This document shows positions 1-64,000 of a stretch of 64,000 bases of DNA, one piece after another. Within the stretch, counting starts at the first letter, position 1. The number at the start of each line of letters is the position of its first letter. The notes under the pieces were generated by a model that saw only the letters and a program-made list of their open reading frames with translations, was not told the DNA's origin and ran no database searches. Position numbers and translations under genes: made by a program. The stretch covers positions 44,018 to 108,017 of the forward strand of contig JAQIBP010000054.1 in assembly GCA_027858995.1 (NCBI GenBank), given 5' to 3'. The DNA is from Deltaproteobacteria bacterium (GTDB lineage Bacteria; Desulfobacterota; Desulfobacteria; Desulfobacterales; Desulfobacteraceae).

Positions 1-1
1 T

Positions 2-982
2 GCAGGTTTTTATAAACTGAAAAAGGCTCCCTGGGCAGTTATTATGTTTGCACAGGGAAATGAAATCTTAAAACCCATTATCCTGTACCGGAATTCTTTT
101 GTCATTGGAGGAGTTGTATTAGCCATAGTAATTATTGTACTCATACGATTTCAGGCAGGCAAGATAGTAAAAAAAATCGAAAAACTGTCTGAAAAAGCTG
201 AAAAAATTGTAAAGGGTGACTATGGAGAACCCATAACAATTAATTCAGAAGATGAGATAGGCCTGTTAATCCAAAGTTATAACGCCATGGTCAAAGGACT
301 TAAGGAGCGTGATTTTATAAGAGATTCCTTTGGAAGATATGTTGATCCTGATTTTGCAAAATTTCTGCTCCAGCATCCCGATGCAGGCAGACTGGGAGGT
401 CAAAGGAGGGAGGTTGCCATTATGATGTCGGATATAAGGGGTTTTACTGCTCTTTCAGAGACTTTCAGCCCTGAAGCAATAATCACTGTTTTAAACCAGT
501 ATTTCTCTCATATGATAAATATTATTCAAAAACATAACGGCATCATTGTTGATTTTTTTGGAGACGCTATTCTGATATTTTTTGAGCCTTTGTCATGTTC
601 CTTAAAAGAGACAATTAAAGAATGCATCCAGTGTGCCTATGATATGCAAAAGGAGATGCTTGTGTTCAACAGTGAAATGGATAATCAGGATTTACCTGAA
701 CTGAATATGGGTATCGGCATAAATGCAGGACAGGTAATTGTGGGCAGCATAGGCTCTGAAAAAAGGGCTAAATATGGAATTGTAGGCCCTGCAGTTAATA
801 TCACAAGCCGGATTCAAGCCAAAGCAGAGGCACAGGAAATCATTATCTCCGATGCCGTATATAAATATTTAAAATATTTAAAAAATGAAATAAACATTCA
901 AAGATCCTTTAATGCATCCATGAAGGGAGTTGATCATCCAATGACTTTGCATGTATTAAAAAAAGAGAGTGATAAGTCTTAA
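2..982 (+). CDS. HAMP domain adenylate/guanylate cyclase, 5'-truncated by window edge
   Basis: The reading frame is open to the left edge, so only the C-terminal part is present; an internal ATG at 44 is not a convincing start. Visible order: end of an extracytoplasmic sensor domain, one membrane helix (about nt 92-148), a HAMP linker, then a class III nucleotide cyclase domain. The two metal-binding aspartates expected in this family are at nt 431-433 (MMSDIRGFT) and nt 563-565 (VDFFGDAILI). The segment YGIVGPAVNITSRI lacks the Asp or Cys that usually sets ATP versus GTP choice, so the product (cAMP or cGMP) cannot be assigned. A membrane sensor making a cyclic nucleotide is the likely role. 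It ends 244 bp before the efflux operon and is probably separate from it. Confidence 0.85.
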   Translation, partial: AGFYKLKKAPWAVIMFAQGNEILKPIILYRNSFVIGGVVLAIVIIVLIRFQAGKIVKKIEKLSEKAEKIVKGDYGEPITINSEDEIGLLIQSYNAMVKGLKERDFIRDSFGRYVDPDFAKFLLQHPDAGRLGGQRREVAIMMSDIRGFTALSETFSPEAIITVLNQYFSHMINIIQKHNGIIVDFFGDAILIFFEPLSCSLKETIKECIQCAYDMQKEMLVFNSEMDNQDLPELNMGIGINAGQVIVGSIGSEKRAKYGIVGPAVNITSRIQAKAEAQEIIISDAVYKYLKYLKNEINIQRSFNASMKGVDHPMTLHVLKKESDKS

Positions 983-1041
983 TTTAAAAGGTTCTCTTTG
1001 TATGCTCTAAAGGCAAGTTGTGTAGTACTATCCTGACTATA

Positions 1042-1059
1042 TTGTAGAATATTCTGCAA
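1042..1059. promoter_or_regulatory. Near-palindromic candidate activator site
   Basis: TTGTAGAATATTCTGCAA is an 18-bp inverted repeat with one mismatched pair, centred about 90 bp upstream of the candidate sigma-54 promoter at 1133. NtrC-family activators bind such palindromes at this sort of distance. Which regulator binds is inference; an NtrC-type regulator is encoded at 16647-18023. Confidence 0.4.
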
Positions 1060-1132
1060 TAACCTGTTTTACTACTCTATCTGATTTTAATTTTGTTTTA
1101 TAATATCAATAAGTTATTGATAAATTTCCTTT

Positions 1133-1149
1133 CTGGCACAACATATGCA
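1133..1149 (+). promoter_or_regulatory. Candidate sigma-54 (-24/-12) promoter of the metal efflux operon
   Basis: CTGGCAC, five bases, then ATGCA. The GG and GC dinucleotides are 12 bp apart as in the TGGCAC-N5-TTGCA consensus, with one mismatch in the -12 element. It lies 78 bp upstream of the first gene of the efflux operon (ATG at 1227). Confidence 0.45.
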
Positions 1150-1226
1150 GAGTTTTATTGTATAATTAAAATTACCATTGAAAAATATTAATGTGATTTA
1201 TATTAAATTTAATAAAGGCAATAATT

Positions 1227-2603
1227 ATGAAACAAGTGATTTATCTGGCAGCCATGTTCTGGATCATTATTATATCTTTTCCCCAGGGTCTCTCCTTTGC
1301 CGACGATGCAAAAAGGATGGAAGGTGTTGGAAACAGGCTTTCAACCGAGATTTCTTTATCTGACTTGTTAAATTATGCCTATTTGAATAATCCTTCAATT
1401 ATTGCATCAAAACAAGACTGGAAAATTTCAATTGAAAATTACAACCTGGGTAAAAGTTATCCAGATCCCCAGATAATGAGTACATATTACCCATCACCAC
1501 TTGAAACCAGGCTTGGTCCACAGGATTGGAATTTGACATTGTCCCAGCAGTTTCCTTTTCCAGGCACCCTGTCACAAAAGGGCAAAGTCCTTGAATCCGA
1601 TGTGAAAATTTCAAAATTCAGACTGGATAAAACGGTCAGGGACATTGCCGCATCAATTATTATCTCTTTCCATGAACTTATATATGTTCAAAAGGCAAGC
1701 CATTTTGCTCAATCAAATTTCAAGCTTGCCCAGGAAATGTTAAAATTAAGTGAAAATCTTTATACAAATGACAAAGCTCTTTTTTATGACATTTCAAAGG
1801 CAAGGGCACAGACGGCACAGATCCAGTATGATATTCTCCTTTTAAAGGAGCTTGAGCAGAGTGAAAAAGCACGTATTAACACTCTCTTAAACAGAAATCC
1901 CCATGCCAGACTGGGAATTGCCAGGGATCTTGCTTTCAGAAAGGTTGTTTATGAAATTAGTGAAATCTATGAATTGTCCAGGGATAACCTGGAAAATATC
2001 CTGATTGCCGAGGAAAAGATCAACCAGTCTACCCAACGTATGAAACTTGCTAAGCTTGAGAATCTTCCATCATTTAAACTTGGCCTTTTTTATGCTTCAA
2101 TCGGAGATCCTGATGTTCCAACACCTCCGCCTGATGCTGGCGATGATGCCATTGGCATCCAGCTTGGTTTTAATATTCCTCTATGGTTAGGTAAAAACCA
2201 AAGCAGAACATCCATAGCCTTTGCCATGAAACAAAAAGCCAGGGCCCAAAAGCTTGAAATAATAAACAAAACCAGTGCCAAAATCAGCAGGCTCTGGTTC
2301 AAACTTCAAAATTCTAAAAGACTTATAACTCTTTATGCAAAAGAGATGATCCCCCAGTCATTAAGATCTGTCCAGACAGCAGAAACCTGGTATCGCCAGG
2401 GTGAGGGAAGTTTTTCAGATTTTCTGGAACTCCAGGCCACAGCCTATAATTTCCAGATATCCCTTGAACGGGCAAAAGCAGATTATGGAAAAACCCTTGT
2501 AAAACTTGAACTTTTCACAGGAGTTTCCCTTGACAAAAGAATAAGTGGTAAAAAAATAACTGGTAAAAAATCAATTGCTCCAAAAGGAGATGATAAATCA
2601 TGA
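1227..2603 (+). CDS. TolC-family outer-membrane efflux protein (first copy)
   Basis: 458 residues with a signal peptide (hydrophobic residues about 5-20, then SFADDA). The body shows the two alpha-helical repeats of the outer membrane efflux protein family: long amphipathic helices around GKVLESDVKISKFRLDKT and a second helical hairpin near the C-terminus (YRQGEGSFSDFLELQATAY, a typical segment of the family). It would form the outer-membrane exit duct of the tripartite metal efflux pump encoded just downstream. Its TGA stop overlaps the ATG of the next gene (ATGA), which points to translational coupling. The ribosome binding site is weak (AAGG). It is the lead gene of a five-gene operon. Confidence 0.85.
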   Translation: MKQVIYLAAMFWIIIISFPQGLSFADDAKRMEGVGNRLSTEISLSDLLNYAYLNNPSIIASKQDWKISIENYNLGKSYPDPQIMSTYYPSPLETRLGPQDWNLTLSQQFPFPGTLSQKGKVLESDVKISKFRLDKTVRDIAASIIISFHELIYVQKASHFAQSNFKLAQEMLKLSENLYTNDKALFYDISKARAQTAQIQYDILLLKELEQSEKARINTLLNRNPHARLGIARDLAFRKVVYEISEIYELSRDNLENILIAEEKINQSTQRMKLAKLENLPSFKLGLFYASIGDPDVPTPPPDAGDDAIGIQLGFNIPLWLGKNQSRTSIAFAMKQKARAQKLEIINKTSAKISRLWFKLQNSKRLITLYAKEMIPQSLRSVQTAETWYRQGEGSFSDFLELQATAYNFQISLERAKADYGKTLVKLELFTGVSLDKRISGKKITGKKSIAPKGDDKS

Positions 2604-4153
2604 AAACCAAATTATCATTAATATTCATAATATTAACCACATACACATCTTTTGTGTATGGGAATTATGACAATATGCATGAATCCCTGGAAAAATACCA
2701 GCCTCCTTTGTATTTCACAGAATCTTTAAAGTTTAAAGAGATAGAAAACAATTTTTATTTAAAATCTGATAAAGATTTATCACCTTTAATTGCAAGCATT
2801 GAGAAACTTAAGCTTGACTTTGAAAACAGAATTAAAAAAGACCGGAAAATTGAATTTTTATCAGATTATGACAATAAACTTTTTAAACATCTTCTAACCA
2901 CATCAGATAGTATCAAAGCAGTAAAAAAACTTGTAAAAAAGAAATTTTCCTTAGAAGAGATAGAAATTATTGCTGCTTTAAGAAACCCTGCAATTCTTGC
3001 AGCACAAAAAAAAGTCAAGGCAGAACTTGCTTCCTTTAATCAGATCATGGATCTTGATGAAAATTTAAGGCAGTACGCTGCATTTACAAAAGACCTTGAT
3101 AACAGTGCCGGACCATTAAAAATGAATGATTCCATTCAATCCGGATATCCCTATCCAGGAATGACTGCACTCAAAGGCCAGGTCATAAATTCCCAGGTTT
3201 CAATCCTGTTTGAAAAAATGAAAATTATTCAAAAAAATATTATCACCGATATAAGGAATTCCTTTTGGAACTTGATTTATATTGATAAAGCCTTTGACAT
3301 AACATCTGAAATAATAGAGGCTTTCAATCGCCTTAAAGCCGTGGCAACCATATTGTATAAAAGTGGAAAGACAAGTTTTCAGGATATCATCAAAATCAAC
3401 ATTAAAATATTTAAGTTAGATGAAGATCTTATTACGCTTACCCGCAAAAGAAAAAATATTGAAATAAAAATACTCGAACTTTTAAATCTCTCTGCTGATA
3501 CACTCGTAGGCCAACCTGTAAAGAAAAACACCCATAAAAAAATAGCTGGACCAACAGATCTTTATCCGGTGGCAAGACAACAAGGACAAGAACTTAAAGT
3601 CTTAAGGCTTTCCATTGCAAAAACTAAAAAAATGATAGAACTGGCTGAATCCATGATATTGCTGCCCTTTACCCTTAACCTCTCTTTAAATGAGGATGAT
3701 GCTGTTGCAAGTGTGGGAACAGGCGCCGATAGAATGCCCTTCCCGGAAAAAACCATGGCTTCAATGAAGAATGGCACTCCTGAAAAATCATGGTATGGGA
3801 TTGATGATCCATGGCTCAGGGAAACAAAACTTAAACTTTCAAGCCTGGAACACACCCTTGTAAAAGAAGAAAACAAAACAGACCGTATGATACAGGATGC
3901 CTGGTTCAATATGGATAAAAGCAATAGAGAGCTTGAATTATATGAATCAAAAATAAGACCGCTGGCAATATCTGCCCTTAATGTCTCAACAAGGGCATAT
4001 GAATCCGGATCAATTCCATTTTCAGATGCCATTGATTCATACACGTATTGGTTAAAGATAAAGCTTTTAATCGCACAGAAACATAAAGAGATTGGAACCA
4101 GTGTGGCAAAACTTGAAAATATTATGGGCAAGAGTTTTGAGGATGAAAAATAG
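2600..4153 (+). CDS. TolC-like outer-membrane efflux protein (second, longer copy)
   Basis: 517 residues, signal peptide at the N-terminus (MKTKLSLIFIILTTYTSFVYG). Residues about 25-125 form a Lys-rich extension not found in the first copy; the rest carries TolC-like repeats, for example YPYPGMTALKGQVINSQVS and the C-terminal YESGSIPFSDAIDSYTYWL. It overlaps the preceding gene by four bases and is 11 bp from the adaptor gene. Two different outer-membrane factors in tandem within one RND operon is unusual: one may serve this pump and the other a different partner, or they may form mixed ducts. Divergence between the copies rules out a recent duplication. Confidence 0.75.
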   Translation: MKTKLSLIFIILTTYTSFVYGNYDNMHESLEKYQPPLYFTESLKFKEIENNFYLKSDKDLSPLIASIEKLKLDFENRIKKDRKIEFLSDYDNKLFKHLLTTSDSIKAVKKLVKKKFSLEEIEIIAALRNPAILAAQKKVKAELASFNQIMDLDENLRQYAAFTKDLDNSAGPLKMNDSIQSGYPYPGMTALKGQVINSQVSILFEKMKIIQKNIITDIRNSFWNLIYIDKAFDITSEIIEAFNRLKAVATILYKSGKTSFQDIIKINIKIFKLDEDLITLTRKRKNIEIKILELLNLSADTLVGQPVKKNTHKKIAGPTDLYPVARQQGQELKVLRLSIAKTKKMIELAESMILLPFTLNLSLNEDDAVASVGTGADRMPFPEKTMASMKNGTPEKSWYGIDDPWLRETKLKLSSLEHTLVKEENKTDRMIQDAWFNMDKSNRELELYESKIRPLAISALNVSTRAYESGSIPFSDAIDSYTYWLKIKLLIAQKHKEIGTSVAKLENIMGKSFEDEK

Positions 4154-4164
4154 AGGAGCTGATC

Positions 4165-5661
4165 ATGGTAAAAAAATATAAAACAAAATCCTTTTACATA
4201 ACGACTATTGTGGCAGCCCTGATAGCGATTTCTGCCTTGTTAACTTTGCCGGAAAGGAACAGCTTCAGTGCCGATTCAGATAATCATGACCAAAAACCTG
4301 CAGCCCGCAATACTTCTGTTCAAGATTCAAACCAGAAAAAAATAATCTATTGGCGGGCCCCCATGGACCCTTTTGAAATTTATGATGAACCAGGCCAGAG
4401 CAAAATGGGGATGGATCTTGTCCCTGTTTACGAGGACGATGCTGTAGATGATTCCGGTACAAAAGAGAGGAAAATAGTTTATTGGCGGGCCCCCATGGAT
4501 CCAAGCGAAACATATGAAAAACCCGGGAAAAGTAAAAAAGGTAAAAAACTTATCCCTGTGTATGAAGATGAGCTCATGGGAGGTGTTAATATTAAAATAG
4601 ACCCGGTGGTTGAGCAAAACATGGGTCTTATAACGGAAAAAGTTCAAAAAGGGCCTTTAAAACATACCATCAAGACCTATGGAAATATCACCTTTGATGA
4701 AACCAGGACTGGAGTGATCAGCCAGAAATTTGACGGATGGATAGAAAAACTTTATGCAGACTTTACAGGGTATTATGTAAAAAAAGGAGACCCATTGTAT
4801 GAAATTTATTCTCCGTTACTGCTTGCAGCCCAGGAAGAATACCTGTCTGCATTTAAAAACTATCAAACGCAAAAAACAGTTTTCAATAATGATATCTTAA
4901 ATTCTGCCCGCATGCGGTTGATGTATTTTGATATTGCAGACTTAGAAATAAAATCTATTGAAAAAACCAAACAGGTAAAAAAGACCATCATTATAAGGTC
5001 ACCTTTTACAGGTTTTGTAACCCGCAAAAATGCCGTGGAAGGATCTTTTGTTAAAACAGGGGCCAGTCTTTATACCATCTCAGATCTGTCCCATGTCTGG
5101 GTTGAAGCCCATATTTTTGAATATGAGCAAAACCTTGTTTTCAAAGGCCAGGAAGTTGAAATGACCCTCACCTATAACCCGGGCAAAGTATACAAAGGGA
5201 ATATCGCTTATATTTTCCCATATCTGCAGCAAAAAACAAGGGATGTCATAATCAGGATTGATTTTTTAAATGAGAACAATGAACTAAAGCCTGACATGTT
5301 TGCAAATATCAAAATTAAAACAACAGCTGATGAAAAGATCATTTATATCTCCTCCCAGTCAGTCATTTATTCCGGTAATAAGAAAATTGTTTTTGTGTCC
5401 AAGGGCAATGGAAAATACTCTCCCCGGGAAATCAGTACAGGTATCCATCTTGATGACGGTATGGTACAGATTTTAACCGGGCTTGCAAAGAATGAAATTG
5501 TTGTTACTTCAGGCCAGTTTCTTCTTGATTCCGAATCAAAACTCAAGGAAGCAGTTCAGAAAATGATTGAGGGCAAAAGAGGACCGACATCAAAAAAAAT
5601 TGAAGAAGATTTTTTCGATGATATGGGGTTTGAAGAAGATTTATTCGATAATATAGAATAA
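4165..5661 (+). CDS. CusB-like periplasmic adaptor with two heavy-metal-binding repeats
   Basis: 498 residues; an N-terminal membrane anchor or signal (residues about 10-28) and then two copies of a heavy-metal-binding domain, residues 58-92 and 102-135, each beginning YWRAPMDP and ending LVPVYED/LIPVYED. The first keeps the Met-containing KMGMDLVP segment; in the second this is KKGKKLIP, so its methionines are gone. The usual membrane-fusion core follows (hairpin, barrel-sandwich RSPFTGFVTRKNAVEGSFV, beta-barrel). It bridges the CusA-type pump and the TolC proteins and probably hands over Cu(I)/Ag(I). The C-terminus is acidic and Phe-rich (EEDFFDDMGFEEDLFD). Confidence 0.85.
   Translation: MVKKYKTKSFYITTIVAALIAISALLTLPERNSFSADSDNHDQKPAARNTSVQDSNQKKIIYWRAPMDPFEIYDEPGQSKMGMDLVPVYEDDAVDDSGTKERKIVYWRAPMDPSETYEKPGKSKKGKKLIPVYEDELMGGVNIKIDPVVEQNMGLITEKVQKGPLKHTIKTYGNITFDETRTGVISQKFDGWIEKLYADFTGYYVKKGDPLYEIYSPLLLAAQEEYLSAFKNYQTQKTVFNNDILNSARMRLMYFDIADLEIKSIEKTKQVKKTIIIRSPFTGFVTRKNAVEGSFVKTGASLYTISDLSHVWVEAHIFEYEQNLVFKGQEVEMTLTYNPGKVYKGNIAYIFPYLQQKTRDVIIRIDFLNENNELKPDMFANIKIKTTADEKIIYISSQSVIYSGNKKIVFVSKGNGKYSPREISTGIHLDDGMVQILTGLAKNEIVVTSGQFLLDSESKLKEAVQKMIEGKRGPTSKKIEEDFFDDMGFEEDLFDNIE
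4348..4499 (+). repeat. In-frame duplicated metal-binding motif within the adaptor gene
   Basis: The 20-base sequence TATTGGCGGGCCCCCATGGA occurs identically at 4348-4367 and 4480-4499, 132 bp (44 codons) apart and in the same frame. It encodes the YWRAPMD start of each metal-binding repeat. Confidence 0.9.
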
Positions 5662-5682
5662 TTAAAAACAGGGTAAAATTCA

Positions 5683-8600
5683 ATGATAGAAAAAATAATA
5701 GTATGGTCAATAAAAAACAGATTCATGGTTATCATTATGACCCTGTTCATCATTGTGGCAGGAATCCTTGCCATGCTGAAAACACCTCTTGATGCCATTC
5801 CAGACCTGTCTGATGTCCAGGTAATCGTGTACACTGAATACCCTGGTCAGGCCCCACAGGTTGTTGAAGACCAGGTGACATACCCTCTTACCACTGCTAT
5901 GCTCAGTGTTCCCTATGCAAAGGTTGTCAGGGGATACTCCTTTTTTGGATATTCCTTTGTATATCTTATCTTTGAAGACGGAACAGACATATACTGGGCA
6001 AGATCAAGAGTTATGGAATATCTTAATTTTGTTTCAGGAAGGTTGCCTGCAGGTGTAACTCCAAGTCTTGGGCCAGATGCCACAGGTGTTGGCTGGATAT
6101 ATGAATATGTATTAAAAGACACCACTGGTCAAAATGATCTGCAAAAACTTCGATCCATCCAGGACTGGTTTTTAAGATATGAATTAACTGCTGTGCCAGG
6201 TGTTTCAGAAGTTGCCAGCATTGGAGGATTTGTTAAACAATACCAGGTGGAAGTTGATCCCAATAAACTGGTTTCATACGATATTCCCATCTCAAAAATA
6301 AAAAATGCCATTAAAAAGTCCAATTCCGATGTCGGGGGAAAACTTATTGAAATGGGGGAAACCGAATTCATGGTACGGGGCCTTGGATATATACAATCCC
6401 TTGAAGACATAAAAAACATTGTCATCTCCTCTGACGAAAAAGGTACCCCTATTCTTTTAAAAGACATTGCCGATATCCATATCGGGCCGGAGTTAAGGCG
6501 CGGTATCCTTGAATGGAATGGTGAAGGAGAGATTGTGGGTGGTGTTGTAATTATGAGATATGGGGAAAATGCCCTTGAAGTAATAAAAAAGGTAAAACTC
6601 AAACTTGCACAACTCCAAGATGGCCTTCCTGAAGGTGTTGAAATCCTGACAGGATATGACCGTTCCTCCCTTATCCAAAGAGCTGTTGAAACCCTTAAAA
6701 CAAAACTTACCGAAGAGATGATTGTGGTGGCTCTGATATGCATTTTGTTCCTTTTGCATTTCAGATCTGCCTTTGTTGCTATTTTCACCCTTCCCGTTGG
6801 GATTTTGATGTCTTTTCTGATCATGTATCTTCTTGGAATCAATGCCAACATCATGAGCCTGGGCGGTATTGCAATTGCCATAGGAGTTATGGTGGATGCC
6901 TCCATTGTTCTGGTGGAAAATGCCCACAAACACCTGGAAAGAGACAGGGATAAAAAAAACCATACACAGATTATTATTGACGCGTCAAAAGAAGTAGGCC
7001 CTGCCCTTTTTTTCTCTCTATTGATTATTACAATCTCATTTCTTCCTGTATTCAGTCTCACAGAACAATCAGGAAGGCTTTTCAAACCCCTTGCCTATAC
7101 CAAAACAACTGCCATGGCAGCCTCTTCTCTGCTTGCGATTACCATTATCCCGGTTCTCATGACCTTTTTTGTAAAAGAGAACCCCATTGACCCTGAGTTC
7201 TCCAGGAAGAAGAAAACATGGATCTGGATAATGACTCTTGCAGGACCGCCGGCTCTGGTTTTCCTTGCAGGTCTTTTTGGAATCAATCTTCCTGACTACA
7301 GCCTTGTACTGGCATTTGGCGTTTCAATATTGCTTTACTTTTGTCTTTGTCCCCAGAAAATAATTTCAGAAAAGAAAAATCCCATATCCAAAAGTTTAAT
7401 CCGGCTTTATCTTCCCTTGATAAGAGTTGTTTTAAAATGGCGGAAAACAACCATTCTTGTTGCTTTGCTTGCCCTTGCAGTCACCTGGTATCCAATGTCC
7501 CGTATAGGAAGTGAATTCATGCCTCCTCTAAATGAAGGGGACCTTCTTTATATGCCCACAACCCTGCCCGGTATATCCATTACCAAGGCCAAAGAACTTT
7601 TGCAGCAGACAGATAAAATTATTCAAAAATTTCCGGAAGTTGAAACCGTCCTGGGTAAAATAGGCCGGGCAGAAACCTCAACCGATCCAGCTCCCCTTTC
7701 AATGATAGAAACAGTAGTCACGCTTAGGCCCCAGGTCCAACATGAAATTATTTTACATGATCGTTTTTTTTCAGACTGGCCCGGGTGGCTTAAAAAACCT
7801 CTTACCTTTATATGGCCTGAACAATATAAAGGGGTAATCCTCCACGAGTGGAGAAAAAAATATATTAATCGTTTTTTTTCAAACTGGCCCGGATTTTTAA
7901 AAACTCCTTTGTCATGGATAATGCCCGAGGAGAGATACATTACAATAAAAGAGCTTGCCAATGATCTTGATAAGGCTGTGAAATTTCCAGGGCTTACAAA
8001 TGCCTGGACAATGCCTATAAAAACCCGGATTGATATGCTGTCAACGGGCATAAAAACTCCTGTGGGCATCAAAATCATGGGGCCTGATCTTGGCACCCTG
8101 TCCAAAATCGGGGAAAACATAGAAGCATTCCTGAGAAATCAACCAGGCACCTTGTCTGTATTCTCAGAACGTGTCACAGGAGGTAATTATCTGGATTTTA
8201 AAATTAACCGTGAAAACATTGCCCGTTATGGACTTTTTGTCCAGGATGTGCAGGATATTATCACAACTGCCATAGGTGGAATGAATGTTACCGATACTGT
8301 TGAAGGCCTTGAAAGATATCCTGTCAACTTAAGGTACAACCGTGAGTTCAGGGACAATATTTACATGCTGAAAAGGGTCCGGGTATCAACACCAACAGGA
8401 GCCCAGATTCCCCTTACCCAGCTTGCAGATATATCTATCCACAAAGGCCCTGCAGGCATTAAAACCGAAAATTCAAAAAAAACTGCCTGGATATATATAG
8501 ATCTCAAAGGCATTGATATAGGTACATATGTTAAAAATACAAAAAAACTGGTTGAAGAGAAGATTCAACTGCCTTCAGGATATTCAATTGTATGGTCAGG

Positions 8601-9150
8601 CCAGTATGAATACATGGAAAAAGCAAGAAAAACCCTGAACATCATAGTTCCGGCAACCCTGCTTGTGATTTTTTTACTTCTTTATATTCATTTTAAAAAT
8701 TTTGTAGAAGTTATCATAGTAATGGCAAGCCTGCCATTTGCACTGCTTGGAGGGATCTGGCTTATTTATATGCTTGGCTACAACTTTTCGGTTGCCGTTG
8801 GTGTGGGATTTATCGCACTTGCAGGACTTGCAACTGAAACCGGTATAGTCATGCTTGTTTATCTTGATGCAACATTTAAAAAGAACAGAGAAGCAAAAAA
8901 AATGAGCTCTTCAATTGAGCTTTTTGATTCAATTATTGAAGGTGCTGTGGAAAGGGTCAGACCTTTAATTATGACCGTTGCAACAACTTTGATAGGCCTT
9001 TTGCCTGTAATGTACGGGTCTGGGGCCGGTTCACAGATAATGAAACGAATAGCAGCACCAATGGTTGGCGGCCTTGTTTCATCAACCATAATGACTCTTA
9101 TTATCATTCCTGTGGCCTATAATTTGTGGAAAATAAGAACAATTAAATAG
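5683..9150 (+). CDS. cusA: CusA-type heavy-metal RND efflux pump
   Basis: 1155 residues, longer than the roughly 1050 usual for CusA. Proton-relay motif GGIAIAIGVMVDAS contains D405, the same position as the essential Asp of E. coli CusA. The three copper-binding methionines of E. coli CusA (573, 623, 672) correspond to M624 (LLYMPTTLPG), M674 (APLSMIETVV) and M785 (RIDMLSTGIK). The first two keep their 50-residue spacing, but about 62 extra residues lie between the second and third and include a tandem repeat (about 694-720 and 730-756, RFFSDWPGWLKKPL / RFFSNWPGFLKTPL). Twelve membrane helices are expected in two sets. The inner-membrane pump uses proton influx to expel Cu(I) or Ag(I); retained methionines favour copper over zinc or cobalt. 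Confidence 0.93.
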   Translation: MIEKIIVWSIKNRFMVIIMTLFIIVAGILAMLKTPLDAIPDLSDVQVIVYTEYPGQAPQVVEDQVTYPLTTAMLSVPYAKVVRGYSFFGYSFVYLIFEDGTDIYWARSRVMEYLNFVSGRLPAGVTPSLGPDATGVGWIYEYVLKDTTGQNDLQKLRSIQDWFLRYELTAVPGVSEVASIGGFVKQYQVEVDPNKLVSYDIPISKIKNAIKKSNSDVGGKLIEMGETEFMVRGLGYIQSLEDIKNIVISSDEKGTPILLKDIADIHIGPELRRGILEWNGEGEIVGGVVIMRYGENALEVIKKVKLKLAQLQDGLPEGVEILTGYDRSSLIQRAVETLKTKLTEEMIVVALICILFLLHFRSAFVAIFTLPVGILMSFLIMYLLGINANIMSLGGIAIAIGVMVDASIVLVENAHKHLERDRDKKNHTQIIIDASKEVGPALFFSLLIITISFLPVFSLTEQSGRLFKPLAYTKTTAMAASSLLAITIIPVLMTFFVKENPIDPEFSRKKKTWIWIMTLAGPPALVFLAGLFGINLPDYSLVLAFGVSILLYFCLCPQKIISEKKNPISKSLIRLYLPLIRVVLKWRKTTILVALLALAVTWYPMSRIGSEFMPPLNEGDLLYMPTTLPGISITKAKELLQQTDKIIQKFPEVETVLGKIGRAETSTDPAPLSMIETVVTLRPQVQHEIILHDRFFSDWPGWLKKPLTFIWPEQYKGVILHEWRKKYINRFFSNWPGFLKTPLSWIMPEERYITIKELANDLDKAVKFPGLTNAWTMPIKTRIDMLSTGIKTPVGIKIMGPDLGTLSKIGENIEAFLRNQPGTLSVFSERVTGGNYLDFKINRENIARYGLFVQDVQDIITTAIGGMNVTDTVEGLERYPVNLRYNREFRDNIYMLKRVRVSTPTGAQIPLTQLADISIHKGPAGIKTENSKKTAWIYIDLKGIDIGTYVKNTKKLVEEKIQLPSGYSIVWSGQYEYMEKARKTLNIIVPATLLVIFLLLYIHFKNFVEVIIVMASLPFALLGGIWLIYMLGYNFSVAVGVGFIALAGLATETGIVMLVYLDATFKKNREAKKMSSSIELFDSIIEGAVERVRPLIMTVATTLIGLLPVMYGSGAGSQIMKRIAAPMVGGLVSSTIMTLIIIPVAYNLWKIRTIK
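7761..7893 (+). repeat. Tandem duplication inside the pump gene
   Basis: TCGTTTTTTTTCA is found at 7761-7773 and 7869-7881, and the similarity continues through ACTGGCCCGG. The offset is 108 bp (36 codons), in frame, giving two diverged copies of a Trp/Pro-rich periplasmic segment. Confidence 0.8.
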
Positions 9151-9174
9151 CATTATATTAAAAGGAGCCTTTCA

Positions 9175-9663
9175 ATGAAAAAGCAATTTAAATTAATTAT
9201 CAGTGCAGTACTTTTGTCCATTGTTTTCATGACAGGATATGCCTTGGCCATGGAGGGAAATGATATGGATGAATCAGAAAAAATAGGAGACCTTATCCAT
9301 GAGTCAGTCATTGACGGGTATGTTCTCTCCCATTACTTCATGGATCTTCGCGATCAGAAAACAGCAAGCCATGCTGATGATACCAAAATCGGCACTCCGA
9401 ACTTGGATAAAGAAGAGATGGACAAACCCCATCACATCATGGTTTACATCATGGACAAAGACCATAATCCTGTTTTAAAGGGAAAAGTTGGTTTCATGAT
9501 AAAAGATGCTGCCAACAATAAACAAACAGCAATGGGAATGTTCATGAGCAAAGGTTTCGGCACAACTGCCGACATGAAAAAAAAGGGGAGTTATACTATT
9601 TTCACCAAAATTGTTTTAGAAAACAAGATCTTAAAAGACAGCTTTAAGTATGAAATAAATTGA
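9175..9663 (+). CDS. Periplasmic YtkA/FixH-like protein of the metal efflux operon
   Basis: 162 residues with a clear signal peptide (LIISAVLLSIVFMTGYALA). The mature part is rich in Met, His and Asp, including HHIMVYIMDKDHNP near residue 86 and a run of methionines (TAMGMFMSKGFGTTADMKKKG). The pattern His-x-hydrophobic-strand, PVLKGKVGFMI, KGSYTIFTKIVL, DSFKYEIN resembles the immunoglobulin-like YtkA/FixH fold seen beside copper transporters. A strong ribosome binding site (AAAAGGAG) precedes the ATG, 24 bp after the pump gene. A periplasmic copper chaperone or sensor is plausible but inferred. Confidence 0.6.
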   Translation: MKKQFKLIISAVLLSIVFMTGYALAMEGNDMDESEKIGDLIHESVIDGYVLSHYFMDLRDQKTASHADDTKIGTPNLDKEEMDKPHHIMVYIMDKDHNPVLKGKVGFMIKDAANNKQTAMGMFMSKGFGTTADMKKKGSYTIFTKIVLENKILKDSFKYEIN

Positions 9664-9683
9664 TTCTTTTCAAATAAATTGGG

Positions 9684-9726
9684 GACACCAGGATTGAAGC
9701 TAATAATTATATTAAATCCTGGTGTC
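9684..9726 (+). terminator. Stem-loop terminator of the efflux operon
   Basis: Perfect 12-bp stem GACACCAGGATT (9684-9695) / AATCCTGGTGTC (9715-9726), 19-nt loop, followed by a T-rich stretch. It lies 20 bp after the stop of the last operon gene. Confidence 0.75.
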
Positions 9727-9840
9727 TTATTTCCTGTCCTTTTATGATTTAAAATGATGAAATTTATAACTCAAGCTACCAAGGAAAACACCCAAAAAAG
9801 GGTTTTTATAATGGAAAATTAAAAAAAAGGAGAAGAGATT

Positions 9841-11022
9841 ATGATTAGATTATGTAAAATACCAATAATGGTTTTAATCTTGATATGTTTCATTGGAAGT
9901 TTTTCTTGGGCCGGATTCAAATTTAAAATTAATGATAGCACAAAAGGAGAAATTGATTTTTGGACCCAAGCTTGGTATCAATATGCTGAAAAAGCCAGTG
10001 ATAGTAACGGAGATAATATTCTGGATGAAGATGTTAATGATTTTATGATCCGAAGAGCATATTTCAGCATCAGCGGTGAGTCAACACCATATCTAAGTTT
10101 TTTTACTCATATTGCCGCAGACAGGATCGGTCAAAACAATCTGAATGATTCTTCATTGGGCCTTGGAAGCGGGGTTGCATTTAGGGATCTATGGATTACA
10201 CTCAAACCATCCGATGCCTTAAAACTTCAAGTAGGGCGAATGTATGTTCCCTTTACACGAAATTACGGTACCACATCAACAAAATCTCTTCTTACAACAG
10301 ACCTCGACTGGGCCCAGGGAGGAATAAGAGGTAATATTTTTTATCCCAGTAAGGTTGGTCGTGATGATGGCGCCACTCTTTGGGGGAACCTCATGGAAGA
10401 TAAGTTTCAATATCGGTTTATGGTTGGTGAAGGTGTTGAAAACACCTCGCAAAATCCTGATGATAATTTAAGATTTGCGGGAAGAATCAGTGCCAATTTT
10501 TTTGATGCTGAAACCGGTTGGTTCAATCAAGGTACTTATTTGGGTAAGAAACGAATTCTTGCTATAGGTTTTGGAGCCGATTCGCAAGAATTGGTATTTG
10601 GATCCCGGACTGATGACTATTTAGCTTGGACCGTAGACGTTCACTATGATCAACCTTTAAGCAATGGAGGAGCTATCACTGCTGAAGCTGCCTACATTGA
10701 TATTGAGAATGTAGCCAATAGTATAAAATACACCCAACTTGTGCCCGGAGATAACGGTTCAATCGTTTCTTTGAAAGCTGGGTATCTCTTTCCCGGTAAT
10801 TTTGGTATAGGCAGGCTTCAACCCTTTGCTCATTATGAACTTATTAACGTAGATAAAACAGGTAAAGACGACACACAGGTATATGGTTTGGGTTTAAACT
10901 ATTTTTTCAAAGGACATGCAAATAAATTGAGCTTAGATATTTCAAACGTTGATCAAGAACAGGAAACGATATCTGTACAGGATCATTTTGTTGTTACAGT
11001 TCAAATTGCCGCAGGTTTCTAA
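9841..11022 (+). CDS. Phosphate-selective-type (OprO/OprP-like) porin
   Basis: 393 residues; signal peptide ending near SFSWAG. A beta-barrel pattern follows with alternating aromatic and polar residues, FMIRRAYFSISGES, RDLWITLKPSDALKLQVGRMYVPFTR (a conserved stretch of this porin group) and a final strand ending in Phe (FVVTVQIAAGF), as outer-membrane proteins do. It probably forms a trimeric channel for small anionic solutes; the actual substrate is unknown. GGAGAAG ribosome binding site. It stands alone between two intergenic hairpins and is not obviously part of the efflux operon. Confidence 0.75.
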   Translation: MIRLCKIPIMVLILICFIGSFSWAGFKFKINDSTKGEIDFWTQAWYQYAEKASDSNGDNILDEDVNDFMIRRAYFSISGESTPYLSFFTHIAADRIGQNNLNDSSLGLGSGVAFRDLWITLKPSDALKLQVGRMYVPFTRNYGTTSTKSLLTTDLDWAQGGIRGNIFYPSKVGRDDGATLWGNLMEDKFQYRFMVGEGVENTSQNPDDNLRFAGRISANFFDAETGWFNQGTYLGKKRILAIGFGADSQELVFGSRTDDYLAWTVDVHYDQPLSNGGAITAEAAYIDIENVANSIKYTQLVPGDNGSIVSLKAGYLFPGNFGIGRLQPFAHYELINVDKTGKDDTQVYGLGLNYFFKGHANKLSLDISNVDQEQETISVQDHFVVTVQIAAGF

Positions 11023-11103
11023 AACATGAAACATTGATGAAATTTTAGAGCACTATTTCTGGCCAGGTATAGAACGACCATGATTTACATCAACCAAAGC
11101 TGA

Positions 11104-11132
11104 TAAGATGGGCCGCTCAGCGCTCCATCTTA
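11104..11132 (+). terminator. Stem-loop after the porin gene
   Basis: Arms TAAGATGG (11104-11111) and CCATCTTA (11125-11132) around a 13-nt GC-rich loop. No clear U-run follows, so the terminator role is a guess. Confidence 0.35.
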
Positions 11133-11185
11133 TAGCGGCTTAACAGCCCGGCACGTTAGAAACAACATCAATAATTGGTATTATA

Positions 11186-11632
11186 ATGAAAAAATTTAAA
11201 ATGGTTTTCCTTCTGTTATCTGTTCTCTTTTTTTTAAGTTTACCTTCCAATATCTGGGCACATGGCAAAGAGGGTCATAAATCGTTAAAAAAAGAAAAAA
11301 AGAGAGAACATTGGGCTGCACCTGTAGAAGAGATAAAAAGGGTAAACCCCGTAGAAAAAACTTTGAGATCAATTCAAAACGGGAAGAAATTGTTCCTCAA
11401 TAATTGTTCAGGCTGCCATGGTTTGACTGCCCGGGGGGACGGCCCTGACGCAGAATTTTTGGAGCCAACGCCAACTGATCTGAAAGCCATGGCCGGTCAC
11501 CATAGTGACGGGGATCAGGCATGGAAAATTACAAATGGTAAGGACCCTATGCCGGCATGGGGAGATATGTTTTCTGAAAATCAGGTATGGGATATTGTAA
11601 ATTTTATTCAAAGCCTGAAGAAAAACCATTAA
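11186..11632 (+). CDS. Monohaem c-type cytochrome
   Basis: 148 residues with a signal peptide (FLLLSVLFFLSLPSNIWAHG) and a charged Lys/His linker. A single haem-attachment motif CSGCH follows (in LFLNNCSGCHGLTARGDGP), with a probable distal Met ligand in DPMPAWGD and a closing helix QVWDIVNFIQSLKK. This is the class I cytochrome c fold. A soluble periplasmic electron carrier is likely. It lies 29 bp before a methyltransferase gene in the same direction; whether the two are co-transcribed is uncertain. Confidence 0.85.
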   Translation: MKKFKMVFLLLSVLFFLSLPSNIWAHGKEGHKSLKKEKKREHWAAPVEEIKRVNPVEKTLRSIQNGKKLFLNNCSGCHGLTARGDGPDAEFLEPTPTDLKAMAGHHSDGDQAWKITNGKDPMPAWGDMFSENQVWDIVNFIQSLKKNH

Positions 11633-11661
11633 ATCCAATCTATTTATATTGAGGCTGCTAA

Positions 11662-12303
11662 ATGAAGAGAGACCCCTATAAAAATTCAGTAAAATTTTAT
11701 GATACATTTATTGGACCGGCTACTATTGTATTAAGAAAAATTGTATTGAAAATGAATCTGCCAAAAAAAGGGATGCGGGTTCTTGAAGTCGGATGTGGCA
11801 CAGGCTTAAATTTGAAACTTTATCAAGAGGCAGAATGTAAAATTCATGGGATTGATTTGTCCCCCTCAATGGTGAATGCTGCAAGCAAAAAACTTGATGA
11901 AAAGGCTGACATAAGAGTGGGAGATGCATCCTTGATGCCTTATCAGGATAATTCTTTTGATCTGGTTGTTGCCATGTTTACTTTACATGAGATGCCAGGT
12001 TCAATAAGGTTGCCTGTAATAAATGAAATGGCCAGGGTAATGAAAATGGATGGGCATTTATTGCTTGTTGATTTTCATCCCGGCCCTGTCCGCTTTCCAA
12101 AAGGCTGGTTGTATAAAGTTGTTATTTTCTTTATTGAAATGTCTGCCGGACGAGAACATTTCAGAAATTATAGAAATTTTATTGCAAACAAAGGCCTTCC
12201 ACCATTAATAGAAACAAATAATCTACATATCGAGAAAAAGAAAATTGTCGGCAATGGTAATTTAGCTTTATTTTTAGTGAGCGAGGCATACCAAAACCGT
12301 TAG
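11662..12303 (+). CDS. Class I SAM-dependent methyltransferase
   Basis: 213 residues. SAM-binding motif I is [15 protein letters not shown], followed by [14 protein letters not shown] (acidic ribose contact), [10 protein letters not shown] and [14 protein letters not shown], the standard order for the ubiE-like group. The C-terminal half ([24 protein letters not shown]) is hydrophobic and may contact a lipid or quinone; the substrate cannot be read from sequence. It lies seven bases upstream of the kinase gene, so it is probably in one transcript with it. Confidence 0.8.
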
Positions 12304-12310
12304 GATTAAT

Positions 12311-14254
12311 ATGACCGACGACAAAATAAATTCTTCAAGCCCCACTTATCTTTTAGAAGAGGGGATGACCATTAAAAACAGGTGGAAAATACAAAATTTT
12401 ATTGCCAAAGGCGGCAAAGGAGAGGTTTATCTTGCCCAGCAGCTTAATTTAGACCGCCAGGTTGCATTGAAAATTATGTCCCAGGAATTCATTAAGAGCC
12501 TGGAAGATGATGAAGAAGAGATCACCTCTGAAACTATGCGTTTTCACAGGGAGGTGAAAGTCATGGCAAGGATGCAGCATCCTAATATTCTCCAAGTCTA
12601 TGATTTTGACCAGCTGGAAATGAATGGTTTAAAACTGGATTATATTATTATGGAATATGTTCCAGGCCCGACATTACGCCAGGAAATGCCTGAAAAAGGC
12701 TTTGGGCATGACAAAAACAAAGTAAAAAAATGGCTTAAAAAATATTTTTTCCCGATTCTTGATGGGATGAAAGCTGTTCATGATAAAGGAATTGTACACC
12801 GGGATATGAAGCCTGAGAATGTCCTTGTTGATGATGAAACACCCAAAATTATGGATTTTGGAATTGCCGGGGGCTATCATATGGACAATGTAACTCAAAC
12901 CCATCATATGCTGGGAACAATAACCTATATGCCAGAAGAGCAATTCGTGGACCTGGCCTTAACAGACGTGCGAGTTGACATATATGCCCTTGGTAAAATT
13001 CTTTATGAAGTTGTTGAAGGAAAAATGAGAAAAGGCCGGGATAAACCCTTTAACAGCGTTGCCCTGAAAGAACCGGAAACCAATTTTTTTAAAATCCTTG
13101 ATCTGATAATCCAACAGACGACAGCTAAAGATCGCAATCAGCGAACTCCCTCTGTCAAAAGGCTTTATGATTCTTTGGAAGAGCTTGTCTTGGAGTCGGA
13201 AGAAAAAAAATATTCACCAACAAACTTAGTTCACAAATACTGGAAATATTTATTTGGCATAAGTGCTGTAGTAATTCTCATTTTTATCAGTGCCGTGACA
13301 ATGCACCTTAATTCAGAAAAAACAGAACCGGCACCTGATAAAAACTATATTCAAAATCAACCCCCGGCAACAAAATCAGAAACGATTGCCTTACCCTTTT
13401 CCAGATTTAATTTTAAAAATAACCAGCCAACAGCTATTCCTGATATTCATACATCGAAAAGCCTTCCTGCCAGTTTACTTGCCACAGATGGCATGACAAT
13501 GATTCTGTTAGATGGGGCCAAGGTTATGTTACCCGTTGATGACACCACAATATTGGAAAGGGAACAAATTAAACAAAATATAACCGTACCAACATTCTAT
13601 ATGGATAAAACCAAGATTACGAACCATTTGTATGTTCAGTTCCTCAATGAAATTGATGAAATAGAGGTGAAAGGTAAATCTGTTTTATTGAACACAGATT
13701 TACTTCTCCTTCTTGGCGAGGTGCTGGAAGGCTATGAACCCATTACATTCAAAGATGGAAAATTCAGAGTAAAATCCAATGATATTGCAAGACCTGTGCT
13801 GCGTTTGACACCTATCGGTGCTCTGGCATATGCACAATTTTACGGCAAGGCACTGCCTATGATGGAGCAGTGGTGGCTCGCCGTTCAAACCAGCCGTGGT
13901 AAGATGTCACTGGAAAACAGGGTTTCCTCTTCACAATCTCAGACAAAAGCATTGAATGGAAATTCAATGATGATGCATGGCAAAAGTTCCGAGGTTAAAC
14001 CTTTGAGTAATTCCCATAGTTCTGAAATTCAGGCTGTTACCCAAACAACAGCCAGCCAGGCAGGTATTCAAGGACTCGAACAAAACGTGAATGAATGGAC
14101 AATGGGCATCTCTTCAGACGGGACGCCACAATTCCATATTCATGGTGGTATCGGAGAATTAGGCAACAGAGAGTCCTACCTTGAACGTCAACCTTGGGAA
14201 GCTTTTTCCAGGGTTGGTTTTAGAACCGTTCTAAATATAGATGGGAGAAAATAA
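12311..14254 (+). CDS. Membrane Ser/Thr protein kinase with C-terminal FGE/sulfatase-modifying-like domain
   Basis: 647 residues. Hanks-type kinase domain at about 20-290: nucleotide loop [12 protein letters not shown] with ATP-anchoring K54, catalytic HRD at 163-165 ([11 protein letters not shown]) and DFG starting at D182. The first glycine of the loop is Ala. One membrane helix at about 313-334 ([19 protein letters not shown]) leads into an extracytoplasmic part (about 395-645) with features of the formylglycine-generating-enzyme-like family: [30 protein letters not shown] and the closing RVGFRTVLN. This domain is usually a binding module rather than an enzyme when fused to kinases. The stop lies next to the phosphatase start, forming a kinase/phosphatase pair. 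Confidence 0.85.
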
Positions 14255-14255
14255 T

Positions 14256-14978
14256 ATGGTTTCAAAAAATGTCGGGGTCTGGGGAGGAAGCCATATAGGC
14301 TATAAGCGGGAAAATAATGAAGATCAATTTTTAATAAAAGAGCTACGGGAAATTATTATACTTGCCGTTGCTGACGGAATAGCAGGTTGTGCCGGTGGAG
14401 AAGTGGCCGCACAAACTATCATAGATGTATTTCAAGAATATGAATTTTCTAAAGAAAATTTAGAAAAAGATCTGAGTATGGCTCTTTTGAAGGCAGAAAA
14501 ACAGATCCTTAACAAAGTAAAAAATAATTCCAGCCTGGAAGGCATGGGAACTACAGCAACTATTGCTATTTCATATAACAACAAGATCTTCTGGGAACAC
14601 GTTGGAGATAGCCGACTCTACCTGTTTCATGATAAAAAAATCAAGCAGATTACAACGGATCATACATTTATACAAGATCTGATTGATGACAGCACCCTCA
14701 CTCTTGACCAGGCAAAAAAACATCCTTTAAGAAACATGTTAGACCAATGTGTGGGGTGTGATGAAATGGAACCGGACAGCGGTATGTTTAAAATAAAAAA
14801 AAATGATCGATTATTACTTTGTTCGGATGGCCTTACAAAACACCTGTCTGATTTACAAATAGAATCCATATTACAAATAGGATCTATTCAGGAAGCAGGC
14901 CAAAAACTTATAAAGACAGCATTGAAGATGGGTGGAACTGACAATGTGACTGTCATAGTTAAAGAATTTAAGAAATGA
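14256..14978 (+). CDS. PP2C-type Ser/Thr protein phosphatase (Stp1-like)
   Basis: About 240 residues. The conserved acidic metal-binding motifs appear in order: GYKRENNEDQF, AVADGIAGCAGGE, GMGTTATIAI, HVGDSRLYLF, LLCSDGLTKHL and GGTDNVTVIV. The expected GMGG is GIAG here. It would reverse phosphorylation by the adjoining membrane kinase. The start at 14256 is preferred over an in-frame ATG at 14241 because GGGAGAA sits seven bases upstream of it; it begins one base after the kinase stop. Confidence 0.88.
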   Translation: MVSKNVGVWGGSHIGYKRENNEDQFLIKELREIIILAVADGIAGCAGGEVAAQTIIDVFQEYEFSKENLEKDLSMALLKAEKQILNKVKNNSSLEGMGTTATIAISYNNKIFWEHVGDSRLYLFHDKKIKQITTDHTFIQDLIDDSTLTLDQAKKHPLRNMLDQCVGCDEMEPDSGMFKIKKNDRLLLCSDGLTKHLSDLQIESILQIGSIQEAGQKLIKTALKMGGTDNVTVIVKEFKK

Positions 14979-15437
14979 CTATTTTACTCCGGATGCCTTA
15001 TCTATGTTTAATTTTCCTTCAAGCTCTGCCAAACGTTTTATTATCTGCTTCTCTTGCTTGACAAGTTCCTCGATATAAGGCCGGTTCTGATATTTTCTTT
15101 TTTCTCTTCTCTTTTGAAAACTTTTATTATTATCAAGGGCTTGTTTTTCTTTAAGAAGAGCGCTGTATTCTTTTTCAAGGGCTTCTTTCTGATAGGCTTT
15201 GTTTGCAGACGGCAAAGGGGGAGAAACAGAAGATGGCGATTTAACCGGAGGAATCGAATCATCGTGTTGGATTTCGTCGTATTGCAAAGCTTCTGACATT
15301 TTATCTGCAGGAATCGTGGAAAAATCATTGGTAAAAGTTACCATGCCATTCTTGTCCACGTACTGATATATCTTTGCTGATACTCCTGCCGGCCATATCA
15401 GCGCAATCATAAAAATTATCATCCAGATCTGTTTCAT
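14979..15437 (-). CDS. DUF4124-domain protein, secreted
   Basis: 152 residues with a signal peptide (MIFMIALIWPAGVSA) and, right after cleavage, KIYQYVDKNGMVTFTNDFSTIP, the signature of the DUF4124 domain. The rest is a Pro/Ser linker and a Lys/Glu-rich coiled coil (ALEKEYSALLKEKQALDNN). The function of the family is unknown; an envelope location is expected. AAAGGAG precedes the start. Convergent with the phosphatase gene, abutting its stop. Confidence 0.8.
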   Translation of the reverse strand: MKQIWMIIFMIALIWPAGVSAKIYQYVDKNGMVTFTNDFSTIPADKMSEALQYDEIQHDDSIPPVKSPSSVSPPLPSANKAYQKEALEKEYSALLKEKQALDNNKSFQKRREKRKYQNRPYIEELVKQEKQIIKRLAELEGKLNIDKASGVK

Positions 15438-15583
15438 TTCGTCTCCTTTAGGGGTATTTTAGCATTATTTAATAAATTTTCAATATTTTTTTCAATTTGA
15501 TTTTTGGTGTTTATTGACAGCAATGGATTATTAACATATTTATAATTCTGATAGATCGTGACCTTTAAAGGAGAAAATTAATT

Positions 15584-16549
15584 ATGTTCATCCTCGGCTT
15601 GCAGGGAAGCCCCAGGAAAAAGGGCAACACCCATGATATTCTTTCCATGTTCATGGAACAAGCCAAGCAATACGGGGCTGTCACTCAGACCATCACACCT
15701 CACACTCTTGATATCAAACCATGCAGGGAACTTATTGTGTGCGAAAAAAAAGGATTCTGCCCTATAAAAGATGATATGGAAAAAAGCATTTACAAACTTG
15801 TGAAAAATGCTGATATCATTGTAATTGCTGCACCCGTGTTTTTCTATAATGTACCTGCTCAACTAAAGGCACTTATTGACAGATGCCAGATGTTCTGGGC
15901 CAGGAAATACAAACTGAAGCTGGAAGACCCCAATGCAAAGAACCGCCAGGGTGTTTTGTTATCCTGCGGCGCATCAGGTGGGAAAAAACTGTTTGACGGG
16001 GTTGAATTGACTGCCAAAATCTTTTTTGATGCTGTAAGTGTAAAATACCAGGGTTCTCTTACCTATCGGCACATTGAAAATCCTGGAGATATGGTAGCCC
16101 ATGCCCAGGTAAAAGGTGATATCCAACAGATGGTGAAAAATCTGTGCCGCCCTTTTGTATCCAAAAAAAAGATTCTTTTTATCTCCAGAAATGATGCCTG
16201 TAGAAGCCAGATGGCAGCAGCCTTTTTTAAATCATATGACCAGGGTCATTTCCGGGTTATGACAGCGGGGTATGATCCAGCAAAAGAGATAAGAACTGAA
16301 ACAATAAAAATAATGGCAGAAAAAAGGCTGGATCTTTTATACTTATCCCCCTGCTCCATTAAAAATTTAGACATGGAACAAAACTTTGATACTATTATCT
16401 ATCTTGAAGAAAAGAGTGATGAATCACTCTTTTCTGCCCTGCAAGTTCAAATCTGGAAGATCAATCCTCCTGAAAAGCTGTCACTGAAAAATATCAGGGC
16501 ACTCAGAGATGAGATTGAATCCCGGGTCAAATCTCTGTTCTTATTGTAG
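15584..16549 (+). CDS. NADPH-dependent FMN reductase-like domain fused to a catalytically altered low-molecular-weight phosphatase/ArsC domain
   Basis: 321 residues. Residues 1-195 are a flavodoxin-fold reductase: phosphate-binding GSPRKKGNTHDIL, a Cys pair region (CRELIVCEKKGFC) and PVFFYNVPAQLKALIDRCQMFWA. Residues 197-321 match the low-molecular-weight protein tyrosine phosphatase/arsenate reductase fold, beginning KKILFISRNDACRSQMAAAF. In that family the loop is C-x5-R; here the nucleophile position is S201 while R207 and S208 are kept, so phosphatase or arsenate reductase chemistry by the usual route is not possible. No aspartate loop is evident. It could be a sensor or a binding domain. 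AAAGGAG lies nine bases before ATG. Confidence 0.8.
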   Translation: MFILGLQGSPRKKGNTHDILSMFMEQAKQYGAVTQTITPHTLDIKPCRELIVCEKKGFCPIKDDMEKSIYKLVKNADIIVIAAPVFFYNVPAQLKALIDRCQMFWARKYKLKLEDPNAKNRQGVLLSCGASGGKKLFDGVELTAKIFFDAVSVKYQGSLTYRHIENPGDMVAHAQVKGDIQQMVKNLCRPFVSKKKILFISRNDACRSQMAAAFFKSYDQGHFRVMTAGYDPAKEIRTETIKIMAEKRLDLLYLSPCSIKNLDMEQNFDTIIYLEEKSDESLFSALQVQIWKINPPEKLSLKNIRALRDEIESRVKSLFLL

Positions 16550-16646
16550 ATTTAACATATCTTATCAAAGTCTATCAAAAAACTTACCATGGCAAATCTC
16601 AGTGCTGTAAATAATATTTTGGGGTAAGGCAAAAATTTTTACGGCT

Positions 16647-18023
16647 TTAAGGCATAACACCGAAATCCTTTAGTTTTAAATGCAGCGTTCTCCGGGCAAT
16701 CCCCAAACGACGAGCGGTTTCACTTTTATTGTTACCGGTTTTATCCAACATTTTTAATATGGCCATTTTTTCGACTTCATATAAGGTTTTGTCTCCCAGA
16801 TCAAACATCTGTTCAGTAGCACTTTGCGCCCTGCTGGACATTATTACCTTCTCTTCAATTTGAAGTTCATCTTTCCCAAGGTATTCCCGAGTGGAGAGGA
16901 TCACACCCCTTTCTATGGTGTTCATCAGTTCACGGACATTGCCCGGCCAGTTATGGCTGACGAGCTTATCCATGCCATCCGGGGTAAACCCTTTAATTTT
17001 CCGACTGTTTTTTTGGGTATATAGTTGTAAAAAATGCTGGGCCAACAGTTGTATATCCCCGGATCTTTCCCGTAAAGTCGGCACCTTAAGATTAATCACA
17101 TTTAAACGGTAGTATAGATCTTCTCTGAAATCTTCCTTTTCAATGAGATCCACCAGATTTTTATTGGTCGCAGCAATAATACGTGTATCAATATTAATAG
17201 ATTTTTCACCACCCACCGGTGTGATTTCTCTCTCCTGCAATGCTCGGAGCAGTTTAACCTGCATAGCCATTGATGTTTCACTGATCTCATCTAAAAATAT
17301 ACTTCCTTTATCTGCTAGTTGGAATTTCCCTTCTTTCCGACGAGTAGCACCTGTAAACGCCCCTTTTTCATGACCAAACAACTCTGATTCCAGAAGAGTC
17401 TCTGTAATGGCAGCGCAGTTAATCTTGATAAACGGACCATCTTTTCTGTTACTGTTATAGTGGACCGCACCTGCGATCAACTCCTTGCCTGTACCAGATT
17501 CACCATGTATTAAAACAGTGGCGTCGGTTCCAGCCACCTGGGATATGGTCTTGAGAAGCTTTCGCATTGTTTCATGTCTGCCGATAATTTTGCTGCTGTC
17601 AAATTTTTTCCCAAGGCTATCCTTTAACTGGGAATTCTCTTTTTTCAACCGGGTATGTTCAAGGGAGCGCTGGATAGTAATTTTTAATTTTTCAAAATCA
17701 AAGGGTTTAGTCAGATAATCATATGCCCCTTTTTGCAATGCATCGACAGCTGTTTGAATTGAAGAAAAAGCAGTCATGATGATAACCGGGATGGCCGGGT
17801 TGATCTTTTTTATCTCTTCCAAGGCAACAAGTCCGGATACTTTGATCATTTTAATATCCATTAAAATCAGATCATAGGTTTTTTTTGTCACACACTCTAT
17901 GGCAACCTGACCGTCATCTGCCTCTTCGAGAACATAGCCCCATTTGCCAAGCAATATTTTCAGCATATTTCGATGGCTCTGGTCATCATCAACGATCAAA
18001 ATTGTGCTTTTGGTCTGATTCAT
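16647..18023 (-). CDS. Sigma-54-dependent response regulator (NtrC/ZraR type)
   Basis: 458 residues: receiver domain with acidic VDDD at 11-14 and phosphoacceptor D56 (LILMDIKM); AAA+ domain with Walker A GESGTGKE, sigma-54 contact GAFTGA and arginine-finger region; Fis-type helix-turn-helix at the C-terminus (NKSETARRLGIARRTLHLKL). It activates sigma-54 promoters when phosphorylated by its partner kinase. It starts directly after the kinase stop (TAA then ATG), so the two are co-translated. The copper efflux operon with its candidate sigma-54 promoter is a possible target. Confidence 0.92.
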   Translation of the reverse strand: MNQTKSTILIVDDDQSHRNMLKILLGKWGYVLEEADDGQVAIECVTKKTYDLILMDIKMIKVSGLVALEEIKKINPAIPVIIMTAFSSIQTAVDALQKGAYDYLTKPFDFEKLKITIQRSLEHTRLKKENSQLKDSLGKKFDSSKIIGRHETMRKLLKTISQVAGTDATVLIHGESGTGKELIAGAVHYNSNRKDGPFIKINCAAITETLLESELFGHEKGAFTGATRRKEGKFQLADKGSIFLDEISETSMAMQVKLLRALQEREITPVGGEKSINIDTRIIAATNKNLVDLIEKEDFREDLYYRLNVINLKVPTLRERSGDIQLLAQHFLQLYTQKNSRKIKGFTPDGMDKLVSHNWPGNVRELMNTIERGVILSTREYLGKDELQIEEKVIMSSRAQSATEQMFDLGDKTLYEVEKMAILKMLDKTGNNKSETARRLGIARRTLHLKLKDFGVMP

Positions 18024-19769
18024 TTAAGATGTCTCCATGGGTAAAATAATAGAAAAGACGGTTCCTTTCCCGGGTTCGCTTTTTACATCTATCCTGCCCT
18101 TATGCGCCTTGATGATATTATGAACAATGGCAAGTCCAAGCCCGGTCCCGGATATTTTTGTGGTGAAATATGGTTCAAAGATATTGTCTGATTTGTTTGT
18201 TTCCATGCCGCATCCTGTATCTGAAACTATGATTATGATGTTTTCAGCAGTTTTAGATTTTTTAAGTTGAATATCAAGATTCCCTGATCCATCCATTGCC
18301 TGTAATGCATTGAGGCATAAATTCAACACTACTTGTTTCAGCCTGTCCGCATCTGCATGGATCTTAGGTAAATTTGTCTCAACCTTGGTTTTAATAGTGA
18401 TATTCTCGGCACCAGGTTCATAGCTGATAAGCTGTGTGCATTCTAAAACAAGCGCTTCAAGGTCAATGGGTTTGCCTGAAACCGCCACTGGTTTTGCCAG
18501 TTCAACAAGTTCACTCACCACGCGGTTAAGCCGGTCCACCTCTTTTGTCATGACATCTGCAATGCCATAATTTTCCGACCCTGCATCAAAGGTTTCCTTA
18601 AAAAAGGTGGCATACCCTTTTAAGGAACTTAGCGGGTTTCTTATTTCATGGGCCACCCCTGCTGCCAACCTGCCAATGGCAGCAAGCCTCTTATTATGTT
18701 CCATTTCAGTTTTCAAGCGGTTCAACTCGGTTTTATCCCTTAAAATCAGCAAAGCTCCTAAGGGATCGCCTTGTTTATCATACAGTGGGCTGGCTATAAC
18801 ATCGAGAATAATTGTCATATCTATCATATCTTTAATGTGAATCTCTTTTTCAACCAGATCTTTTGTGTTCCAGATTGATGCCAGCATTTTTTCAATCTCC
18901 CCAGGAATGAGCGCGGCAATATTTCCGGCTCTATCATCAGGTTTGCTACTAAGAATTGACGAGGCTGCAGGGTTGACTGAAAGAATCTGATTATTCATGT
19001 CAATTGCAATCAATCCAACAGGCATATTTTCCACCAGATTGTCTGAAAAAATCTGTATCTTAGAGAGAGAAGACCTGGTTTGTGCATAGCGCTGGACAAT
19101 AAAAACAAGGACAAACCCTGTGAAACCGATCAATGCCAGGATTACTGCCATCATTATCGTGTGCTGTGTATCACTTTTATCTGCCTGGACAATCGATTCC
19201 ATATCAAGCCCCACAAAAATAACTGTATTTTCATAGGTATCAGTCTTTTTAAATGTATTTGCATGCATCCTTTGGTGCATTGTCATCATTCCCCTTGAAC
19301 CGGACATTCCTGTTCGATTTGTGGGGGAAAACTTCTTATGGACTTCAAAAACTTTGCTGCCCTTGTTATCTGTTATAATTCGCCAGACAGACTGTTTGGC
19401 ATTCATTAGGGTTTTAAAATCCAGTTTTCTGCCATAGGCCATTCCAATTTTCTCTTTTTGATTGTGGGCAAGGGTAATACCGTCCTGATTCACAAGAAAC
19501 AGGTAGGCAATATCGGGCAGTGCTGCTGTCTCACTGAGGAGGTTCTCCATGGCACTGCTGCTCCAACCCATATTCATCATGCCGGTATATGTGCCAGCTT
19601 CAAATGCCCTGATCAGAGCTGTGCTTTTTTCAAGCAACAATTTTATGCTCTGGGCTTTTTGTTTGTTGATCCTGTCAATGGTCATAAAAACAAAAATTGG
19701 AAAGATAACAATAATGGTACCGATAAGAATAAGCGGTGGAATGCCTGTTGTAAATTTTAAATTTTTCAT
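18024..19769 (-). CDS. Membrane sensor histidine kinase of the NtrC-type pair
   Basis: 581 residues. Two membrane helices (about 10-30 and 207-229) flank a periplasmic sensor domain containing a Met/His-rich stretch (GMSGSRGMMTMHQRMH), which could bind a metal ion. Then a PAS domain (VENMPVGLIAIDMNNQILSVN), the HisKA box with the phosphorylated His in AAGVAHEIRNPLSSLKG, and an HATPase domain (LCLNALQAM, DTGCGM, GTGLGLAIVHNII). Organisation matches ZraS-like metal sensors. The start is preceded only by A/T-rich sequence with no clear ribosome binding site. Confidence 0.9.
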   Translation of the reverse strand: MKNLKFTTGIPPLILIGTIIVIFPIFVFMTIDRINKQKAQSIKLLLEKSTALIRAFEAGTYTGMMNMGWSSSAMENLLSETAALPDIAYLFLVNQDGITLAHNQKEKIGMAYGRKLDFKTLMNAKQSVWRIITDNKGSKVFEVHKKFSPTNRTGMSGSRGMMTMHQRMHANTFKKTDTYENTVIFVGLDMESIVQADKSDTQHTIMMAVILALIGFTGFVLVFIVQRYAQTRSSLSKIQIFSDNLVENMPVGLIAIDMNNQILSVNPAASSILSSKPDDRAGNIAALIPGEIEKMLASIWNTKDLVEKEIHIKDMIDMTIILDVIASPLYDKQGDPLGALLILRDKTELNRLKTEMEHNKRLAAIGRLAAGVAHEIRNPLSSLKGYATFFKETFDAGSENYGIADVMTKEVDRLNRVVSELVELAKPVAVSGKPIDLEALVLECTQLISYEPGAENITIKTKVETNLPKIHADADRLKQVVLNLCLNALQAMDGSGNLDIQLKKSKTAENIIIIVSDTGCGMETNKSDNIFEPYFTTKISGTGLGLAIVHNIIKAHKGRIDVKSEPGKGTVFSIILPMETS

Positions 19770-19991
19770 ATTATTTTCAATTAATTAAAACCAAACCGAA
19801 ATCCCGGCTCCCCATTTATATTCAGAATGCCATTGAACAGTCAATGATATATTTTTATAGAGCAAATAAGATATCCCAGTTATATTTTTTAAAAAATTGA
19901 GTTTTCCTTTTAAGCCTCTGGATGCATATTAAGGACAGGACACATGGCCAATTCCAGCCCATCTAAAACTTAAATTTAAGCTATCACCACA

Positions 19992-20714
19992 CTATCTCCT
20001 CTTATTCAGATTCAATCCTTTTTCATAAATCGCATTCATTCTAATATCAGACATACCGAATAGAAAACATATCTTCATTATCTGGTTCATAATGCTCTGT
20101 ATTAAAAATCTATTTTTCTCAAATCTTACACAGCTTGTAATAGAATCATTTTTCAGCAGCAGTGGTTTTAAAAATTTGTGCATTCTCCTAGAAAAAACAG
20201 TATCCTCAAAGATCTCTCTTTCGGGAAAGCCTCCGGCTTTTTCAATTAAATTTCTGGTTGCAAAAATACAGTGATCCAGATAGATAATCCCAAAAATTCT
20301 TCTCCTGATGTGATTTGAATACCATGAAGTAAATCTCAGCCCTTTGGAATTTCTATCAAACTTATGGGTAAAACCTCCCCAGAAATCCTGCCCTGCATCA
20401 GCATAAAATTTTTTCAGTTCATCTACTGCATGTTTTGATATAAAACTTCTTGGATGGTGAAAAAGAAGGATTTCTCCCTTTGACATCTTATATCCATAAT
20501 TCATCCTCTGCCCGCGGCTGGAGTTTTGTATCAAAAAACAGCAGTCTGCCAGAGATTTACATAATTTTTCAGTTCCGTCGCTGCTCCCTCCATCAACAAT
20601 AACAATCTCAACACCTTCAATGCCGCAAAGCTCATCAAGGATTTTTTTTAAATATCCATGCCTCACCTCATTAAAGGTCGGAATGATTATTGACAGGCTG
20701 TTACAGCATGGCAT
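19992..20714 (-). CDS. Family 2 glycosyltransferase, arsenosugar-biosynthesis type (TIGR04283-like)
   Basis: About 240 residues. SLSIIIPTFNE begins the nucleotide-sugar fold, VIVDGGSSDGTEKL carries the Asp cluster, and SSRGQRMNYGYK, LFHHPR and GGFPEREIFEDTVFSRRMHKF follow the layout of the glycosyltransferases named for arsenosugar biosynthesis. The start is uncertain: in-frame starts at 20744, 20729 and 20714 all overlap the upstream MTA phosphorylase gene, and none has a clear ribosome binding site; 20714 gives the shortest overlap and a family-like N-terminus. The tight overlap suggests coupled expression with the phosphorylase. I see no arsM gene in the window. Confidence 0.75.
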   Translation of the reverse strand: MPCCNSLSIIIPTFNEVRHGYLKKILDELCGIEGVEIVIVDGGSSDGTEKLCKSLADCCFLIQNSSRGQRMNYGYKMSKGEILLFHHPRSFISKHAVDELKKFYADAGQDFWGGFTHKFDRNSKGLRFTSWYSNHIRRRIFGIIYLDHCIFATRNLIEKAGGFPEREIFEDTVFSRRMHKFLKPLLLKNDSITSCVRFEKNRFLIQSIMNQIMKICFLFGMSDIRMNAIYEKGLNLNKRR

Positions 20715-21507
20715 ACTGGTACGCAACATCACAGCCGCAGTCATCCCAGGATTTAATATGTTTTAAAACATCAAAAATCAATTTTTCCCCACTGCTTGTA
20801 TTTTTCTCTATGGTGGCCATGATTTCATCAACACTCAGCCCTCCATCACGTTCTTTCCAGCAGTCATAATCAGTTACCATGGCAATACTTGCATAGTGGA
20901 TACCAACCTCCCTTGCCAGAATACACTCAGGGACAATTGTCATATTTACCACGTCACAGCCCCACTGCCTGAAAAGATGGCTCTCAGCTTTTGTTGAAAA
21001 ACGCGGTCCTTCAATGCTCACCATGGTTCCTTTTTCATGAAATGGAACCTTCATCTTTTTTGCTCCATTCATAAAAAGTTTTCTAAGATTAAAACAAAAC
21101 GGTTCGGCCATTGTGATATGACACGTCAGTGTACCCTCATAAAAAGTCTGTTCCCTCTTATAGCTCCTGTCAATAAATTGATCCACAAACACAAGATCTC
21201 CTGGTTTGATATCTTCCCTAAGCGAACCACAGGCTGTTGTTCCAATTATATGGGTAACACCAAGATCCTTCATTGCCCATATATTAGCTCTGAAATTGAC
21301 ATTGCCCGGGATCAGAGTGTGTGACTCACCATGTCTTGAGATAGCGGCAAGATCTACACCGTCAATGGTTCCTGTCACTACAAGATCCGAAGTTGCGCCA
21401 TATGGAGTGTGCACCTTTTTCTTCTCATAATTGCTTAAAAGGTCTGCATCTTCAAACCCTGTCCCGCCAATAATGCCTAATTTTATTTTTCTGATGTTTT
21501 CAGTCAT
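20701..21507 (-). CDS. mtnP: S-methyl-5'-thioadenosine phosphorylase
   Basis: 268 residues. KLGIIGGTGFEDADLL is the phosphate-binding start of the family; SRHGESHTLIPGNVNFRANIWAMKDLGV, TACGSLREDIKPGDLVF and IEGPRFSTKAESHLFRQWGCDVVNMT are family hallmarks. It phosphorolyses methylthioadenosine to adenine and methylthioribose-1-phosphate in polyamine and methionine salvage. A purine nucleoside phosphorylase specificity for related 5'-modified adenosines is possible. TAGGAGA ribosome binding site. Its 3' end overlaps the glycosyltransferase gene. Confidence 0.92.
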   Translation of the reverse strand: MTENIRKIKLGIIGGTGFEDADLLSNYEKKKVHTPYGATSDLVVTGTIDGVDLAAISRHGESHTLIPGNVNFRANIWAMKDLGVTHIIGTTACGSLREDIKPGDLVFVDQFIDRSYKREQTFYEGTLTCHITMAEPFCFNLRKLFMNGAKKMKVPFHEKGTMVSIEGPRFSTKAESHLFRQWGCDVVNMTIVPECILAREVGIHYASIAMVTDYDCWKERDGGLSVDEIMATIEKNTSSGEKLIFDVLKHIKSWDDCGCDVAYQYAML

Positions 21508-21555
21508 TGTCTCCTACCTTATTTAGTGCTCGATCAAAAACCGCTAATTTAAACT

Positions 21556-22059
21556 TTATAATGGCCAGAAATCATTGTCATTCCAGACTTTTTCCATCAA
21601 GGCATCCTGTATAGCCATCAATTTTTTAAGATGGGTTCTTTCCCAGGCAGATAACCATTTGTATATCTTTTTTTCATTGGTATCATCAGCCTCTTTGGCT
21701 CTTCTGGCATAAAGTTTGACAGCTTTATCCTCAAAACTTATGGCAGCCGTGATGGCAGTGGCTTCAAAGCTGGCTGCATTGATTTTATCTATCAAAACAT
21801 TATCAAGGATATCTGATGCTGCTTCATCTGTATCATCTGTTTTATAATCTCCTGCAATAAAATTTCCGGTTTCCATGATGGCTTTGAGCTGTTTTTCAAG
21901 AATATCCATATGCTCCTGTTCATCCTGGACAAGTTCCTGAAAAAAAACTTTGACCTCTTCACTGCCGGCTTTATCCCTTGCAGTTTCATAAAGATTTTTT
22001 CCCTGCTGTTCCATGAAAAAAGCTTTCTTAAGTATTTGCAAGGTATTTGACTGGTTCAT
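21556..22059 (-). CDS. Ferritin-like diiron protein (rubrerythrin-like without rubredoxin domain)
   Basis: 167 residues from the ATG at 22059, which has GGAGAT nine bases upstream; a longer frame to 22107 lacks one. Four-helix-bundle diiron ligands are visible: EQQGKNLYE, DEQEHM, SFEDKAVKLY and ERTHLKKL. No C-terminal rubredoxin domain follows, so electrons must come from elsewhere. A role in peroxide reduction or iron handling fits the surrounding genes. Next to a DsrE-like gene in the same direction. Confidence 0.8.
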   Translation of the reverse strand: MNQSNTLQILKKAFFMEQQGKNLYETARDKAGSEEVKVFFQELVQDEQEHMDILEKQLKAIMETGNFIAGDYKTDDTDEAASDILDNVLIDKINAASFEATAITAAISFEDKAVKLYARRAKEADDTNEKKIYKWLSAWERTHLKKLMAIQDALMEKVWNDNDFWPL

Positions 22060-22114
22060 GGTATGGGTATCTCCTATCTGATTTCCGATTAAAGTGTTTA
22101 GTATCATAAAAAGA

Positions 22115-22140
22115 GTGCAATATGTAACAACCTGTCGGTT
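22115..22140 (+). repeat. Solo terminus of the dispersed palindromic repeat
   Basis: TGCAATATGTAACAACCTGTCGGTT closely matches the right end of the 151-bp element at 23578-23728 (TGTAACAGCCTGTCGATT). No left half is present. Confidence 0.6.
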
Positions 22141-22143
22141 CTG

Positions 22144-22491
22144 TTAAAAAGTTATTAATTCAAAATCATTACTCCTGTATTCTACCATTGAAGGGTGTCC
22201 TGACATATCACCCAATAGTGTTAAACCCTGTTTTTCAGCATCTTTAAGGGTGCCAAGCTTATTGGAACAGGCTTTGCAGACCCCCTCCACCAAATCCTGA
22301 TCAAGAACTCTTGTCCACAATTTATTAAGTGGATTTGCTGCATTTACTAATTCAGGCAGAAGCTTAACACTTGCACCTTCAAGGATAATTCTCGGTGCAT
22401 GACCTTTTTCTTTCATATCCAGAGCATTTAACAATACATGTACAAAACACATTGGATCGCCATTAAACACAAACAAAGCAAATTTTTTCAT
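22144..22491 (-). CDS. DsrE-like family protein
   Basis: 115 residues. The N-terminus KKFALFVFNGDPMCFVHVLLNALDM and the segment ILEGASVKLL match the DsrE/DsrF-like fold of small soluble proteins, some of which carry sulfur on a Cys. Cysteines occur as CKACSN near the middle. Function is not established; sulfur transfer or binding is an inference from fold and from the adjoining redox genes. GAGGAGA ribosome binding site. Confidence 0.7.
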   Translation of the reverse strand: MKKFALFVFNGDPMCFVHVLLNALDMKEKGHAPRIILEGASVKLLPELVNAANPLNKLWTRVLDQDLVEGVCKACSNKLGTLKDAEKQGLTLLGDMSGHPSMVEYRSNDFELITF

Positions 22492-22586
22492 GGTAGTATC
22501 TCCTCTATTGATTTATCTTAATTTAAATCTGAACTTATTTAAGTCTCAGTTTATACAAGTTGTATGCCACAAGTCACAGATTTATC

Positions 22587-22616
22587 TTGACTATATTAAT
22601 TTGAAAACCTTAATAT
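22587..22616 (+). promoter_or_regulatory. Candidate sigma-70 promoter of proC
   Basis: TTGACT (22587-22592) and TAATAT (22611-22616) with an 18-bp spacer, 45 bp upstream of the proC start. Confidence 0.55.
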
Positions 22617-22660
22617 AACTTTTCTATTTTAATCAATAACACTTAAGGAGTAAAATTAAA

Positions 22661-23518
22661 ATGTTGTATGACAAAAAAATAGGGTTTATTGGAAGCGGGA
22701 ATATGGGGGAAGCATTGATAAGTGGTCTGGTCCTCTCCAAGGCAGCAAACCCTGAAAATATTATCTGTTCAGATATTGCAGAAGATCTTCTGGAAGAGAT
22801 TCAAACCAAATACAAGGTCTCAACAACAACAGATAATATTGAAGTGGCAAAAAAATCTGAAATTATTGTCTATGCCACAAAACCTCAGATCCTGGGCTCG
22901 GTTTTAAAAGAGACTGCTCATGCCCTTGATCAATCCAAACTGATAATTTCAATTGCAGCTGGAGTTCCCCTTGCAGCAATTGCAGCAGGTCTTCAAAAAG
23001 AACTCCGCCTGATCAGGGTCATGCCTAATATATGCGCATTTGTAAAAGAGAGTGCAACAGCCATTGCAGCCGGTGAATATGCATCAAAAGAAGATATTGC
23101 TCTTGCCAGGGCTATTTTTGATTCAGTTGGGAAAACTGTTTTTATCCAGGAAAATGTCCTCATGGATGCTTTTACAGGATTAAGCGGCAGCGGACCTGCC
23201 TATATATTCACCATTGTTGATGCCATGGCAGATGCTGGTGTTAAAATGGGACTATCAAGAAAAGACTCTCTCTTCTTATCCACACAGACAATTCTTGGGT
23301 CAGCAAAACTTCTGTTAGAATCAAAAGAGCATCCAGGACAACTCAAAGACAGGGTGGCATCTCCCGGCGGAACAGCTATCACAGGAATTCATACCCTTGA
23401 GCAGGGAGGTCTTAGAACAACATTGATAAATGCCGTGGAATCTGCTTCAAAACGCTCAAAAGAGCTGGGAGATATGATGGTAAAAGATTTTATGGAAAAC
23501 AGCAAAAAAAAGAGTTAA
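22661..23518 (+). CDS. proC: Pyrroline-5-carboxylate reductase
   Basis: 285 residues. N-terminal Rossmann motif IGFIGSGNMGEALISGLV, RVMPNICAFVKE, and the signature LSGSGPAYIFTIVDAMADAGVKMGL with RVASPGGTAITGIHTLEQGG near the end. It makes proline from pyrroline-5-carboxylate with NAD(P)H. Typical length. TTAAGGAG ribosome binding site, its own likely promoter at 22587, and a stem-loop terminator at 23525. It is the only rightward gene in a leftward block. Confidence 0.96.
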   Translation: MLYDKKIGFIGSGNMGEALISGLVLSKAANPENIICSDIAEDLLEEIQTKYKVSTTTDNIEVAKKSEIIVYATKPQILGSVLKETAHALDQSKLIISIAAGVPLAAIAAGLQKELRLIRVMPNICAFVKESATAIAAGEYASKEDIALARAIFDSVGKTVFIQENVLMDAFTGLSGSGPAYIFTIVDAMADAGVKMGLSRKDSLFLSTQTILGSAKLLLESKEHPGQLKDRVASPGGTAITGIHTLEQGGLRTTLINAVESASKRSKELGDMMVKDFMENSKKKS

Positions 23519-23524
23519 AAGAGC

Positions 23525-23561
23525 GGGGCAGAAATATGGTGGAGGATTATATTTCTACCCC
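23525..23561 (+). terminator. Stem-loop terminator of proC
   Basis: Arms GGGGCAGAAATAT (23525-23537) and ATATTTCTACCCC (23549-23561), one mismatch, 11-nt loop, beginning seven bases after the proC stop. Confidence 0.65.
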
Positions 23562-23577
23562 AGACATTGTGCAAAAA

Positions 23578-23728
23578 AATCGACAGGTTGTTACATAATG
23601 CAAAATTTTCCAAGTTCAAGGCGGAAAATAAATTTGACCACAGGCATACATACAGTATTCCGAGGATCAAATTTATTTTTCCAACGTAGAAATTGGGAAA
23701 ATTGGTGCTGTGTAACAGCCTGTCGATT
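23578..23728. repeat. MITE-like palindromic intergenic repeat, full copy (A)
   Basis: 151 bp bounded by 18-bp terminal inverted repeats AATCGACAGGTTGTTACA and TGTAACAGCCTGTCGATT (17 of 18 match). Inside, AAAATAAATTTGA and TCAAATTTATTTT form a second inverted pair around CCACAGGCATACA. It contains no gene. Related pieces are at 22115, 29405 and 29755. Its right end overlaps the last codon of the leftward gene ending at 23727. Confidence 0.8.
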
Positions 23729-24080
23729 AAACTTCAAGTTCTTTTTTAAGCCAGTCTCTTACATCTCCCTCAACAGCATATACTCCCTTATACTGTCCAA
23801 TTTCCTTCATAAAATCATCTTCAAGATTTTTGGGAAGTCTGAAATTACCAATATCTTCAGAATCAAAACCTTTTCTTCTGATGAGAGTTAAAACAGGTGG
23901 TTTTTTCCATGTATTTATAACAAAATAAACAGTTTCGTTTTCATTATCCCTTGAATTATAATAGGCCTGTGATCTTAAGGGACCCCATTCAAGATGAAGT
24001 GCAATGGCTTCTTCGGGTGTCATCTCCCAGTCAACTGAATTAACCAGATCAAAGTCATCTTTTATCTCATGTATATTCAT
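23727..24080 (-). CDS. DVU0772-family protein
   Basis: 117 residues from the ATG at 24080, which has GGAG six bases upstream. LVNSVDWEMTPEEAIALHLEWG, YFVINTWKKPPVLTLIRR and the end KGVYAVEGDVRDWLKKEL match my memory of the DVU0772 family, known essentially from sulfate reducers and relatives; no function is assigned. Soluble, acidic, no membrane helix. Its stop lies inside the terminal inverted repeat of the neighbouring element. Confidence 0.75.
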   Translation of the reverse strand: MNIHEIKDDFDLVNSVDWEMTPEEAIALHLEWGPLRSQAYYNSRDNENETVYFVINTWKKPPVLTLIRRKGFDSEDIGNFRLPKNLEDDFMKEIGQYKGVYAVEGDVRDWLKKELEV

Positions 24081-24271
24081 ATCATACTCCAATTTTTAAG
24101 GGTTGAATCAAGCTTTAATAAACGCTAATGATTTAAATAGCAAATAGTGTGCCTTAATTATCATTTTGATCAAAAATATTTTATGTTTGACCTTTAGGTT
24201 AAATATAAGCTTTAAATGGTTACAGACAAGACAATAATAGGAAGGATAAAAATATATGAGACAGACATGAG

Positions 24272-24309
24272 ACATGGCAGACGAGGCATACTTGTCTCGT
24301 TTGCCATGT
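24272..24309. terminator. Stem-loop downstream of rubrerythrin
   Basis: Arms ACATGGCAGACGAG and CTCGTTTGCCATGT (14 pairs including one G-T), 10-nt loop. It lies just past the end of the leftward rubrerythrin gene (24319). A T-run follows on the + strand only. Confidence 0.5.
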
Positions 24310-24318
24310 TTTTAAAAT

Positions 24319-24894
24319 TTACCAGTTTTCGTAAAGCAGTTCAAAATAACCTGTTGGCTTTACACAGGCGGGACACTTTTCAGGCGCTGATTTTCCAGTA
24401 TGGAGGTATCCACAGCTCAGACAGCGCCAGACCTTCTCTTCATCTTTTTGGAAAACTCTTTCTTTGGCAATATTTTCAGCCAGTTCAAGATAGAGCTTTT
24501 CATGATGCTCTTCAGCTACAATAATATTATTAAAGGTATCTTCTGCCCTTTCAAAACCCTCCTCTTTTGCTGTTTTGGCAAACCTGGCATACATATCTTC
24601 ACTGACATATTTTTCCAAAGCTGCAGCTGAAAGAAGGTTGGCACGGGTATCTTTAATCACACCAGTGGGAAAAACCCATTTCATCTCAAGTTCTCCCCCG
24701 TTAAAAAATTTAAAAAACCGTAGGGCATGTTCAAACTCCTGGTCAGCAGTTTCTTTAAATATTTTTGCAATCTGGATATATCCGTCATCTCTTGCCTTGT
24801 TTGCAAAAAAATCATACCGGGTTCTGGCCTGGGTTTCTGCCCCAAAGGAGATATGAAGATTTTTTGCAGTCTGGCTTTCCCTGAATTTTACCAT
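24319..24894 (-). CDS. Rubrerythrin (divergent paralogue)
   Basis: 191 residues. A ferritin-like diiron domain (SFGAETQARTRYDFFA, ETADQEFEHALRFFKFF, IIVAEEHHEKLYLELAENI) is followed by a C-terminal rubredoxin-like centre with CLSCGY and CPACVKP. Rubrerythrin reduces hydrogen peroxide with electrons from rubredoxin in the cytoplasm of anaerobes. It differs clearly from the near-identical pair at 31333 and 40089. GAGAAGG ribosome binding site; the small ferredoxin gene ends upstream, 12 bp away, in the same direction, so the two are likely co-transcribed. Confidence 0.92.
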   Translation of the reverse strand: MVKFRESQTAKNLHISFGAETQARTRYDFFANKARDDGYIQIAKIFKETADQEFEHALRFFKFFNGGELEMKWVFPTGVIKDTRANLLSAAALEKYVSEDMYARFAKTAKEEGFERAEDTFNNIIVAEEHHEKLYLELAENIAKERVFQKDEEKVWRCLSCGYLHTGKSAPEKCPACVKPTGYFELLYENW

Positions 24895-24906
24895 GGATAC
24901 CTTCTC

Positions 24907-25098
24907 TTACTCTTCAATTTCGATGGCATCTGCACCGCATTCATCTGCTGCCCTACGGACAATATCTTTCAGATGTTCTGGTATTTCATCTATCTTAATT
25001 GTGGATATCAGCGTATCTTCATCATACTCAAAAATTTCCGGACAAAGTTCATTGCAATTCCTGTCGCCCATACACTGTTTTGTAACTGTTACTTTCAT
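24907..25098 (-). CDS. Small single-cluster ferredoxin with Asp replacing one cluster Cys
   Basis: 63 residues. Cluster motif is C9-x2-D12-x2-C15-x3-C19-P with the distal C54 (QCMGDRNCNELCPEIF), so the second Cys of the usual CxxCxxCxxxCP is Asp. This is the pattern of Pyrococcus furiosus and some sulfate-reducer ferredoxins, in which Asp can ligate the fourth iron or leave a [3Fe-4S] cluster. A low-potential electron carrier. AAAGGAT ribosome binding site; directly upstream of a rubrerythrin gene, so a possible electron donor to it (inference). Confidence 0.88.
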   Translation of the reverse strand: MKVTVTKQCMGDRNCNELCPEIFEYDEDTLISTIKIDEIPEHLKDIVRRAADECGADAIEIEE

Positions 25099-25152
25099 TT
25101 TAAATCCTTTCTCTTCTTTTTTAGTAGTTAGTTTTAATTCCCTATAACCTAT

Positions 25153-27297
25153 TTAGTTCCGCATCCAGGTGTGAAACTTTTCAATCCATGCAAGTAACTT
25201 TTCAGGTGCATGCTTTTTTTTCCACAAACCTGCTGCATATTTATTGGCTTCTGCCATTGTGGGATAAATATGAATTGTTGCCAGGATTTTATTTAACCCG
25301 ATTCCATGCTTCATTGCAAGGACAAATTCTGCAATAACATCAGCTGCATGATTTCCAACAATGGTAACACCCAATATCTTATCCTTTCCAGGAACAGTCA
25401 GAACCTTTACAAACCCGTGATCTTCAGAATCTGCAATGGCTCTGTCAAGGTCATCAATTCCATATTTGACCACTTCATATTGGATCCCTGCCAATTTGGC
25501 ATCTGTCTCATTCAGGCCAACCCTTGCCACTTCAGGATCAGTATAGGTAGCCCATGGAATAACACCATAATTTACCCTGAATTTTTTAAAAGAGCCAAAC
25601 AGTGCGTTAACAGAGGAATACCATGCTTCGTGGGCAGCAGTATGGGTAAACTGGTACCTGCCATGGACATCTCCGCTGCAGTAAATATTGGGAAAATTGG
25701 TCTGCAGAAAATCATTGGTTTCAATATGTCTGGCACCTGTGAGCTCAACACCAATCTTCTCAAGGCCGAATCCTTTAACATTGGGAGTTCTGCCCAGAGC
25801 TATCAGGATCTCATCAAACTCTATTCTGACCTCTTTTCCTTCATGTTCACAAATTAACAGTTTTTGCCCGTCCAGAACTTCCACTGCTGTTGCCGGATGA
25901 TTTAAATGCAGATCAATCCCTTCTGACTTAAACCTCTCTATAATTATCCCGCTTGCATCAGGGTCTTCTTTTTTCATTATTTGAGCCCCTCTCTGCACAA
26001 GGGTAACCTTTGATCCCAGCCTTGAAAAGGCTTGTGCCAGTTCACACCCAATGGGTCCTGCCCCCAATACCACAAATTTTTCAGGCAGGGTTCTGATATC
26101 CCAGATATTATCTGAAGTAAGATAATTTATCTTTGCCAAGCCCGGCAAACCTGGAATTATTGGTTTTGCACCGGTGGCAATGATAATATTTTTTGTTGTT
26201 AAGACTCTGTCGTCTATTTTTACTTCAAAGGGAGACACCACCTCTGCTCTGCCTTTGATGCAATCCACACCCAGTCCTGTGAAACGTTCAGCAGAATCAT
26301 GGGGTTCAATTCTTTTAATTATAGATTGAATCCGCTCCATAACTTTTGCAAATTGAAAGTCAATTGTGATTTTATCCAGCCCGAATTCTTCTGCCCTTTT
26401 TGCACGGGAAAGAAGTTTAGCACTGGCAATCAGGGCTTTGCTGGGCACGCACCCTGTATTAAGGCAGTCTCCCCCCATTTTGTGCTCTTCAATTAAAGCA
26501 ACCTTTGCCTTGACAGCAGCAGCAATCAGGGATGCCACAAGCCCGGCAGACCCTGCTCCGATTACAACCATATTGTAATCAAAGGTTGCAGGTTTGGAAA
26601 ATTTTGCAAACACTTTGCGCTGTCTTGCCATTTGTGTGAAGCGTTTTGCTATAATGGGAAAAACACCCAGTAAGGCAAATGACAAAATAATATTCAATGA
26701 TAAAATCCCGCTTGCTGATTCTATTTTTGCAAGCTGGGTTCCTGCATTGACAAATACAATGGTTCCAGGGAGCATTCCAACCTGGGATACAATATAAAAC
26801 ACAAAGGTCTTAATTGTAGTCAAACCCATAACAAGATTTATAACAAAAAATGGAAAAATCGGAACTAGTCTTAATGTGAACAGATAAAACCCCCCCTCTT
26901 TTTCCATGCCTTTATTAATAGCGGCAAGCTTTGAAGCAAATCTGTTTTGTACCCACTCCTTGAACATATATCTAGAGAATAAAAAAGCCAGAGTGGCACC
27001 TATGGTGCTTGCAAAAGAGACAAGCAATATCCCGTAAAAAATGCCGAACAGAGCACCGCCGACCAGGGTCATGACAGCAGCCCCGGGAAGAGACAAGGCT
27101 GCCATAAGAATATAGACAATCATGTATATCCCCATGGTGATAATTTTATGCTGTCCGTAATACTCTTTAAAGGCCGTGAGTTCATTTTTAAGATTGGAGA
27201 ATGAAAAATAGTGATCCAGGTCAAACAGAAAAAACATCCAGATTAAACATATGATAACCACCAGTAAAATAATCTTAAATCCAGGACGTTTTTTCAT
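25153..27297 (-). CDS. TVP38/TMEM64 membrane domain fused to mercuric-reductase-like FAD disulfide oxidoreductase
   Basis: 714 residues from the ATG at 27297 (AGGAG seven bases upstream). Residues 1-230 are a polytopic TVP38/DedA-like domain with helices near the start, GAAVMTLVGGALFGIFYGIL, ATIGATLAFLFSRYMF and RLVPIFPFFVINLVMG. The rest is a pyridine nucleotide-disulfide oxidoreductase: FAD motif MVVIGAGSAGLVASL, redox pair GGDCLNTGCVPSKAL, NAD motif VVLGAGPIGCELAQAF and the C-terminal HIYPTMAEANKYA. The C-terminal Cys pair of true mercuric reductases is absent. It probably moves electrons between NAD(P)H and a thiol or quinone at the membrane; the substrate is unknown. Confidence 0.88.
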   Translation of the reverse strand: MKKRPGFKIILLVVIICLIWMFFLFDLDHYFSFSNLKNELTAFKEYYGQHKIITMGIYMIVYILMAALSLPGAAVMTLVGGALFGIFYGILLVSFASTIGATLAFLFSRYMFKEWVQNRFASKLAAINKGMEKEGGFYLFTLRLVPIFPFFVINLVMGLTTIKTFVFYIVSQVGMLPGTIVFVNAGTQLAKIESASGILSLNIILSFALLGVFPIIAKRFTQMARQRKVFAKFSKPATFDYNMVVIGAGSAGLVASLIAAAVKAKVALIEEHKMGGDCLNTGCVPSKALIASAKLLSRAKRAEEFGLDKITIDFQFAKVMERIQSIIKRIEPHDSAERFTGLGVDCIKGRAEVVSPFEVKIDDRVLTTKNIIIATGAKPIIPGLPGLAKINYLTSDNIWDIRTLPEKFVVLGAGPIGCELAQAFSRLGSKVTLVQRGAQIMKKEDPDASGIIIERFKSEGIDLHLNHPATAVEVLDGQKLLICEHEGKEVRIEFDEILIALGRTPNVKGFGLEKIGVELTGARHIETNDFLQTNFPNIYCSGDVHGRYQFTHTAAHEAWYSSVNALFGSFKKFRVNYGVIPWATYTDPEVARVGLNETDAKLAGIQYEVVKYGIDDLDRAIADSEDHGFVKVLTVPGKDKILGVTIVGNHAADVIAEFVLAMKHGIGLNKILATIHIYPTMAEANKYAAGLWKKKHAPEKLLAWIEKFHTWMRN

Positions 27298-27317
27298 CTG
27301 CACACTCCTCTAAAAGC

Positions 27318-28439
27318 CTATAATATCTGTTCAATTGCCTGAAACTGTTTCATAAACCTACGATCAATATAATCCTTGATCATGAATGCAATTTTCCCGC
27401 CAAATACGAGCTGCTTTTTTTTAAATACGCCAAGACCACTGCCAATATTAAAAATCAAAAGATATTCCGGCCCTGGATCAAATACTTCAAGGTTGCTGCC
27501 TTCAAGAGTTGCCATCAAATTATGTAATAAAACAGTATTTTCCCGCACAGCATATACCCCCACTTTGTCAAGGGGCTGCTCCTGGAAACAGATACAATCC
27601 CCGCCGCCGAAGATATCCGGGTATTTTACAGACTGCAGATATCTGTTTACCAGAAGTCCTTTGTCTGATCCCACAGGCAGACCAGATTCTTCAAAAATAG
27701 TAGAAGGCTTTACACCAAGGGCCATGAAAATGAAATCTGTGGAAAATCTCTCCCCTGATTCAAGGCTGATTTCATTGGATTTAATCTCTTTTACATAACC
27801 TGTTTCAAAAATCTGGATACCCCGTTTTTTAAGGGATGAAATAACTCTTGATCTGACATTTTCAGGAAACTTTGCCATCATTTTTTTACCGGCAAAAATT
27901 TGAATATCAGGCATATATTTATCAATCTTTTTTGCAAGCTGAAGAACATTACCAGCCACTTCCGCAGATGATGGCCCACCGCCTACAATAGTGACAACAA
28001 TCTTTTTTTGCATGAACAGTACTTTTAGTTTTTCTGCTGCCTCCATGAGTTTTTCAATGGGTTTTACAGAGTAGATATGGTCACAATCCCTTGGAGCCTT
28101 CTGCATTGGTACATAACTGCCGGCATTAAAGGAGAGCACATCATAGGAGAGAGTCTGCCCTGTTTTAGTATAAATCTCTTTTTTATCCGGATCAATTTTG
28201 ACAACTTTGTCTTTTACAAAAATACCACCCTGTTTTTCCACCACATCTTTTGTGGCAAAGCGGATATCCTCAGGAGTGTATGTCCCGCCCAGCATACCCG
28301 GCCCCATACCGGAATAGTAGTGAAAAAAAGAGGGGCCTATCACTGTTACTTTAAATCCCTTTTCAACAAATCTACCTATATTTTCCATGGTCATCATGTG
28401 GGCATGACCACCCCCGATGAGTACAAGATGTTTTCCCAT
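27318..28439 (-). CDS. FAD/NAD(P)-dependent NDH-2-like oxidoreductase (SelD-associated type)
   Basis: 373 residues. FAD motif KHLVLIGGGHAHMMTMENI, then YYSGMGPGMLGGTYTPEDI, NAD motif VVTIVGGGPSSAEVAGNVL and the late FAD contact DIFGGGDCICF. The GGGHAH and YSGMxPG signatures resemble the flavoprotein (TIGR03169-like) which in other bacteria is fused in front of selenophosphate synthetase. Here it stands alone, 14 bp from the TVP38-fusion gene and 77 bp from a putative selenoprotein gene. AAAGGAT ribosome binding site. Quinone or sulfide oxidoreductase activity is also possible; the Cys pair typical of sulfide:quinone reductase is not evident. Confidence 0.8.
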   Translation of the reverse strand: MGKHLVLIGGGHAHMMTMENIGRFVEKGFKVTVIGPSFFHYYSGMGPGMLGGTYTPEDIRFATKDVVEKQGGIFVKDKVVKIDPDKKEIYTKTGQTLSYDVLSFNAGSYVPMQKAPRDCDHIYSVKPIEKLMEAAEKLKVLFMQKKIVVTIVGGGPSSAEVAGNVLQLAKKIDKYMPDIQIFAGKKMMAKFPENVRSRVISSLKKRGIQIFETGYVKEIKSNEISLESGERFSTDFIFMALGVKPSTIFEESGLPVGSDKGLLVNRYLQSVKYPDIFGGGDCICFQEQPLDKVGVYAVRENTVLLHNLMATLEGSNLEVFDPGPEYLLIFNIGSGLGVFKKKQLVFGGKIAFMIKDYIDRRFMKQFQAIEQIL

Positions 28440-28516
28440 TGTATCCTTTTATCCTCTCTTTTTACATGTGGCCCTCAGGTTATGTATAACCTTAAAGCTG
28501 CATGTGATCCTAAGAT

Positions 28517-29347
28517 TTAAAGGCTGTCCATAAGTTTACCAAGACTTGCAAGATGCGCTTTTTCTTCTTTGGCAATCTTATTGATAATATCCCTTGATTG
28601 TCTGTTTCCAACTTTTAAGGAGAGCCTTTGATAAAGATCAAGGGCCTGGGCTTCTATTGACATGGCAAGTGAAATAACCTGAGTTTCAGAATCCAGGTCA
28701 GAACCAAAAAGTTCAAGGTATTCCCTTGTTGAAAGGCCACCTTCCAACGCCTTTATTTCAACCATTTTTTCAAATTCATCCTTACTCACTTCTTTAGTAC
28801 TGATGTCATTATAGGCAATATAGATAGACATCTGATGCTTTACTTCAATTTCAGACAATTTGGCGAAAAGATCTTCTATTTTTGGATTTTCTGCCTCTTT
28901 TCCCATCTGCAGGTAGAATTCACGCAATCCCTGTTCAAGAGAATATGCAACCTTTAATACATCCAGGGGTTCTTCTTTTCCCGTAAAAAGATCCAGTCCG
29001 AGATCCTGTGGACCAATGGCAGTTTTAGCATGCCATGCCTTGATTCCACCTGAAACATTAAATACTTTTTGAAATCCTTTTCCTGAAAGCATCTGGGCAG
29101 CAACACGGCTGCGCCCGCCAACAGCTCAATAGACCAGGACAGGCTTTTGGGGATCAAGCTCGCCAAGCCTGTCTGAAAGCTGGGGCAGTGGAATCAGGTT
29201 AGCTCCGGGAATATGGCTTTCCTTATATTCCGATAGCTGTCTGACATCCAAAATGGTAATCTCATCTCCAGGATGATTAGCAATAAATTTTTCTGTTTCG
29301 TTAAAATCCAGAGATTTAGCCGGGGTAAAAAACTGCATCCACTTCAT
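28517..29347 (-). CDS. Rhodanese/ferritin-like fusion with in-frame TGA, putative selenoprotein
   Basis: Read as one gene of 276 residues with TGA at 29126-29128 as codon 74. Residues 1-105 are a rhodanese domain: ITILDVRQLSEYKESHIPGA, then KPVLVY-[TGA]-AVGGRSRVAAQML. TGA sits exactly at the persulfide-forming Cys of the active loop, and the same frame continues without further stops through GFQKVFNVSGGIKAW into a ferritin-like helical bundle (EQGLREFYLQM, EIEVKHQMSIY, AMSIEAQALDLY, EEKAHLASLG). A GC-rich hairpin begins 16 bases past TGA. Rhodanese-related selenoproteins are known in deltaproteobacteria. The alternative, a nonsense mutation, would have to hit that one codon. AAAAGGAG start site. 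Confidence 0.85.
29093..29128 (-). promoter_or_regulatory. Candidate bacterial SECIS element after the TGA codon
   Basis: On the - strand, counting the T of TGA as 1, GCAGC (17-21) pairs with GCTGC (28-32) around the six-base loop CGTGTT, and GG (14-15) with CC (33-34) extends it across a bulged C. Position and the GU in the loop fit bacterial SECIS hairpins, which lie inside the reading frame just after UGA. Confidence 0.6.
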
Positions 29348-29404
29348 GCCATATACTCCTTTTGCTTTTTTAATATTTTAACTTGACCTTTAGTGTTTGA
29401 CAGA

Positions 29405-29520
29405 AAAGCTGCTAATTTGTTCAAGTACAAGGCGGGAGAAAATTTTAACCACAGGCATACAAGCAGTATCCCAAGGATTAAAATTTTTTACCAATGCTGT
29501 AATTAGGCAAATTTGCGCTT
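29405..29520 (+). repeat. Dispersed palindromic repeat, core copy (B)
   Basis: Shares the centre of copy A: CAAGTACAAGGCGGG, then ACCACAGGCATACAAGCAGTA and CCAAGGATTAAAATTTTTT. The terminal inverted repeats are degraded. Confidence 0.65.
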
Positions 29521-29535
29521 TTCAGCGAGTACTAC

Positions 29536-29715
29536 TTAACCAAGCGGTTTAAATGCTTTAACACTGGCTCCACAGATCGGGCATTTCCAGCCCTCAGGCA
29601 GGTCTTCAAATTTTGTTCCCTTGGCAATTTTACCTTTTCTGTCTCCTTTATCGGGATTATAGATAAACCCGCAATTAACTGTCTGACATTGATACATTTC
29701 ATGAGGCTCTGCCAT
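29536..29715 (-). CDS. Rubredoxin with CX4C first motif
   Basis: 59 residues from the ATG at 29715 (AAGGAA seven bases upstream). Iron site ligands: MYQCQTVNCGFIYNPDKGD, a CX4C instead of the usual CX2C, and GWKCPICGA. Such two-residue insertions are known in a second rubredoxin type of Desulfovibrio. A one-electron cytoplasmic carrier, plausible donor to the rubrerythrins in this window. It stands alone between two repeat copies. Confidence 0.92.
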   Translation of the reverse strand: MAEPHEMYQCQTVNCGFIYNPDKGDRKGKIAKGTKFEDLPEGWKCPICGASVKAFKPLG

Positions 29716-29754
29716 TTCAATTTCCTTTTTCAAATTCTATTCAATACAAAAGTG

Positions 29755-29834
29755 TCTCAACAGGCTGCTGCACAACCCTAAATTGCCCAATTTCTGCATT
29801 GGAAAAATTTGCATTATGTAACGGCCTGTCAATC
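29755..29834. repeat. Dispersed palindromic repeat, short copy (C)
   Basis: Ends AACAGGCTGCTGCACA (left) and TGTAACGGCCTGTCAAT (right) match the termini of copy A in inverted orientation; the central conserved block is missing, as if deleted. Confidence 0.65.
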
Positions 29835-29966
29835 TAAAGACCTAGTCTGGCTTAATTATATCTTATTCGAACTAATTAAACATAATTTAATACCTATCAA
29901 AAAACATGCCACATTGTCATAGAAATTCACAATTGCAATTCCAATTAGCCTGACCTGCCACAAGGG

Positions 29967-30716
29967 CTACCTGTTTAAAGACCAGTCATAATCCAGGTAT
30001 CTGATCGTCATACTGCCTTTTTTCAAATTGAGTTTTTCTTTTAACTCTATGGATGCATATTGTTGGATAAACAGGAGAGGATTATCTGAAAAATCTTCTT
30101 TAAACCATTGAAAAATTTTGCTGATAAAAAGAGTGTCACCTTTAAAAAAAGTATTCTTTGGATCATTAATAAATTTTCTTGCCTGGTTGTCTAACTGATT
30201 CTCGAGGATATTGCTTTCATATGGTTCATTCAAAAGAGGGGGACAGCTTTTCGATGCACAATTTATGGCAAAATGAACCCGGGGGTCTTTAAACTCCGGC
30301 CTGAGGATATCATGTTCAATATAATCAAGGGAGACTTTTCTTCCCTGGAGTAAAATAAATTTCTTACTCCAGGGATTGGAAAAAAACCCGCCGATTTCTT
30401 TTATGGAATTAATTCCGGGAAATTTTGTCAATACAAGTTTTATGGTAAATGCATTATAAGCATTGATGTAAAAAGCAAACCGTCTATTTCCAGTGAGAGA
30501 TTTAACATCAGTATTGCTCAATATGGTTAGATACTTGTCCAACAATGCTTCATCTTTTTTTAACCCGTCATAATAGACTCTATTATCACTGACATGTTTT
30601 TTAAAAAGCAATGCATAAATTCTATTGTCAACATCTCCTTTTGCCATGGAAAAGCTGTTGGAAAACAGACCTAAAACCGTAATTAAAATAAAATATTTGA
30701 ATATTATTTGGAGCAT
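29967..30716 (-). CDS. DUF547-domain protein, exported
   Basis: About 249 residues from the ATG at 30716; an upstream in-frame ATG at 30755 would put extra charged residues ahead of the signal peptide (IIFKYFILITVLGLFSNSFSMA). FAFYINAYNAFTIKLVL, YIEHDILRPEFKDPRVHFAINCASKSCPPL and FKEDF are the conserved blocks of DUF547 (DUF547 is Cys-containing around CASKSCP). Function unknown; periplasmic. Monocistronic as far as can be seen. Confidence 0.82.
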   Translation of the reverse strand: MLQIIFKYFILITVLGLFSNSFSMAKGDVDNRIYALLFKKHVSDNRVYYDGLKKDEALLDKYLTILSNTDVKSLTGNRRFAFYINAYNAFTIKLVLTKFPGINSIKEIGGFFSNPWSKKFILLQGRKVSLDYIEHDILRPEFKDPRVHFAINCASKSCPPLLNEPYESNILENQLDNQARKFINDPKNTFFKGDTLFISKIFQWFKEDFSDNPLLFIQQYASIELKEKLNLKKGSMTIRYLDYDWSLNR

Positions 30717-30902
30717 ACATAAAATCTCTTTAAACTTGAAAAGTTGTACTATCATTCAAAAACATTAAGGGATCACTTTTTGGTTTTTCAATGTTTTACA
30801 ACCTGAATGATTTTTTGAATTTGCAATGATGGGGCTCAACAGGTTATAAATACCTGTCAATTGTTAAAATCAGGATGTTATGGTTTGATAATCCCAGCCT
30901 TA

Positions 30903-31088
30903 CTAACCTGCATCATAGGTACACGAAGTGAAATCTATCTCCTCTCCGCATTGATCACATTTATGATTTTTTTCAAATTCATCTGAAAAAATTTCTTTGA
31001 CTGCATTGCATTTAGGGCAGTTACAGGTAAAGGATTGCAAATTTTTAAACTGTTCGAAACCTGGGCAGTGTTTTGGGGTTGTTTCCAT
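30903..31088 (-). CDS. Small zinc-ribbon-like Cys-rich protein
   Basis: 61 residues. Cys pattern: C8, then CNCPKC, then CDQCGE and a final SC near the end (Cys pairs separated as in a zinc ribbon or rubredoxin-like knuckle). Function unknown. A good AAAAGGAGG ribosome binding site shows it is a real gene. It lies downstream of rubrerythrin 31333 in the same direction. The last third and the 3' flank are duplicated at 36191-36324. Confidence 0.75.
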   Translation of the reverse strand: METTPKHCPGFEQFKNLQSFTCNCPKCNAVKEIFSDEFEKNHKCDQCGEEIDFTSCTYDAG

Positions 31089-31264
31089 GGTATCCTCCTT
31101 TTGCTGATAATTATTCAGTGTGAGCTTTGTTAATAATTATCAAGTTAATTTGACATCATTGTCAAGTTAAAACAAAAACTTAATCTAAATTTATCCATGC
31201 GAATCCTCTTTAAATTGAGTTTTTGATGCATATACATCAAAAAGATATCTGTTCTTTGTTAAAA

Positions 31265-31280
31265 GCTCTTCAAAAAGAGC
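31265..31280 (-). terminator. Short stem-loop after rubrerythrin
   Basis: GCTCTT-CAAA-AAGAGC, a six-bp stem with tetraloop, about 50 bp past the stop of the leftward rubrerythrin gene. Confidence 0.4.
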
Positions 31281-31332
31281 AATACTTGTGAGGATATCAC
31301 ATAATTTTTCCATGTAAAGGTTCTTGAAAAAA

Positions 31333-31911
31333 TTAATAATTTTCAGGATTTAATTCAAAGTGAGCCTTTGGGTGGGCACAGGCCGGACATGTATCGGGAG
31401 GCTCATTTCCTTCATGGTTATATCCACAGTTCCTGCATCGCCATTTCACATTCATTTCTCTTTTAAATACACGATCTTTTTCAATATTCTCCACAAGGGC
31501 AAGATATCTCTGCTCATGGTAAAGCTCGGCTACAGCGATGGATGCAAAGGTTGTTGCAATATCATTAAATCCCTCTTCTCTTGCCTTGGCTGCAAACTCT
31601 GGATACATGGATGTATTTTCATAGTGTTCACCAGCAGCAGAAGCCTTGAGATTGTCCACTGTTGCTCCAATATTGCCAGCTGGAAAACCTGCTGTGATTT
31701 CTACCTCTTCGCCTGACTCCAGATACTTGAACAGTCTTTTAGCATGCTCTTTTTCATGGTTTGCAGTCTCTTCAAAAATAGATTGAATCTGGACATACCC
31801 CTCTTTTTTTGCCTGTGAAGCAAAGTAGGTATATCGGTTGCGTGCCTGTGATTCCCCTGCAAAAGCAGTTAACAAATTCTTTTGGGTTTGTGTTCCTTCT
31901 AATTTTGCCAT
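31333..31911 (-). CDS. Rubrerythrin (near-duplicate of 40089)
   Basis: 192 residues. Diiron domain ligands in AFAGESQARNRYTYFA, FEETANHEKEHAKRLF and SIAVAELYHEQRYLAL; rubredoxin-like centre with CRNCGYN and CPACAHPKAHFEL. Peroxide reductase in the anaerobe's cytoplasm. It differs from the copy at 40089-40667 at only 15 of 192 residues by my count, and the DNA around the starts is also alike, so this is a recent duplication or gene conversion. The start is preceded by GGGGG. Confidence 0.95.
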   Translation of the reverse strand: MAKLEGTQTQKNLLTAFAGESQARNRYTYFASQAKKEGYVQIQSIFEETANHEKEHAKRLFKYLESGEEVEITAGFPAGNIGATVDNLKASAAGEHYENTSMYPEFAAKAREEGFNDIATTFASIAVAELYHEQRYLALVENIEKDRVFKREMNVKWRCRNCGYNHEGNEPPDTCPACAHPKAHFELNPENY

Positions 31912-32448
31912 GTTTGCCCCCTTAATCTAAGTTATAAATTAATTGTGAAAATTATTATTGGCAACCTGTGATTCCAGTCTTCTTTGAGCAATGCATCACT
32001 AAAACAGTCAATGATCTTATGCCCAGGACATAAACAAGTTGCTCATCAGATGCGCCTTTATCCTAAAGGAGTTCCAGCTATAAAACAATCTTTTTTTTTG
32101 ATAATCTTGGGAGAATTGTCATACATCCCAAAAAAGCCAGGGAGATTAAAACACTCATAAATATCAAGTAAAAGATATGGTTTTCTTATTGTAATTCAAA
32201 TAGAGATGCTCCATCCCCATGATGAGCAGCCGGATAAAAATATTACTCCTGCCACCTTGTACCACAGTGTGATATGTATTATATTATAATAAATAACTGG
32301 CTTTAAGGGTTTATTTGTTTTGTTGAGTTATATTCATGGTTGCTTGATTGACAAAAGGCATCTCTTTGTATGGTATTATAATTTTTTCAACTCTTAATAT
32401 GCCTAAAATAAACCTGACAGCTTGAATCAGAAAAAAGAGGAGAATATA
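31912..32448. promoter_or_regulatory. 537-bp divergent intergenic region between rubrerythrin and cooS
   Basis: No convincing gene. It must hold the promoters of both neighbours. The block 32150-32200 (ending in GATATGGTTTTCTTATTGTAA) and TAATAAATAACTGGC at 32289 recur at 34970-35020 and 35045-35060 between two other divergent genes, which suggests a shared regulatory sequence. Confidence 0.5.
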
Positions 32449-34413
32449 ATGGCCAAAGAAATCATTACCAAAAAACAGGTTCCAGCATCAGATCGAACCA
32501 TGTGCGATGCAACAGCTCAAATGCTTGAAAAAGCCAGAAGGGATGGGGTCATAATTGATCTTGACCGTGGTTATGATATGAAACCATGCCCCATAGGTGT
32601 TCAATCTGCTTGCTGCAAGCATTGCTTTATGGGGCCGTGTCGTTTAAACCCGAGAGATCCATACAAAAAAGTTGGTGTTTGCGGAGCAACAATTGATACT
32701 ATCATGTCAAGAAATTTTGGAAGAATGGTTGCTGCAGGATCTGCCTCCCATAATGATCATGGAATGAATATACTTGAATTGTTTAAGGGTATAATTGACG
32801 GTAAAGTAAAGGATTTTAAGATAAAAAACACTTTCAAACTTGAAGAACTTGCAAAATCGATTGGCATTGATATTGAAGACAAAGAAATTCTTGAAGTTGC
32901 AAAAGAGCTTTACACAGAACTTGAAAAGACATTTTCCAATGTTGAAGGGGAGATGCCTTTCACAAAAAGAGTTCCCAAAGAAACTCTTGAACAATGGCGC
33001 AGGGAGGGTGTTGTTCCAAGAGGTGCCATGCGTGAAATAATGGAGCTCATGAGCAGGACTCATATCGGTTGTGACCAGGATTATAATAATCTTTCAAAGC
33101 AGATTACACGTACTGCCCTTGCCGACGGATGGGGCGGTTCAATGATTGCAACAGAACTTTCAGATATAATGTTTGGAACACCATCTCCCACGCTGGCTGA
33201 CGTTAACATGGGTGTTTTAAAAGAAGATCATGTAAATATTATTGTCCATGGACATGAGCCTGCCATGTTTGAAGCCATGCTTGCCGGTGTTAATGATAAG
33301 TTTTTCATTGATGCAGCAAAGGAAAAGGGTGCCAAAGGGATTAATCTGGTCGGCATGTGCTGTTCCGGTGCTGAAATGATGTCCAGACACGGTGTTCCAC
33401 ATGCAGGAAGTTTTGGGTCAACTGAAGCTGTTATAGTAACAGGTGCAGTTGATGCTATGGTTGTTGATATCCAGTGTATTAAACAGGGGCTTGCCTCGGT
33501 TGCGAAATGTTATGATACATACCTTATTACAACAAATCCAAGGGCACATATTGAAGGTGCAACTCATATTGAATTTGAGGAGACTAATCCAGGCAAATGT
33601 ATTGATGATGTTCTTTCCAAAGCCATTGCAAGATTCGGTACCAGAAGCATGCCTGTGGAAATTCCTCAAATAACCCAATCCGGTATCCACGGATTTTCCC
33701 ATGAATATATAGAGTATATGCTGGGTGGTGTTTACAGAGGCAGTTATACACCCCTTAATGATAATATTATTAATGGAAGAATCCGGGGGGTTGCAGGTGT
33801 TGTTGGGTGTACAAATCCAAAAGTTAAACAGGATTCAATTCATATAGAGCTTGTCAAAGAGTTAATAAAAAATGATGTATTGGTACTTCAGACAGGATGC
33901 TCACAGATTTCACTTGCCAAGGCAGGCTTTCTTGTGCCCGAGGCTGCATGCCTTGCCGGAGATGGACTTGCAGAAGTATGTGAAACTGTTGGTATGCCTC
34001 CTGTCCTGGGCTTGGGCTCCTGCGTTGATAATACCAGAATTCTAATTGCAGCATCAGCAATGGTTAAAGCAGGCGGCCTTGGTAACACGATTGCCGACCT
34101 GCCGGTTGCAGGATGTGCTCCTGAGTGGATGAGTGAGAAAGCAATTGCCATTGGTCAGTATTTTGTGGCTTCAGGTGTATATACGGTTTTTGGTATTGGT
34201 CTTCCAATTGTAAAAGGCACCAAGTATTATGATTATCTTTTCAATGGTATGGAGAAGCAGGGTTTTGGGAAATGGGGTACAGCGTCAGACCCCCATGAAA
34301 TTGCACAGATGATGATAGCTCACATTGATAAAAAGAGAAAACAGCTTGGGATTGACAAGGCAAGAGAGAGGACTCTCGTTGATATGTCAGATAGAAGACA
34401 GCTTACTGCTTGA
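32449..34413 (+). CDS. cooS: Anaerobic Ni-Fe carbon monoxide dehydrogenase, catalytic subunit
   Basis: 654 residues from the ATG at 32449 (GAGGAG seven bases upstream; the longer frame starts with TTG). N-terminal B/D-cluster ligands in CPIGVQSACCKHCFMGPCRLNP, later C-cluster residues in GMCCSGAEMMSRHG, GVVGCTNPKV, LQTGCSQ and GLGSCVDNTR. It interconverts CO and CO2. Neither the electron-transfer partner cooF nor the nickel insertase cooC, nor acetyl-CoA synthase, is adjacent, so this is an orphan monofunctional enzyme whose role may be CO detoxification or electron supply. A strong terminator follows. Confidence 0.95.
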   Translation: MAKEIITKKQVPASDRTMCDATAQMLEKARRDGVIIDLDRGYDMKPCPIGVQSACCKHCFMGPCRLNPRDPYKKVGVCGATIDTIMSRNFGRMVAAGSASHNDHGMNILELFKGIIDGKVKDFKIKNTFKLEELAKSIGIDIEDKEILEVAKELYTELEKTFSNVEGEMPFTKRVPKETLEQWRREGVVPRGAMREIMELMSRTHIGCDQDYNNLSKQITRTALADGWGGSMIATELSDIMFGTPSPTLADVNMGVLKEDHVNIIVHGHEPAMFEAMLAGVNDKFFIDAAKEKGAKGINLVGMCCSGAEMMSRHGVPHAGSFGSTEAVIVTGAVDAMVVDIQCIKQGLASVAKCYDTYLITTNPRAHIEGATHIEFEETNPGKCIDDVLSKAIARFGTRSMPVEIPQITQSGIHGFSHEYIEYMLGGVYRGSYTPLNDNIINGRIRGVAGVVGCTNPKVKQDSIHIELVKELIKNDVLVLQTGCSQISLAKAGFLVPEAACLAGDGLAEVCETVGMPPVLGLGSCVDNTRILIAASAMVKAGGLGNTIADLPVAGCAPEWMSEKAIAIGQYFVASGVYTVFGIGLPIVKGTKYYDYLFNGMEKQGFGKWGTASDPHEIAQMMIAHIDKKRKQLGIDKARERTLVDMSDRRQLTA

Positions 34414-34423
34414 ATGATGTTGC

Positions 34424-34463
34424 CAGGGCACCAAGAGATTGTTATATATTTTTTGGTGCCCTG
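34424..34463. terminator. Terminator of cooS
   Basis: 11-bp perfect stem CAGGGCACCAA (34424-34434) / TTGGTGCCCTG (34453-34463), beginning 11 bp after the stop and followed by TTTT. It also lies past the end of the convergent small gene at 34469. Confidence 0.8.
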
Positions 34464-34468
34464 ATGTT

Positions 34469-34645
34469 TTAGGTTAAAATACAGGTTCTTGCTTTCGTTC
34501 CACTCTCTTTAGCAGCTTTTCTATAGCAAAGATGCCGATCTTCAATACTGGTTGTACCATAATCACAAGCAAGAAGGACTTCCATTAGACTCTCTTTTTC
34601 AAGGGAGCAGCATTTTATTGCTTTTTCACTGATTATTTTTTTCAT
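34469..34645 (-). CDS. Small Cys-containing hypothetical protein
   Basis: 58 residues: starts MKKIISEKAIKCCSLEKES and has five cysteines (12, 13, 27, 40, 55) with no CxxC pair. The ATG is preceded by a purine-rich AGAGGGGTGGG. It follows the 82-residue gene at 34669 by 23 bp in the same direction, so the two probably form a small operon. No family recognised. Confidence 0.55.
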   Translation of the reverse strand: MKKIISEKAIKCCSLEKESLMEVLLACDYGTTSIEDRHLCYRKAAKESGTKARTCILT

Positions 34646-34668
34646 TTGCCCACCCCTCTACTCTTTTG

Positions 34669-34917
34669 TCACATAGATTTTATATTATCTTTTAGCTGAG
34701 CTATCTGCAAGCCTAAGCCTAAACACTTATTTTCATCAATACATTCATTTACATCCAAAGGCTCAATAAATGTTTTTAATTTTTTATTCCCTTTGTTCAT
34801 ATTAACTGTCCAGGCCTTATTAGATCCATCAAAATTTACATTTATATCAACACCGCATTCTCCCACATCAGAGGAGATGGATCGGATTTTTTCACATATC
34901 TGATTTGCATTATACAT
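34669..34917 (-). CDS. Hypothetical small protein with Cys residues
   Basis: 82 residues: CEKIRSISSDVGECGVDINVN, then a beta-rich middle (KAWTVNMNKGNKKLKTFIEPLD) and NECIDENKCLGLGLQIAQLKDNI. Four Cys, no signal peptide. AGGGGGGAAA lies upstream. No known family recognised; it may be a small redox or metal-binding partner of the neighbouring oxidoreductases (guess). Confidence 0.6.
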   Translation of the reverse strand: MYNANQICEKIRSISSDVGECGVDINVNFDGSNKAWTVNMNKGNKKLKTFIEPLDVNECIDENKCLGLGLQIAQLKDNIKSM

Positions 34918-34969
34918 GAGATTTCCCCCCTTTTTTTAGAAAATAAATAGGTATAAAATATGGGATTGA

Positions 34970-35060
34970 ACCACCCATAAGTATTAAACAAAAGATAAGG
35001 TTTTCTTATTGTAAGTCAAATTAAATTGTCAATCTCTCATTGACTTACTATAAATAACTG
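34970..35060 (+). repeat. Second copy of the cooS/rubrerythrin upstream sequence
   Basis: The sequence around 34984-35020 (AAAAGATAAGGTTTTCTTATTG) matches 32163-32200 at about 34 of 39 positions, and the 12-mer TAAATAACTGGC is shared further on. In this copy ATAAG-GTTTT-CTTAT is a short palindrome. Both copies lie between divergent genes. Confidence 0.55.
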
Positions 35061-35194
35061 GCATATTATTCCTCAGTTCAAGAAAAATAGATATCAAAGG
35101 AGAATCAGATAAACTTACAGGCATAACAACTCTATGGCTATACGGATTATGCTTATAAAATTTTTCAAAGTATTCAAAAACAGAGAGGGGAAAC

Positions 35195-36187
35195 ATGGAT
35201 AAACTTTCATACAGAGCATTGATTGTTGACGAAACTAAAAAAAACAGATTTTCAAGACAGATCAAAGAGGCATTTATTAAGGATCTGCCGGATAATGATG
35301 TTCTCATCCGGGTTCACTACTCTTCTCTGAACTATAAAGATGCCCTGTCAGCAACTGGAAATCGTGGTGTTACAAAAGAATACCCGCATACCCCCGGGAT
35401 TGATGCTGCAGGAATTGTTGAAGAGAGCCGCGTTGATACTGTAAAAAGAGGGGAGAAGGTCATTGTTACAAGCTATGACCTCGGTATGAACACAAAAGGC
35501 GGGTTTGGACAATATATATGTGTACCAGCGGACTGGGTAGTTAAGCTGCCACGAGAGTTGAACTTAAAACAGAGCATGATTTATGGAACTGCTGGATTTA
35601 CAGCCGGCATGTCCATTTTCAAACTGACCCGAACCATCAGGCCTGAGCATGGAGGTATCCTTGTCACAGGTGCCACAGGCGGCGTAGGAAGTCTTGCTGC
35701 TGCAATTTTATCCCACCTTGGATACAGAGTGACAGCGGTCTCCGGGAAAACAGATACTACTTTTTTAGAAAAGCTGGGTGTCAATGACATAATTAATAGG
35801 GATGATTTTCTTAAAAACACAGCCCCGCCCATTTTAAAACCTCAGTGGGCAGGTGCTATAGACACTGTGGGGGGACAGATCCTGGCAACGGCCATTAAAT
35901 CCATAAAGCCGGATGGAATCGTAACATGCTGCGGTAATGTCGCTTCTCCTGATCTTCCCATCAATGTATTCCCTTTTATCTTAAGGGGTGTTTCTCTTCT
36001 CGGGATAGATTCACAGCATTGCCCCATGGAATTTCGGCTAAAAATCTGGGAAAAACTCGCAACAGATTGGAAATTTAACCTTCTTGAAAGCATTTACAAT
36101 GAGATTTCCTTAGATAAATTAAATAATAAAATCGACCACATTTTAAAAGGAGATCTGAAAGGCCGCACCCTGATAAATTTAGATTAA
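35195..36187 (+). CDS. YhdH/YhfP-family quinone oxidoreductase (acrylyl-CoA reductase type)
   Basis: 330 residues of the zinc-free medium-chain dehydrogenase family: FIKDLPDNDVLIRVHYSSLNYKDALS, HTPGIDAAGIV, NAD(P)-binding VTGATGGVGSLAAAI and GIDSQHCPMEFR. The family includes AcuI, which reduces acryloyl-CoA with NADPH; detoxification of reactive enoyl-CoA or quinones is likely. AGAGAGGGG ribosome binding site. The duplicated fragment of another gene sits directly after its stop codon. Confidence 0.88.
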   Translation: MDKLSYRALIVDETKKNRFSRQIKEAFIKDLPDNDVLIRVHYSSLNYKDALSATGNRGVTKEYPHTPGIDAAGIVEESRVDTVKRGEKVIVTSYDLGMNTKGGFGQYICVPADWVVKLPRELNLKQSMIYGTAGFTAGMSIFKLTRTIRPEHGGILVTGATGGVGSLAAAILSHLGYRVTAVSGKTDTTFLEKLGVNDIINRDDFLKNTAPPILKPQWAGAIDTVGGQILATAIKSIKPDGIVTCCGNVASPDLPINVFPFILRGVSLLGIDSQHCPMEFRLKIWEKLATDWKFNLLESIYNEISLDKLNNKIDHILKGDLKGRTLINLD

Positions 36188-36192
36188 ATTAA

Positions 36193-36282
36193 ATTTTTTC
36201 AGATGAATTTAAAAAAAACCATAAATGTGATCAATGCGGAGAGAAGATAGATTTCACTTCGTGTATGTATAATAAAGGTTAG
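36193..36282 (+). pseudogene. 3' fragment of the 61-residue Cys-rich gene
   Basis: The 30 codons read FSDEFKKNHKCDQCGEKIDF and on to the stop, matching the last 30 residues of the gene at 30903-31088 with few changes. A TAA lies in frame just ahead and there is no start. The similarity continues past the stop to 36324 (about 88 percent over 134 bp), so the downstream region was copied too. Confidence 0.85.
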
Positions 36283-36310
36283 TAAGGCTGGGATTATAAA
36301 CCCATAACAC

Positions 36311-36366
36311 CCTGGTTTTTAACACTTGAACCTATCATGTTTGGCTCAAATGAATTAAAAACCAGG
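36311..36366 (+). terminator. Long-loop inverted repeat
   Basis: Perfect 12-bp arms CCTGGTTTTTAA (36311-36322) and TTAAAAACCAGG (36355-36366) with 32 bases between. It may end transcription from the YhdH gene; only its left arm lies in the duplicated fragment. Confidence 0.4.
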
Positions 36367-36400
36367 ATATCTTTTGAAATGGACACTCTTCACTACTCTT

Positions 36401-36631
36401 TTATTTCATAGGCTGTGGATCACAGAGAGCATCTTCTTTAACAGCACCTCTTCCGCATCCACCACAAAAATAATCAAATTTTGCGACCTCTGGTTTGCAA
36501 AGATGCTTTTTCTTTTTAGCTTGTTGACCACAGCTTTCACAGCTATATAGTTTTCCTGCATCTGTAGGATCACATAAATGTCCTCCCTCAGATGATATTT
36601 TCCCACATGATTTACAAGTATAAGTAGTCAT
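36401..36631 (-). CDS. Triple zinc-ribbon Cys-rich protein
   Basis: 76 residues built of three units of about 25 residues, each CxxC followed by a further Cys: YTCKSCGKISSEGGHLC, YSCESCGQQAKKKKHLC and YFCGGCGRGAVKEDALC. Nine Cys in all, each unit suited to bind a metal ion with a shared fourth ligand. No fused catalytic part. TAGGAGGG ribosome binding site. Function unknown; metal store, chaperone or regulator are all possible. Confidence 0.75.
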   Translation of the reverse strand: MTTYTCKSCGKISSEGGHLCDPTDAGKLYSCESCGQQAKKKKHLCKPEVAKFDYFCGGCGRGAVKEDALCDPQPMK

Positions 36632-36933
36632 ATTTCCCTCCTAAAGGTAAAAAAAGTAAAAACCGAGAACCTCTGTCCATAAAAACCTTTATGAATAAAT
36701 ATACAGTCTAAATTGTGAAAGTCAATTTTATTTTCTTTATCAATAATATTTACATTACCAGAAAAAGAATTATTTTTAGATCATAACTCAGGCAATTTAG
36801 TTACAAAACTCCTGAAGACAACAAGGAGTAAAAAAGATGTATAATAAAAGCCAACTATGCGAAAATAAGATTTATATACTTCTTTAAGACAACATAAAAC
36901 ACAGATGAAGTATTCATAGAGGAAATAAAAGCC
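36632..36933. other. 302-bp AT-rich intergenic region
   Basis: Lies between the divergent Cys-rich genes at 36401 and 36934 and must contain their promoters. I see no open frame with a ribosome binding site and no strong hairpin. Confidence 0.6.
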
Positions 36934-37104
36934 ATGAAATCAAAAACAATATGCAAAAGGTGTAACGGAAGAAAAATCATTGAAGGGCATTGTGAATGCA
37001 ATATGGAGTGGCGCAGCAGTGGAGATGGTGACTATTGGGACGACTGTATATGTGAACCTGACTTGGAATGCCCTGATTGCAAAGGAACCGGCTTTATTGA
37101 ATAA
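36934..37104 (+). CDS. DnaJ-type Cys-rich mini-protein
   Basis: 56 residues. CKRCNGRKIIEGHCECN opens it and CPDCKGTGF closes it; CxxCxGxG is the zinc-knuckle unit of the DnaJ central domain, here without J-domain or substrate-binding part. The middle carries WRSSGDGDYWDDCICEPDLE. GAGGAA ten bases upstream. Its position ahead of selO suggests possible co-transcription (63 bp gap). Confidence 0.65.
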   Translation: MKSKTICKRCNGRKIIEGHCECNMEWRSSGDGDYWDDCICEPDLECPDCKGTGFIE

Positions 37105-37167
37105 AACAAACCCTGTAGCCAATTGATATGACAGATTACTATACTGGTGGTAAAGTGAGGTTGATGC

Positions 37168-38787
37168 ATGATGTATCCCATGGGATATCCTGATATGATT
37201 AAATCTATAAAATTTGACAATAGCTTTGTCCGGGAACTGCCGGAAGATCCTGAAACGACAAATACACGGCGACAGGTTCTGAGTTCCTGTTATTCCAGGG
37301 TAAATCCGACAATTGTCTCTTCTCCCAAGCTGGTTGCTTATTCAAGGGAAGTTGCAGCTCTTCTGGGTTTTTCTAAAGAGTTTTGTGAATCAGATTATTT
37401 TATCCAGGTGTTTGCAGGCAATCTGATGATGCCTGGCATGGATACATATGCCACTTGTTATGGCGGGCACCAGTTCGGAAACTGGGCGGGTCAGCTCGGG
37501 GATGGAAGAGCCATCAATCTTGGAGATATTGTAAATAAACAATCAAAACGCTGGGGGTTACAGCTTAAAGGAGCAGGCCTGACACCTTATTCCAGAACAG
37601 CAGACGGGCTTGCCGTGCTGCGGTCCTCCATACGGGAATTTTTATGCAGTGAAGCCATGTTTCATCTTGGGATTCCAACTACCCGCGCTTTAAGCCTTAT
37701 TTTAACAGGAAAAATGGTTGAGCGGGACATGTTTTATGATGGCCACCCCAGGCTGGAACCCGGTGCCATTGTCTGCAGGGTGGCTTCCTCATTTACAAGG
37801 TTCGGCAATTTTGAAATTTTTACCTCCCGTGGTGAAATAAGTGTATTGAAACAGCTGGTTGATTACACTATCAGCAAAGACTTTCCCCACCTGGGCAAAC
37901 CTTCACCCGAGGTTTATATAAAATGGTTTGAGGAAATTTGCAGGACAACTGCTGATATGATTATTCACTGGATGCGGGTGGGATTTGTTCATGGGGTGAT
38001 GAATACGGATAACATGTCCATTTTAGGCCTGACTATTGATTACGGGCCATATGGCTGGTTGGAAGATTATAACCCTGCATGGACTCCCAATACGACTGAT
38101 GCAGGGACAAGGCGGTATTGTTTTGGAAACCAGCCGCAGATTGCCCAGTGGAATCTTGCAAAACTTGCAACTGCAATCTACCCGCTTATCGAAAAAACGA
38201 AACCTTTGCAGGCAGCTGTAGAGCGTTTTGAACATCACTATCAAAGCGGGTGGCAGACCATGATGGCAAAAAAACTGGGTCTGATTGCCTATGATACTGG
38301 AAAAGATGGGAGCCTGATCAAAGAACTCCTCGAAATTCTGTCATTGGCGGAAACTGACATGACCATTTTCTTTAGAAAGCTTGCTTTACTCGATATACCA
38401 GGATTTATGAATAATTTCGAAATACAAGCTCTAACAACACCTTTAATGGATGCTTATTATATTCCTGATCAGATTACCAGCGGGTATAAAAAACGCATTT
38501 ATGGCTGGCTTGAAGGGTATATCCAGCGCCTCAACAAGGATAATTTGTCTATGAAAAAAAGACGCAAAAAAATGGATGCAGTCAATCCCAAATATGTGCT
38601 TAGGAATTATCTTGCTCAGCAATCCATTGATAAAGCTGAGCAGGGCGACTTTTCAATGATCCATGAACTGCTCGAAGTAATGCGTCGTCCCTATGATGAG
38701 CAGCCGGACAAAAAAATATTTGCAGAAAAACGCCCGGACTGGGCTCGCAGCAAACCCGGCTGCTCCATGCTGTCTTGCAGCTCATGA
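37168..38787 (+). CDS. selO: SelO/YdiU-family protein adenylyltransferase (pseudokinase fold)
   Basis: 539 residues. TCYGGHQFGNWAGQLGDGRAINLGDI, KGAGLTPYSRTADGLAVLRSSIREFLCSEAMFHLG and FVHGVMNTDNMSILGLTIDYGPYGWLEDYNP are the conserved blocks of SelO, which transfers AMP from ATP to protein hydroxyls in redox regulation. The C-terminus ends CSMLSCSS; the final CSS is the position where animal SelO has selenocysteine (USS). Full length. Start taken at the first ATG after GTGAGGTTG; the next codon is also ATG. Confidence 0.92.
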   Translation: MMYPMGYPDMIKSIKFDNSFVRELPEDPETTNTRRQVLSSCYSRVNPTIVSSPKLVAYSREVAALLGFSKEFCESDYFIQVFAGNLMMPGMDTYATCYGGHQFGNWAGQLGDGRAINLGDIVNKQSKRWGLQLKGAGLTPYSRTADGLAVLRSSIREFLCSEAMFHLGIPTTRALSLILTGKMVERDMFYDGHPRLEPGAIVCRVASSFTRFGNFEIFTSRGEISVLKQLVDYTISKDFPHLGKPSPEVYIKWFEEICRTTADMIIHWMRVGFVHGVMNTDNMSILGLTIDYGPYGWLEDYNPAWTPNTTDAGTRRYCFGNQPQIAQWNLAKLATAIYPLIEKTKPLQAAVERFEHHYQSGWQTMMAKKLGLIAYDTGKDGSLIKELLEILSLAETDMTIFFRKLALLDIPGFMNNFEIQALTTPLMDAYYIPDQITSGYKKRIYGWLEGYIQRLNKDNLSMKKRRKKMDAVNPKYVLRNYLAQQSIDKAEQGDFSMIHELLEVMRRPYDEQPDKKIFAEKRPDWARSKPGCSMLSCSS

Positions 38788-38861
38788 TGGAGCAAACCTA
38801 ATTATTAAAAAAAATAGACATGGTTATAGTGACAAGTCACGGTGAAAAAGGATAAACAAAT

Positions 38862-39782
38862 ATGAAACATATACTCATCACAGGTGCTTCAGGATTTATT
38901 GGAAAAAAACTTGCCAGGCTTTTTTTAAAAAAAGGATATAAGGTAACTGGCATTGGAACATCTCTAAAACATCCATTTTCCATGGAATTCGAAAATTTCG
39001 ACTGGATCAGCGCTGATACTACAATTGAAGGTGATTGGCAAAATTGCGTTGCAGTTTCAGATATCATAATTAATCTGACTGGCCGGAATATTTTCCGTTA
39101 CTGGACAAAAAAATACAAAACAGCTATTTATGACTCTCGCATATTAACAACACGGAATATAATCAATGCTCTTGCAGATAATGGAAAGACTCAAAAGCTT
39201 TTAACCGCATCTGCTGTGGGAATATATGGAGACTGCAGGGAAGAGTTGTTAACTGAAGATAAACTGCCTGGACATGATTTTCTGGCTGAGGTATGTCAGG
39301 AGTGGGAAAAAGAGGGATTAAAAGCCAAAAAAAAAGGTGTCCGGGTTGCTGTAATGAGGTTTGGTGTTGTCCTTGGCAATGGAGGAGGGGCATTGTCTTT
39401 AATGGCCCCTCTATTTAAACTTTTTGCAGGCGGCCCACTTGGAAAGGGTCAACACTGGTTTCCATGGATACATATTGAAGATCTTGAAAGGGCAGTTGAA
39501 TTCATCATTGAAAACAATGATATTGACGGCATCTTCAATTTTACAGGGCCAGAGCCTGTACAACAAAAGCAATTTGCCATATCATTGGGGAAAGCACTTC
39601 ACAGGCCATCATTCATGCCTGCACCATCCTTTATAGTAAAGGCAATAATGGGCGAACTTGGTAGTTCTCTTTTGCAAAGCCAAAAAGCAATTCCTAAAAA
39701 TCTTACAGATTCAGGATATCATTTTAAATTTTCAGATGTGAAATCAGCACTTCAAGATATTTTCAAGGAAAGAGACCTTTGA
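38862..39782 (+). CDS. TIGR01777-family NAD-dependent epimerase/oxidoreductase
   Basis: 306 residues: N-terminal NAD(P)-binding ILITGASGFIGKKLARLF, WISADTTIEGDW, INLTGRNIF, the Ser/Tyr region SAVGIYGD and MRFGVVLGNGGGAL, followed by a C-terminal DUF1731-like helix pair. The extended short-chain dehydrogenase family (YfcH/SulA type) has no settled substrate. AAAAAGGAT ribosome binding site. 75 bp after selO. Confidence 0.88.
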   Translation: MKHILITGASGFIGKKLARLFLKKGYKVTGIGTSLKHPFSMEFENFDWISADTTIEGDWQNCVAVSDIIINLTGRNIFRYWTKKYKTAIYDSRILTTRNIINALADNGKTQKLLTASAVGIYGDCREELLTEDKLPGHDFLAEVCQEWEKEGLKAKKKGVRVAVMRFGVVLGNGGGALSLMAPLFKLFAGGPLGKGQHWFPWIHIEDLERAVEFIIENNDIDGIFNFTGPEPVQQKQFAISLGKALHRPSFMPAPSFIVKAIMGELGSSLLQSQKAIPKNLTDSGYHFKFSDVKSALQDIFKERDL

Positions 39783-39901
39783 TTAAAATCATACTGAATG
39801 GCTCATTGCAATGTGTCGCTTTTTCATTTATAATTTAATTTTTCTGAACTACAGTATAGTATATATTATGAATAATATTTTGAGTTTTAAGGAGATTTAT
39901 T

Positions 39902-40063
39902 ATTGATAAATATGTATGCGGCCTTTGTGGATATATTTATGACCCAGCCCAGGGTGACCCGGACAATGGTGTTGATCCAGGAAAAAATTTTGATGATATT
40001 CCAGATGACTGGACCTACCCTGTCTGCGGTGCAGGCAAAGAAGACTTTTCAAAAGAAGAGTAA
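39902..40063 (+). pseudogene. Degenerate rubredoxin (ATT start, missing Cys ligand)
   Basis: Translates to a full-length 53-residue rubredoxin ([38 protein letters not shown]). The codon in the ATG position is ATT (39902), seven bases after AAGGAG, and no ATG, GTG or TTG exists in frame between the upstream TGA and this point. Three of four iron ligands are in place (C6, C9, C42) but codon 39 at 40016-40018 is TAC (Tyr) where rubredoxins have TGC (Cys). Two independent lesions in a short gene suggest decay; a weakly started variant protein cannot be excluded. It is 25 bp upstream of a rubrerythrin. Confidence 0.8.
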
Positions 40064-40088
40064 ATAAAATTTTATTAAAGGGGGAAAA

Positions 40089-40667
40089 ATGACAAAATTA
40101 AAAGGAACACAAACTCAAAAAAATTTGTTAACTGCTTTTGCAGGGGAATCACAGGCACGCAACCGATATACCTACTTTGCTTCACAGGCAAAAAAAGAAG
40201 GCTATGTCCAGATTCAATCTATTTTTGAAGAGACTGCAAACCATGAAAAAGAGCATGCTAAACGACTGTTCAAGTATCTGAAGTCAGGCGAAGAAGTCGA
40301 AATCACAGCAGGTTTTCCAGCCGGCACTATTGGATCAACAGTGAACAATCTCAAGGCTTCTGCTGGTGGCGAAAACTATGAAAATACATCCATGTATCCT
40401 GGGTTTGCAGCCACGGCAAGAGAAGAGGGATTCAATGATATTGCAACAACCTTTGCATCCATTGCTGTAGCCGAACTTTACCATGAGAAGAGATTTCTTG
40501 CCCTTGTGGAGAATATTGAAAAGGATCGTGTATTTAAAAGAGAAATGAATGTGAAATGGCGATGCAGGAACTGTGGATATAACCATGAAGGAAATGAACC
40601 ACCTGGTGTATGTCCGGCTTGTGCCCACCCAAAAGCTCACTTTGAATTAATTCCTGAAAATTATTAG
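40089..40667 (+). CDS. Rubrerythrin (near-duplicate of 31333)
   Basis: 192 residues, same organisation as 31333-31911 and about 92 percent identical by eye: diiron residues in ESQARNRYTYF, ANHEKEHAKRLF and AVAELYHEKRFLAL, rubredoxin centre with CRNCGYN and CPACAHPKAHFEL. The GGGGGAAAA leader before ATG also resembles that of the other copy. Peroxide reductase. It follows the damaged rubredoxin gene by 25 bp, an arrangement (rubredoxin then rubrerythrin) usual for functional donor/acceptor pairs. Confidence 0.95.
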   Translation: MTKLKGTQTQKNLLTAFAGESQARNRYTYFASQAKKEGYVQIQSIFEETANHEKEHAKRLFKYLKSGEEVEITAGFPAGTIGSTVNNLKASAGGENYENTSMYPGFAATAREEGFNDIATTFASIAVAELYHEKRFLALVENIEKDRVFKREMNVKWRCRNCGYNHEGNEPPGVCPACAHPKAHFELIPENY

Positions 40668-40813
40668 ATCCTGTGATGCACCTGAAACAACTTTTTATAC
40701 TGATGCTGCCAAGGTAACAGCAAGATAATATTGTAACCTTCATGGCCTTTGGGAATACTAACGGAACAATATTTAATACAAACTTGTTTCCACCTTATAA
40801 AAGGATAACTTTT

Positions 40814-41416
40814 ATGAAAACAGAAGAAGCAATTAATGCCCGAAGATCTGTCAAGCATTATGATCCTGCCCATCAGATGAACAATGATGAGATTAACAAA
40901 CTCCTGTCTTTAGCGATACTGTCTCCCACTGCCTTCAACATTCAAAACTGGCGTTTTGTTATTGTATCTGATCCAGAGTTAAGAAAACAAATCAGAAAAG
41001 TAGCCTGGGATCAATCACAAGTAACAGATACATCCTTGTTCATTGTGATATGTGCAGACTTGAAGTCATGGGAAAAGCCAGGCCGTTATTGGATTGATGC
41101 ACCCAAAGAAGTTCAGGACTTTATGATTCCTGCCATTGATGATTACTATCGCGGCAAAGAGCAGGTTCAAAGAGATGAGGCAATGAGATCCTGTGGTATT
41201 GCAGCTCAAACATTAATGCTGGCTGCAAAATCAATGGGATATGATTCATGTCCCATGGATGGTTTTGATTTTGGTAAAGTTGCAGAACTGATTAAACTTC
41301 CGGATGATCATGTCATTGCCATGTTTGTGGCAATTGGCAAAAAAATTAAAGAAACATGGCCCCGGCCCGGACAATTAACCCTGGATGAGGTTGTTATAAA
41401 AAATTCATTTGGATAA
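40814..41416 (+). CDS. Nitroreductase-family FMN protein
   Basis: 200 residues from ATG 40814 (AAGGA eight bases upstream). INARRSVKHYDP, SPTAFNIQNWRFVIV and the C-terminal LPDDHVIAMFVAIGKK are the FMN-binding and dimer contacts of the nitroreductase family. NAD(P)H-dependent reduction of nitro, quinone or flavin substrates; the physiological substrate is not evident. Located after the rubrerythrin, so possibly part of the same stress response. Confidence 0.85.
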   Translation: MKTEEAINARRSVKHYDPAHQMNNDEINKLLSLAILSPTAFNIQNWRFVIVSDPELRKQIRKVAWDQSQVTDTSLFIVICADLKSWEKPGRYWIDAPKEVQDFMIPAIDDYYRGKEQVQRDEAMRSCGIAAQTLMLAAKSMGYDSCPMDGFDFGKVAELIKLPDDHVIAMFVAIGKKIKETWPRPGQLTLDEVVIKNSFG

Positions 41417-41516
41417 AAAAATATCACCTCGGTATGGACAGGGATATGTTGGAAAGTCACCATATTTTATTATCATTACGCAATATATTTGGCCGATAAA
41501 CCATAAGGAGATACCT

Positions 41517-41785
41517 ATGATTCCAAAGATAGACTGGAAGACTTTTGCGAGGAAATGGATTCCCAAATTGACTCCTGCCGTCTTCTGATTGAAGATATCA
41601 GGATAACAAAAGGAAATCCCACAGAAGTAATTCTTAACACTACAAAAGATATCCATTCGGATATGATTGTTATGGGAAGTTACGGACACAATATACTGCA
41701 AGACGCCCTCACCGGCGGGACAGCCAGACGGGTAGTCAAAAAAAGCGAAACCCCTGTGTTTGTCGTCAGACTTCCAAAAAAATAA
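41517..41785 (+). pseudogene. Universal stress protein (UspA) with internal deletion
   Basis: An AAGGAG site is followed by ATG ATT CCA AAG ATA, the start expected of a UspA (MIPKI), but the frame changes at once and the start frame stops within 25 codons. In the other frame, from GAT 41519, a good UspA C-terminal half follows: DRLEDFCEEMDS, then GNPTEVILNTTKDIHSDMIVMG and GTARRVVKKSETPVFVV. The N-terminal half with most of the fold is missing, best explained by a deletion of roughly 70 codons that also shifted the frame. Confidence 0.75.
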
Positions 41786-42185
41786 TTATCATCATTGGGA
41801 TTGATAAGGTTGGTGCAGACAGCAGAAAAGGCATTGAAACTCTTTAAATTTTATTAAACAGACTTCCCCTGTAATAAGCCAGTTCCTGTGCCATTTGTAT
41901 ATATGGTTTCATTATGATCATCCTTTTTCCCAGGCTTCAACAAAACAGTGAGGACGAAATTGTTCTGATTTGAGAGACCAATTCGTTTGTCATGGTTTTT
42001 CTCCTTTATGCTTTACCCCTTTTTATAATATCAATATTCTAAATTCAATCTTTAAAATAGTTTGGTAAATTTAAGTTTGTCAAAAAAAAGTTAATGATTA
42101 TTCTATAAGTATATCCGATTTTGGATGAGAATATCAGCTTCGGAATATACTATAAATAAAAAACACATTGTTCCGGGAGGTTATC
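41786..42185. other. 400-bp region without a firm gene
   Basis: On the - strand an AAAGGAG-ATG at about 41992 starts a frame that stops after 18 codons; reading on past TGA gives 30 more codons, and a shifted frame reads EQFRPHCFVEAWEKG. This may be a remnant of a small gene. Otherwise AT-rich, with the promoter of the next genes at its right end. Confidence 0.4.
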
Positions 42186-42323
42186 ATGGAAAAAAAATCT
42201 GAAATAAAAGAGATGAACTGTTCAATTAAATGCAACCACAAATATTTTGAATGCATTGATAAAGGCGAACACGAATCGGTTTGTAATATGCAACGAGCCC
42301 AATGCAATTGTTCTTGTAAATAA
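42186..42323 (+). CDS. Cys-rich mini-protein, metallothionein-like
   Basis: 45 residues, seven cysteines: MNCSIKCNHKYFEC, then C33, and the end QCNCSCK. GGGAGG five bases before ATG is a near-perfect ribosome binding site, supporting it despite its size. Cys spacing (CxC-x-C at the end) suits soft-metal binding such as Cu(I), Zn or Cd. No family recognised. It precedes an Hsp20-like gene by 67 bp. Confidence 0.65.
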   Translation: MEKKSEIKEMNCSIKCNHKYFECIDKGEHESVCNMQRAQCNCSCK

Positions 42324-42390
42324 TAAACCTGTCGCATTGTCTTTGTCAAAATCAACAAACATAAAGATTGTTTTAAAGGAGATAAATATC

Positions 42391-42702
42391 ATGGAAAAAT
42401 CAAATCATAAAAAAAAAAGGTTAGCTGCTGAGCTCTGTTCCTGCGTTGATGACAAAAATTCCACACTACATCTTGAATTTACAATACCTGGAGTAAAAAA
42501 AGAAAATATTAATCTTAAACTGAATGATGACAGTTTCAGCCTGCGAGCTGAAAAGAGTGATGTTGAATATGTATCTACAGGTTCTTTTTGCTGCCCAGTA
42601 GAGATCAAAAGTAGTAAAGCCAATTATGAAAATGGACTTCTTCTTATTAATGTTCCTTTGAAGGATCCATGGAAAAACGCATACAATGTAAAAATTGATT
42701 AG
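42391..42702 (+). CDS. Hsp20/alpha-crystallin-like small heat shock protein
   Basis: 103 residues from ATG 42391 (AAAGGAG ten bases upstream). LHLEFTIPGVKKENINLKLND matches the alpha-crystallin beta-sandwich start, and ENGLLLINVPLKDP its conserved end. Slightly shorter than usual and with Cys residues at the start (CSCVDD) and middle (CCPVEIK), which is atypical for Hsp20. ATP-independent holdase role is likely. Confidence 0.75.
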   Translation: MEKSNHKKKRLAAELCSCVDDKNSTLHLEFTIPGVKKENINLKLNDDSFSLRAEKSDVEYVSTGSFCCPVEIKSSKANYENGLLLINVPLKDPWKNAYNVKID

Positions 42703-42709
42703 ATATGTA

Positions 42710-42726
42710 CACACTTAAAAAGTGTG
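42710..42726 (+). terminator. Small hairpin after Hsp20 gene
   Basis: CACACTT-AAA-AAGTGTG, starting seven bases after the stop codon. Confidence 0.45.
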
Positions 42727-42753
42727 ATTAAAATCAAACTTGTTGCAAATTAG

Positions 42754-42790
42754 AAAACAGGCCAAACTTTTAATGCTTTGGCCTGTTTTT
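42754..42790. terminator. Strong intrinsic terminator
   Basis: 13-bp perfect stem AAAACAGGCCAAA (42754-42766) / TTTGGCCTGTTTT (42777-42789), 10-nt loop, ending in a T-run. It closes the Hsp20 transcription unit. Confidence 0.85.
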
Positions 42791-42858
42791 GGATATTGAC
42801 TGTCCAGGTCATTGATATCTGAACGGGAATGTAACACTCTGTAACGGTTATTATGTAT

Positions 42859-42883
42859 AGAATATTTTTACATAAAATATTCT
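42859..42883. promoter_or_regulatory. Palindromic candidate operator upstream of mntP
   Basis: 10-bp perfect inverted repeat AGAATATTTT / AAAATATTCT with spacer TACAT, about 65 bp before the mntP ATG. A metal-responsive repressor (MntR/DtxR-like) site is possible but the sequence is not a known consensus. I see no yybP-ykoY riboswitch. Confidence 0.4.
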
Positions 42884-42946
42884 GAAGCATCATAAAAAAA
42901 TCTTTTATCCGTTGAAGTGCTTTAACAAAAAAATATATAATAAAAT

Positions 42947-43507
42947 ATGACAACATTTGAAATTATTATCATTGCCGTGGGGCTTGCCATGGATGCCTCA
43001 GCAGTCTCTCTTGCAGCTGCTGCTGCAGGATATGCCAAGGATGCCAGGGCAATGTTCCGATTATCTTTTCATTTCGGACTGTTTCAATTTTTAATGCCAG
43101 TACTGGGCTGGTTTCTGGGCATTGGTTTTGCTTCTCATTTTAAAACATTTGATCACTGGATTGCTTTTTTTCTTCTGGCATTTGTAGGTATAAGAATGAT
43201 TCGTGAAGGTATGGACAGATCCCCTGGAAAACAAAAAAATGATCCATCCCGGGGTATGACCATGGTAATGCTCAGTGTGGCCACAAGCATTGATGCCCTG
43301 GCCATAGGCTTAAGCCTTGCAATGCTGGAAGTAAATATCTGGTATCCAAGTATCATGATTGGTGTTATCACAACTTTCATGTCATTTTTGTCCATTAAGA
43401 TTGGAGCAAAGCTGGGAGCATTATTTGGTAAAAAGATGGAAATTTTGGGTGGAATTATTTTGATTTTTATCGGTACCAGGATTCTGTTTTTTCATCTGTT
43501 TCCGTAA
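42947..43507 (+). CDS. mntP: Manganese efflux pump MntP
   Basis: 186 residues, six membrane helices in two repeats. Each repeat has the acidic motif: GLAMDASAVSLA near residue 14 and SVATSIDALAIGLSLAM near 105. MntP exports Mn2+ across the inner membrane. No strong ribosome binding site ahead of ATG. Preceded by the palindrome at 42859. Convergent with a ZIP uptake transporter, which is a sensible pairing of metal export and import. Confidence 0.9.
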   Translation: MTTFEIIIIAVGLAMDASAVSLAAAAAGYAKDARAMFRLSFHFGLFQFLMPVLGWFLGIGFASHFKTFDHWIAFFLLAFVGIRMIREGMDRSPGKQKNDPSRGMTMVMLSVATSIDALAIGLSLAMLEVNIWYPSIMIGVITTFMSFLSIKIGAKLGALFGKKMEILGGIILIFIGTRILFFHLFP

Positions 43508-43519
43508 ATCAATCATCTA

Positions 43520-44335
43520 TTATCCCAAAGCTACATCAAGAATCATCATAACTGAAAAACCTATCATTGTTGCCATTGTTACAAGATCAATGTTTGCATA
43601 ATTTCTTTGAGATTCTGGAATCAGCTCCTCCACCACAACAAAAATCATGGCTCCTGCAGCAAAACAGAGGGCATAGGGGAGGATGTGCTGCATTTTCAGG
43701 ACAAACATTGCTCCGATCACTCCGGCAATGGGTTCAACCATGCCCGAAGCCTGTCCCATGAAAAAACTTTTCCCTTTGCTCATACCTTCTCTTCTCAATG
43801 GCATTGATACGGCAGTTCCTTCAGGAAAATTCTGGATCCCAATGCCTATTGCCAGAGCCATGGCCCCTCCAATTGTGGCAGAAGGAAGATTAGCTGCCAC
43901 AGCTCCAAAAGCGACACCCACAGCCAATCCTTCAGGTATATTGTGAAGAGTTATGGCAAGTACCAGAAGTGTACTTTTCTGCCATGAAGTTTTTATCCCC
44001 TCTTTTTTATCAATACTCAAACCTGGATGGAGATGAGGCAGGAATTTATCAGTCAGTCTCATGAAAACTCCACCACCCATAAATCCTATAACTGCGGTAA
44101 GCCAGGGAATCTGTCCCATCTGGTGTGCCATCTCTATGCCTGGTGCAAGAAGAGACCAGAAGCTTGCAGCAATCATTACACCAGCAGCAAAGCCAAGCAT
44201 TGAATCCATAACTTTATGGTTTACACCTTTTGTAAAAAAGACAAGTGCTGCCCCTGCCGCAGTTACGCCCCAGGTAAAGAGTGTGGCAATAAACGCCTGC
44301 ATCACAGGGTGAAATTGTTGTAAATAATCTATCAT
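43520..44335 (-). CDS. ZIP-family divalent metal transporter
   Basis: 271 residues from ATG 44335 (CGGAG upstream; the longer frame begins with TTG). Eight membrane helices expected; the two metal-site motifs are HNIPEGLAVGVAFGA and QNFPEGTAVSMPL. A ZupT/GufA-like importer of Zn2+, Mn2+ or Fe2+. It sits between mntP and lon. Confidence 0.88.
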   Translation of the reverse strand: MIDYLQQFHPVMQAFIATLFTWGVTAAGAALVFFTKGVNHKVMDSMLGFAAGVMIAASFWSLLAPGIEMAHQMGQIPWLTAVIGFMGGGVFMRLTDKFLPHLHPGLSIDKKEGIKTSWQKSTLLVLAITLHNIPEGLAVGVAFGAVAANLPSATIGGAMALAIGIGIQNFPEGTAVSMPLRREGMSKGKSFFMGQASGMVEPIAGVIGAMFVLKMQHILPYALCFAAGAMIFVVVEELIPESQRNYANIDLVTMATMIGFSVMMILDVALG

Positions 44336-44386
44336 TGCTGTAGTCTCCGCAAATTTATCCAATTACAGCGTTGGGAAGAAATCCTC

Positions 44387-46783
44387 TCAATCGTTAAATA
44401 CGATTTTAAACACATCTTTATATTTTTTAACAAAATGAAATGTGATGCCTTCTCGAATGTGCTCTGGCAGTTTTTTAAAATCAGGAATACACCCGTCGGG
44501 TAAAATAATCTCTTTAATACCTGATCGCCTGGCTGCAATAATTTTTTCTTTAATCCCACCAACAGGAAGAACTTTACCCGTCAAAGTGATTTCTCCTGTC
44601 ATGGCAAGGGCACGGTTAATTGTCTTTGCCCTGCCAAGTGAAACAAGAGCTGTAACAATAGTGATCCCTGCACTTGGACCATCCTTTGGGGTTGCTCCTT
44701 CAGGTACATGGATATGGATGAATGCATTATCAAAATATTTTTTATCAATTTTAAAGGATGCAAGATTTGACCTTACATGGCTGTAAGCTATTGATGCGGA
44801 CTCCTGCATCACTTCTCCAAGCTTTCCTGTAAGTTTAAATCCTGAATTTTTCCCATGAACCTTTATTGCCTCAATGGGCAGTGTTACCCCGCCAAGCTGG
44901 GTCCAGGCAAGGCCGGTTACAACCCCAACACCTGACATCTGCTCCTCTTTTTTAAAGATTGGCGGCCCAAGAAGCTCTTCCAGAGATTTCATATTGATAT
45001 GAATCTTCTTATTCTTCTCTTTTAATATGGTCACAATACTTTTTCTGATAATTTTATTTAAAAGCTTTTCAATGGTTCTGACCCCGGCTTCCCTGGCAAA
45101 ACCCTCAATAAGAAGGCGGATGGTAGGATCTGTGATGGTGATGACTTTGGATGTCAGCCTGTTTCTTTTTAAAAGTTTTGGCCAGAGATGCTTTCTTGCA
45201 ATCTGAATTTTTTCCCGGGTAATATAGCCCGAGAGATTAATCCTATCCATCCTGTCCAGCAGCGGTCTTGGAATAGTGTCAAGCTGGTTGGCTGTACAGA
45301 TAAACAAAACCTTTGACAAATCAATGCGAAGATCCATGTAATGATCGAGAAATTCAAAATTCTGTTCAGGGTCAAGCACTTCAAGCAAGGCAGATGCAGG
45401 GTCACCCTGGTAAGATGATCCGATTTTATCCACCTCATCCAGCATGATAACAGGATTTGCCACCTTAGAATCTTTCAAGGCCTGGACCATTTTGCCGGGC
45501 AATGCTCCCACATAGGTTCTTCTATGCCCCTTTATCTCTGCCTCATCCCTCATCCCACCAAGACTGAACCTGAAAAATTTTCTTCCAAGAGCCTCTGCTA
45601 TTGATTTTCCAATGGAAGTTTTACCCACACCAGGAGGGCCGACAAACAATATAATGGAGCCGGCAATATCTTTTTTATAAATTCCTGCTGCAAAAAATTC
45701 AATTATCCTCTCTTTTACATCGGTGAGTCCTGCATGATCCCGGTCAAGAATTTTCTCAGCCCTTTTAATATCAACATTATCCTTAGAATAGACTCCCCAG
45801 GGAAAGGATGCTACCCAATCGATGTAGTTGCGGGTTACCCCGTATTCTGAAGATCCTGTCTCAAGCACAGATAGTTTTTCAATCTCTTCTTCAAATCTTT
45901 CAACCACATGTTCAGGTGGAGTAAGTTTTGCAAATTTCTCTTTAAACTTATCCACATCTGACGTTTTATCATCTTTTTTCAATCCAAGCTCTTGTTGAAT
46001 TGCTTTAAGCTGCTCTTTTAAAAAAAATTTACGCTTGTTCTCATCCATCTGGACATTAAGTTTTTTTTGTATTTTGTTTTGAATCTTTGTGATTTCTATC
46101 TCTTTTTGCAGCAGTGTCATAACTTTTTTCATCCGCTCCATGACAGAGGTGAGTTCTAAAACTTCCTGTAAATCATCACCGGAAGCCGTTGTAATACCTG
46201 CTGCAAAATCAGTCAGGGGCGATGGTTGATCCGGGCTGAACATCCCGAGGTACTGCTTTAAGGCTTCAGAGTATAATGGATTTAGTGAGAGCAGCTGCTT
46301 GATGGAATTAATAATTGCAATGGCATAGGCTTTAATCTCATCTTCATTTTCTTTAATTTTTTCAAAATACTCCACCTGCACTACAAAAGGTGGTTTGTCT
46401 GAAAGAAATTTTTTGATTTTAAATCTTTCAAGCCCCTGGGCAATAAACTGGATATTTTCCTGAACATCCACGATATTCATCATTCTGACAATGCAACCCA
46501 CCTTGGGAAAATCTTTTTTGTACACATGTTTACCTTTGACTTCCTTTAGATATGAAAGACCTAAAAGATTATGAGAATCTTTGGATGCCTTCCTCAGAGT
46601 CTCTTCCCATCTTTTTTTATTTATCACAAGGGGCTGAACCTGTGCAGGCATATGGGGACGGCCTGTGATGGGAAGAAGATATAAAATATCGGGTTTTACG
46701 TTTTGTGGAACCAGTTGACCGCCTTTTTTTTCACTATCGTCTTCAACTATTTCCGCCATAATGGGTTTGCTGTCATCAGTCAT
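44387..46783 (-). CDS. lon: ATP-dependent protease La
   Basis: 798 residues, normal length. N-terminal substrate domain, coiled coil (IQNKIQKKLNVQMDENKRKF), AAA+ with Walker A FVGPPGVGKTSIGKS and Walker B VIMLDEVDKIG, and the protease domain with catalytic Ser in KDGPSAGITI and Lys in GGIKEKIIAARRSGI. It degrades misfolded and regulatory proteins. AAAGGTGG ribosome binding site. The genes to its left, after a 51-bp gap, read the same way. Confidence 0.97.
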   Translation of the reverse strand: MTDDSKPIMAEIVEDDSEKKGGQLVPQNVKPDILYLLPITGRPHMPAQVQPLVINKKRWEETLRKASKDSHNLLGLSYLKEVKGKHVYKKDFPKVGCIVRMMNIVDVQENIQFIAQGLERFKIKKFLSDKPPFVVQVEYFEKIKENEDEIKAYAIAIINSIKQLLSLNPLYSEALKQYLGMFSPDQPSPLTDFAAGITTASGDDLQEVLELTSVMERMKKVMTLLQKEIEITKIQNKIQKKLNVQMDENKRKFFLKEQLKAIQQELGLKKDDKTSDVDKFKEKFAKLTPPEHVVERFEEEIEKLSVLETGSSEYGVTRNYIDWVASFPWGVYSKDNVDIKRAEKILDRDHAGLTDVKERIIEFFAAGIYKKDIAGSIILFVGPPGVGKTSIGKSIAEALGRKFFRFSLGGMRDEAEIKGHRRTYVGALPGKMVQALKDSKVANPVIMLDEVDKIGSSYQGDPASALLEVLDPEQNFEFLDHYMDLRIDLSKVLFICTANQLDTIPRPLLDRMDRINLSGYITREKIQIARKHLWPKLLKRNRLTSKVITITDPTIRLLIEGFAREAGVRTIEKLLNKIIRKSIVTILKEKNKKIHINMKSLEELLGPPIFKKEEQMSGVGVVTGLAWTQLGGVTLPIEAIKVHGKNSGFKLTGKLGEVMQESASIAYSHVRSNLASFKIDKKYFDNAFIHIHVPEGATPKDGPSAGITIVTALVSLGRAKTINRALAMTGEITLTGKVLPVGGIKEKIIAARRSGIKEIILPDGCIPDFKKLPEHIREGITFHFVKKYKDVFKIVFND

Positions 46784-46901
46784 AAAACCACCTTTAAGAA
46801 AAATATGTTATTGTAATGGTACTATACTTGTTTTATCATCTGTGTTCAATTCTGATATCACTATTTACCTAAGATTTCAAACCTTCTGAGTTTTTGCAGC
46901 A

Positions 46902-47732
46902 TTATAGTATATCCTTTAAAATTTCATACCTGTCAAATGGAGGCATGATGCAGGCACCTGAGAACATGGTTTTTGCCAGATCTAGCATCTCTTTTGCCTG
47001 GGATACTCCATAATTTACCGGGTTTTTACTCTTCTTCATCTGCTGCTGCAGGAATTTTGGCACAGCAATACCATCCACTTTATCATGCAAAAATTTTGCA
47101 TGTTTATAAGACAATAGCGGAAGAATACCCATAATTACAGGAATGTTCAGGTGTCTAATCCCACTGAAAATTGCTTTTGCTGTATCTTCGTCATAGACTG
47201 GCTGGGTAACAACAAACTGGCACCCTGCGGCAACTTTTTGTTCAAGGCGTTTTATTTCATGGTCAAGTCCGTTAACTTCAGGTCTGAAATCAAGCACTGC
47301 ACCTGTATAAAGATCGGAATTTTTAATCAGGGTGATTAACTCAAACACATTTAGATCTCCAACAAATTCTGTGGGATTATCTGCCCCTGATGCGGAAGGA
47401 TCGCCGGTTACCGCAATAACAGTATCAATTCCCATGGCCTTTGCGCCCCAAAGCTCGCTTTGCAGTCCCAGCCGATTGTGGTCACGTATTGTGCAATGCA
47501 GAATGGCTGGTTTTCCAGTTACCTTCTGTATAAGATGGGAAAACACCATTGCAGACATCTTTGGTTTTGCTACAGGATTTGATGCAACACTGAAACCTTT
47601 AAAGGAGAGGCCTGCAAGGTTAGATAATTTTTCAAGGACATTGTCGCCACTGTTACCTTGCGGAGGCACTACTTCAATGGTTACGATAAATTCGTTTTTA
47701 TTTGAAAACAGATATGCCTGTTCTTTATCCAT
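46902..47732 (-). CDS. metF: Methylenetetrahydrofolate reductase
   Basis: 276 residues. FIVTIEVVPPQGNSG, DTVIAVTGDPSASG, GCQFVVTQPVYDEDTAKAIF and IPVIMGILPLLS are MetF-type TIM-barrel/FAD motifs. It reduces methylene-tetrahydrofolate to methyl-tetrahydrofolate, needed for methionine and, in complete oxidisers, in the reverse Wood-Ljungdahl pathway. Single-domain length without any fused zinc subunit. AAGGAGGG ribosome binding site. Confidence 0.9.
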   Translation of the reverse strand: MDKEQAYLFSNKNEFIVTIEVVPPQGNSGDNVLEKLSNLAGLSFKGFSVASNPVAKPKMSAMVFSHLIQKVTGKPAILHCTIRDHNRLGLQSELWGAKAMGIDTVIAVTGDPSASGADNPTEFVGDLNVFELITLIKNSDLYTGAVLDFRPEVNGLDHEIKRLEQKVAAGCQFVVTQPVYDEDTAKAIFSGIRHLNIPVIMGILPLLSYKHAKFLHDKVDGIAVPKFLQQQMKKSKNPVNYGVSQAKEMLDLAKTMFSGACIMPPFDRYEILKDIL

Positions 47733-47860
47733 ATCACTGCCCTCCTTATCATTGATCTATACTTTTGTTTTATCTGCTTTAATCTTAATACCTCTCTTAA
47801 GTTTTAATATCTTTGATTGCATATTTGGTGCCAGACAAAACAAATATTTTCAGCAGCAAA

Positions 47861-49639
47861 TCATAGAGGCATGGTCTTATCCTTGAGCCATAGCGCTGCA
47901 TTCTGTTTCAGAAGAGGGGATAGCTTTTCATATACTTCTGCATGGTAAGCATTGATCCACTCTATCTCTTTTTGAGACAATATAGTCTCATCAATGAGAT
48001 TTTTTTCAAAATGGCAATATGTCATGTTTCTGAATTTCATGAATGAACCAAAATCATTTTCAAAGGCCTGTTCCACAAGAATCATGTTTTCCAGCCTTAT
48101 GCCGTACTCACCTTCTCTGTAGACACCTGGTTCATTGGTCAGCACCATGCCCTGTTCAAGTTTAACATCAACAGGATGGGGACTTATTTTTGCAGGGCCT
48201 TCATGGACACATAAAAAGAAACCAACCCCGTGACCTGTACCATGGCCAAAATCCATTCCCATATTCCACAAATACTGCCTTGAAAGTGTATCAATTTGAT
48301 AACCTCTCGTACCTTTGGGAAACAGAGTTGCTGCAACAGCAATATGACCCTTTAATACCAGGGTATAATCTCTGATCTGCTGTTTTGTCGGTTTGCCCCT
48401 GCAGATGGTTCTGGTAATATCTGTTGTACCGGTAAGGTAATTACCGCCGGAATCTGTTAAAAACATGCCCCTGCCACCTATGGCAACATCAGTTTCGCTG
48501 TTAGCACAATAGTGACACATGGCTGAGTGATCCCCAAAGGCCATGATGGGATCAAAACTGTTATCAATAAACAGATCCTGCTCTCTGCGAAATTCATAAA
48601 GCTTATCTGCAACAAGCATTTCAGTTAAATGCTTATTTTCATCCTGGTTCTCAAGCCAGAACAGAAAATTTGTTACAGCTGCGCCGTCTTTTATGGCTGT
48701 CTGTTTTAAATGAGCTGTTTCAATATTATTTTTTATGGCTTTAAGCGCAATAGCAGGATTTGCTTTCTCAATGATTTTACATTTTTTGTTTATGGAGCGA
48801 TAAAGTCTGTAGTTAATATTTTCAGGATCAACAAGTATTGTTTCTCTGTTTTGAATTTGAGATAAAGCATTAGATATATCTTCATATTCAAGAATCTCTA
48901 TACCATCGTGTTTTAACTCTTTTGCAAGTTCACTGTCTATTTTTCCCGAATTTAGAAACAGAGTCGCTGTTTTGGGAGAAATCAAAACAAAAGCAATATT
49001 AACAGGATTTGTATGGATGTCTTCTCCACGCAGATTCAATGTCCATGCGATATCATCAAGTGTAGCCATTAAATGAATGGATGCACCGGCATCATCCATA
49101 CGATCCAGGACCTGTTCAAGTTTTTCAACCCTGCTTTTGCCTGCATATTTTTTAGAAAAAGAGAAGGCTTTTGACACTGGTATTGAGGGACGATCTTTCC
49201 AGATGTGTTTTATAAAATCAATATTGGTATTTAATAAAATTCCTCTCTCCTTAAACATGATTTTATATTTTTTCACCTTTACCATGCTGAACAGATTCCC
49301 ATCAATACCAATGGTATCTCCTGGTTTTAATGCATCAGCAAGATATTTTTCAAAGTCCGGAACATCTGGTTCCCCCATTTTGTATAATTCAAATATAGAT
49401 CCTTTTATCTGTTCTGCAGCCTGTATGTAATATCGAAAATCCGTCCATAAAATTGCATGTTCAAATGTAATAACAGCTGTTCCTGCAGATCCAAAAAACC
49501 CTGTAAGCCACTGCCTTGCCTGCCAGTGTTCAGCTATATATTCACTTTGATGGGGATCGCTGCTTGGAATAATAACAGCAGTAATATTGTTGTCTTGCAT
49601 CAATTGTCTGATATGAGTAATTTTTTCATCTGTATGCAT
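47861..49639 (-). CDS. Three-domain aminopeptidase P (Xaa-Pro aminopeptidase)
   Basis: 592 residues, the long form with two creatinase-like N-terminal domains and a C-terminal extension (cytosolic X-prolyl aminopeptidase type). Dinuclear metal ligands: the two Asp in FLTDSGGNYLTGTTDITRT, His in GHGTGHGVGFFL, and Glu in TNEPGVY and IRLENM. It removes N-terminal residues preceding proline. Divergent from the PatB-like gene. Confidence 0.93.
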   Translation of the reverse strand: MHTDEKITHIRQLMQDNNITAVIIPSSDPHQSEYIAEHWQARQWLTGFFGSAGTAVITFEHAILWTDFRYYIQAAEQIKGSIFELYKMGEPDVPDFEKYLADALKPGDTIGIDGNLFSMVKVKKYKIMFKERGILLNTNIDFIKHIWKDRPSIPVSKAFSFSKKYAGKSRVEKLEQVLDRMDDAGASIHLMATLDDIAWTLNLRGEDIHTNPVNIAFVLISPKTATLFLNSGKIDSELAKELKHDGIEILEYEDISNALSQIQNRETILVDPENINYRLYRSINKKCKIIEKANPAIALKAIKNNIETAHLKQTAIKDGAAVTNFLFWLENQDENKHLTEMLVADKLYEFRREQDLFIDNSFDPIMAFGDHSAMCHYCANSETDVAIGGRGMFLTDSGGNYLTGTTDITRTICRGKPTKQQIRDYTLVLKGHIAVAATLFPKGTRGYQIDTLSRQYLWNMGMDFGHGTGHGVGFFLCVHEGPAKISPHPVDVKLEQGMVLTNEPGVYREGEYGIRLENMILVEQAFENDFGSFMKFRNMTYCHFEKNLIDETILSQKEIEWINAYHAEVYEKLSPLLKQNAALWLKDKTMPL

Positions 49640-49772
49640 GATTCATCCTGCCCACTATTTGTTAAAAAGTATTTTTAATATTTATCACAATTTTTTTTTA
49701 TAAAACATATCTTTTATTTTTATATTTTCATGTTAGAATAACCATTTTTAATAATAAGCAATTTAATGGAGT

Positions 49773-50921
49773 ATGATGACGATGAAATATAATTTTGACG
49801 AAATAATCAACAGAACCCACACATCTTCAATGAAGTGGGAAAAATACAGAGGCAGAGACATAATTCCCATGTGGGTGGCTGATATGGATTTCAAAGCACC
49901 TCAGCCTCTTCTTGATACTCTCCGGCAAAGTATTGAACATGGAATCATGGGGTATACTCTCATCCCTGACAAACTAAATGAACTCATTATTGAAAATCTC
50001 TATACTCTCTATGATTGGAAAATTGAAAAAGAGTGGCTCATATGGACTCCCGGAGTTGTAAGTGCGTTAAATGTTGCCTGTGCAGTCTGCGGTTCCTCCT
50101 TTGATAAAATTGTTACAACAACTCCTGCATATCCTCCCTTTCTCACTGCTCCCTCAAATCATGGAAAGCTTCTTGCAACTGTTCCCATGATTGAAATCAA
50201 TCAGCGTGCAGCCCTTGATTATCACGCACTTGAAAAAGAATTTAAAAGCAATAATACCAGCCTTTTCATGTTCTGCAACCCGTACAACCCGTGCGGCAGT
50301 GTCTTTACAAAAGATGAAATAAATCAGCTTGTAGAACTTTGTACAAAATATGATGTTATCATCTGCTCAGATGAAATACACAGCGATTTTGTACTGGATC
50401 AGAATAAGTACCATATTCCGACAGCATCTATATCAAAAACAGCTGCAAACCAGACCATTACTTTAATGGCTCCTTCCAAAACATATAATATCCCTGGGCT
50501 TGGATGTTCTTTTGCCATTATTCAGGATGAAAATTTAAGGAAAAAATTCAAATCCAGATCAAAGGGTTTGATCCCTGAAGTAAACCTTCTCGGACTTTTT
50601 GCAACCAAGACTGCCTACAAAGAGTGTCATGAATGGCTTGCACAGTTAATTGTCTATCTTAGAAAAAATCGCGATATTGTTCAAGAGCATATAAATAAAA
50701 TGCCGGGGTGCAGACTCAACCCCATTGAATCCACCTATCTTGCCTGGATTGATGTAAAAGATACCAATATAGACGATCCCATAGCTTTTTTTGAACAGGC
50801 AGGAGTAGGTCTTTCAGATGGTAAATTTTTCGGTCAAAAAGGATTTGTCCGGCTCAATTTCGGCTGTCCCAGATCTGTTCTTGAAAAAGGTTTAAGAAGA
50901 ATGGCTGCTGCGCTTTTATAA
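49773..50921 (+). CDS. MalY/PatB-family PLP-dependent C-S lyase/aminotransferase
   Basis: 382 residues. MWVADMDFKAPQPLLDTL is the typical start of the MalY/PatB group; FCNPYNPCGSVF and ICSDEIHSDFV contact the cofactor, and the PLP lysine is in MAPSKTYNIPGLG. Cystathionine beta-lyase-like or aminotransferase activity. Three ATG codons lie within ten bases (49773, 49776, 49782); GGAG at 49769 best fits 49776 or 49782. Confidence 0.9.
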   Translation: MMTMKYNFDEIINRTHTSSMKWEKYRGRDIIPMWVADMDFKAPQPLLDTLRQSIEHGIMGYTLIPDKLNELIIENLYTLYDWKIEKEWLIWTPGVVSALNVACAVCGSSFDKIVTTTPAYPPFLTAPSNHGKLLATVPMIEINQRAALDYHALEKEFKSNNTSLFMFCNPYNPCGSVFTKDEINQLVELCTKYDVIICSDEIHSDFVLDQNKYHIPTASISKTAANQTITLMAPSKTYNIPGLGCSFAIIQDENLRKKFKSRSKGLIPEVNLLGLFATKTAYKECHEWLAQLIVYLRKNRDIVQEHINKMPGCRLNPIESTYLAWIDVKDTNIDDPIAFFEQAGVGLSDGKFFGQKGFVRLNFGCPRSVLEKGLRRMAAALL

Positions 50922-50934
50922 TTGACAGTACGGT

Positions 50935-51058
50935 TGTCCCAAAAAAACGAACAATGTGTTAAGCTCTAAATCAACCCCCAATGAAAGGAGTTGAAATGAG
51001 TAGAAAAAGGAAACAGTACAGTTCGGAATTCAAAGCAAAAATTGCCTTGGCTACATAA
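50935..51058 (+). mobile_element. Remnant of an IS3-family insertion sequence (left end and start of orfA)
   Basis: TGTCCCAAAAAAACGAACAA at 50935 looks like a terminal inverted repeat. At 50996 AAAGGAG-spaced ATG starts MSRKRKQYSSEFKAKIALAT, the N-terminus of an IS3-type OrfA, which stops at 51058 after 20 codons. No orfB or right end is present, so the element is dead. Confidence 0.75.
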
Positions 51059-51253
51059 TAAATAAATTTTCCCTTCACATGGAAGGTATTCTTATGGTAA
51101 AATCAGAGAATTCATGTGCTACAAGAACCGGACATTTTCTATTTACTACTAATAAGGTATAACTTATTTCTTGCAACATTAATATTAGTCTGCTATTAAA
51201 AATAAGTTTATTAAAGTTTAATTGGACAATGGGTTAATTATAAAGGACTGCAT

Positions 51254-52030
51254 GTGATTAAGGTTAGCAACATTTCCAAACACTTTGGCGGGATCAAAGC
51301 TGTTGATAAGGTAGATCTGCATATTCAAAAGGGTTTAATTACAGGCCTTGTTGGTCCCAATGGAGCAGGTAAAAGCACTCTATTCAATCTTATTGCAGGA
51401 CTCTACCCTCCGACATATGGTGAAATTTATCTTGAAGGAGAAGAGATAACTGAATTAAATTCCCACGAGCTTTTTCATAAAGGGCTTTTAAGGACATTCC
51501 AAATTGCCCATGAATTTCCAACTCTCACTGTATTTGAAAATTTAATGATGGTTCCTGGCAGTCAGCTTGGAGAAAATATCATAAATTCCTGGTTAAAACG
51601 CGGGCAGATTCGCAAACAGGAGAGAAAACTGCAGGAAAAAGCTGAAGAAGTATTGGAGTTTTTAAACATTATACACCTTAAAAATGAGCTGGCAGGAAGG
51701 CTTTCCGGAGGGCAGAAAAAGCTATTGGAACTTGCACGGACCATGATGGTTGATGCAAAAGTAGTATTGCTGGATGAAGTTGGTGCAGGAGTAAATCGTA
51801 CCCTTTTACGCCACATTGGGGATGCTATTATAAAACTCAACAAGGAGCAGGGTTATACATTCTGCATGATTGAGCATGACATGGATTTTATTTCAAGATT
51901 GTGCAACCCTGTGGTTGTGCTTACCAACGGCAGTGTTTTGACAACTGGCACTCCAGAAGAAATTATCAATGATGAAGAGGTTATTGATGCTTATCTTGGA
52001 AAAGGCATCAAAGAAGAGGAAACAGCATAA
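51254..52030 (+). CDS. livG: Branched-chain amino acid-type ABC transporter ATP-binding protein LivG
   Basis: 258 residues, GTG start with AAAGGA seven bases upstream. Walker A LVGPNGAGKSTLFNLIAG, signature LSGGQKKLLELAR, Walker B VVLLDEVGAGVN where most LivG have DEPAAG, and the switch His in CMIEHDMDFI. ATPase of the LIV-type uptake system. First gene of livGFHMK; its stop touches the start of livF. Confidence 0.9.
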   Translation: MIKVSNISKHFGGIKAVDKVDLHIQKGLITGLVGPNGAGKSTLFNLIAGLYPPTYGEIYLEGEEITELNSHELFHKGLLRTFQIAHEFPTLTVFENLMMVPGSQLGENIINSWLKRGQIRKQERKLQEKAEEVLEFLNIIHLKNELAGRLSGGQKKLLELARTMMVDAKVVLLDEVGAGVNRTLLRHIGDAIIKLNKEQGYTFCMIEHDMDFISRLCNPVVVLTNGSVLTTGTPEEIINDEEVIDAYLGKGIKEEETA

Positions 52031-52738
52031 ATGGCTTATTTATCAGGAGAAAATATAACAGCTGCATATGATTACAGCGTACCCATACTCAATGACTGTT
52101 CTGTAGAAGTCAATAAAGGCGAGCTTGCTGTTATTGTAGGACCTAATGGAGCAGGCAAGTCAACTGTTATGAAAGTATTGCTGGGCATGCTTAAACAGAG
52201 CAAAGGTTCAGTGATGCTAGAGGGCAAAGATATCTCCAAGTTATCTGTACAAAAAAGAATCACTCTCGGTCTTGCATTTGTACCACAAACTGACAATGTA
52301 TTTCCCACAATGACAGTAGAGGAAAATCTTGAAATGGGAGCTTTTCTAAGAACAGACGATATATCAAAAACCATGGAAGAGGTATATGAACTCTTTCCAA
52401 TCCTTTATGAGAGAAGTAATCAGCTGGTAGGGCAGTTATCAGGGGGACAGCGCCAGCAGGCAGCATTTGGCAGGGCAATGATGACAAAACCCACAGTGAT
52501 GCTGTTAGATGAACCAACCGCAGGAGTTTCACCGATTGTAATGGATGAAATTTTTGGAAATATTTTACGTCTGAAAAAATCAGGCAGGGCAGTGCTGATG
52601 GTAGAACAAAATGCCAAGCAGGCGTTGACAATTGCAGACAAAGGTTATGTCCTGGTTTCAGGAAGCAATGAACATACTGGCACAGGGAAAGAACTTATTG
52701 CAGACCCTGTGGTACGAAAATCTTTTCTTGGAGGATAA
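52031..52738 (+). CDS. livF: LIV-type ABC transporter ATP-binding protein LivF
   Basis: 235 residues. Walker A VIVGPNGAGKSTVMKVLLG, signature LSGGQRQQAAFGRAMM, Walker B VMLLDEPTAGVS. It pairs with LivG. Begins immediately after the livG stop; its own end overlaps the leader of livH, GGAGGATAAATG. Confidence 0.9.
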   Translation: MAYLSGENITAAYDYSVPILNDCSVEVNKGELAVIVGPNGAGKSTVMKVLLGMLKQSKGSVMLEGKDISKLSVQKRITLGLAFVPQTDNVFPTMTVEENLEMGAFLRTDDISKTMEEVYELFPILYERSNQLVGQLSGGQRQQAAFGRAMMTKPTVMLLDEPTAGVSPIVMDEIFGNILRLKKSGRAVLMVEQNAKQALTIADKGYVLVSGSNEHTGTGKELIADPVVRKSFLGG

Positions 52739-53761
52739 ATGCCTTGGTTTACAGACATTCTTAACGCTGTTGTTTTAATGTGCAATTTCATGATTGTTCC
52801 TGCTTTATCATATGGTTCCCAGCTGGCTCTTGGTGCACTTGCAGTAACCCTGGTTTATTCTGTTTTAAGATTTGCCAATTTTGCCCAGGGTGATACCATG
52901 GCATTTGCCACTGTTGTTACTATTCTATCTACATGGGTACTGCAAAATTCCGGCATAAGTTTCGGATTTATGCCCACAGCTATTCTTGCCATGCCCATAG
53001 CAGTTATTGCATGCCTGGCTTATGTTCTGTTGATTGATAAATTTGTATATGAATACTATAGAAACCAGAACAGCAAACCCATCACCATAGTCATGGCATC
53101 TGTCGGTGTTATGTTTATTACAGGCGGTATTGTAAGATTTGTACTGGGGCCCAGCCATCAAATCTTTTCAGATGGAGCACGGTTTATCATAACAACAAGA
53201 GAATTCAAGGAGATGACCGGACTTTCAGAGGGGCTTGCAATTAAAACCTCGCAATTTTTAACAGTGACCATTGCAATTATGCTTGTGGGCTTTGTGTTTT
53301 ATTTTTTACAGAAAACAAAAACCGGAAAAGCCATGCGTGCCTATTCTGACAATGAAAACCTGGCATTGTTGTCCGGGATTGACCCTGCAAAAGTAGTACG
53401 TGTTACATGGATACTGGTAGCGGTTTTAACAACAATAGCAGGAGTTTTATATGGCCTTGATAAAGGTTTTATGGCCATTTCATACCACCAACTGTTATTA
53501 CCGACTTTTGCAGCAGTTATCGTTGGAGGCATAGGTTCTCCAATAGGTGCCATTGTCGGAGGTTTTGTAATCTCTTTTTCTGAACTGACAATGACCTATG
53601 CATATAAAAAATTTTTAATTTATCTGCTGCCGGAAGCTTTGGAACCAAGTGGTCTGGTACAATTTCTTTCCACTGAATACAAATTTGCCATCTCTTTTGT
53701 AATCCTTGTTATTGTACTACTATTAAGACCCACAGGAATTTTTAAAGGTAAAGTGATATGA
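52739..53761 (+). CDS. livH: LIV-type ABC transporter permease LivH
   Basis: 340 residues, multiple membrane helices; ALAVTLVYSVLRFANFAQGD is the family's N-terminal helix region, and FAAVIVGGIGSPIGAIVGGF its conserved C-terminal helix. GGAGG lies just before ATG, inside the livF end. The stop overlaps the livM start (ATGA). Confidence 0.9.
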   Translation: MPWFTDILNAVVLMCNFMIVPALSYGSQLALGALAVTLVYSVLRFANFAQGDTMAFATVVTILSTWVLQNSGISFGFMPTAILAMPIAVIACLAYVLLIDKFVYEYYRNQNSKPITIVMASVGVMFITGGIVRFVLGPSHQIFSDGARFIITTREFKEMTGLSEGLAIKTSQFLTVTIAIMLVGFVFYFLQKTKTGKAMRAYSDNENLALLSGIDPAKVVRVTWILVAVLTTIAGVLYGLDKGFMAISYHQLLLPTFAAVIVGGIGSPIGAIVGGFVISFSELTMTYAYKKFLIYLLPEALEPSGLVQFLSTEYKFAISFVILVIVLLLRPTGIFKGKVI

Positions 53762-55116
53762 ACCAGTATAAAGCAAGACTATTTATAAGTTTTTCCATGA
53801 TGATTTTATTGCTTCTGCTGGTTGGTTTTTTTCAATCATGGGCATTGTGTCTGACCATAGTGAATTTATGTCTGATTTCAGCAATAATGGCACTGGGGGT
53901 CAATATTCAATGGGGGTATGCAGGTCTTTTTAATGTTGGAATAATGGGATTTGCCGCTCTTGGAGGAATGAGTGTAGTCCTGATTTCAAAAAACAGTGTA
54001 CCGGAAGCTTTGCAGGCCGGCGGATTGAAGATGTTTATCGCCCTGTTTATTCTCGCAGCCACTGTGGCAGCTGCTGTCTATCTCCATAAAAAATTTCAGC
54101 GAAAATCCCTTGTTATTTTAACCATTTTAATCGGCTATTTTATAACAAGATATTTCTATTCTGATGCCTCTCAATCCATTGAATCTGTCAATCCAGCCCT
54201 GACCGGATATCTTGGAGGGCTTGGTCTGCCAGTACTTTTTTCATGGATTGCAGGCGGTTTTCTTGCAGCAGCAGCTGCCTGGCTCATTGGAAAAATTACC
54301 CTTGGACTGCGTACAGATTATCTTGCCATTGCAACCCTTGGAATTTCGGAAATCATACTGGCTGTAATCAAAAATGAAGACTGGATGGTCAGAGGAGTAA
54401 AGAATGTAACATCCATTCCAAGACCTGTGCCCTATGAAATTGATTTGCAGCAGACTGCCTGGTTTCAGGATATGATTGCAAAATTTTATTCAAAAAGCTT
54501 AGACATACTGCCTGTAGCAGACCAGGCAGCAGCTTTAAAGGATTATATAAGCGAAGCTTCAATTTTAATGGTGAAACTTAGTTATACAGGGTTGTTTACA
54601 TCAGTTTTACTGCTTCTTATAATTCTTGCCACCTTAGCGCTTAACTCACCATGGGGGCGGATGATAAGAGCAATCCGAGATAATGAGACAGCAGCTTCTG
54701 CCATGGGTAAGGATATCACCAAAAGACATCTGCAGATATTTGTTATCGGCTCTGCCATTGTTGGAGTAGCCGGAGCCATGCTGGTTACCTATGACGGACA
54801 GTTCACCCCTGGTTCATACATACCCTTGCGATTTACATTCCTTATCTGGGTCATGGTGATTGTTGGGGGATCCGGCAATAATCTCGGATCTGTTATTGGC
54901 GGATTTGTAATCTGGTTTCTCTGGATTATGGCAGAACCTGTCGGCTTCTGGCTGGCAGATTTGTCAACATCCTTTTTAAATAGTGAAAACTTTTTCAGGC
55001 AGCATTTATTGGAGCATGCACAGTATATAAGACTTATATTCATGGGGCTTGTCTTATTGCTGGTTATGCGGTTCAGTCCAGACGGCATACTGCCTGAGAC
55101 AAACAAAAAATTGTAA
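53758..55116 (+). CDS. livM: LIV-type ABC transporter permease LivM
   Basis: 452 residues, slightly longer than typical LivM because of a helix-rich insert (about residues 90-150). NIQWGYAGLFNVGIMGFAALGG, RTDYLAIATLGISEIILAV and GSGNNLGSVIGGFVIWF mark the conserved helices. It forms the second half of the channel with LivH. A four-base overlap with livH implies coupling. Confidence 0.9.
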   Translation: MNQYKARLFISFSMMILLLLLVGFFQSWALCLTIVNLCLISAIMALGVNIQWGYAGLFNVGIMGFAALGGMSVVLISKNSVPEALQAGGLKMFIALFILAATVAAAVYLHKKFQRKSLVILTILIGYFITRYFYSDASQSIESVNPALTGYLGGLGLPVLFSWIAGGFLAAAAAWLIGKITLGLRTDYLAIATLGISEIILAVIKNEDWMVRGVKNVTSIPRPVPYEIDLQQTAWFQDMIAKFYSKSLDILPVADQAAALKDYISEASILMVKLSYTGLFTSVLLLLIILATLALNSPWGRMIRAIRDNETAASAMGKDITKRHLQIFVIGSAIVGVAGAMLVTYDGQFTPGSYIPLRFTFLIWVMVIVGGSGNNLGSVIGGFVIWFLWIMAEPVGFWLADLSTSFLNSENFFRQHLLEHAQYIRLIFMGLVLLLVMRFSPDGILPETNKKL

Positions 55117-55133
55117 TTTAACAGGAGGATTGT

Positions 55134-56330
55134 ATGAAAAAATGTTTAAAAATTATTGTAGTTTTACTTTTTGCAATGAGCTTCAGTGTTGCAGGTTTTG
55201 CAGCCGGAACTGTAAAAATAGGTATTTTACAGGGCTTTACTGGTCCCATTGAATCATTAACCCCACCAATGGCATTAGCAGCTGAGCTTGCAATTAATGA
55301 GGCATCTGATTCCGGAGCATTCCTTGGTGGAACAAAAATTGTATCGGTTCGTGGTGACTCTACCTGTATTGATGCATCTGCTGCAACTGCTGCAGCTGAA
55401 AGACTTATCAATTCAGAAAAAGTTATTGCAATTGTGGGAGCAAGCTGTTCAGGCTCTACTACTGCTGTGGTAAACAATGCATCTGTACCAAACGGCATAA
55501 CAACCATCTCATCATCTGCCACTTCTTCTGCTCTAACCATGATAAAGGATAATGGCTTTTTTTTCAGAACTGCTCCTTCAGATGCAAGACAGGGTCAAGT
55601 TCTGGCCAATATAGTGATTGACAGAGGTATTAAACAAGTTGCTATAACCTATACCAATAATGACTATGGTAAAGGTCTCTCCAACGCATTTACAGGAGTG
55701 TATACAAAACTGGGCGGCAAGATTTTAATGACAGCTTCCCATGAAGACGGCAAAGCTGATTATGCTGCTGATGTAGCTTCTTTGTCAGCTTCAGGAGCCA
55801 ATGATCTTGTTGTTTTTGGTTATCTTGATCAGGGTGGCAAAGGTATTATTCAGGCATCCCTTGATACTGGAGCATTTGACCGTTTCATCTTGGCTGATGG
55901 TATGATTGGCCCTGGTTTAACTGACGATCTTGGTAAAGGTATAAACGGCTCATTTGGTACAATGCCTGGTGGAGAGAGTGAAGCAGCCCAAAAATGGGCA
56001 AAAGTTGGCAAAGCATCCGGAATTCCACTTGACGGTCCCTTCAGGGATGGATCCTATGATGCGGCAGCTTTGATTATTCTTGCTGCCCAGGCAGGCAATT
56101 CAGCTGATAGAGCAAGCATCCAGAAACATATAATGGATGTTGCCAATGCACCGGGTGAGAAGATTTTTGCCGGTGAATTGAAAAAAGGCCTTCAAATCCT
56201 CGCCAAAGGCGGAAAAATTGACTATGTTGGTGCAAAGGATATTGAATTTAATGAAGTTGGTGAAATTTTCGGTTCCTACCAGGAGGTGGAAGTTAAAAGC
56301 GCTAAATTTGAAACCATCAAGGTTCATTAA
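55134..56330 (+). CDS. livK: LIV-type periplasmic substrate-binding protein
   Basis: 398 residues with signal peptide (VVLLFAMSFSVAGFAAG). Class I periplasmic-binding fold: KIGILQGFTGPIESLTPPMALAAELA, IAIVGASCSGSTTAV, and AITYTNNDYGKGLSNAF. It lacks an obvious lipobox. The ligand cannot be read; phenylacetate-type aromatics or amino acids are possible because of the neighbouring oxidation cluster (inference). AGGAGGATT ribosome binding site; followed by a stem-loop terminator. Confidence 0.85.
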   Translation: MKKCLKIIVVLLFAMSFSVAGFAAGTVKIGILQGFTGPIESLTPPMALAAELAINEASDSGAFLGGTKIVSVRGDSTCIDASAATAAAERLINSEKVIAIVGASCSGSTTAVVNNASVPNGITTISSSATSSALTMIKDNGFFFRTAPSDARQGQVLANIVIDRGIKQVAITYTNNDYGKGLSNAFTGVYTKLGGKILMTASHEDGKADYAADVASLSASGANDLVVFGYLDQGGKGIIQASLDTGAFDRFILADGMIGPGLTDDLGKGINGSFGTMPGGESEAAQKWAKVGKASGIPLDGPFRDGSYDAAALIILAAQAGNSADRASIQKHIMDVANAPGEKIFAGELKKGLQILAKGGKIDYVGAKDIEFNEVGEIFGSYQEVEVKSAKFETIKVH

Positions 56331-56346
56331 TTAATTTTATACTACT

Positions 56347-56384
56347 GCATAGTAAAATCTGTTTTAAAGCAGATTTTACTATGC
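56347..56384 (+). terminator. Terminator of the liv operon
   Basis: 15-bp perfect stem GCATAGTAAAATCTG (56347-56361) / CAGATTTTACTATGC (56370-56384) with an 8-nt loop, 17 bp after the stop. Confidence 0.8.
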
Positions 56385-56438
56385 CTACTGCCATAGTTAA
56401 ATTTTCATCACAGTCAGTTTAATTCGCCATCACTCTGA

Positions 56439-56879
56439 TTATAACTTTTTTTTCAGATTGATAAATTCACTTCTTTCAAATCCAAGTTTTTTAAAAAAAG
56501 ATAGCACATCTGTGGAATCCCAGCGAACAGATGAGTATATATGCTCAACCCCTCTATTTTTATATATTTCACAAATTTTTCTGGCAAGTGCAAGGCCTAT
56601 GCCTTGCCCCATATAATCAGGATGTACTCCAATAGCCATTATCCAGGCACTTTTTTTAATGCCAAAGCCTGCATAAAGAGTTGTACTTATCATATAGCCC
56701 GCAACATTTCCATTAACTTCAGCAACCAGGCTTGCTTTTCCATGATCATCCCGAACCTGCTGCCCAATAAGCTTTTCCGAATCAATGTCGGCATCATCGG
56801 CTGTTATGGCTTCTCTTATATTCTGGATCGCCTCTGCATCATTCAGAGTGATTTCTCTAATATCCACTGTACCTTTCAC
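56439..56879 (-). CDS. GNAT-family N-acetyltransferase
   Basis: 146 residues from GTG 56879 (GGGAGG seven bases upstream). IREITLNDAEAIQNIRE, IMAIGVHPDYMGQGIGLALARKI (acetyl-CoA binding loop QGIGLA) and YSSVRWDSTDVLSFFKKLGF follow the GNAT fold. Substrate unknown; RimI-like protein acetylation or amine detoxification is possible. It may be co-transcribed with the small DUF2080-type gene just upstream of it. Confidence 0.85.
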   Translation of the reverse strand: MKGTVDIREITLNDAEAIQNIREAITADDADIDSEKLIGQQVRDDHGKASLVAEVNGNVAGYMISTTLYAGFGIKKSAWIMAIGVHPDYMGQGIGLALARKICEIYKNRGVEHIYSSVRWDSTDVLSFFKKLGFERSEFINLKKKL

Positions 56880-56894
56880 AAAAAAACCTCCCTG

Positions 56895-57071
56895 TTATTC
56901 TACCTTGATAATCTTCACAGTATGACCGACCCAATTGGGTGGCAGATAAATTCTGCCGCTGTTGCCACTGGACTTTACCTCTTTTTCAATCATCTCTTCA
57001 CCATAAACCTCAAATTTTACCTTGGCCGATGATATGGATTGTTTTACAATATCTTTCTTATTATCTGCCAT
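56895..57071 (-). CDS. DUF2080-like small protein (transposon-associated family)
   Basis: 58 residues. Its end, EKEVKSSGNSGRIYLPPNWVGHTVKIIKVE, follows the DUF2080 consensus (a GNSGRIYLP core and W-x-G-x-x-V-K-I), a swapped-hairpin DNA-binding-like fold related to AbrB proteins and often found with transposases. AGGTGG three bases before ATG. No transposase is adjacent here, so it is orphaned or acts as a small regulator. Confidence 0.65.
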   Translation of the reverse strand: MADNKKDIVKQSISSAKVKFEVYGEEMIEKEVKSSGNSGRIYLPPNWVGHTVKIIKVE

Positions 57072-57209
57072 ATACCACCTGTATTTGCAATTTCAAAGTT
57101 TTTATCTCTATCATAATCCTTAGTAGCACAATATTCAAAAATCTTATAGCTCTATTTTATCTATTATATAGCTATATCCAAATAGATTTACAATAGTAAA
57201 TTTAATAAA

Positions 57210-57251
57210 AAAAGGCACAGAAAAGAGATAATATTCTTTTCTGCACCTTTT
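57210..57251 (-). terminator. Terminator of the right-edge oxidoreductase operon
   Basis: Arms AAAAGGCACAGAAAAG (57210-57225) and CTTTTCTGCACCTTTT (57236-57251), two mismatches, 10-nt loop; on the - strand the stem is followed by a run of T. Confidence 0.75.
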
Positions 57252-57306
57252 ATGAATTATCAATCAGGTTATTATTAAACAGCTGGTTTTATAAAAACCT
57301 CTCAAT

Positions 57307-58209
57307 CTAAATCAATGGTTTATATACAGCACTCTTCATAATAACAAATCTCATGGCAAGATCCCCTGCACAAACAGATGCCAGTCTTAAAAAGATCAAA
57401 AAGCCATTGGTGTCTCCACCCCACATGATCAGGGTTAAAATCAGGGGAAGGACAACACCGAGTCCGACCACGCCAATTAAAGAGATCTTTAAAAGCTCTT
57501 CATTTGTTAAATTTTTAATGGATTCCTTTCCAATATCACTTGCATGCCAGGTTCCCCATACATAGAGAAGCAGACATAAAAAGTAGGCAAAGAAAAAGAC
57601 TTCAGCCCAGATTTCCATTCCCGAAGCAAACCCTGCAGTACCGGACACTGCAGCCATTAACTGCAGTACCTGCTGACCCACCCAGATGCCGGATATAACA
57701 GACAAAGGCAGAACCATTGTTGAACTCCAGGCTGGAAGTGCTTTGATGACATTCATGGTGGCAAAACCATGGGAAATAATTAAAAGGCATAAAATTGCCA
57801 TAATAGTATTAAATACCATATTAAAGCCACCTGCAGTTACAATCTGTAAAAAGCCCAAAGCTGCGAACGCCCCAATTATCCACATACCGCGAGCCAATTC
57901 CGAGGTGTTGGGTTTCATGAACATTCGCCAGGCTCTTGTTGGCTGACCAAGGTACAATACATGGATAAGTCCGCCAAGAAACAAAGTTATCAGCCAGCCA
58001 AGGATAAGACCAGCCTTATATTCATAAAAAAGTGAAACAAAATAGAGTCCGGCTCCAATTTCAGAAAAAAAGAACGCCAGCCACAGAAATATACCTTTTT
58101 TATCAATCCACTCCCGCTGACGGGTTGGATTCATCATCCACTCATAGGGTTTGAGTCCGCTTCCATCAGGAGGAAACATTGTCTGTACAAGTTCGTGTAT
58201 TTTACCCAT
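57307..58209 (-). CDS. NrfD/DmsC-like membrane anchor subunit (PadD-like)
   Basis: 300 residues from ATG 58209 (GAGGAGGAG upstream). Eight or more hydrophobic helices, with GIFLWLAFFFSEIGAGLYFVS near the start and repeated Gly-rich turns (LGWLITLFLGGLIHVLYLGQP). This matches the NrfD/DMSO reductase anchor family that passes electrons between a molybdoenzyme Fe-S subunit and the quinone pool. Last gene of the leftward operon; its partner subunits lie immediately upstream. Confidence 0.8.
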   Translation of the reverse strand: MGKIHELVQTMFPPDGSGLKPYEWMMNPTRQREWIDKKGIFLWLAFFFSEIGAGLYFVSLFYEYKAGLILGWLITLFLGGLIHVLYLGQPTRAWRMFMKPNTSELARGMWIIGAFAALGFLQIVTAGGFNMVFNTIMAILCLLIISHGFATMNVIKALPAWSSTMVLPLSVISGIWVGQQVLQLMAAVSGTAGFASGMEIWAEVFFFAYFLCLLLYVWGTWHASDIGKESIKNLTNEELLKISLIGVVGLGVVLPLILTLIMWGGDTNGFLIFLRLASVCAGDLAMRFVIMKSAVYKPLI

Positions 58210-58222
58210 TTTATCTCCTCCT

Positions 58223-60829
58223 CTAATCTTTATAAATTTTAACTGCAACAGCAGTTTCAATATTACCGGTTATTGGATCATAATGCCTCAGATATGAAGG
58301 CAGCAGTTTACAAAAATTGGACCCTTTGCCTTTGGCAATTGGCCTGCCATCTGCCCAGAGACCACCCTGACCAGATATACCTACAACTCTCGGGCTTTGA
58401 GCTTCCATGGTTTTAACAATACCATTTTCTTTGACGCCATACCTGTTTTCAAGCCAGATAACATCCCCATCCTTCATTCCTCTTTCTCGTGCTATATCAG
58501 TATTCAAAGTGATAGTGAACGTATAGGGACACATCTTTGAAACTTCATCAATATAAGGATTTTGAAAAGTAGTATTATTAGTATGAAGGATATCTCTATA
58601 GGAAAAAGCCAGAAGATCATATTCATTGTCAAGCTCTCTATAGGAAATTGGCACAAACCAGGATGGTATTGGCGTATATTGATCCAGTTCCATCTCAAGG
58701 TCAAACCCGGTATCTTCTATAATTTTATCAATAGCTCTTCTATCATGGATCAAAAACTCCATATAAATAGGACAACGACTTTCAGTATTCCATCTCCAGT
58801 AGACATCTTCAATGGGTTTATGCCATGTTGCATAGCCACGCTCTTCTATCATCTCTTTATCATCGCCATAGACCCATCTCATATACCGCTCCCCAATCTC
58901 TTTCCAGGTCAAAAATTCCCCTGGTTTGATCTTGAGTTCTTCATCGGTGACACCATAGTAATTGTTCAGGCTTTCATTAAATTTATCAAGAACACCAACT
59001 CTGTGGGCAACATCCATATAAACATCCATGAAAAATCTTGATTCTCCAATTGGTTCGGCAACCGGATTTTGCAGATGCACATACCAATCTTCATTGGAAG
59101 GAGATCCTGAAAAGAAGAATGCATCAATTTCAGAAGACCAGCAGTCTTTTTCAAGATATGAAACATCGGGCAGAATAATATCGCCAATTGCCTGGTCAGT
59201 CTCATTGACCCAGAGATCATTTTGAACAACAAAACAGTCTTTAAAATTTTCAATGGCAACATCCCAGTCTGACTGGCTGATGATAAAGTTGGCGGCAATA
59301 CCAAATATCATTTCAGGTTTAGCACCCATGCCGAATTTCTCGTGGATATAATCTTTCTCTTTAACATAGGGAATATGGGAAAGAGTACAGTGTGTCCAGA
59401 AATTCACACATCCACTATTATCACATGGAACAGAAGGTGTATGTACAGGCCATGGATCATGTGAAAAAAATACAGCTGGAATCAGAACGCCATCTTTACC
59501 AATTCTTGGCATACGTTCATACTGCCCGCCAGGATATTTTCTTCTCTTGGAAGGCCATCCCATTGTTCCTCCTGGAACATCTTCCGCACCCACAAGCTGA
59601 CTTATGAGATCGATTGAAGCCACCTGGTGAATACCGTTGGTATGTCCTTGAGAACCTCTAAAGGTAACTGAAGATACTGGTCTGTACGGAAATGTCTGTC
59701 CTTCAATTGTTATTGTTGAACCAATCTGAGCATTATCCACCCAGTCTTTGGCAATCTGGAGAATAGTTCCAACAGGAACTGTTGATATCTCTGATGCCCA
59801 TTCAGGAGTAAATTGTTTTAAATGCTCTTTTACAGCCATGAAACATGGTCTGCATTTTTCTCCATTATGCTCATAATCACCCTCAAGGCTGAAATCTTCA
59901 TAGGCTATGGATTTATCGTCGAATTCCTTGATTTTTTGTGCTTTGTTATCAAAAACAAGGGGTTTATCACTGTTCTCATCACGAATAAAGGTGCCATCTT
60001 CTCTGATAAGATATACATAATTTGTCTTGGCTTTCAAATAAAACTCATCAATTTCGCCCCGGGTATTCAAGATATAATTTGCAATTGCAAGCCCTACTGT
60101 TGTATCAGTTCCAGGAAGAATTGGCACCCACTCTGTAGCTTTCCCGCCTGCAAAGTTACCCATTGGATCAAATACAACTTCTCTGGTGCCACGTCTGATG
60201 GCATCAGCTCTAAGCCTTGCATTTGTCATGGCAGAGTGTCCGGAACCTGTACCTTTACTTGAACCCCATTTAAGAACATATTTGGTATAGCGCCAGTCAG
60301 GAGCTATGGACCATGCACCATGGATCAAACCACCCAGCATATGGGCTGCATTTCCACAATGAAGACTGCCGCCGCCGATAATAAAGTTACCATTATTTTT
60401 AACACCAAAAGCCTGGGCATAAAAATAAGGGTGATTATGAGGGCCGTCACTGGCTCTCATGGTCTGGTTTGTAAAAAGAATCTTGTTGGGATCATCTTCC
60501 ATGATTTTTTTCTTTTTAGTGGATATGATCTCAAGGGCTTCTTCCCACTCAATCTCTTTCCATTTAGGATCAACTCCAATACCTTTTTCAGGGTTGGTCC
60601 TCAATAGCGGCTTTTTAATCCTGTTGGGATCATAATAATACATAAGTCCTGCCACGCCTTTGCCACAAAGACTGGACCCGGTTCCTCCCATGGTACTGTC
60701 TTTAATACCTTCAATTTTGACAGGCATGCCATTTACCACTCTGACTCTTGCAGAACAACCGCAATAACATACGCCACAGGTGGTATTTACCCATTTATCT
60801 TCCCATATTTCATCTGTTTTATAGGTCAT
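58223..60829 (-). CDS. DMSO-reductase-family molybdopterin oxidoreductase, PadB-like catalytic subunit
   Basis: 868 residues. An N-terminal [4Fe-4S] motif CGVCYCGCSARVRVV with a later Cys in SSLCGKG; molybdopterin-binding segments RASDGPHNHPYFYAQAFG, GGGSLHCGNAAHMLGG (a Cys-type metal ligand is plausible) and GSSKGTGSGHSAMTNARLR; the C-terminal dinucleotide-binding domain ends it. No twin-arginine signal, so it faces the cytoplasm, as expected for a CoA-ester substrate. With its Fe-S and NrfD partners next to a 2-oxoacid oxidoreductase, the best match is phenylacetyl-CoA:acceptor oxidoreductase (product phenylglyoxylate); polysulfide or other reductases remain possible. Confidence 0.75.
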   Translation of the reverse strand: MTYKTDEIWEDKWVNTTCGVCYCGCSARVRVVNGMPVKIEGIKDSTMGGTGSSLCGKGVAGLMYYYDPNRIKKPLLRTNPEKGIGVDPKWKEIEWEEALEIISTKKKKIMEDDPNKILFTNQTMRASDGPHNHPYFYAQAFGVKNNGNFIIGGGSLHCGNAAHMLGGLIHGAWSIAPDWRYTKYVLKWGSSKGTGSGHSAMTNARLRADAIRRGTREVVFDPMGNFAGGKATEWVPILPGTDTTVGLAIANYILNTRGEIDEFYLKAKTNYVYLIREDGTFIRDENSDKPLVFDNKAQKIKEFDDKSIAYEDFSLEGDYEHNGEKCRPCFMAVKEHLKQFTPEWASEISTVPVGTILQIAKDWVDNAQIGSTITIEGQTFPYRPVSSVTFRGSQGHTNGIHQVASIDLISQLVGAEDVPGGTMGWPSKRRKYPGGQYERMPRIGKDGVLIPAVFFSHDPWPVHTPSVPCDNSGCVNFWTHCTLSHIPYVKEKDYIHEKFGMGAKPEMIFGIAANFIISQSDWDVAIENFKDCFVVQNDLWVNETDQAIGDIILPDVSYLEKDCWSSEIDAFFFSGSPSNEDWYVHLQNPVAEPIGESRFFMDVYMDVAHRVGVLDKFNESLNNYYGVTDEELKIKPGEFLTWKEIGERYMRWVYGDDKEMIEERGYATWHKPIEDVYWRWNTESRCPIYMEFLIHDRRAIDKIIEDTGFDLEMELDQYTPIPSWFVPISYRELDNEYDLLAFSYRDILHTNNTTFQNPYIDEVSKMCPYTFTITLNTDIARERGMKDGDVIWLENRYGVKENGIVKTMEAQSPRVVGISGQGGLWADGRPIAKGKGSNFCKLLPSYLRHYDPITGNIETAVAVKIYKD

Positions 60830-60843
60830 ATTTTCCCCTGTTA

Positions 60844-61500
60844 TTAATCTATATAATACACTGCTGGTTCAGTGCCAAATTCTTTTCTAAGTTGTTTGCC
60901 CTTTTTCTCCATGATCAGACGATTTACTTCACTGTCAGGATCATTAAGGTCACCAAACACCCTTGCGTTGACCGGGCAGATAGTGACACAGGCAGGAGTT
61001 GCCTCTTCATCCTTACCAGGTTCAAGGCCTTTTTTCATGCCGTCTTCCAGTCTTTCTGAACAGAAATTGCATTTAATAACTGTCCCGACTTTAAAGGGAT
61101 AAAGTTTTTCTCCAAGCAATTCCAGCTGTGTTTTACCCTGACCTGGAAAATATTCCCTGTCCTTGACTTCCTGGTCATAATAAGTTCTCTGCTGGTAGGG
61201 ACAACTTACAAGACATGCCCTGCATCCAACACATTTGTCATCATCAACCTCAACAATACCGTCTTCTCTGATATAAGTTGCTCCTGTTGGACATGCTTCC
61301 ACGCATGCCGCTTCAGAGCAATGATTACAAAGAATCGGATAGATCAATTTGCTTGATGACGGAAATTTCCCGGTTTCTCCAATCAGCACCCTGTTAAAAA
61401 ATACTCCAGGAGGAAGAAAGTGTTCCTCTTTACATGCTATTGTGCAGCCCCAACAAGCGATACACCTTTTTACGTCGATTACCATTCCCCATCTCGGCAT
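60844..61500 (-). CDS. Four-cluster ferredoxin-type electron-transfer subunit (PadC/NrfC-like)
   Basis: 218 residues with four [4Fe-4S] motifs: CIACWGCTIACKEEH, CNHCSEAACVEACPTGA, CVGCRACLVSCPYQQR and CNFCSERLEDG with ACVTICPVNARVF. This is the DmsB/NrfC type of subunit shuttling electrons between the molybdoenzyme and the membrane anchor. No twin-arginine signal. AAAGGAG ribosome binding site; 14 bp ahead of the molybdoenzyme gene. Confidence 0.88.
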   Translation of the reverse strand: MPRWGMVIDVKRCIACWGCTIACKEEHFLPPGVFFNRVLIGETGKFPSSSKLIYPILCNHCSEAACVEACPTGATYIREDGIVEVDDDKCVGCRACLVSCPYQQRTYYDQEVKDREYFPGQGKTQLELLGEKLYPFKVGTVIKCNFCSERLEDGMKKGLEPGKDEEATPACVTICPVNARVFGDLNDPDSEVNRLIMEKKGKQLRKEFGTEPAVYYID

Positions 61501-61545
61501 AACAGCTCCTTTATTTTTTGTAGTTTTAAAATGTGAAATTTTTTA

Positions 61546-62094
61546 TCACATCTCGTATATTTTAACCTCTTCAAATCCTCTTTTTGTACACACAATATTT
61601 GCTGCAAGCTTTTTACCGGAAAAATAATCCTGCAAAGCCTCACAGCACGGTTCAATATCCAGCAGACCCGACATTTTTGCAAATGCTCCTGCAATTACAG
61701 TATTGGGTATTGGAAGACCGATCTCTTCAAGGGCAATTTTATTGGCATCAATAATACCCACTTTTTTCAAATTTTCATGGGAGACACTCAAAGTATCAGC
61801 ACTGTCATTGAGCAGCATCATGCCGCCCGGTTTCAACCCTTTAAAAACAAGCTCTGAGTCTCTCTGGCTTGGGTCAAGCACCACAAGAATATCTGGATTA
61901 TAGATTTGTGTTTTTTCCCTGACCGGCTTATCTGAAAATCTTCCAAATGCTGTAACAGGTGCTCCCCTTCTCTCAAACCCGAACATTGGAAAACTTGCGC
62001 CAAACTGTCCTGTTCTGGCAAAAGCATTGGCAAGAATTTTTGATGTCGTAACAACACCCTGGCCTCCTCTGCCATGGAATCTGACTTCACTCAT
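61546..62094 (-). CDS. 2-oxoacid:acceptor oxidoreductase, gamma subunit
   Basis: 182 residues from ATG 62094 (AAAGGAGG upstream; an in-frame start at 62142 lies in the beta gene). SEVRFHGRGGQGVVTTSKILANAF is the hallmark start of the gamma domain, followed by ERRGAPVTAFGRF. It completes the alpha-beta-gamma enzyme that oxidatively decarboxylates a 2-oxoacid to acyl-CoA. 17 bp after the beta gene. Confidence 0.9.
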   Translation of the reverse strand: MSEVRFHGRGGQGVVTTSKILANAFARTGQFGASFPMFGFERRGAPVTAFGRFSDKPVREKTQIYNPDILVVLDPSQRDSELVFKGLKPGGMMLLNDSADTLSVSHENLKKVGIIDANKIALEEIGLPIPNTVIAGAFAKMSGLLDIEPCCEALQDYFSGKKLAANIVCTKRGFEEVKIYEM

Positions 62095-62111
62095 TTTTAA
62101 GTTTCCTCCTT

Positions 62112-63068
62112 TTAATCTTCTGCAGATACAGGAAGCTGACACTCTGCTTCCAATACACTCAAACCGCCCAGTATACAGTATTCATAATCTATATCTTCCT
62201 GGAGAATCTCAAGATCTTCTTCATTAAGATGTGCAAATTTTTTAATTAATTCAGTATAAGTTGATACAGGTTTGGGTTTTTTAACGGTTTGGGTCATCCT
62301 GACTTTACCATTTTCTGCTTCCCAGAGCGGGAAATAATTGGACTTTACTGCTCTTCTACATACTTCAACGGTATTTTCAGGGGCATATCCCCACCCGGTT
62401 GGACAGGGGGCAAAAACATGCAGGAATGCAAAACCTCTCTCTTTGGCTTCCTTTGCTTTAAGCAGTTTTTTCGCAAGATCTTCCAGATTGCTCAAAGTTG
62501 CAGTGGCAGTATATGGAATCTTATGCATTGCCATTTTTAAAGCAAGATTCATTCTTCTTAAATTTTTACCTTTGGCAATTAATCCTGCAGGTGTGGTGGT
62601 TGTACTTGCTCCAAATGGAGTTGTACCACTTTTCTGGATACCGGTATTCATATATCCTTCATTATCATAACAGATGTAGATAAAGGGTTCATTTCTTTCA
62701 GCTGCTCCTGAAAGATTGCCAAACCCAATATCCGCAGCTGTTCCATCACCGTTAAAACATACCACTGTATTATCAATGCCGGCTTTTTTATAATATCTTG
62801 CAAGACCTGTTGCATTTGCAGCAGCTCCGGTCATCAAAGTTCCAAAATAGGAGAGCGTATGCCATGACTGTTTATTCTGCCCAAGGAGTACAGGAGCAGA
62901 GCATGAAGGAGTACCTGTAATTACAATATCATTGCCCAGAATTTTTGGTATCAATCTTATCAAAAGTTCAAGACTGCAGCCGGGGCAGAATGCAACACCT
63001 TTTGAAAAAGGATCATCATGTTTGAAATAATCCAGGACTTTTGTAAGTTTGCCTTTTTTTTGTGTCAT
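62112..63068 (-). CDS. 2-oxoacid:acceptor oxidoreductase, beta subunit (thiamine diphosphate domain)
   Basis: 318 residues. CPGCSLELLIRLI (Fe-S ligands), GDGTAADIGFGNLSGAAE (thiamine-diphosphate Mg2+ motif GDG-x-N-like) and YICYDNEGYMNTG. Its partner molybdoenzyme suggests phenylglyoxylate, giving benzoyl-CoA, as in the Pad enzyme of aromatic degraders. Pyruvate or 2-oxoisovalerate oxidoreductase is the alternative. GGAGGGC ribosome binding site; two bases after the alpha gene. Confidence 0.88.
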   Translation of the reverse strand: MTQKKGKLTKVLDYFKHDDPFSKGVAFCPGCSLELLIRLIPKILGNDIVITGTPSCSAPVLLGQNKQSWHTLSYFGTLMTGAAANATGLARYYKKAGIDNTVVCFNGDGTAADIGFGNLSGAAERNEPFIYICYDNEGYMNTGIQKSGTTPFGASTTTTPAGLIAKGKNLRRMNLALKMAMHKIPYTATATLSNLEDLAKKLLKAKEAKERGFAFLHVFAPCPTGWGYAPENTVEVCRRAVKSNYFPLWEAENGKVRMTQTVKKPKPVSTYTELIKKFAHLNEEDLEILQEDIDYEYCILGGLSVLEAECQLPVSAED

Positions 63069-63070
63069 AA

Positions 63071-64000
63071 TTAAAGCCCTCCTTCTTTTGAATCACTTGC
63101 TCTCTGGGCTTCGGGATATGAAACCCATGTGACTTCTCGGACATCTTTGCCCGTAGCAAGATCACAGATTGTGTCGATCATCTGACCGACATTGGCTGTT
63201 GTTATATCTGTATTTGCAATACCATCAATAAAACTTACCATCCTGGCGCCCTCAAGCTGTGTCTCAAAGGCTTTTAACTCAGTATAAATGGGACCGCCCT
63301 TAAATCCAAAATTAAGGCTTCTGTCCACAACACCGATTGCTTTTTTACCCTTAAGAGCCTTAACCATTACCTCTGAAGGAAATGGTCTGTACATTCGTAT
63401 CTTTAAAAGACCAACCTTGATACCTTGATTTCTCTTCTCATCAATAACAGTTTTAATTGTGCCGCACATGGATCCGGAGCCCACAAGTATAACATCTGCA
63501 TCATCCATGCGGTACTCTTCAATCTGACCGCCGTAACTGCGGCCGAAAATATCCTCAAACTCTCTGTCAATCTGTTCAAATTTGGCCTTAGACCTCTCCA
63601 TGGCTGAAACATGCTTATATCTAAGTTCAAGATAGCCACCAAGAATTCCATGGGAGCCGCAGCCAAGTTTTCCACCAGGTGTAAGTTTAACTCTCTCAGG
63701 CTGATCTTTTAACACAGAGAGAAATTTATCTACATCTTCCTGAAAAGGGACATCCACACCCTCGGAGAGATAGGAGAGATAGAATCCGTCATAATGTACC
63801 ATTACAGGCACCTGGATATCATAATCTTCAGCAAGGCGATAGGCCTGAATAACAAGATCAATAACTTCCTGACAGTCTTCTGCAATGAGAAAAATCCAGC
63901 CTGCATCCCTTGTGGAAATCATATCCTGCTGTCCTGAAGAGACAGCAATAATTCCGGGAGTTTCACGGTTTACATTAACCATGACCACAGGAGCTCTTGC
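63071..64000 (-). CDS. 2-oxoacid:acceptor oxidoreductase, alpha subunit (partial, continues past right edge)
   Basis: The frame is open to the end of the window, so the N-terminus is missing. The visible 309 codons include ARAPVVMVNVNRE, SGQQDMISTRDAGWIFLIAEDCQEVIDLVIQAYRLAED and the CoA-domain GSGSMCGTIKTVIDEKR. The C-terminal part KALKGKKAIGVVDRSLNFGFKGGPIYTELKA is typical of the alpha chain. A delta (ferredoxin) subunit is likely outside the window on the right. Confidence 0.88.
   Translation of the reverse strand, partial: ARAPVVMVNVNRETPGIIAVSSGQQDMISTRDAGWIFLIAEDCQEVIDLVIQAYRLAEDYDIQVPVMVHYDGFYLSYLSEGVDVPFQEDVDKFLSVLKDQPERVKLTPGGKLGCGSHGILGGYLELRYKHVSAMERSKAKFEQIDREFEDIFGRSYGGQIEEYRMDDADVILVGSGSMCGTIKTVIDEKRNQGIKVGLLKIRMYRPFPSEVMVKALKGKKAIGVVDRSLNFGFKGGPIYTELKAFETQLEGARMVSFIDGIANTDITTANVGQMIDTICDLATGKDVREVTWVSYPEAQRASDSKEGGL

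Follow-up and report, generated by a model that had tools for sequence, protein, structure and literature searches.

Introduction

The described systems closest to the locus analysed here are the Pad enzymes, i.e. the phenylacetyl-CoA:acceptor oxidoreductase PadBCD and the NADH-dependent phenylglyoxylate dehydrogenase PadEFGHI. More distantly related are the reductases of the Psr, Phs and Arr types, which are exported enzymes. Arylacetyl-CoA can also be supplied from phenylalanine and tyrosine via arylpyruvates by indolepyruvate oxidoreductases (IOR). A report that describes the Pad route found the genes of PadB and PadEFGHI to be absent in D. multivorans, where no enzyme candidate was identified for the conversion of phenylglyoxylate, and stated that PadB and PadEFGHI had been shown not to be required for phenylacetate in Desulfobacula toluolica Tol2 (PMC5109826). 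The route by which sulfate reducers convert phenylacetyl-CoA to benzoyl-CoA is thus unsettled (PMC5109826). The two concrete gene sets of Tol2 described below make this question testable. Putative phenylacetyl-CoA and phenylglyoxylate oxidoreductases have also been reported in Dehalococcoidia, by annotation only, and may differ from the genes considered here (PMC4959651).

We analysed a window of 64,000 nucleotides (bases 44018-108017 of contig C71, which ends at window base 64000) from a 3.98-Mb draft genome of a sulfate-reducing deltaproteobacterium. It contains an operon that we find to be real, conserved and Pad-like, on a branch separate from that of the known Pad enzymes. Most likely, its products convert arylacetyl-CoA to aroyl-CoA and pass the electrons to ferredoxin and menaquinone.

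Results and discussion

Organization of the operon and its surroundings

Six genes lie on the minus strand at the right end of the window (Table 1). They are transcribed in the order alpha, beta and gamma subunits of a 2-oxoacid oxidoreductase, Fe-S subunit, molybdopterin (Mo) subunit and NrfD-like subunit, with gaps of 2, 14-17, 45, 14 and 10-13 bp. This is the leftward unit, with gaps of 2-45 bp, that an earlier note made from the sequence alone had described. The Pfam cut-offs of POR, TPP_enzyme_C, POR_N/PFOR_II, Fer4 and Molybdopterin are all passed. The NrfD-like subunit matched no Pfam model at E ≤ 0.001, and its assignment comes from its predicted structure (pLDDT 83), which aligns to 2vpw_C, the PsrC chain of polysulfide reductase (E 1.4e-4, TM 0.74). 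The same note had proposed a shared terminator. A hairpin with a T run is indeed present 3' of the operon, and is weak evidence alone, since the region has seven hairpins of this type and chance would give 5.9.

The first 119 bases of contig C42, from the same genome, are identical to the last 119 of C71. Joining both contigs gives a complete alpha subunit of 413 aa, preceded by a ferredoxin-like delta subunit of 93 aa. The delta gene lies outside the window, on the side where it had been anticipated, and the unit therefore comprises seven genes. The Tol2 orthologue of delta scores above the PorD/KorD cut-off. A search for plasmids returned only 30% matches.

Table 1. Operon genes and neighbouring features, in window coordinates.
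Feature	Position	Strand	Basis
PatB-family PLP enzyme (C-S lyase/aminotransferase), beside the LIV-type transporter	49773-50921	+	TIGR04350 over cut-off; synteny
LIV-type ABC transporter (livG, livF, livH, livM, livJ)	51254-56330	+	Translations, by reading; synteny
GNAT acetyltransferase	56439-56879	-	Relative in L036 matches GNAT models; conserved position
Terminator-like hairpin and T run, 3' of operon	57210-57251	-	Consensus match only
PadD-like membrane anchor, PsrC/NrfD fold, about 300 aa	57307-58209	-	Structure model and 2vpw_C match; 28% to PadD
PadB-like molybdopterin catalytic subunit, 868 aa	58223-60829	-	Molybdopterin (Pfam); alignment; 30% / 358 bits to PadB
PadC-like electron-transfer Fe-S subunit, 16 Cys	60844-61500	-	Fer4; 44% to PadC; Cys positions
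2-oxoacid oxidoreductase gamma subunit	61546-62094	-	POR; TIGR02175 over cut-off
2-oxoacid oxidoreductase beta subunit, TPP-binding, 318 aa, without ferredoxin fusion	62112-63068	-	TPP_enzyme_C
2-oxoacid oxidoreductase alpha subunit (PadG/PorA family)	63071-64000, 5' end cut by window	-	POR_N and PFOR_II; alpha tree

The Mo subunit carries an N-terminal 4Fe-4S site formed by C18, C21, C25 and C55, all of them invariant alignment columns. The equally invariant C158 is the probable Mo ligand, as it fits the position of this ligand in ArrA-type enzymes. The cysteines of the Fe-S subunit leave room for four 4Fe-4S clusters. By reading, no Tat or Sec signal was seen at the start of the Mo protein (N-terminus MTYKTDEIWEDKWVNTTC, the same in orthologues) or of the Fe-S protein, in line with the lack of an export signal claimed earlier for the molybdoenzyme. 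The PadB proteins of L044 and L042 likewise have no export signal by reading.

The phenylacetate-CoA ligase and benzoyl-CoA reductase genes that had been expected to the right of the window were not found: the translations of C42 contain neither within 20 kb right of the operon. By reading, what lies right of delta is a fragment of a sigma-54 regulator, type IV pilin genes, and SbcCD-like and UvrA-like genes. Aromatic genes adjoin the operon neither in its own genome nor, consistently, in close relatives. Upstream of delta (L175) there is an inverted repeat (ATCACTACTGATAGTTGA-CTAA-TCAACTATCAGTAGTGAT), along with a TTGACA-like site; they are possibly an operator or the end of another unit. A fragment upstream of the operon (L175:1092-1433) resembles a sigma-54-dependent regulator and is perhaps a decayed regulator gene.

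On the other side, the GNAT gene is on the same strand as the operon and is frequently beside it in relatives; it is probably a passenger. The LIV-type transporter is convergent with the operon and syntenic in several relatives, where the operon is adjoined by the transporter, the PatB-family enzyme and an aminopeptidase-like gene. Genes of the LIV type also adjoin the distant homologues L067, L087 and L105. Elsewhere in the window, we read three rubrerythrin-like genes within a span of less than 17 kb (24319-24894, 31333-31911 and 40089-40667), two of them nearly identical, and a gene resembling the catalytic subunit of carbon-monoxide dehydrogenase (CooS type, 32422-34413).

Conservation among relatives

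We searched 25 other genomes of the genus and found the Mo protein, whole or partial, in 20 (69-91% identity); three other genera of the family have it too (79-84%). The named relatives with the operon are Desulfobacula, Desulfotignum and other Desulfobacteraceae. Most genomes of the genus have all seven genes, D. toluolica Tol2 among them, and the order delta-alpha-beta-gamma-FeS-Mo-NrfD is nearly always observed wherever the contig permits. Gene order is thus kept across the genus at Mo-subunit identities of 79-91%, which shows that the arrangement did not arise by chance. The exception is a Desulfotignum MAG (L078), whose Mo gene (81% identical) has no oxidoreductase or Fe-S genes around it, owing to either a rearrangement or an assembly fault. 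In the literature library searched, we found no paper on this operon in Desulfobacula or Desulfotignum, and the Tol2 genome paper may already discuss these genes.

Relationship to the canonical Pad enzymes

D. toluolica Tol2 encodes both the window-type operon, at about 279-286 kb, and a canonical pad cluster (L044, about 4.916-4.925 Mb) with the gene order padE-F-G-H-I-B-C-D. In this cluster padE, padG and padH pass the NCBIfam cut-offs and padI is 4 bits short. The cluster adjoins an allantoinase/dihydropyrimidinase-like gene. Our reference for PadB is the protein of the pad clusters recognised by the NCBIfam models for PadE, PadG, PadH and PadI (D. toluolica and two other genomes), not the protein of Thauera.

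The Mo subunit scores 358 bits against PadB of D. toluolica (30% identity), compared with 106 bits for ArrA and 83 bits for polysulfide/thiosulfate reductase, its best solved relatives. Its profile scores for PhsA (167 of 694 bits) and ArrA (114 of 1600 bits) are both below the cut-offs. The earlier note had named two observations that would speak against its Pad-like reading: a closer relation to thiosulfate, polysulfide or aldehyde enzymes, which the Mo subunit does not show, and a lack of aromatic genes nearby, which does hold. Even so, the Mo subunit is not an orthologue of PadB. A tree of 89 Mo proteins places PadB, together with two relatives, in one fully supported clade and the window's protein in another, and many uncharacterised groups lie between the PadB clade and that of the window, hereafter clade W. 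A tree of 40 proteins gave the same split, and a joint clade of PadB and the window's protein was rejected (AU test, p = 1.3e-5, leaving out the unrelated Mo protein L094_1667).

We then compared the neighbourhoods of PadB-like Mo genes. Linked alpha and beta genes are present at all three loci of the PadB clade, at 20 of the 29 clade-W loci with at least 4 kb of flank, and at none of 49 others. The clade-W cases are mostly close relatives; L071, L087, L089, L093 and L111 are independent distant ones, and L138 is on a shorter contig. Since linkage is confined to two separate Mo clades, the association with a 2-oxoacid oxidoreductase has had two or more origins or has undergone many losses. Both clades fit one logic, where the Mo enzyme would yield a 2-oxoacid and the oxidoreductase would cleave it. 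The PadB-like superfamily is broad, and to annotate a protein as PadB from homology alone is unsafe. Another PadB-like trio (FeS-NrfD-Mo) in G008 (L041:9062-18713) is followed by genes for a UbiD decarboxylase, an ADP-forming acyl-CoA ligase pair and an aldehyde-ferredoxin-oxidoreductase-like protein; this is a different uncharacterised cluster, possibly aromatic. In G048 (L043:9495-14131), a PadB-like Mo gene adjoins an aconitase-family gene.

The other subunits are also homologous to those of the canonical pad cluster of D. toluolica (alpha/PadG 40%, beta/PadI 44%, gamma/PadE 44%, Fe-S/PadC 44%, NrfD/PadD 28%). Gamma (172 of 300 on the PadE model) and beta (278 of 700 on PadI) score below the NCBIfam equivalog cut-offs. 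The Tol2 orthologue of alpha scores 417.6 bits on archaeal PorA (cut-off 550) and 363.9 bits on PadG (cut-off 700), passing neither, and the ordinary POR of the phylum, with 440-528 bits on the PorA model, are likewise below 550. Calling alpha as PorA or PadG from these scores alone proved misleading, because the tree groups the proteins in the opposite way: most clade-W alphas, the window's included, are the sister of PadG (99% support), apart from 30 PorA of the phylum, in an unrooted tree that leaves out VOR and the oxalate enzymes. The alphas of L087 and L089 fall among PorA, and the pairing thus has another origin in those genomes. The PadH flavoprotein is absent from the operon in all the family relatives read, and beta does not carry the ferredoxin fusion of PadI. 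Hence, the Pad-like label given earlier to the locus was apt as regards its nearest characterised relatives, PadB/C/D and PadG/I/E, and failed if taken as orthology: judged on sequence, the operon is no orthologue of padBCD-EFGHI, given its separate Mo clade, the scores below the PadE, PadG and PadI cut-offs, the lack of PadH and of the PadI fusion, and the additional presence of canonical pad in Tol2.

Association with the benzoyl-CoA pathway

The window's own genome encodes 6-oxocyclohexene-carbonyl-CoA hydrolase (Oah) and Had over cut-off, elsewhere than at the operon, and Oah is over cut-off in most operon-bearing relatives. Among the family genomes at least 90% complete, Oah or Had is present in 18 of 18 with the operon and in one of six without it (exact p about 1.4e-4, worked by hand from the counts and uncorrected for shared descent). 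This count scored Oah, Had (dehydrogenase) and clear fragments, G013 being counted on one Oah fragment; before the correction for Had, p was 8e-4. G019 (79% complete), operon-bearing by its alpha gene, is outside the count. We dropped G020 as a counter-example with the operon and no Oah, because its Had, encoded close to the end of a contig, passes the cut-off. Among distant genomes with the linked operon, Oah is over cut-off in G359 (L071) and in those of L087 and L111, and was not found in those of L093, L089 and L138. None was found in the Dehalococcoidia MAGs G448, G449 and G452, which have the linked operon and may be incomplete.

We consider it probable that the operon encodes two coupled enzymes that shorten arylacetyl-CoA by one carbon, to aroyl-CoA. 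A membrane-bound, cytoplasm-facing Mo complex, made of Mo, four 4Fe-4S clusters and a PsrC-like anchor, would take phenylacetyl-CoA (or a ring-hydroxylated form), oxidise its CH2 beside the thioester so as to give the arylglyoxylate, a 2-oxoacid, and pass the electrons to menaquinone. The alpha-beta-gamma-delta oxidoreductase would convert arylglyoxylate and CoA to aroyl-CoA and CO2. As the operon has no PadH and beta no fused ferredoxin, we infer that its electrons would go to ferredoxin via delta, and not to NAD via PadH. The aroyl-CoA would enter the benzoyl-CoA pathway, encoded elsewhere in the same genome. The substrate is probably phenylacetyl-CoA or a close relative, e.g. hydroxyphenylacetyl-CoA, derived from aromatic amino acids. 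The phenylacetate or phenylalanine pathway suggested earlier was right in kind, phenylacetate itself being a candidate substrate.

Alternative substrates and reactions

A narrower form of this explanation, whose probability overlaps with it, keeps the chemistry and makes the substrate specifically 4-hydroxyphenylacetyl-CoA, from tyrosine, giving 4-hydroxybenzoyl-CoA and leaving phenylacetyl-CoA to canonical pad. We regard this as possible, if doubtful. It would suit the presence of both gene sets in D. toluolica, and above all the locus L071 of G359, where TRAP genes and a CoA ligase lie before a homologous operon (Mo 45-47%, alpha 48%) and a 4-hydroxybenzoyl-CoA reductase lies after it (alpha subunit of the reductase with 1012 bits for a cut-off of 994.6). 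Of the direct links to arylacetate chemistry, this locus is the strongest; in that genome it points to 4-hydroxyphenylacetate. The own genome also has a cluster resembling this reductase on contig C49, at 867-874 bits and thus below the cut-off of 994.6. However, a reductase of this type (860-880 bits) is present in only 5 of the 18 operon-bearing genomes at least 90% complete, nearly all of which have Oah, and its co-occurrence with the operon in the family is not significant (p = 0.07 for all genomes, 0.28 for those at least 90% complete). Since it does not track the operon in the window's family, phenylacetyl-CoA is the likelier substrate at home. Moreover, canonical PadG passes its cut-off in just 2 of 58 genomes. 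It is thus lacking from most operon-bearing genomes of the family, in which the operon is the sole Pad-like candidate for phenylacetyl-CoA.

A phenylacetate-CoA-ligase-like gene is present on contig C48 of G000 (L162:3578-20000), together with a caprolactamase-like subunit and two complete enzymes of the xanthine-dehydrogenase type; such a ligase and Mo hydroxylases are found together in many relatives. We rejected it as evidence for phenylacetate because of these neighbours.

The operon might instead be non-aromatic, combining an oxidoreductase that serves amino-acid catabolism and uses pyruvate or branched-chain 2-oxoacids with a Mo complex that oxidises an aliphatic acyl-CoA. The higher raw score of alpha for PorA than for PadG, the LIV-type (branched-chain amino acid class) transporter next to the operon and near the distant homologues L067, L087 and L105, the many uncharacterised members of the wider Mo superfamily and the Dehalococcoidia MAGs without Oah are all consistent with this. 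We nevertheless find it unlikely, given that the operon tightly co-occurs with the benzoyl-CoA pathway in the family, that the alpha tree excludes PorA and that the neighbours at L071 are aromatic.

Another option reverses the order of the steps: the oxidoreductase would act first, from arylpyruvate to arylacetyl-CoA, and the Mo complex second, with phenylglyoxylate left to another enzyme. The LIV transporter and the PatB-type PLP enzyme, both syntenic with the operon, suggest that amino acids are taken up and deaminated, and for D. multivorans no enzyme candidate for phenylglyoxylate conversion is reported (PMC5109826). Yet for this step the own genome already encodes two indolepyruvate oxidoreductases, of which one passes its cut-off and which could supply arylacetyl-CoA from arylpyruvates, and alpha is sister to PadG, a phenylglyoxylate user, which makes this order rather improbable. 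Finally, a polysulfide-, thiosulfate- or arsenate-type respiratory reductase placed by chance after an ordinary pyruvate oxidoreductase is very improbable and already largely refuted: the Fe-S subunit and the anchor resemble PsrB/PsrC and ArrB in fold or sequence, but the Mo subunit is much nearer PadB than ArrA or PsrA, the linkage to the oxidoreductase is conserved in distant phyla, and, with no Tat signal, the active site would face the cytoplasm.

A broader proposal seems plausible, and we put it forward tentatively. Clade W may be a second, separately evolved class of molybdoenzymes for the alpha-oxidation of arylacetyl-CoA, associated with a ferredoxin-reducing arylglyoxylate oxidoreductase. 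In many Desulfobacteraceae and Dehalococcoidia this route might be the principal or sole one of its kind, and more energy might be conserved than by the NADH-linked Pad of denitrifiers.

Comparison with known systems

The operon shares with PadBCD of Thauera aromatica and Aromatoleum a cytoplasmic Mo protein, i.e. a bis-pterin subunit with an N-terminal 4Fe-4S site and no export signal, together with a PadC-like Fe-S subunit, a membrane anchor and a linked 2-oxoacid oxidoreductase gene. It differs in the Mo subunit, which is only 30% identical and belongs to another clade, the comparison being made through the pad clusters of D. toluolica and two other genomes. PsrABC/PhsABC and ArrAB have related folds in the three subunits, whereas the window's Mo protein has no signal and is closer to PadB. 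With PadEFGHI, the alpha, beta, gamma and delta subunits are homologous and alpha is in the sister group of PadG; in contrast, the operon has neither PadH nor a ferredoxin-fused beta, and does not reach the PadE, PadG and PadI cut-offs. The four-subunit pyruvate:ferredoxin oxidoreductase PorABCD (9bt4) has the same subunit plan and is the best solved relative of alpha, but the window's alpha is outside the PorA group in the tree and its Tol2 orthologue has 417 bits for a cut-off of 550. Among the Dehalococcoidia, for which such oxidoreductases have been annotated (PMC4959651), L093 (RBG_13_51_18) and others have the same type of operon, with an alpha subunit 61% identical to that of the window.
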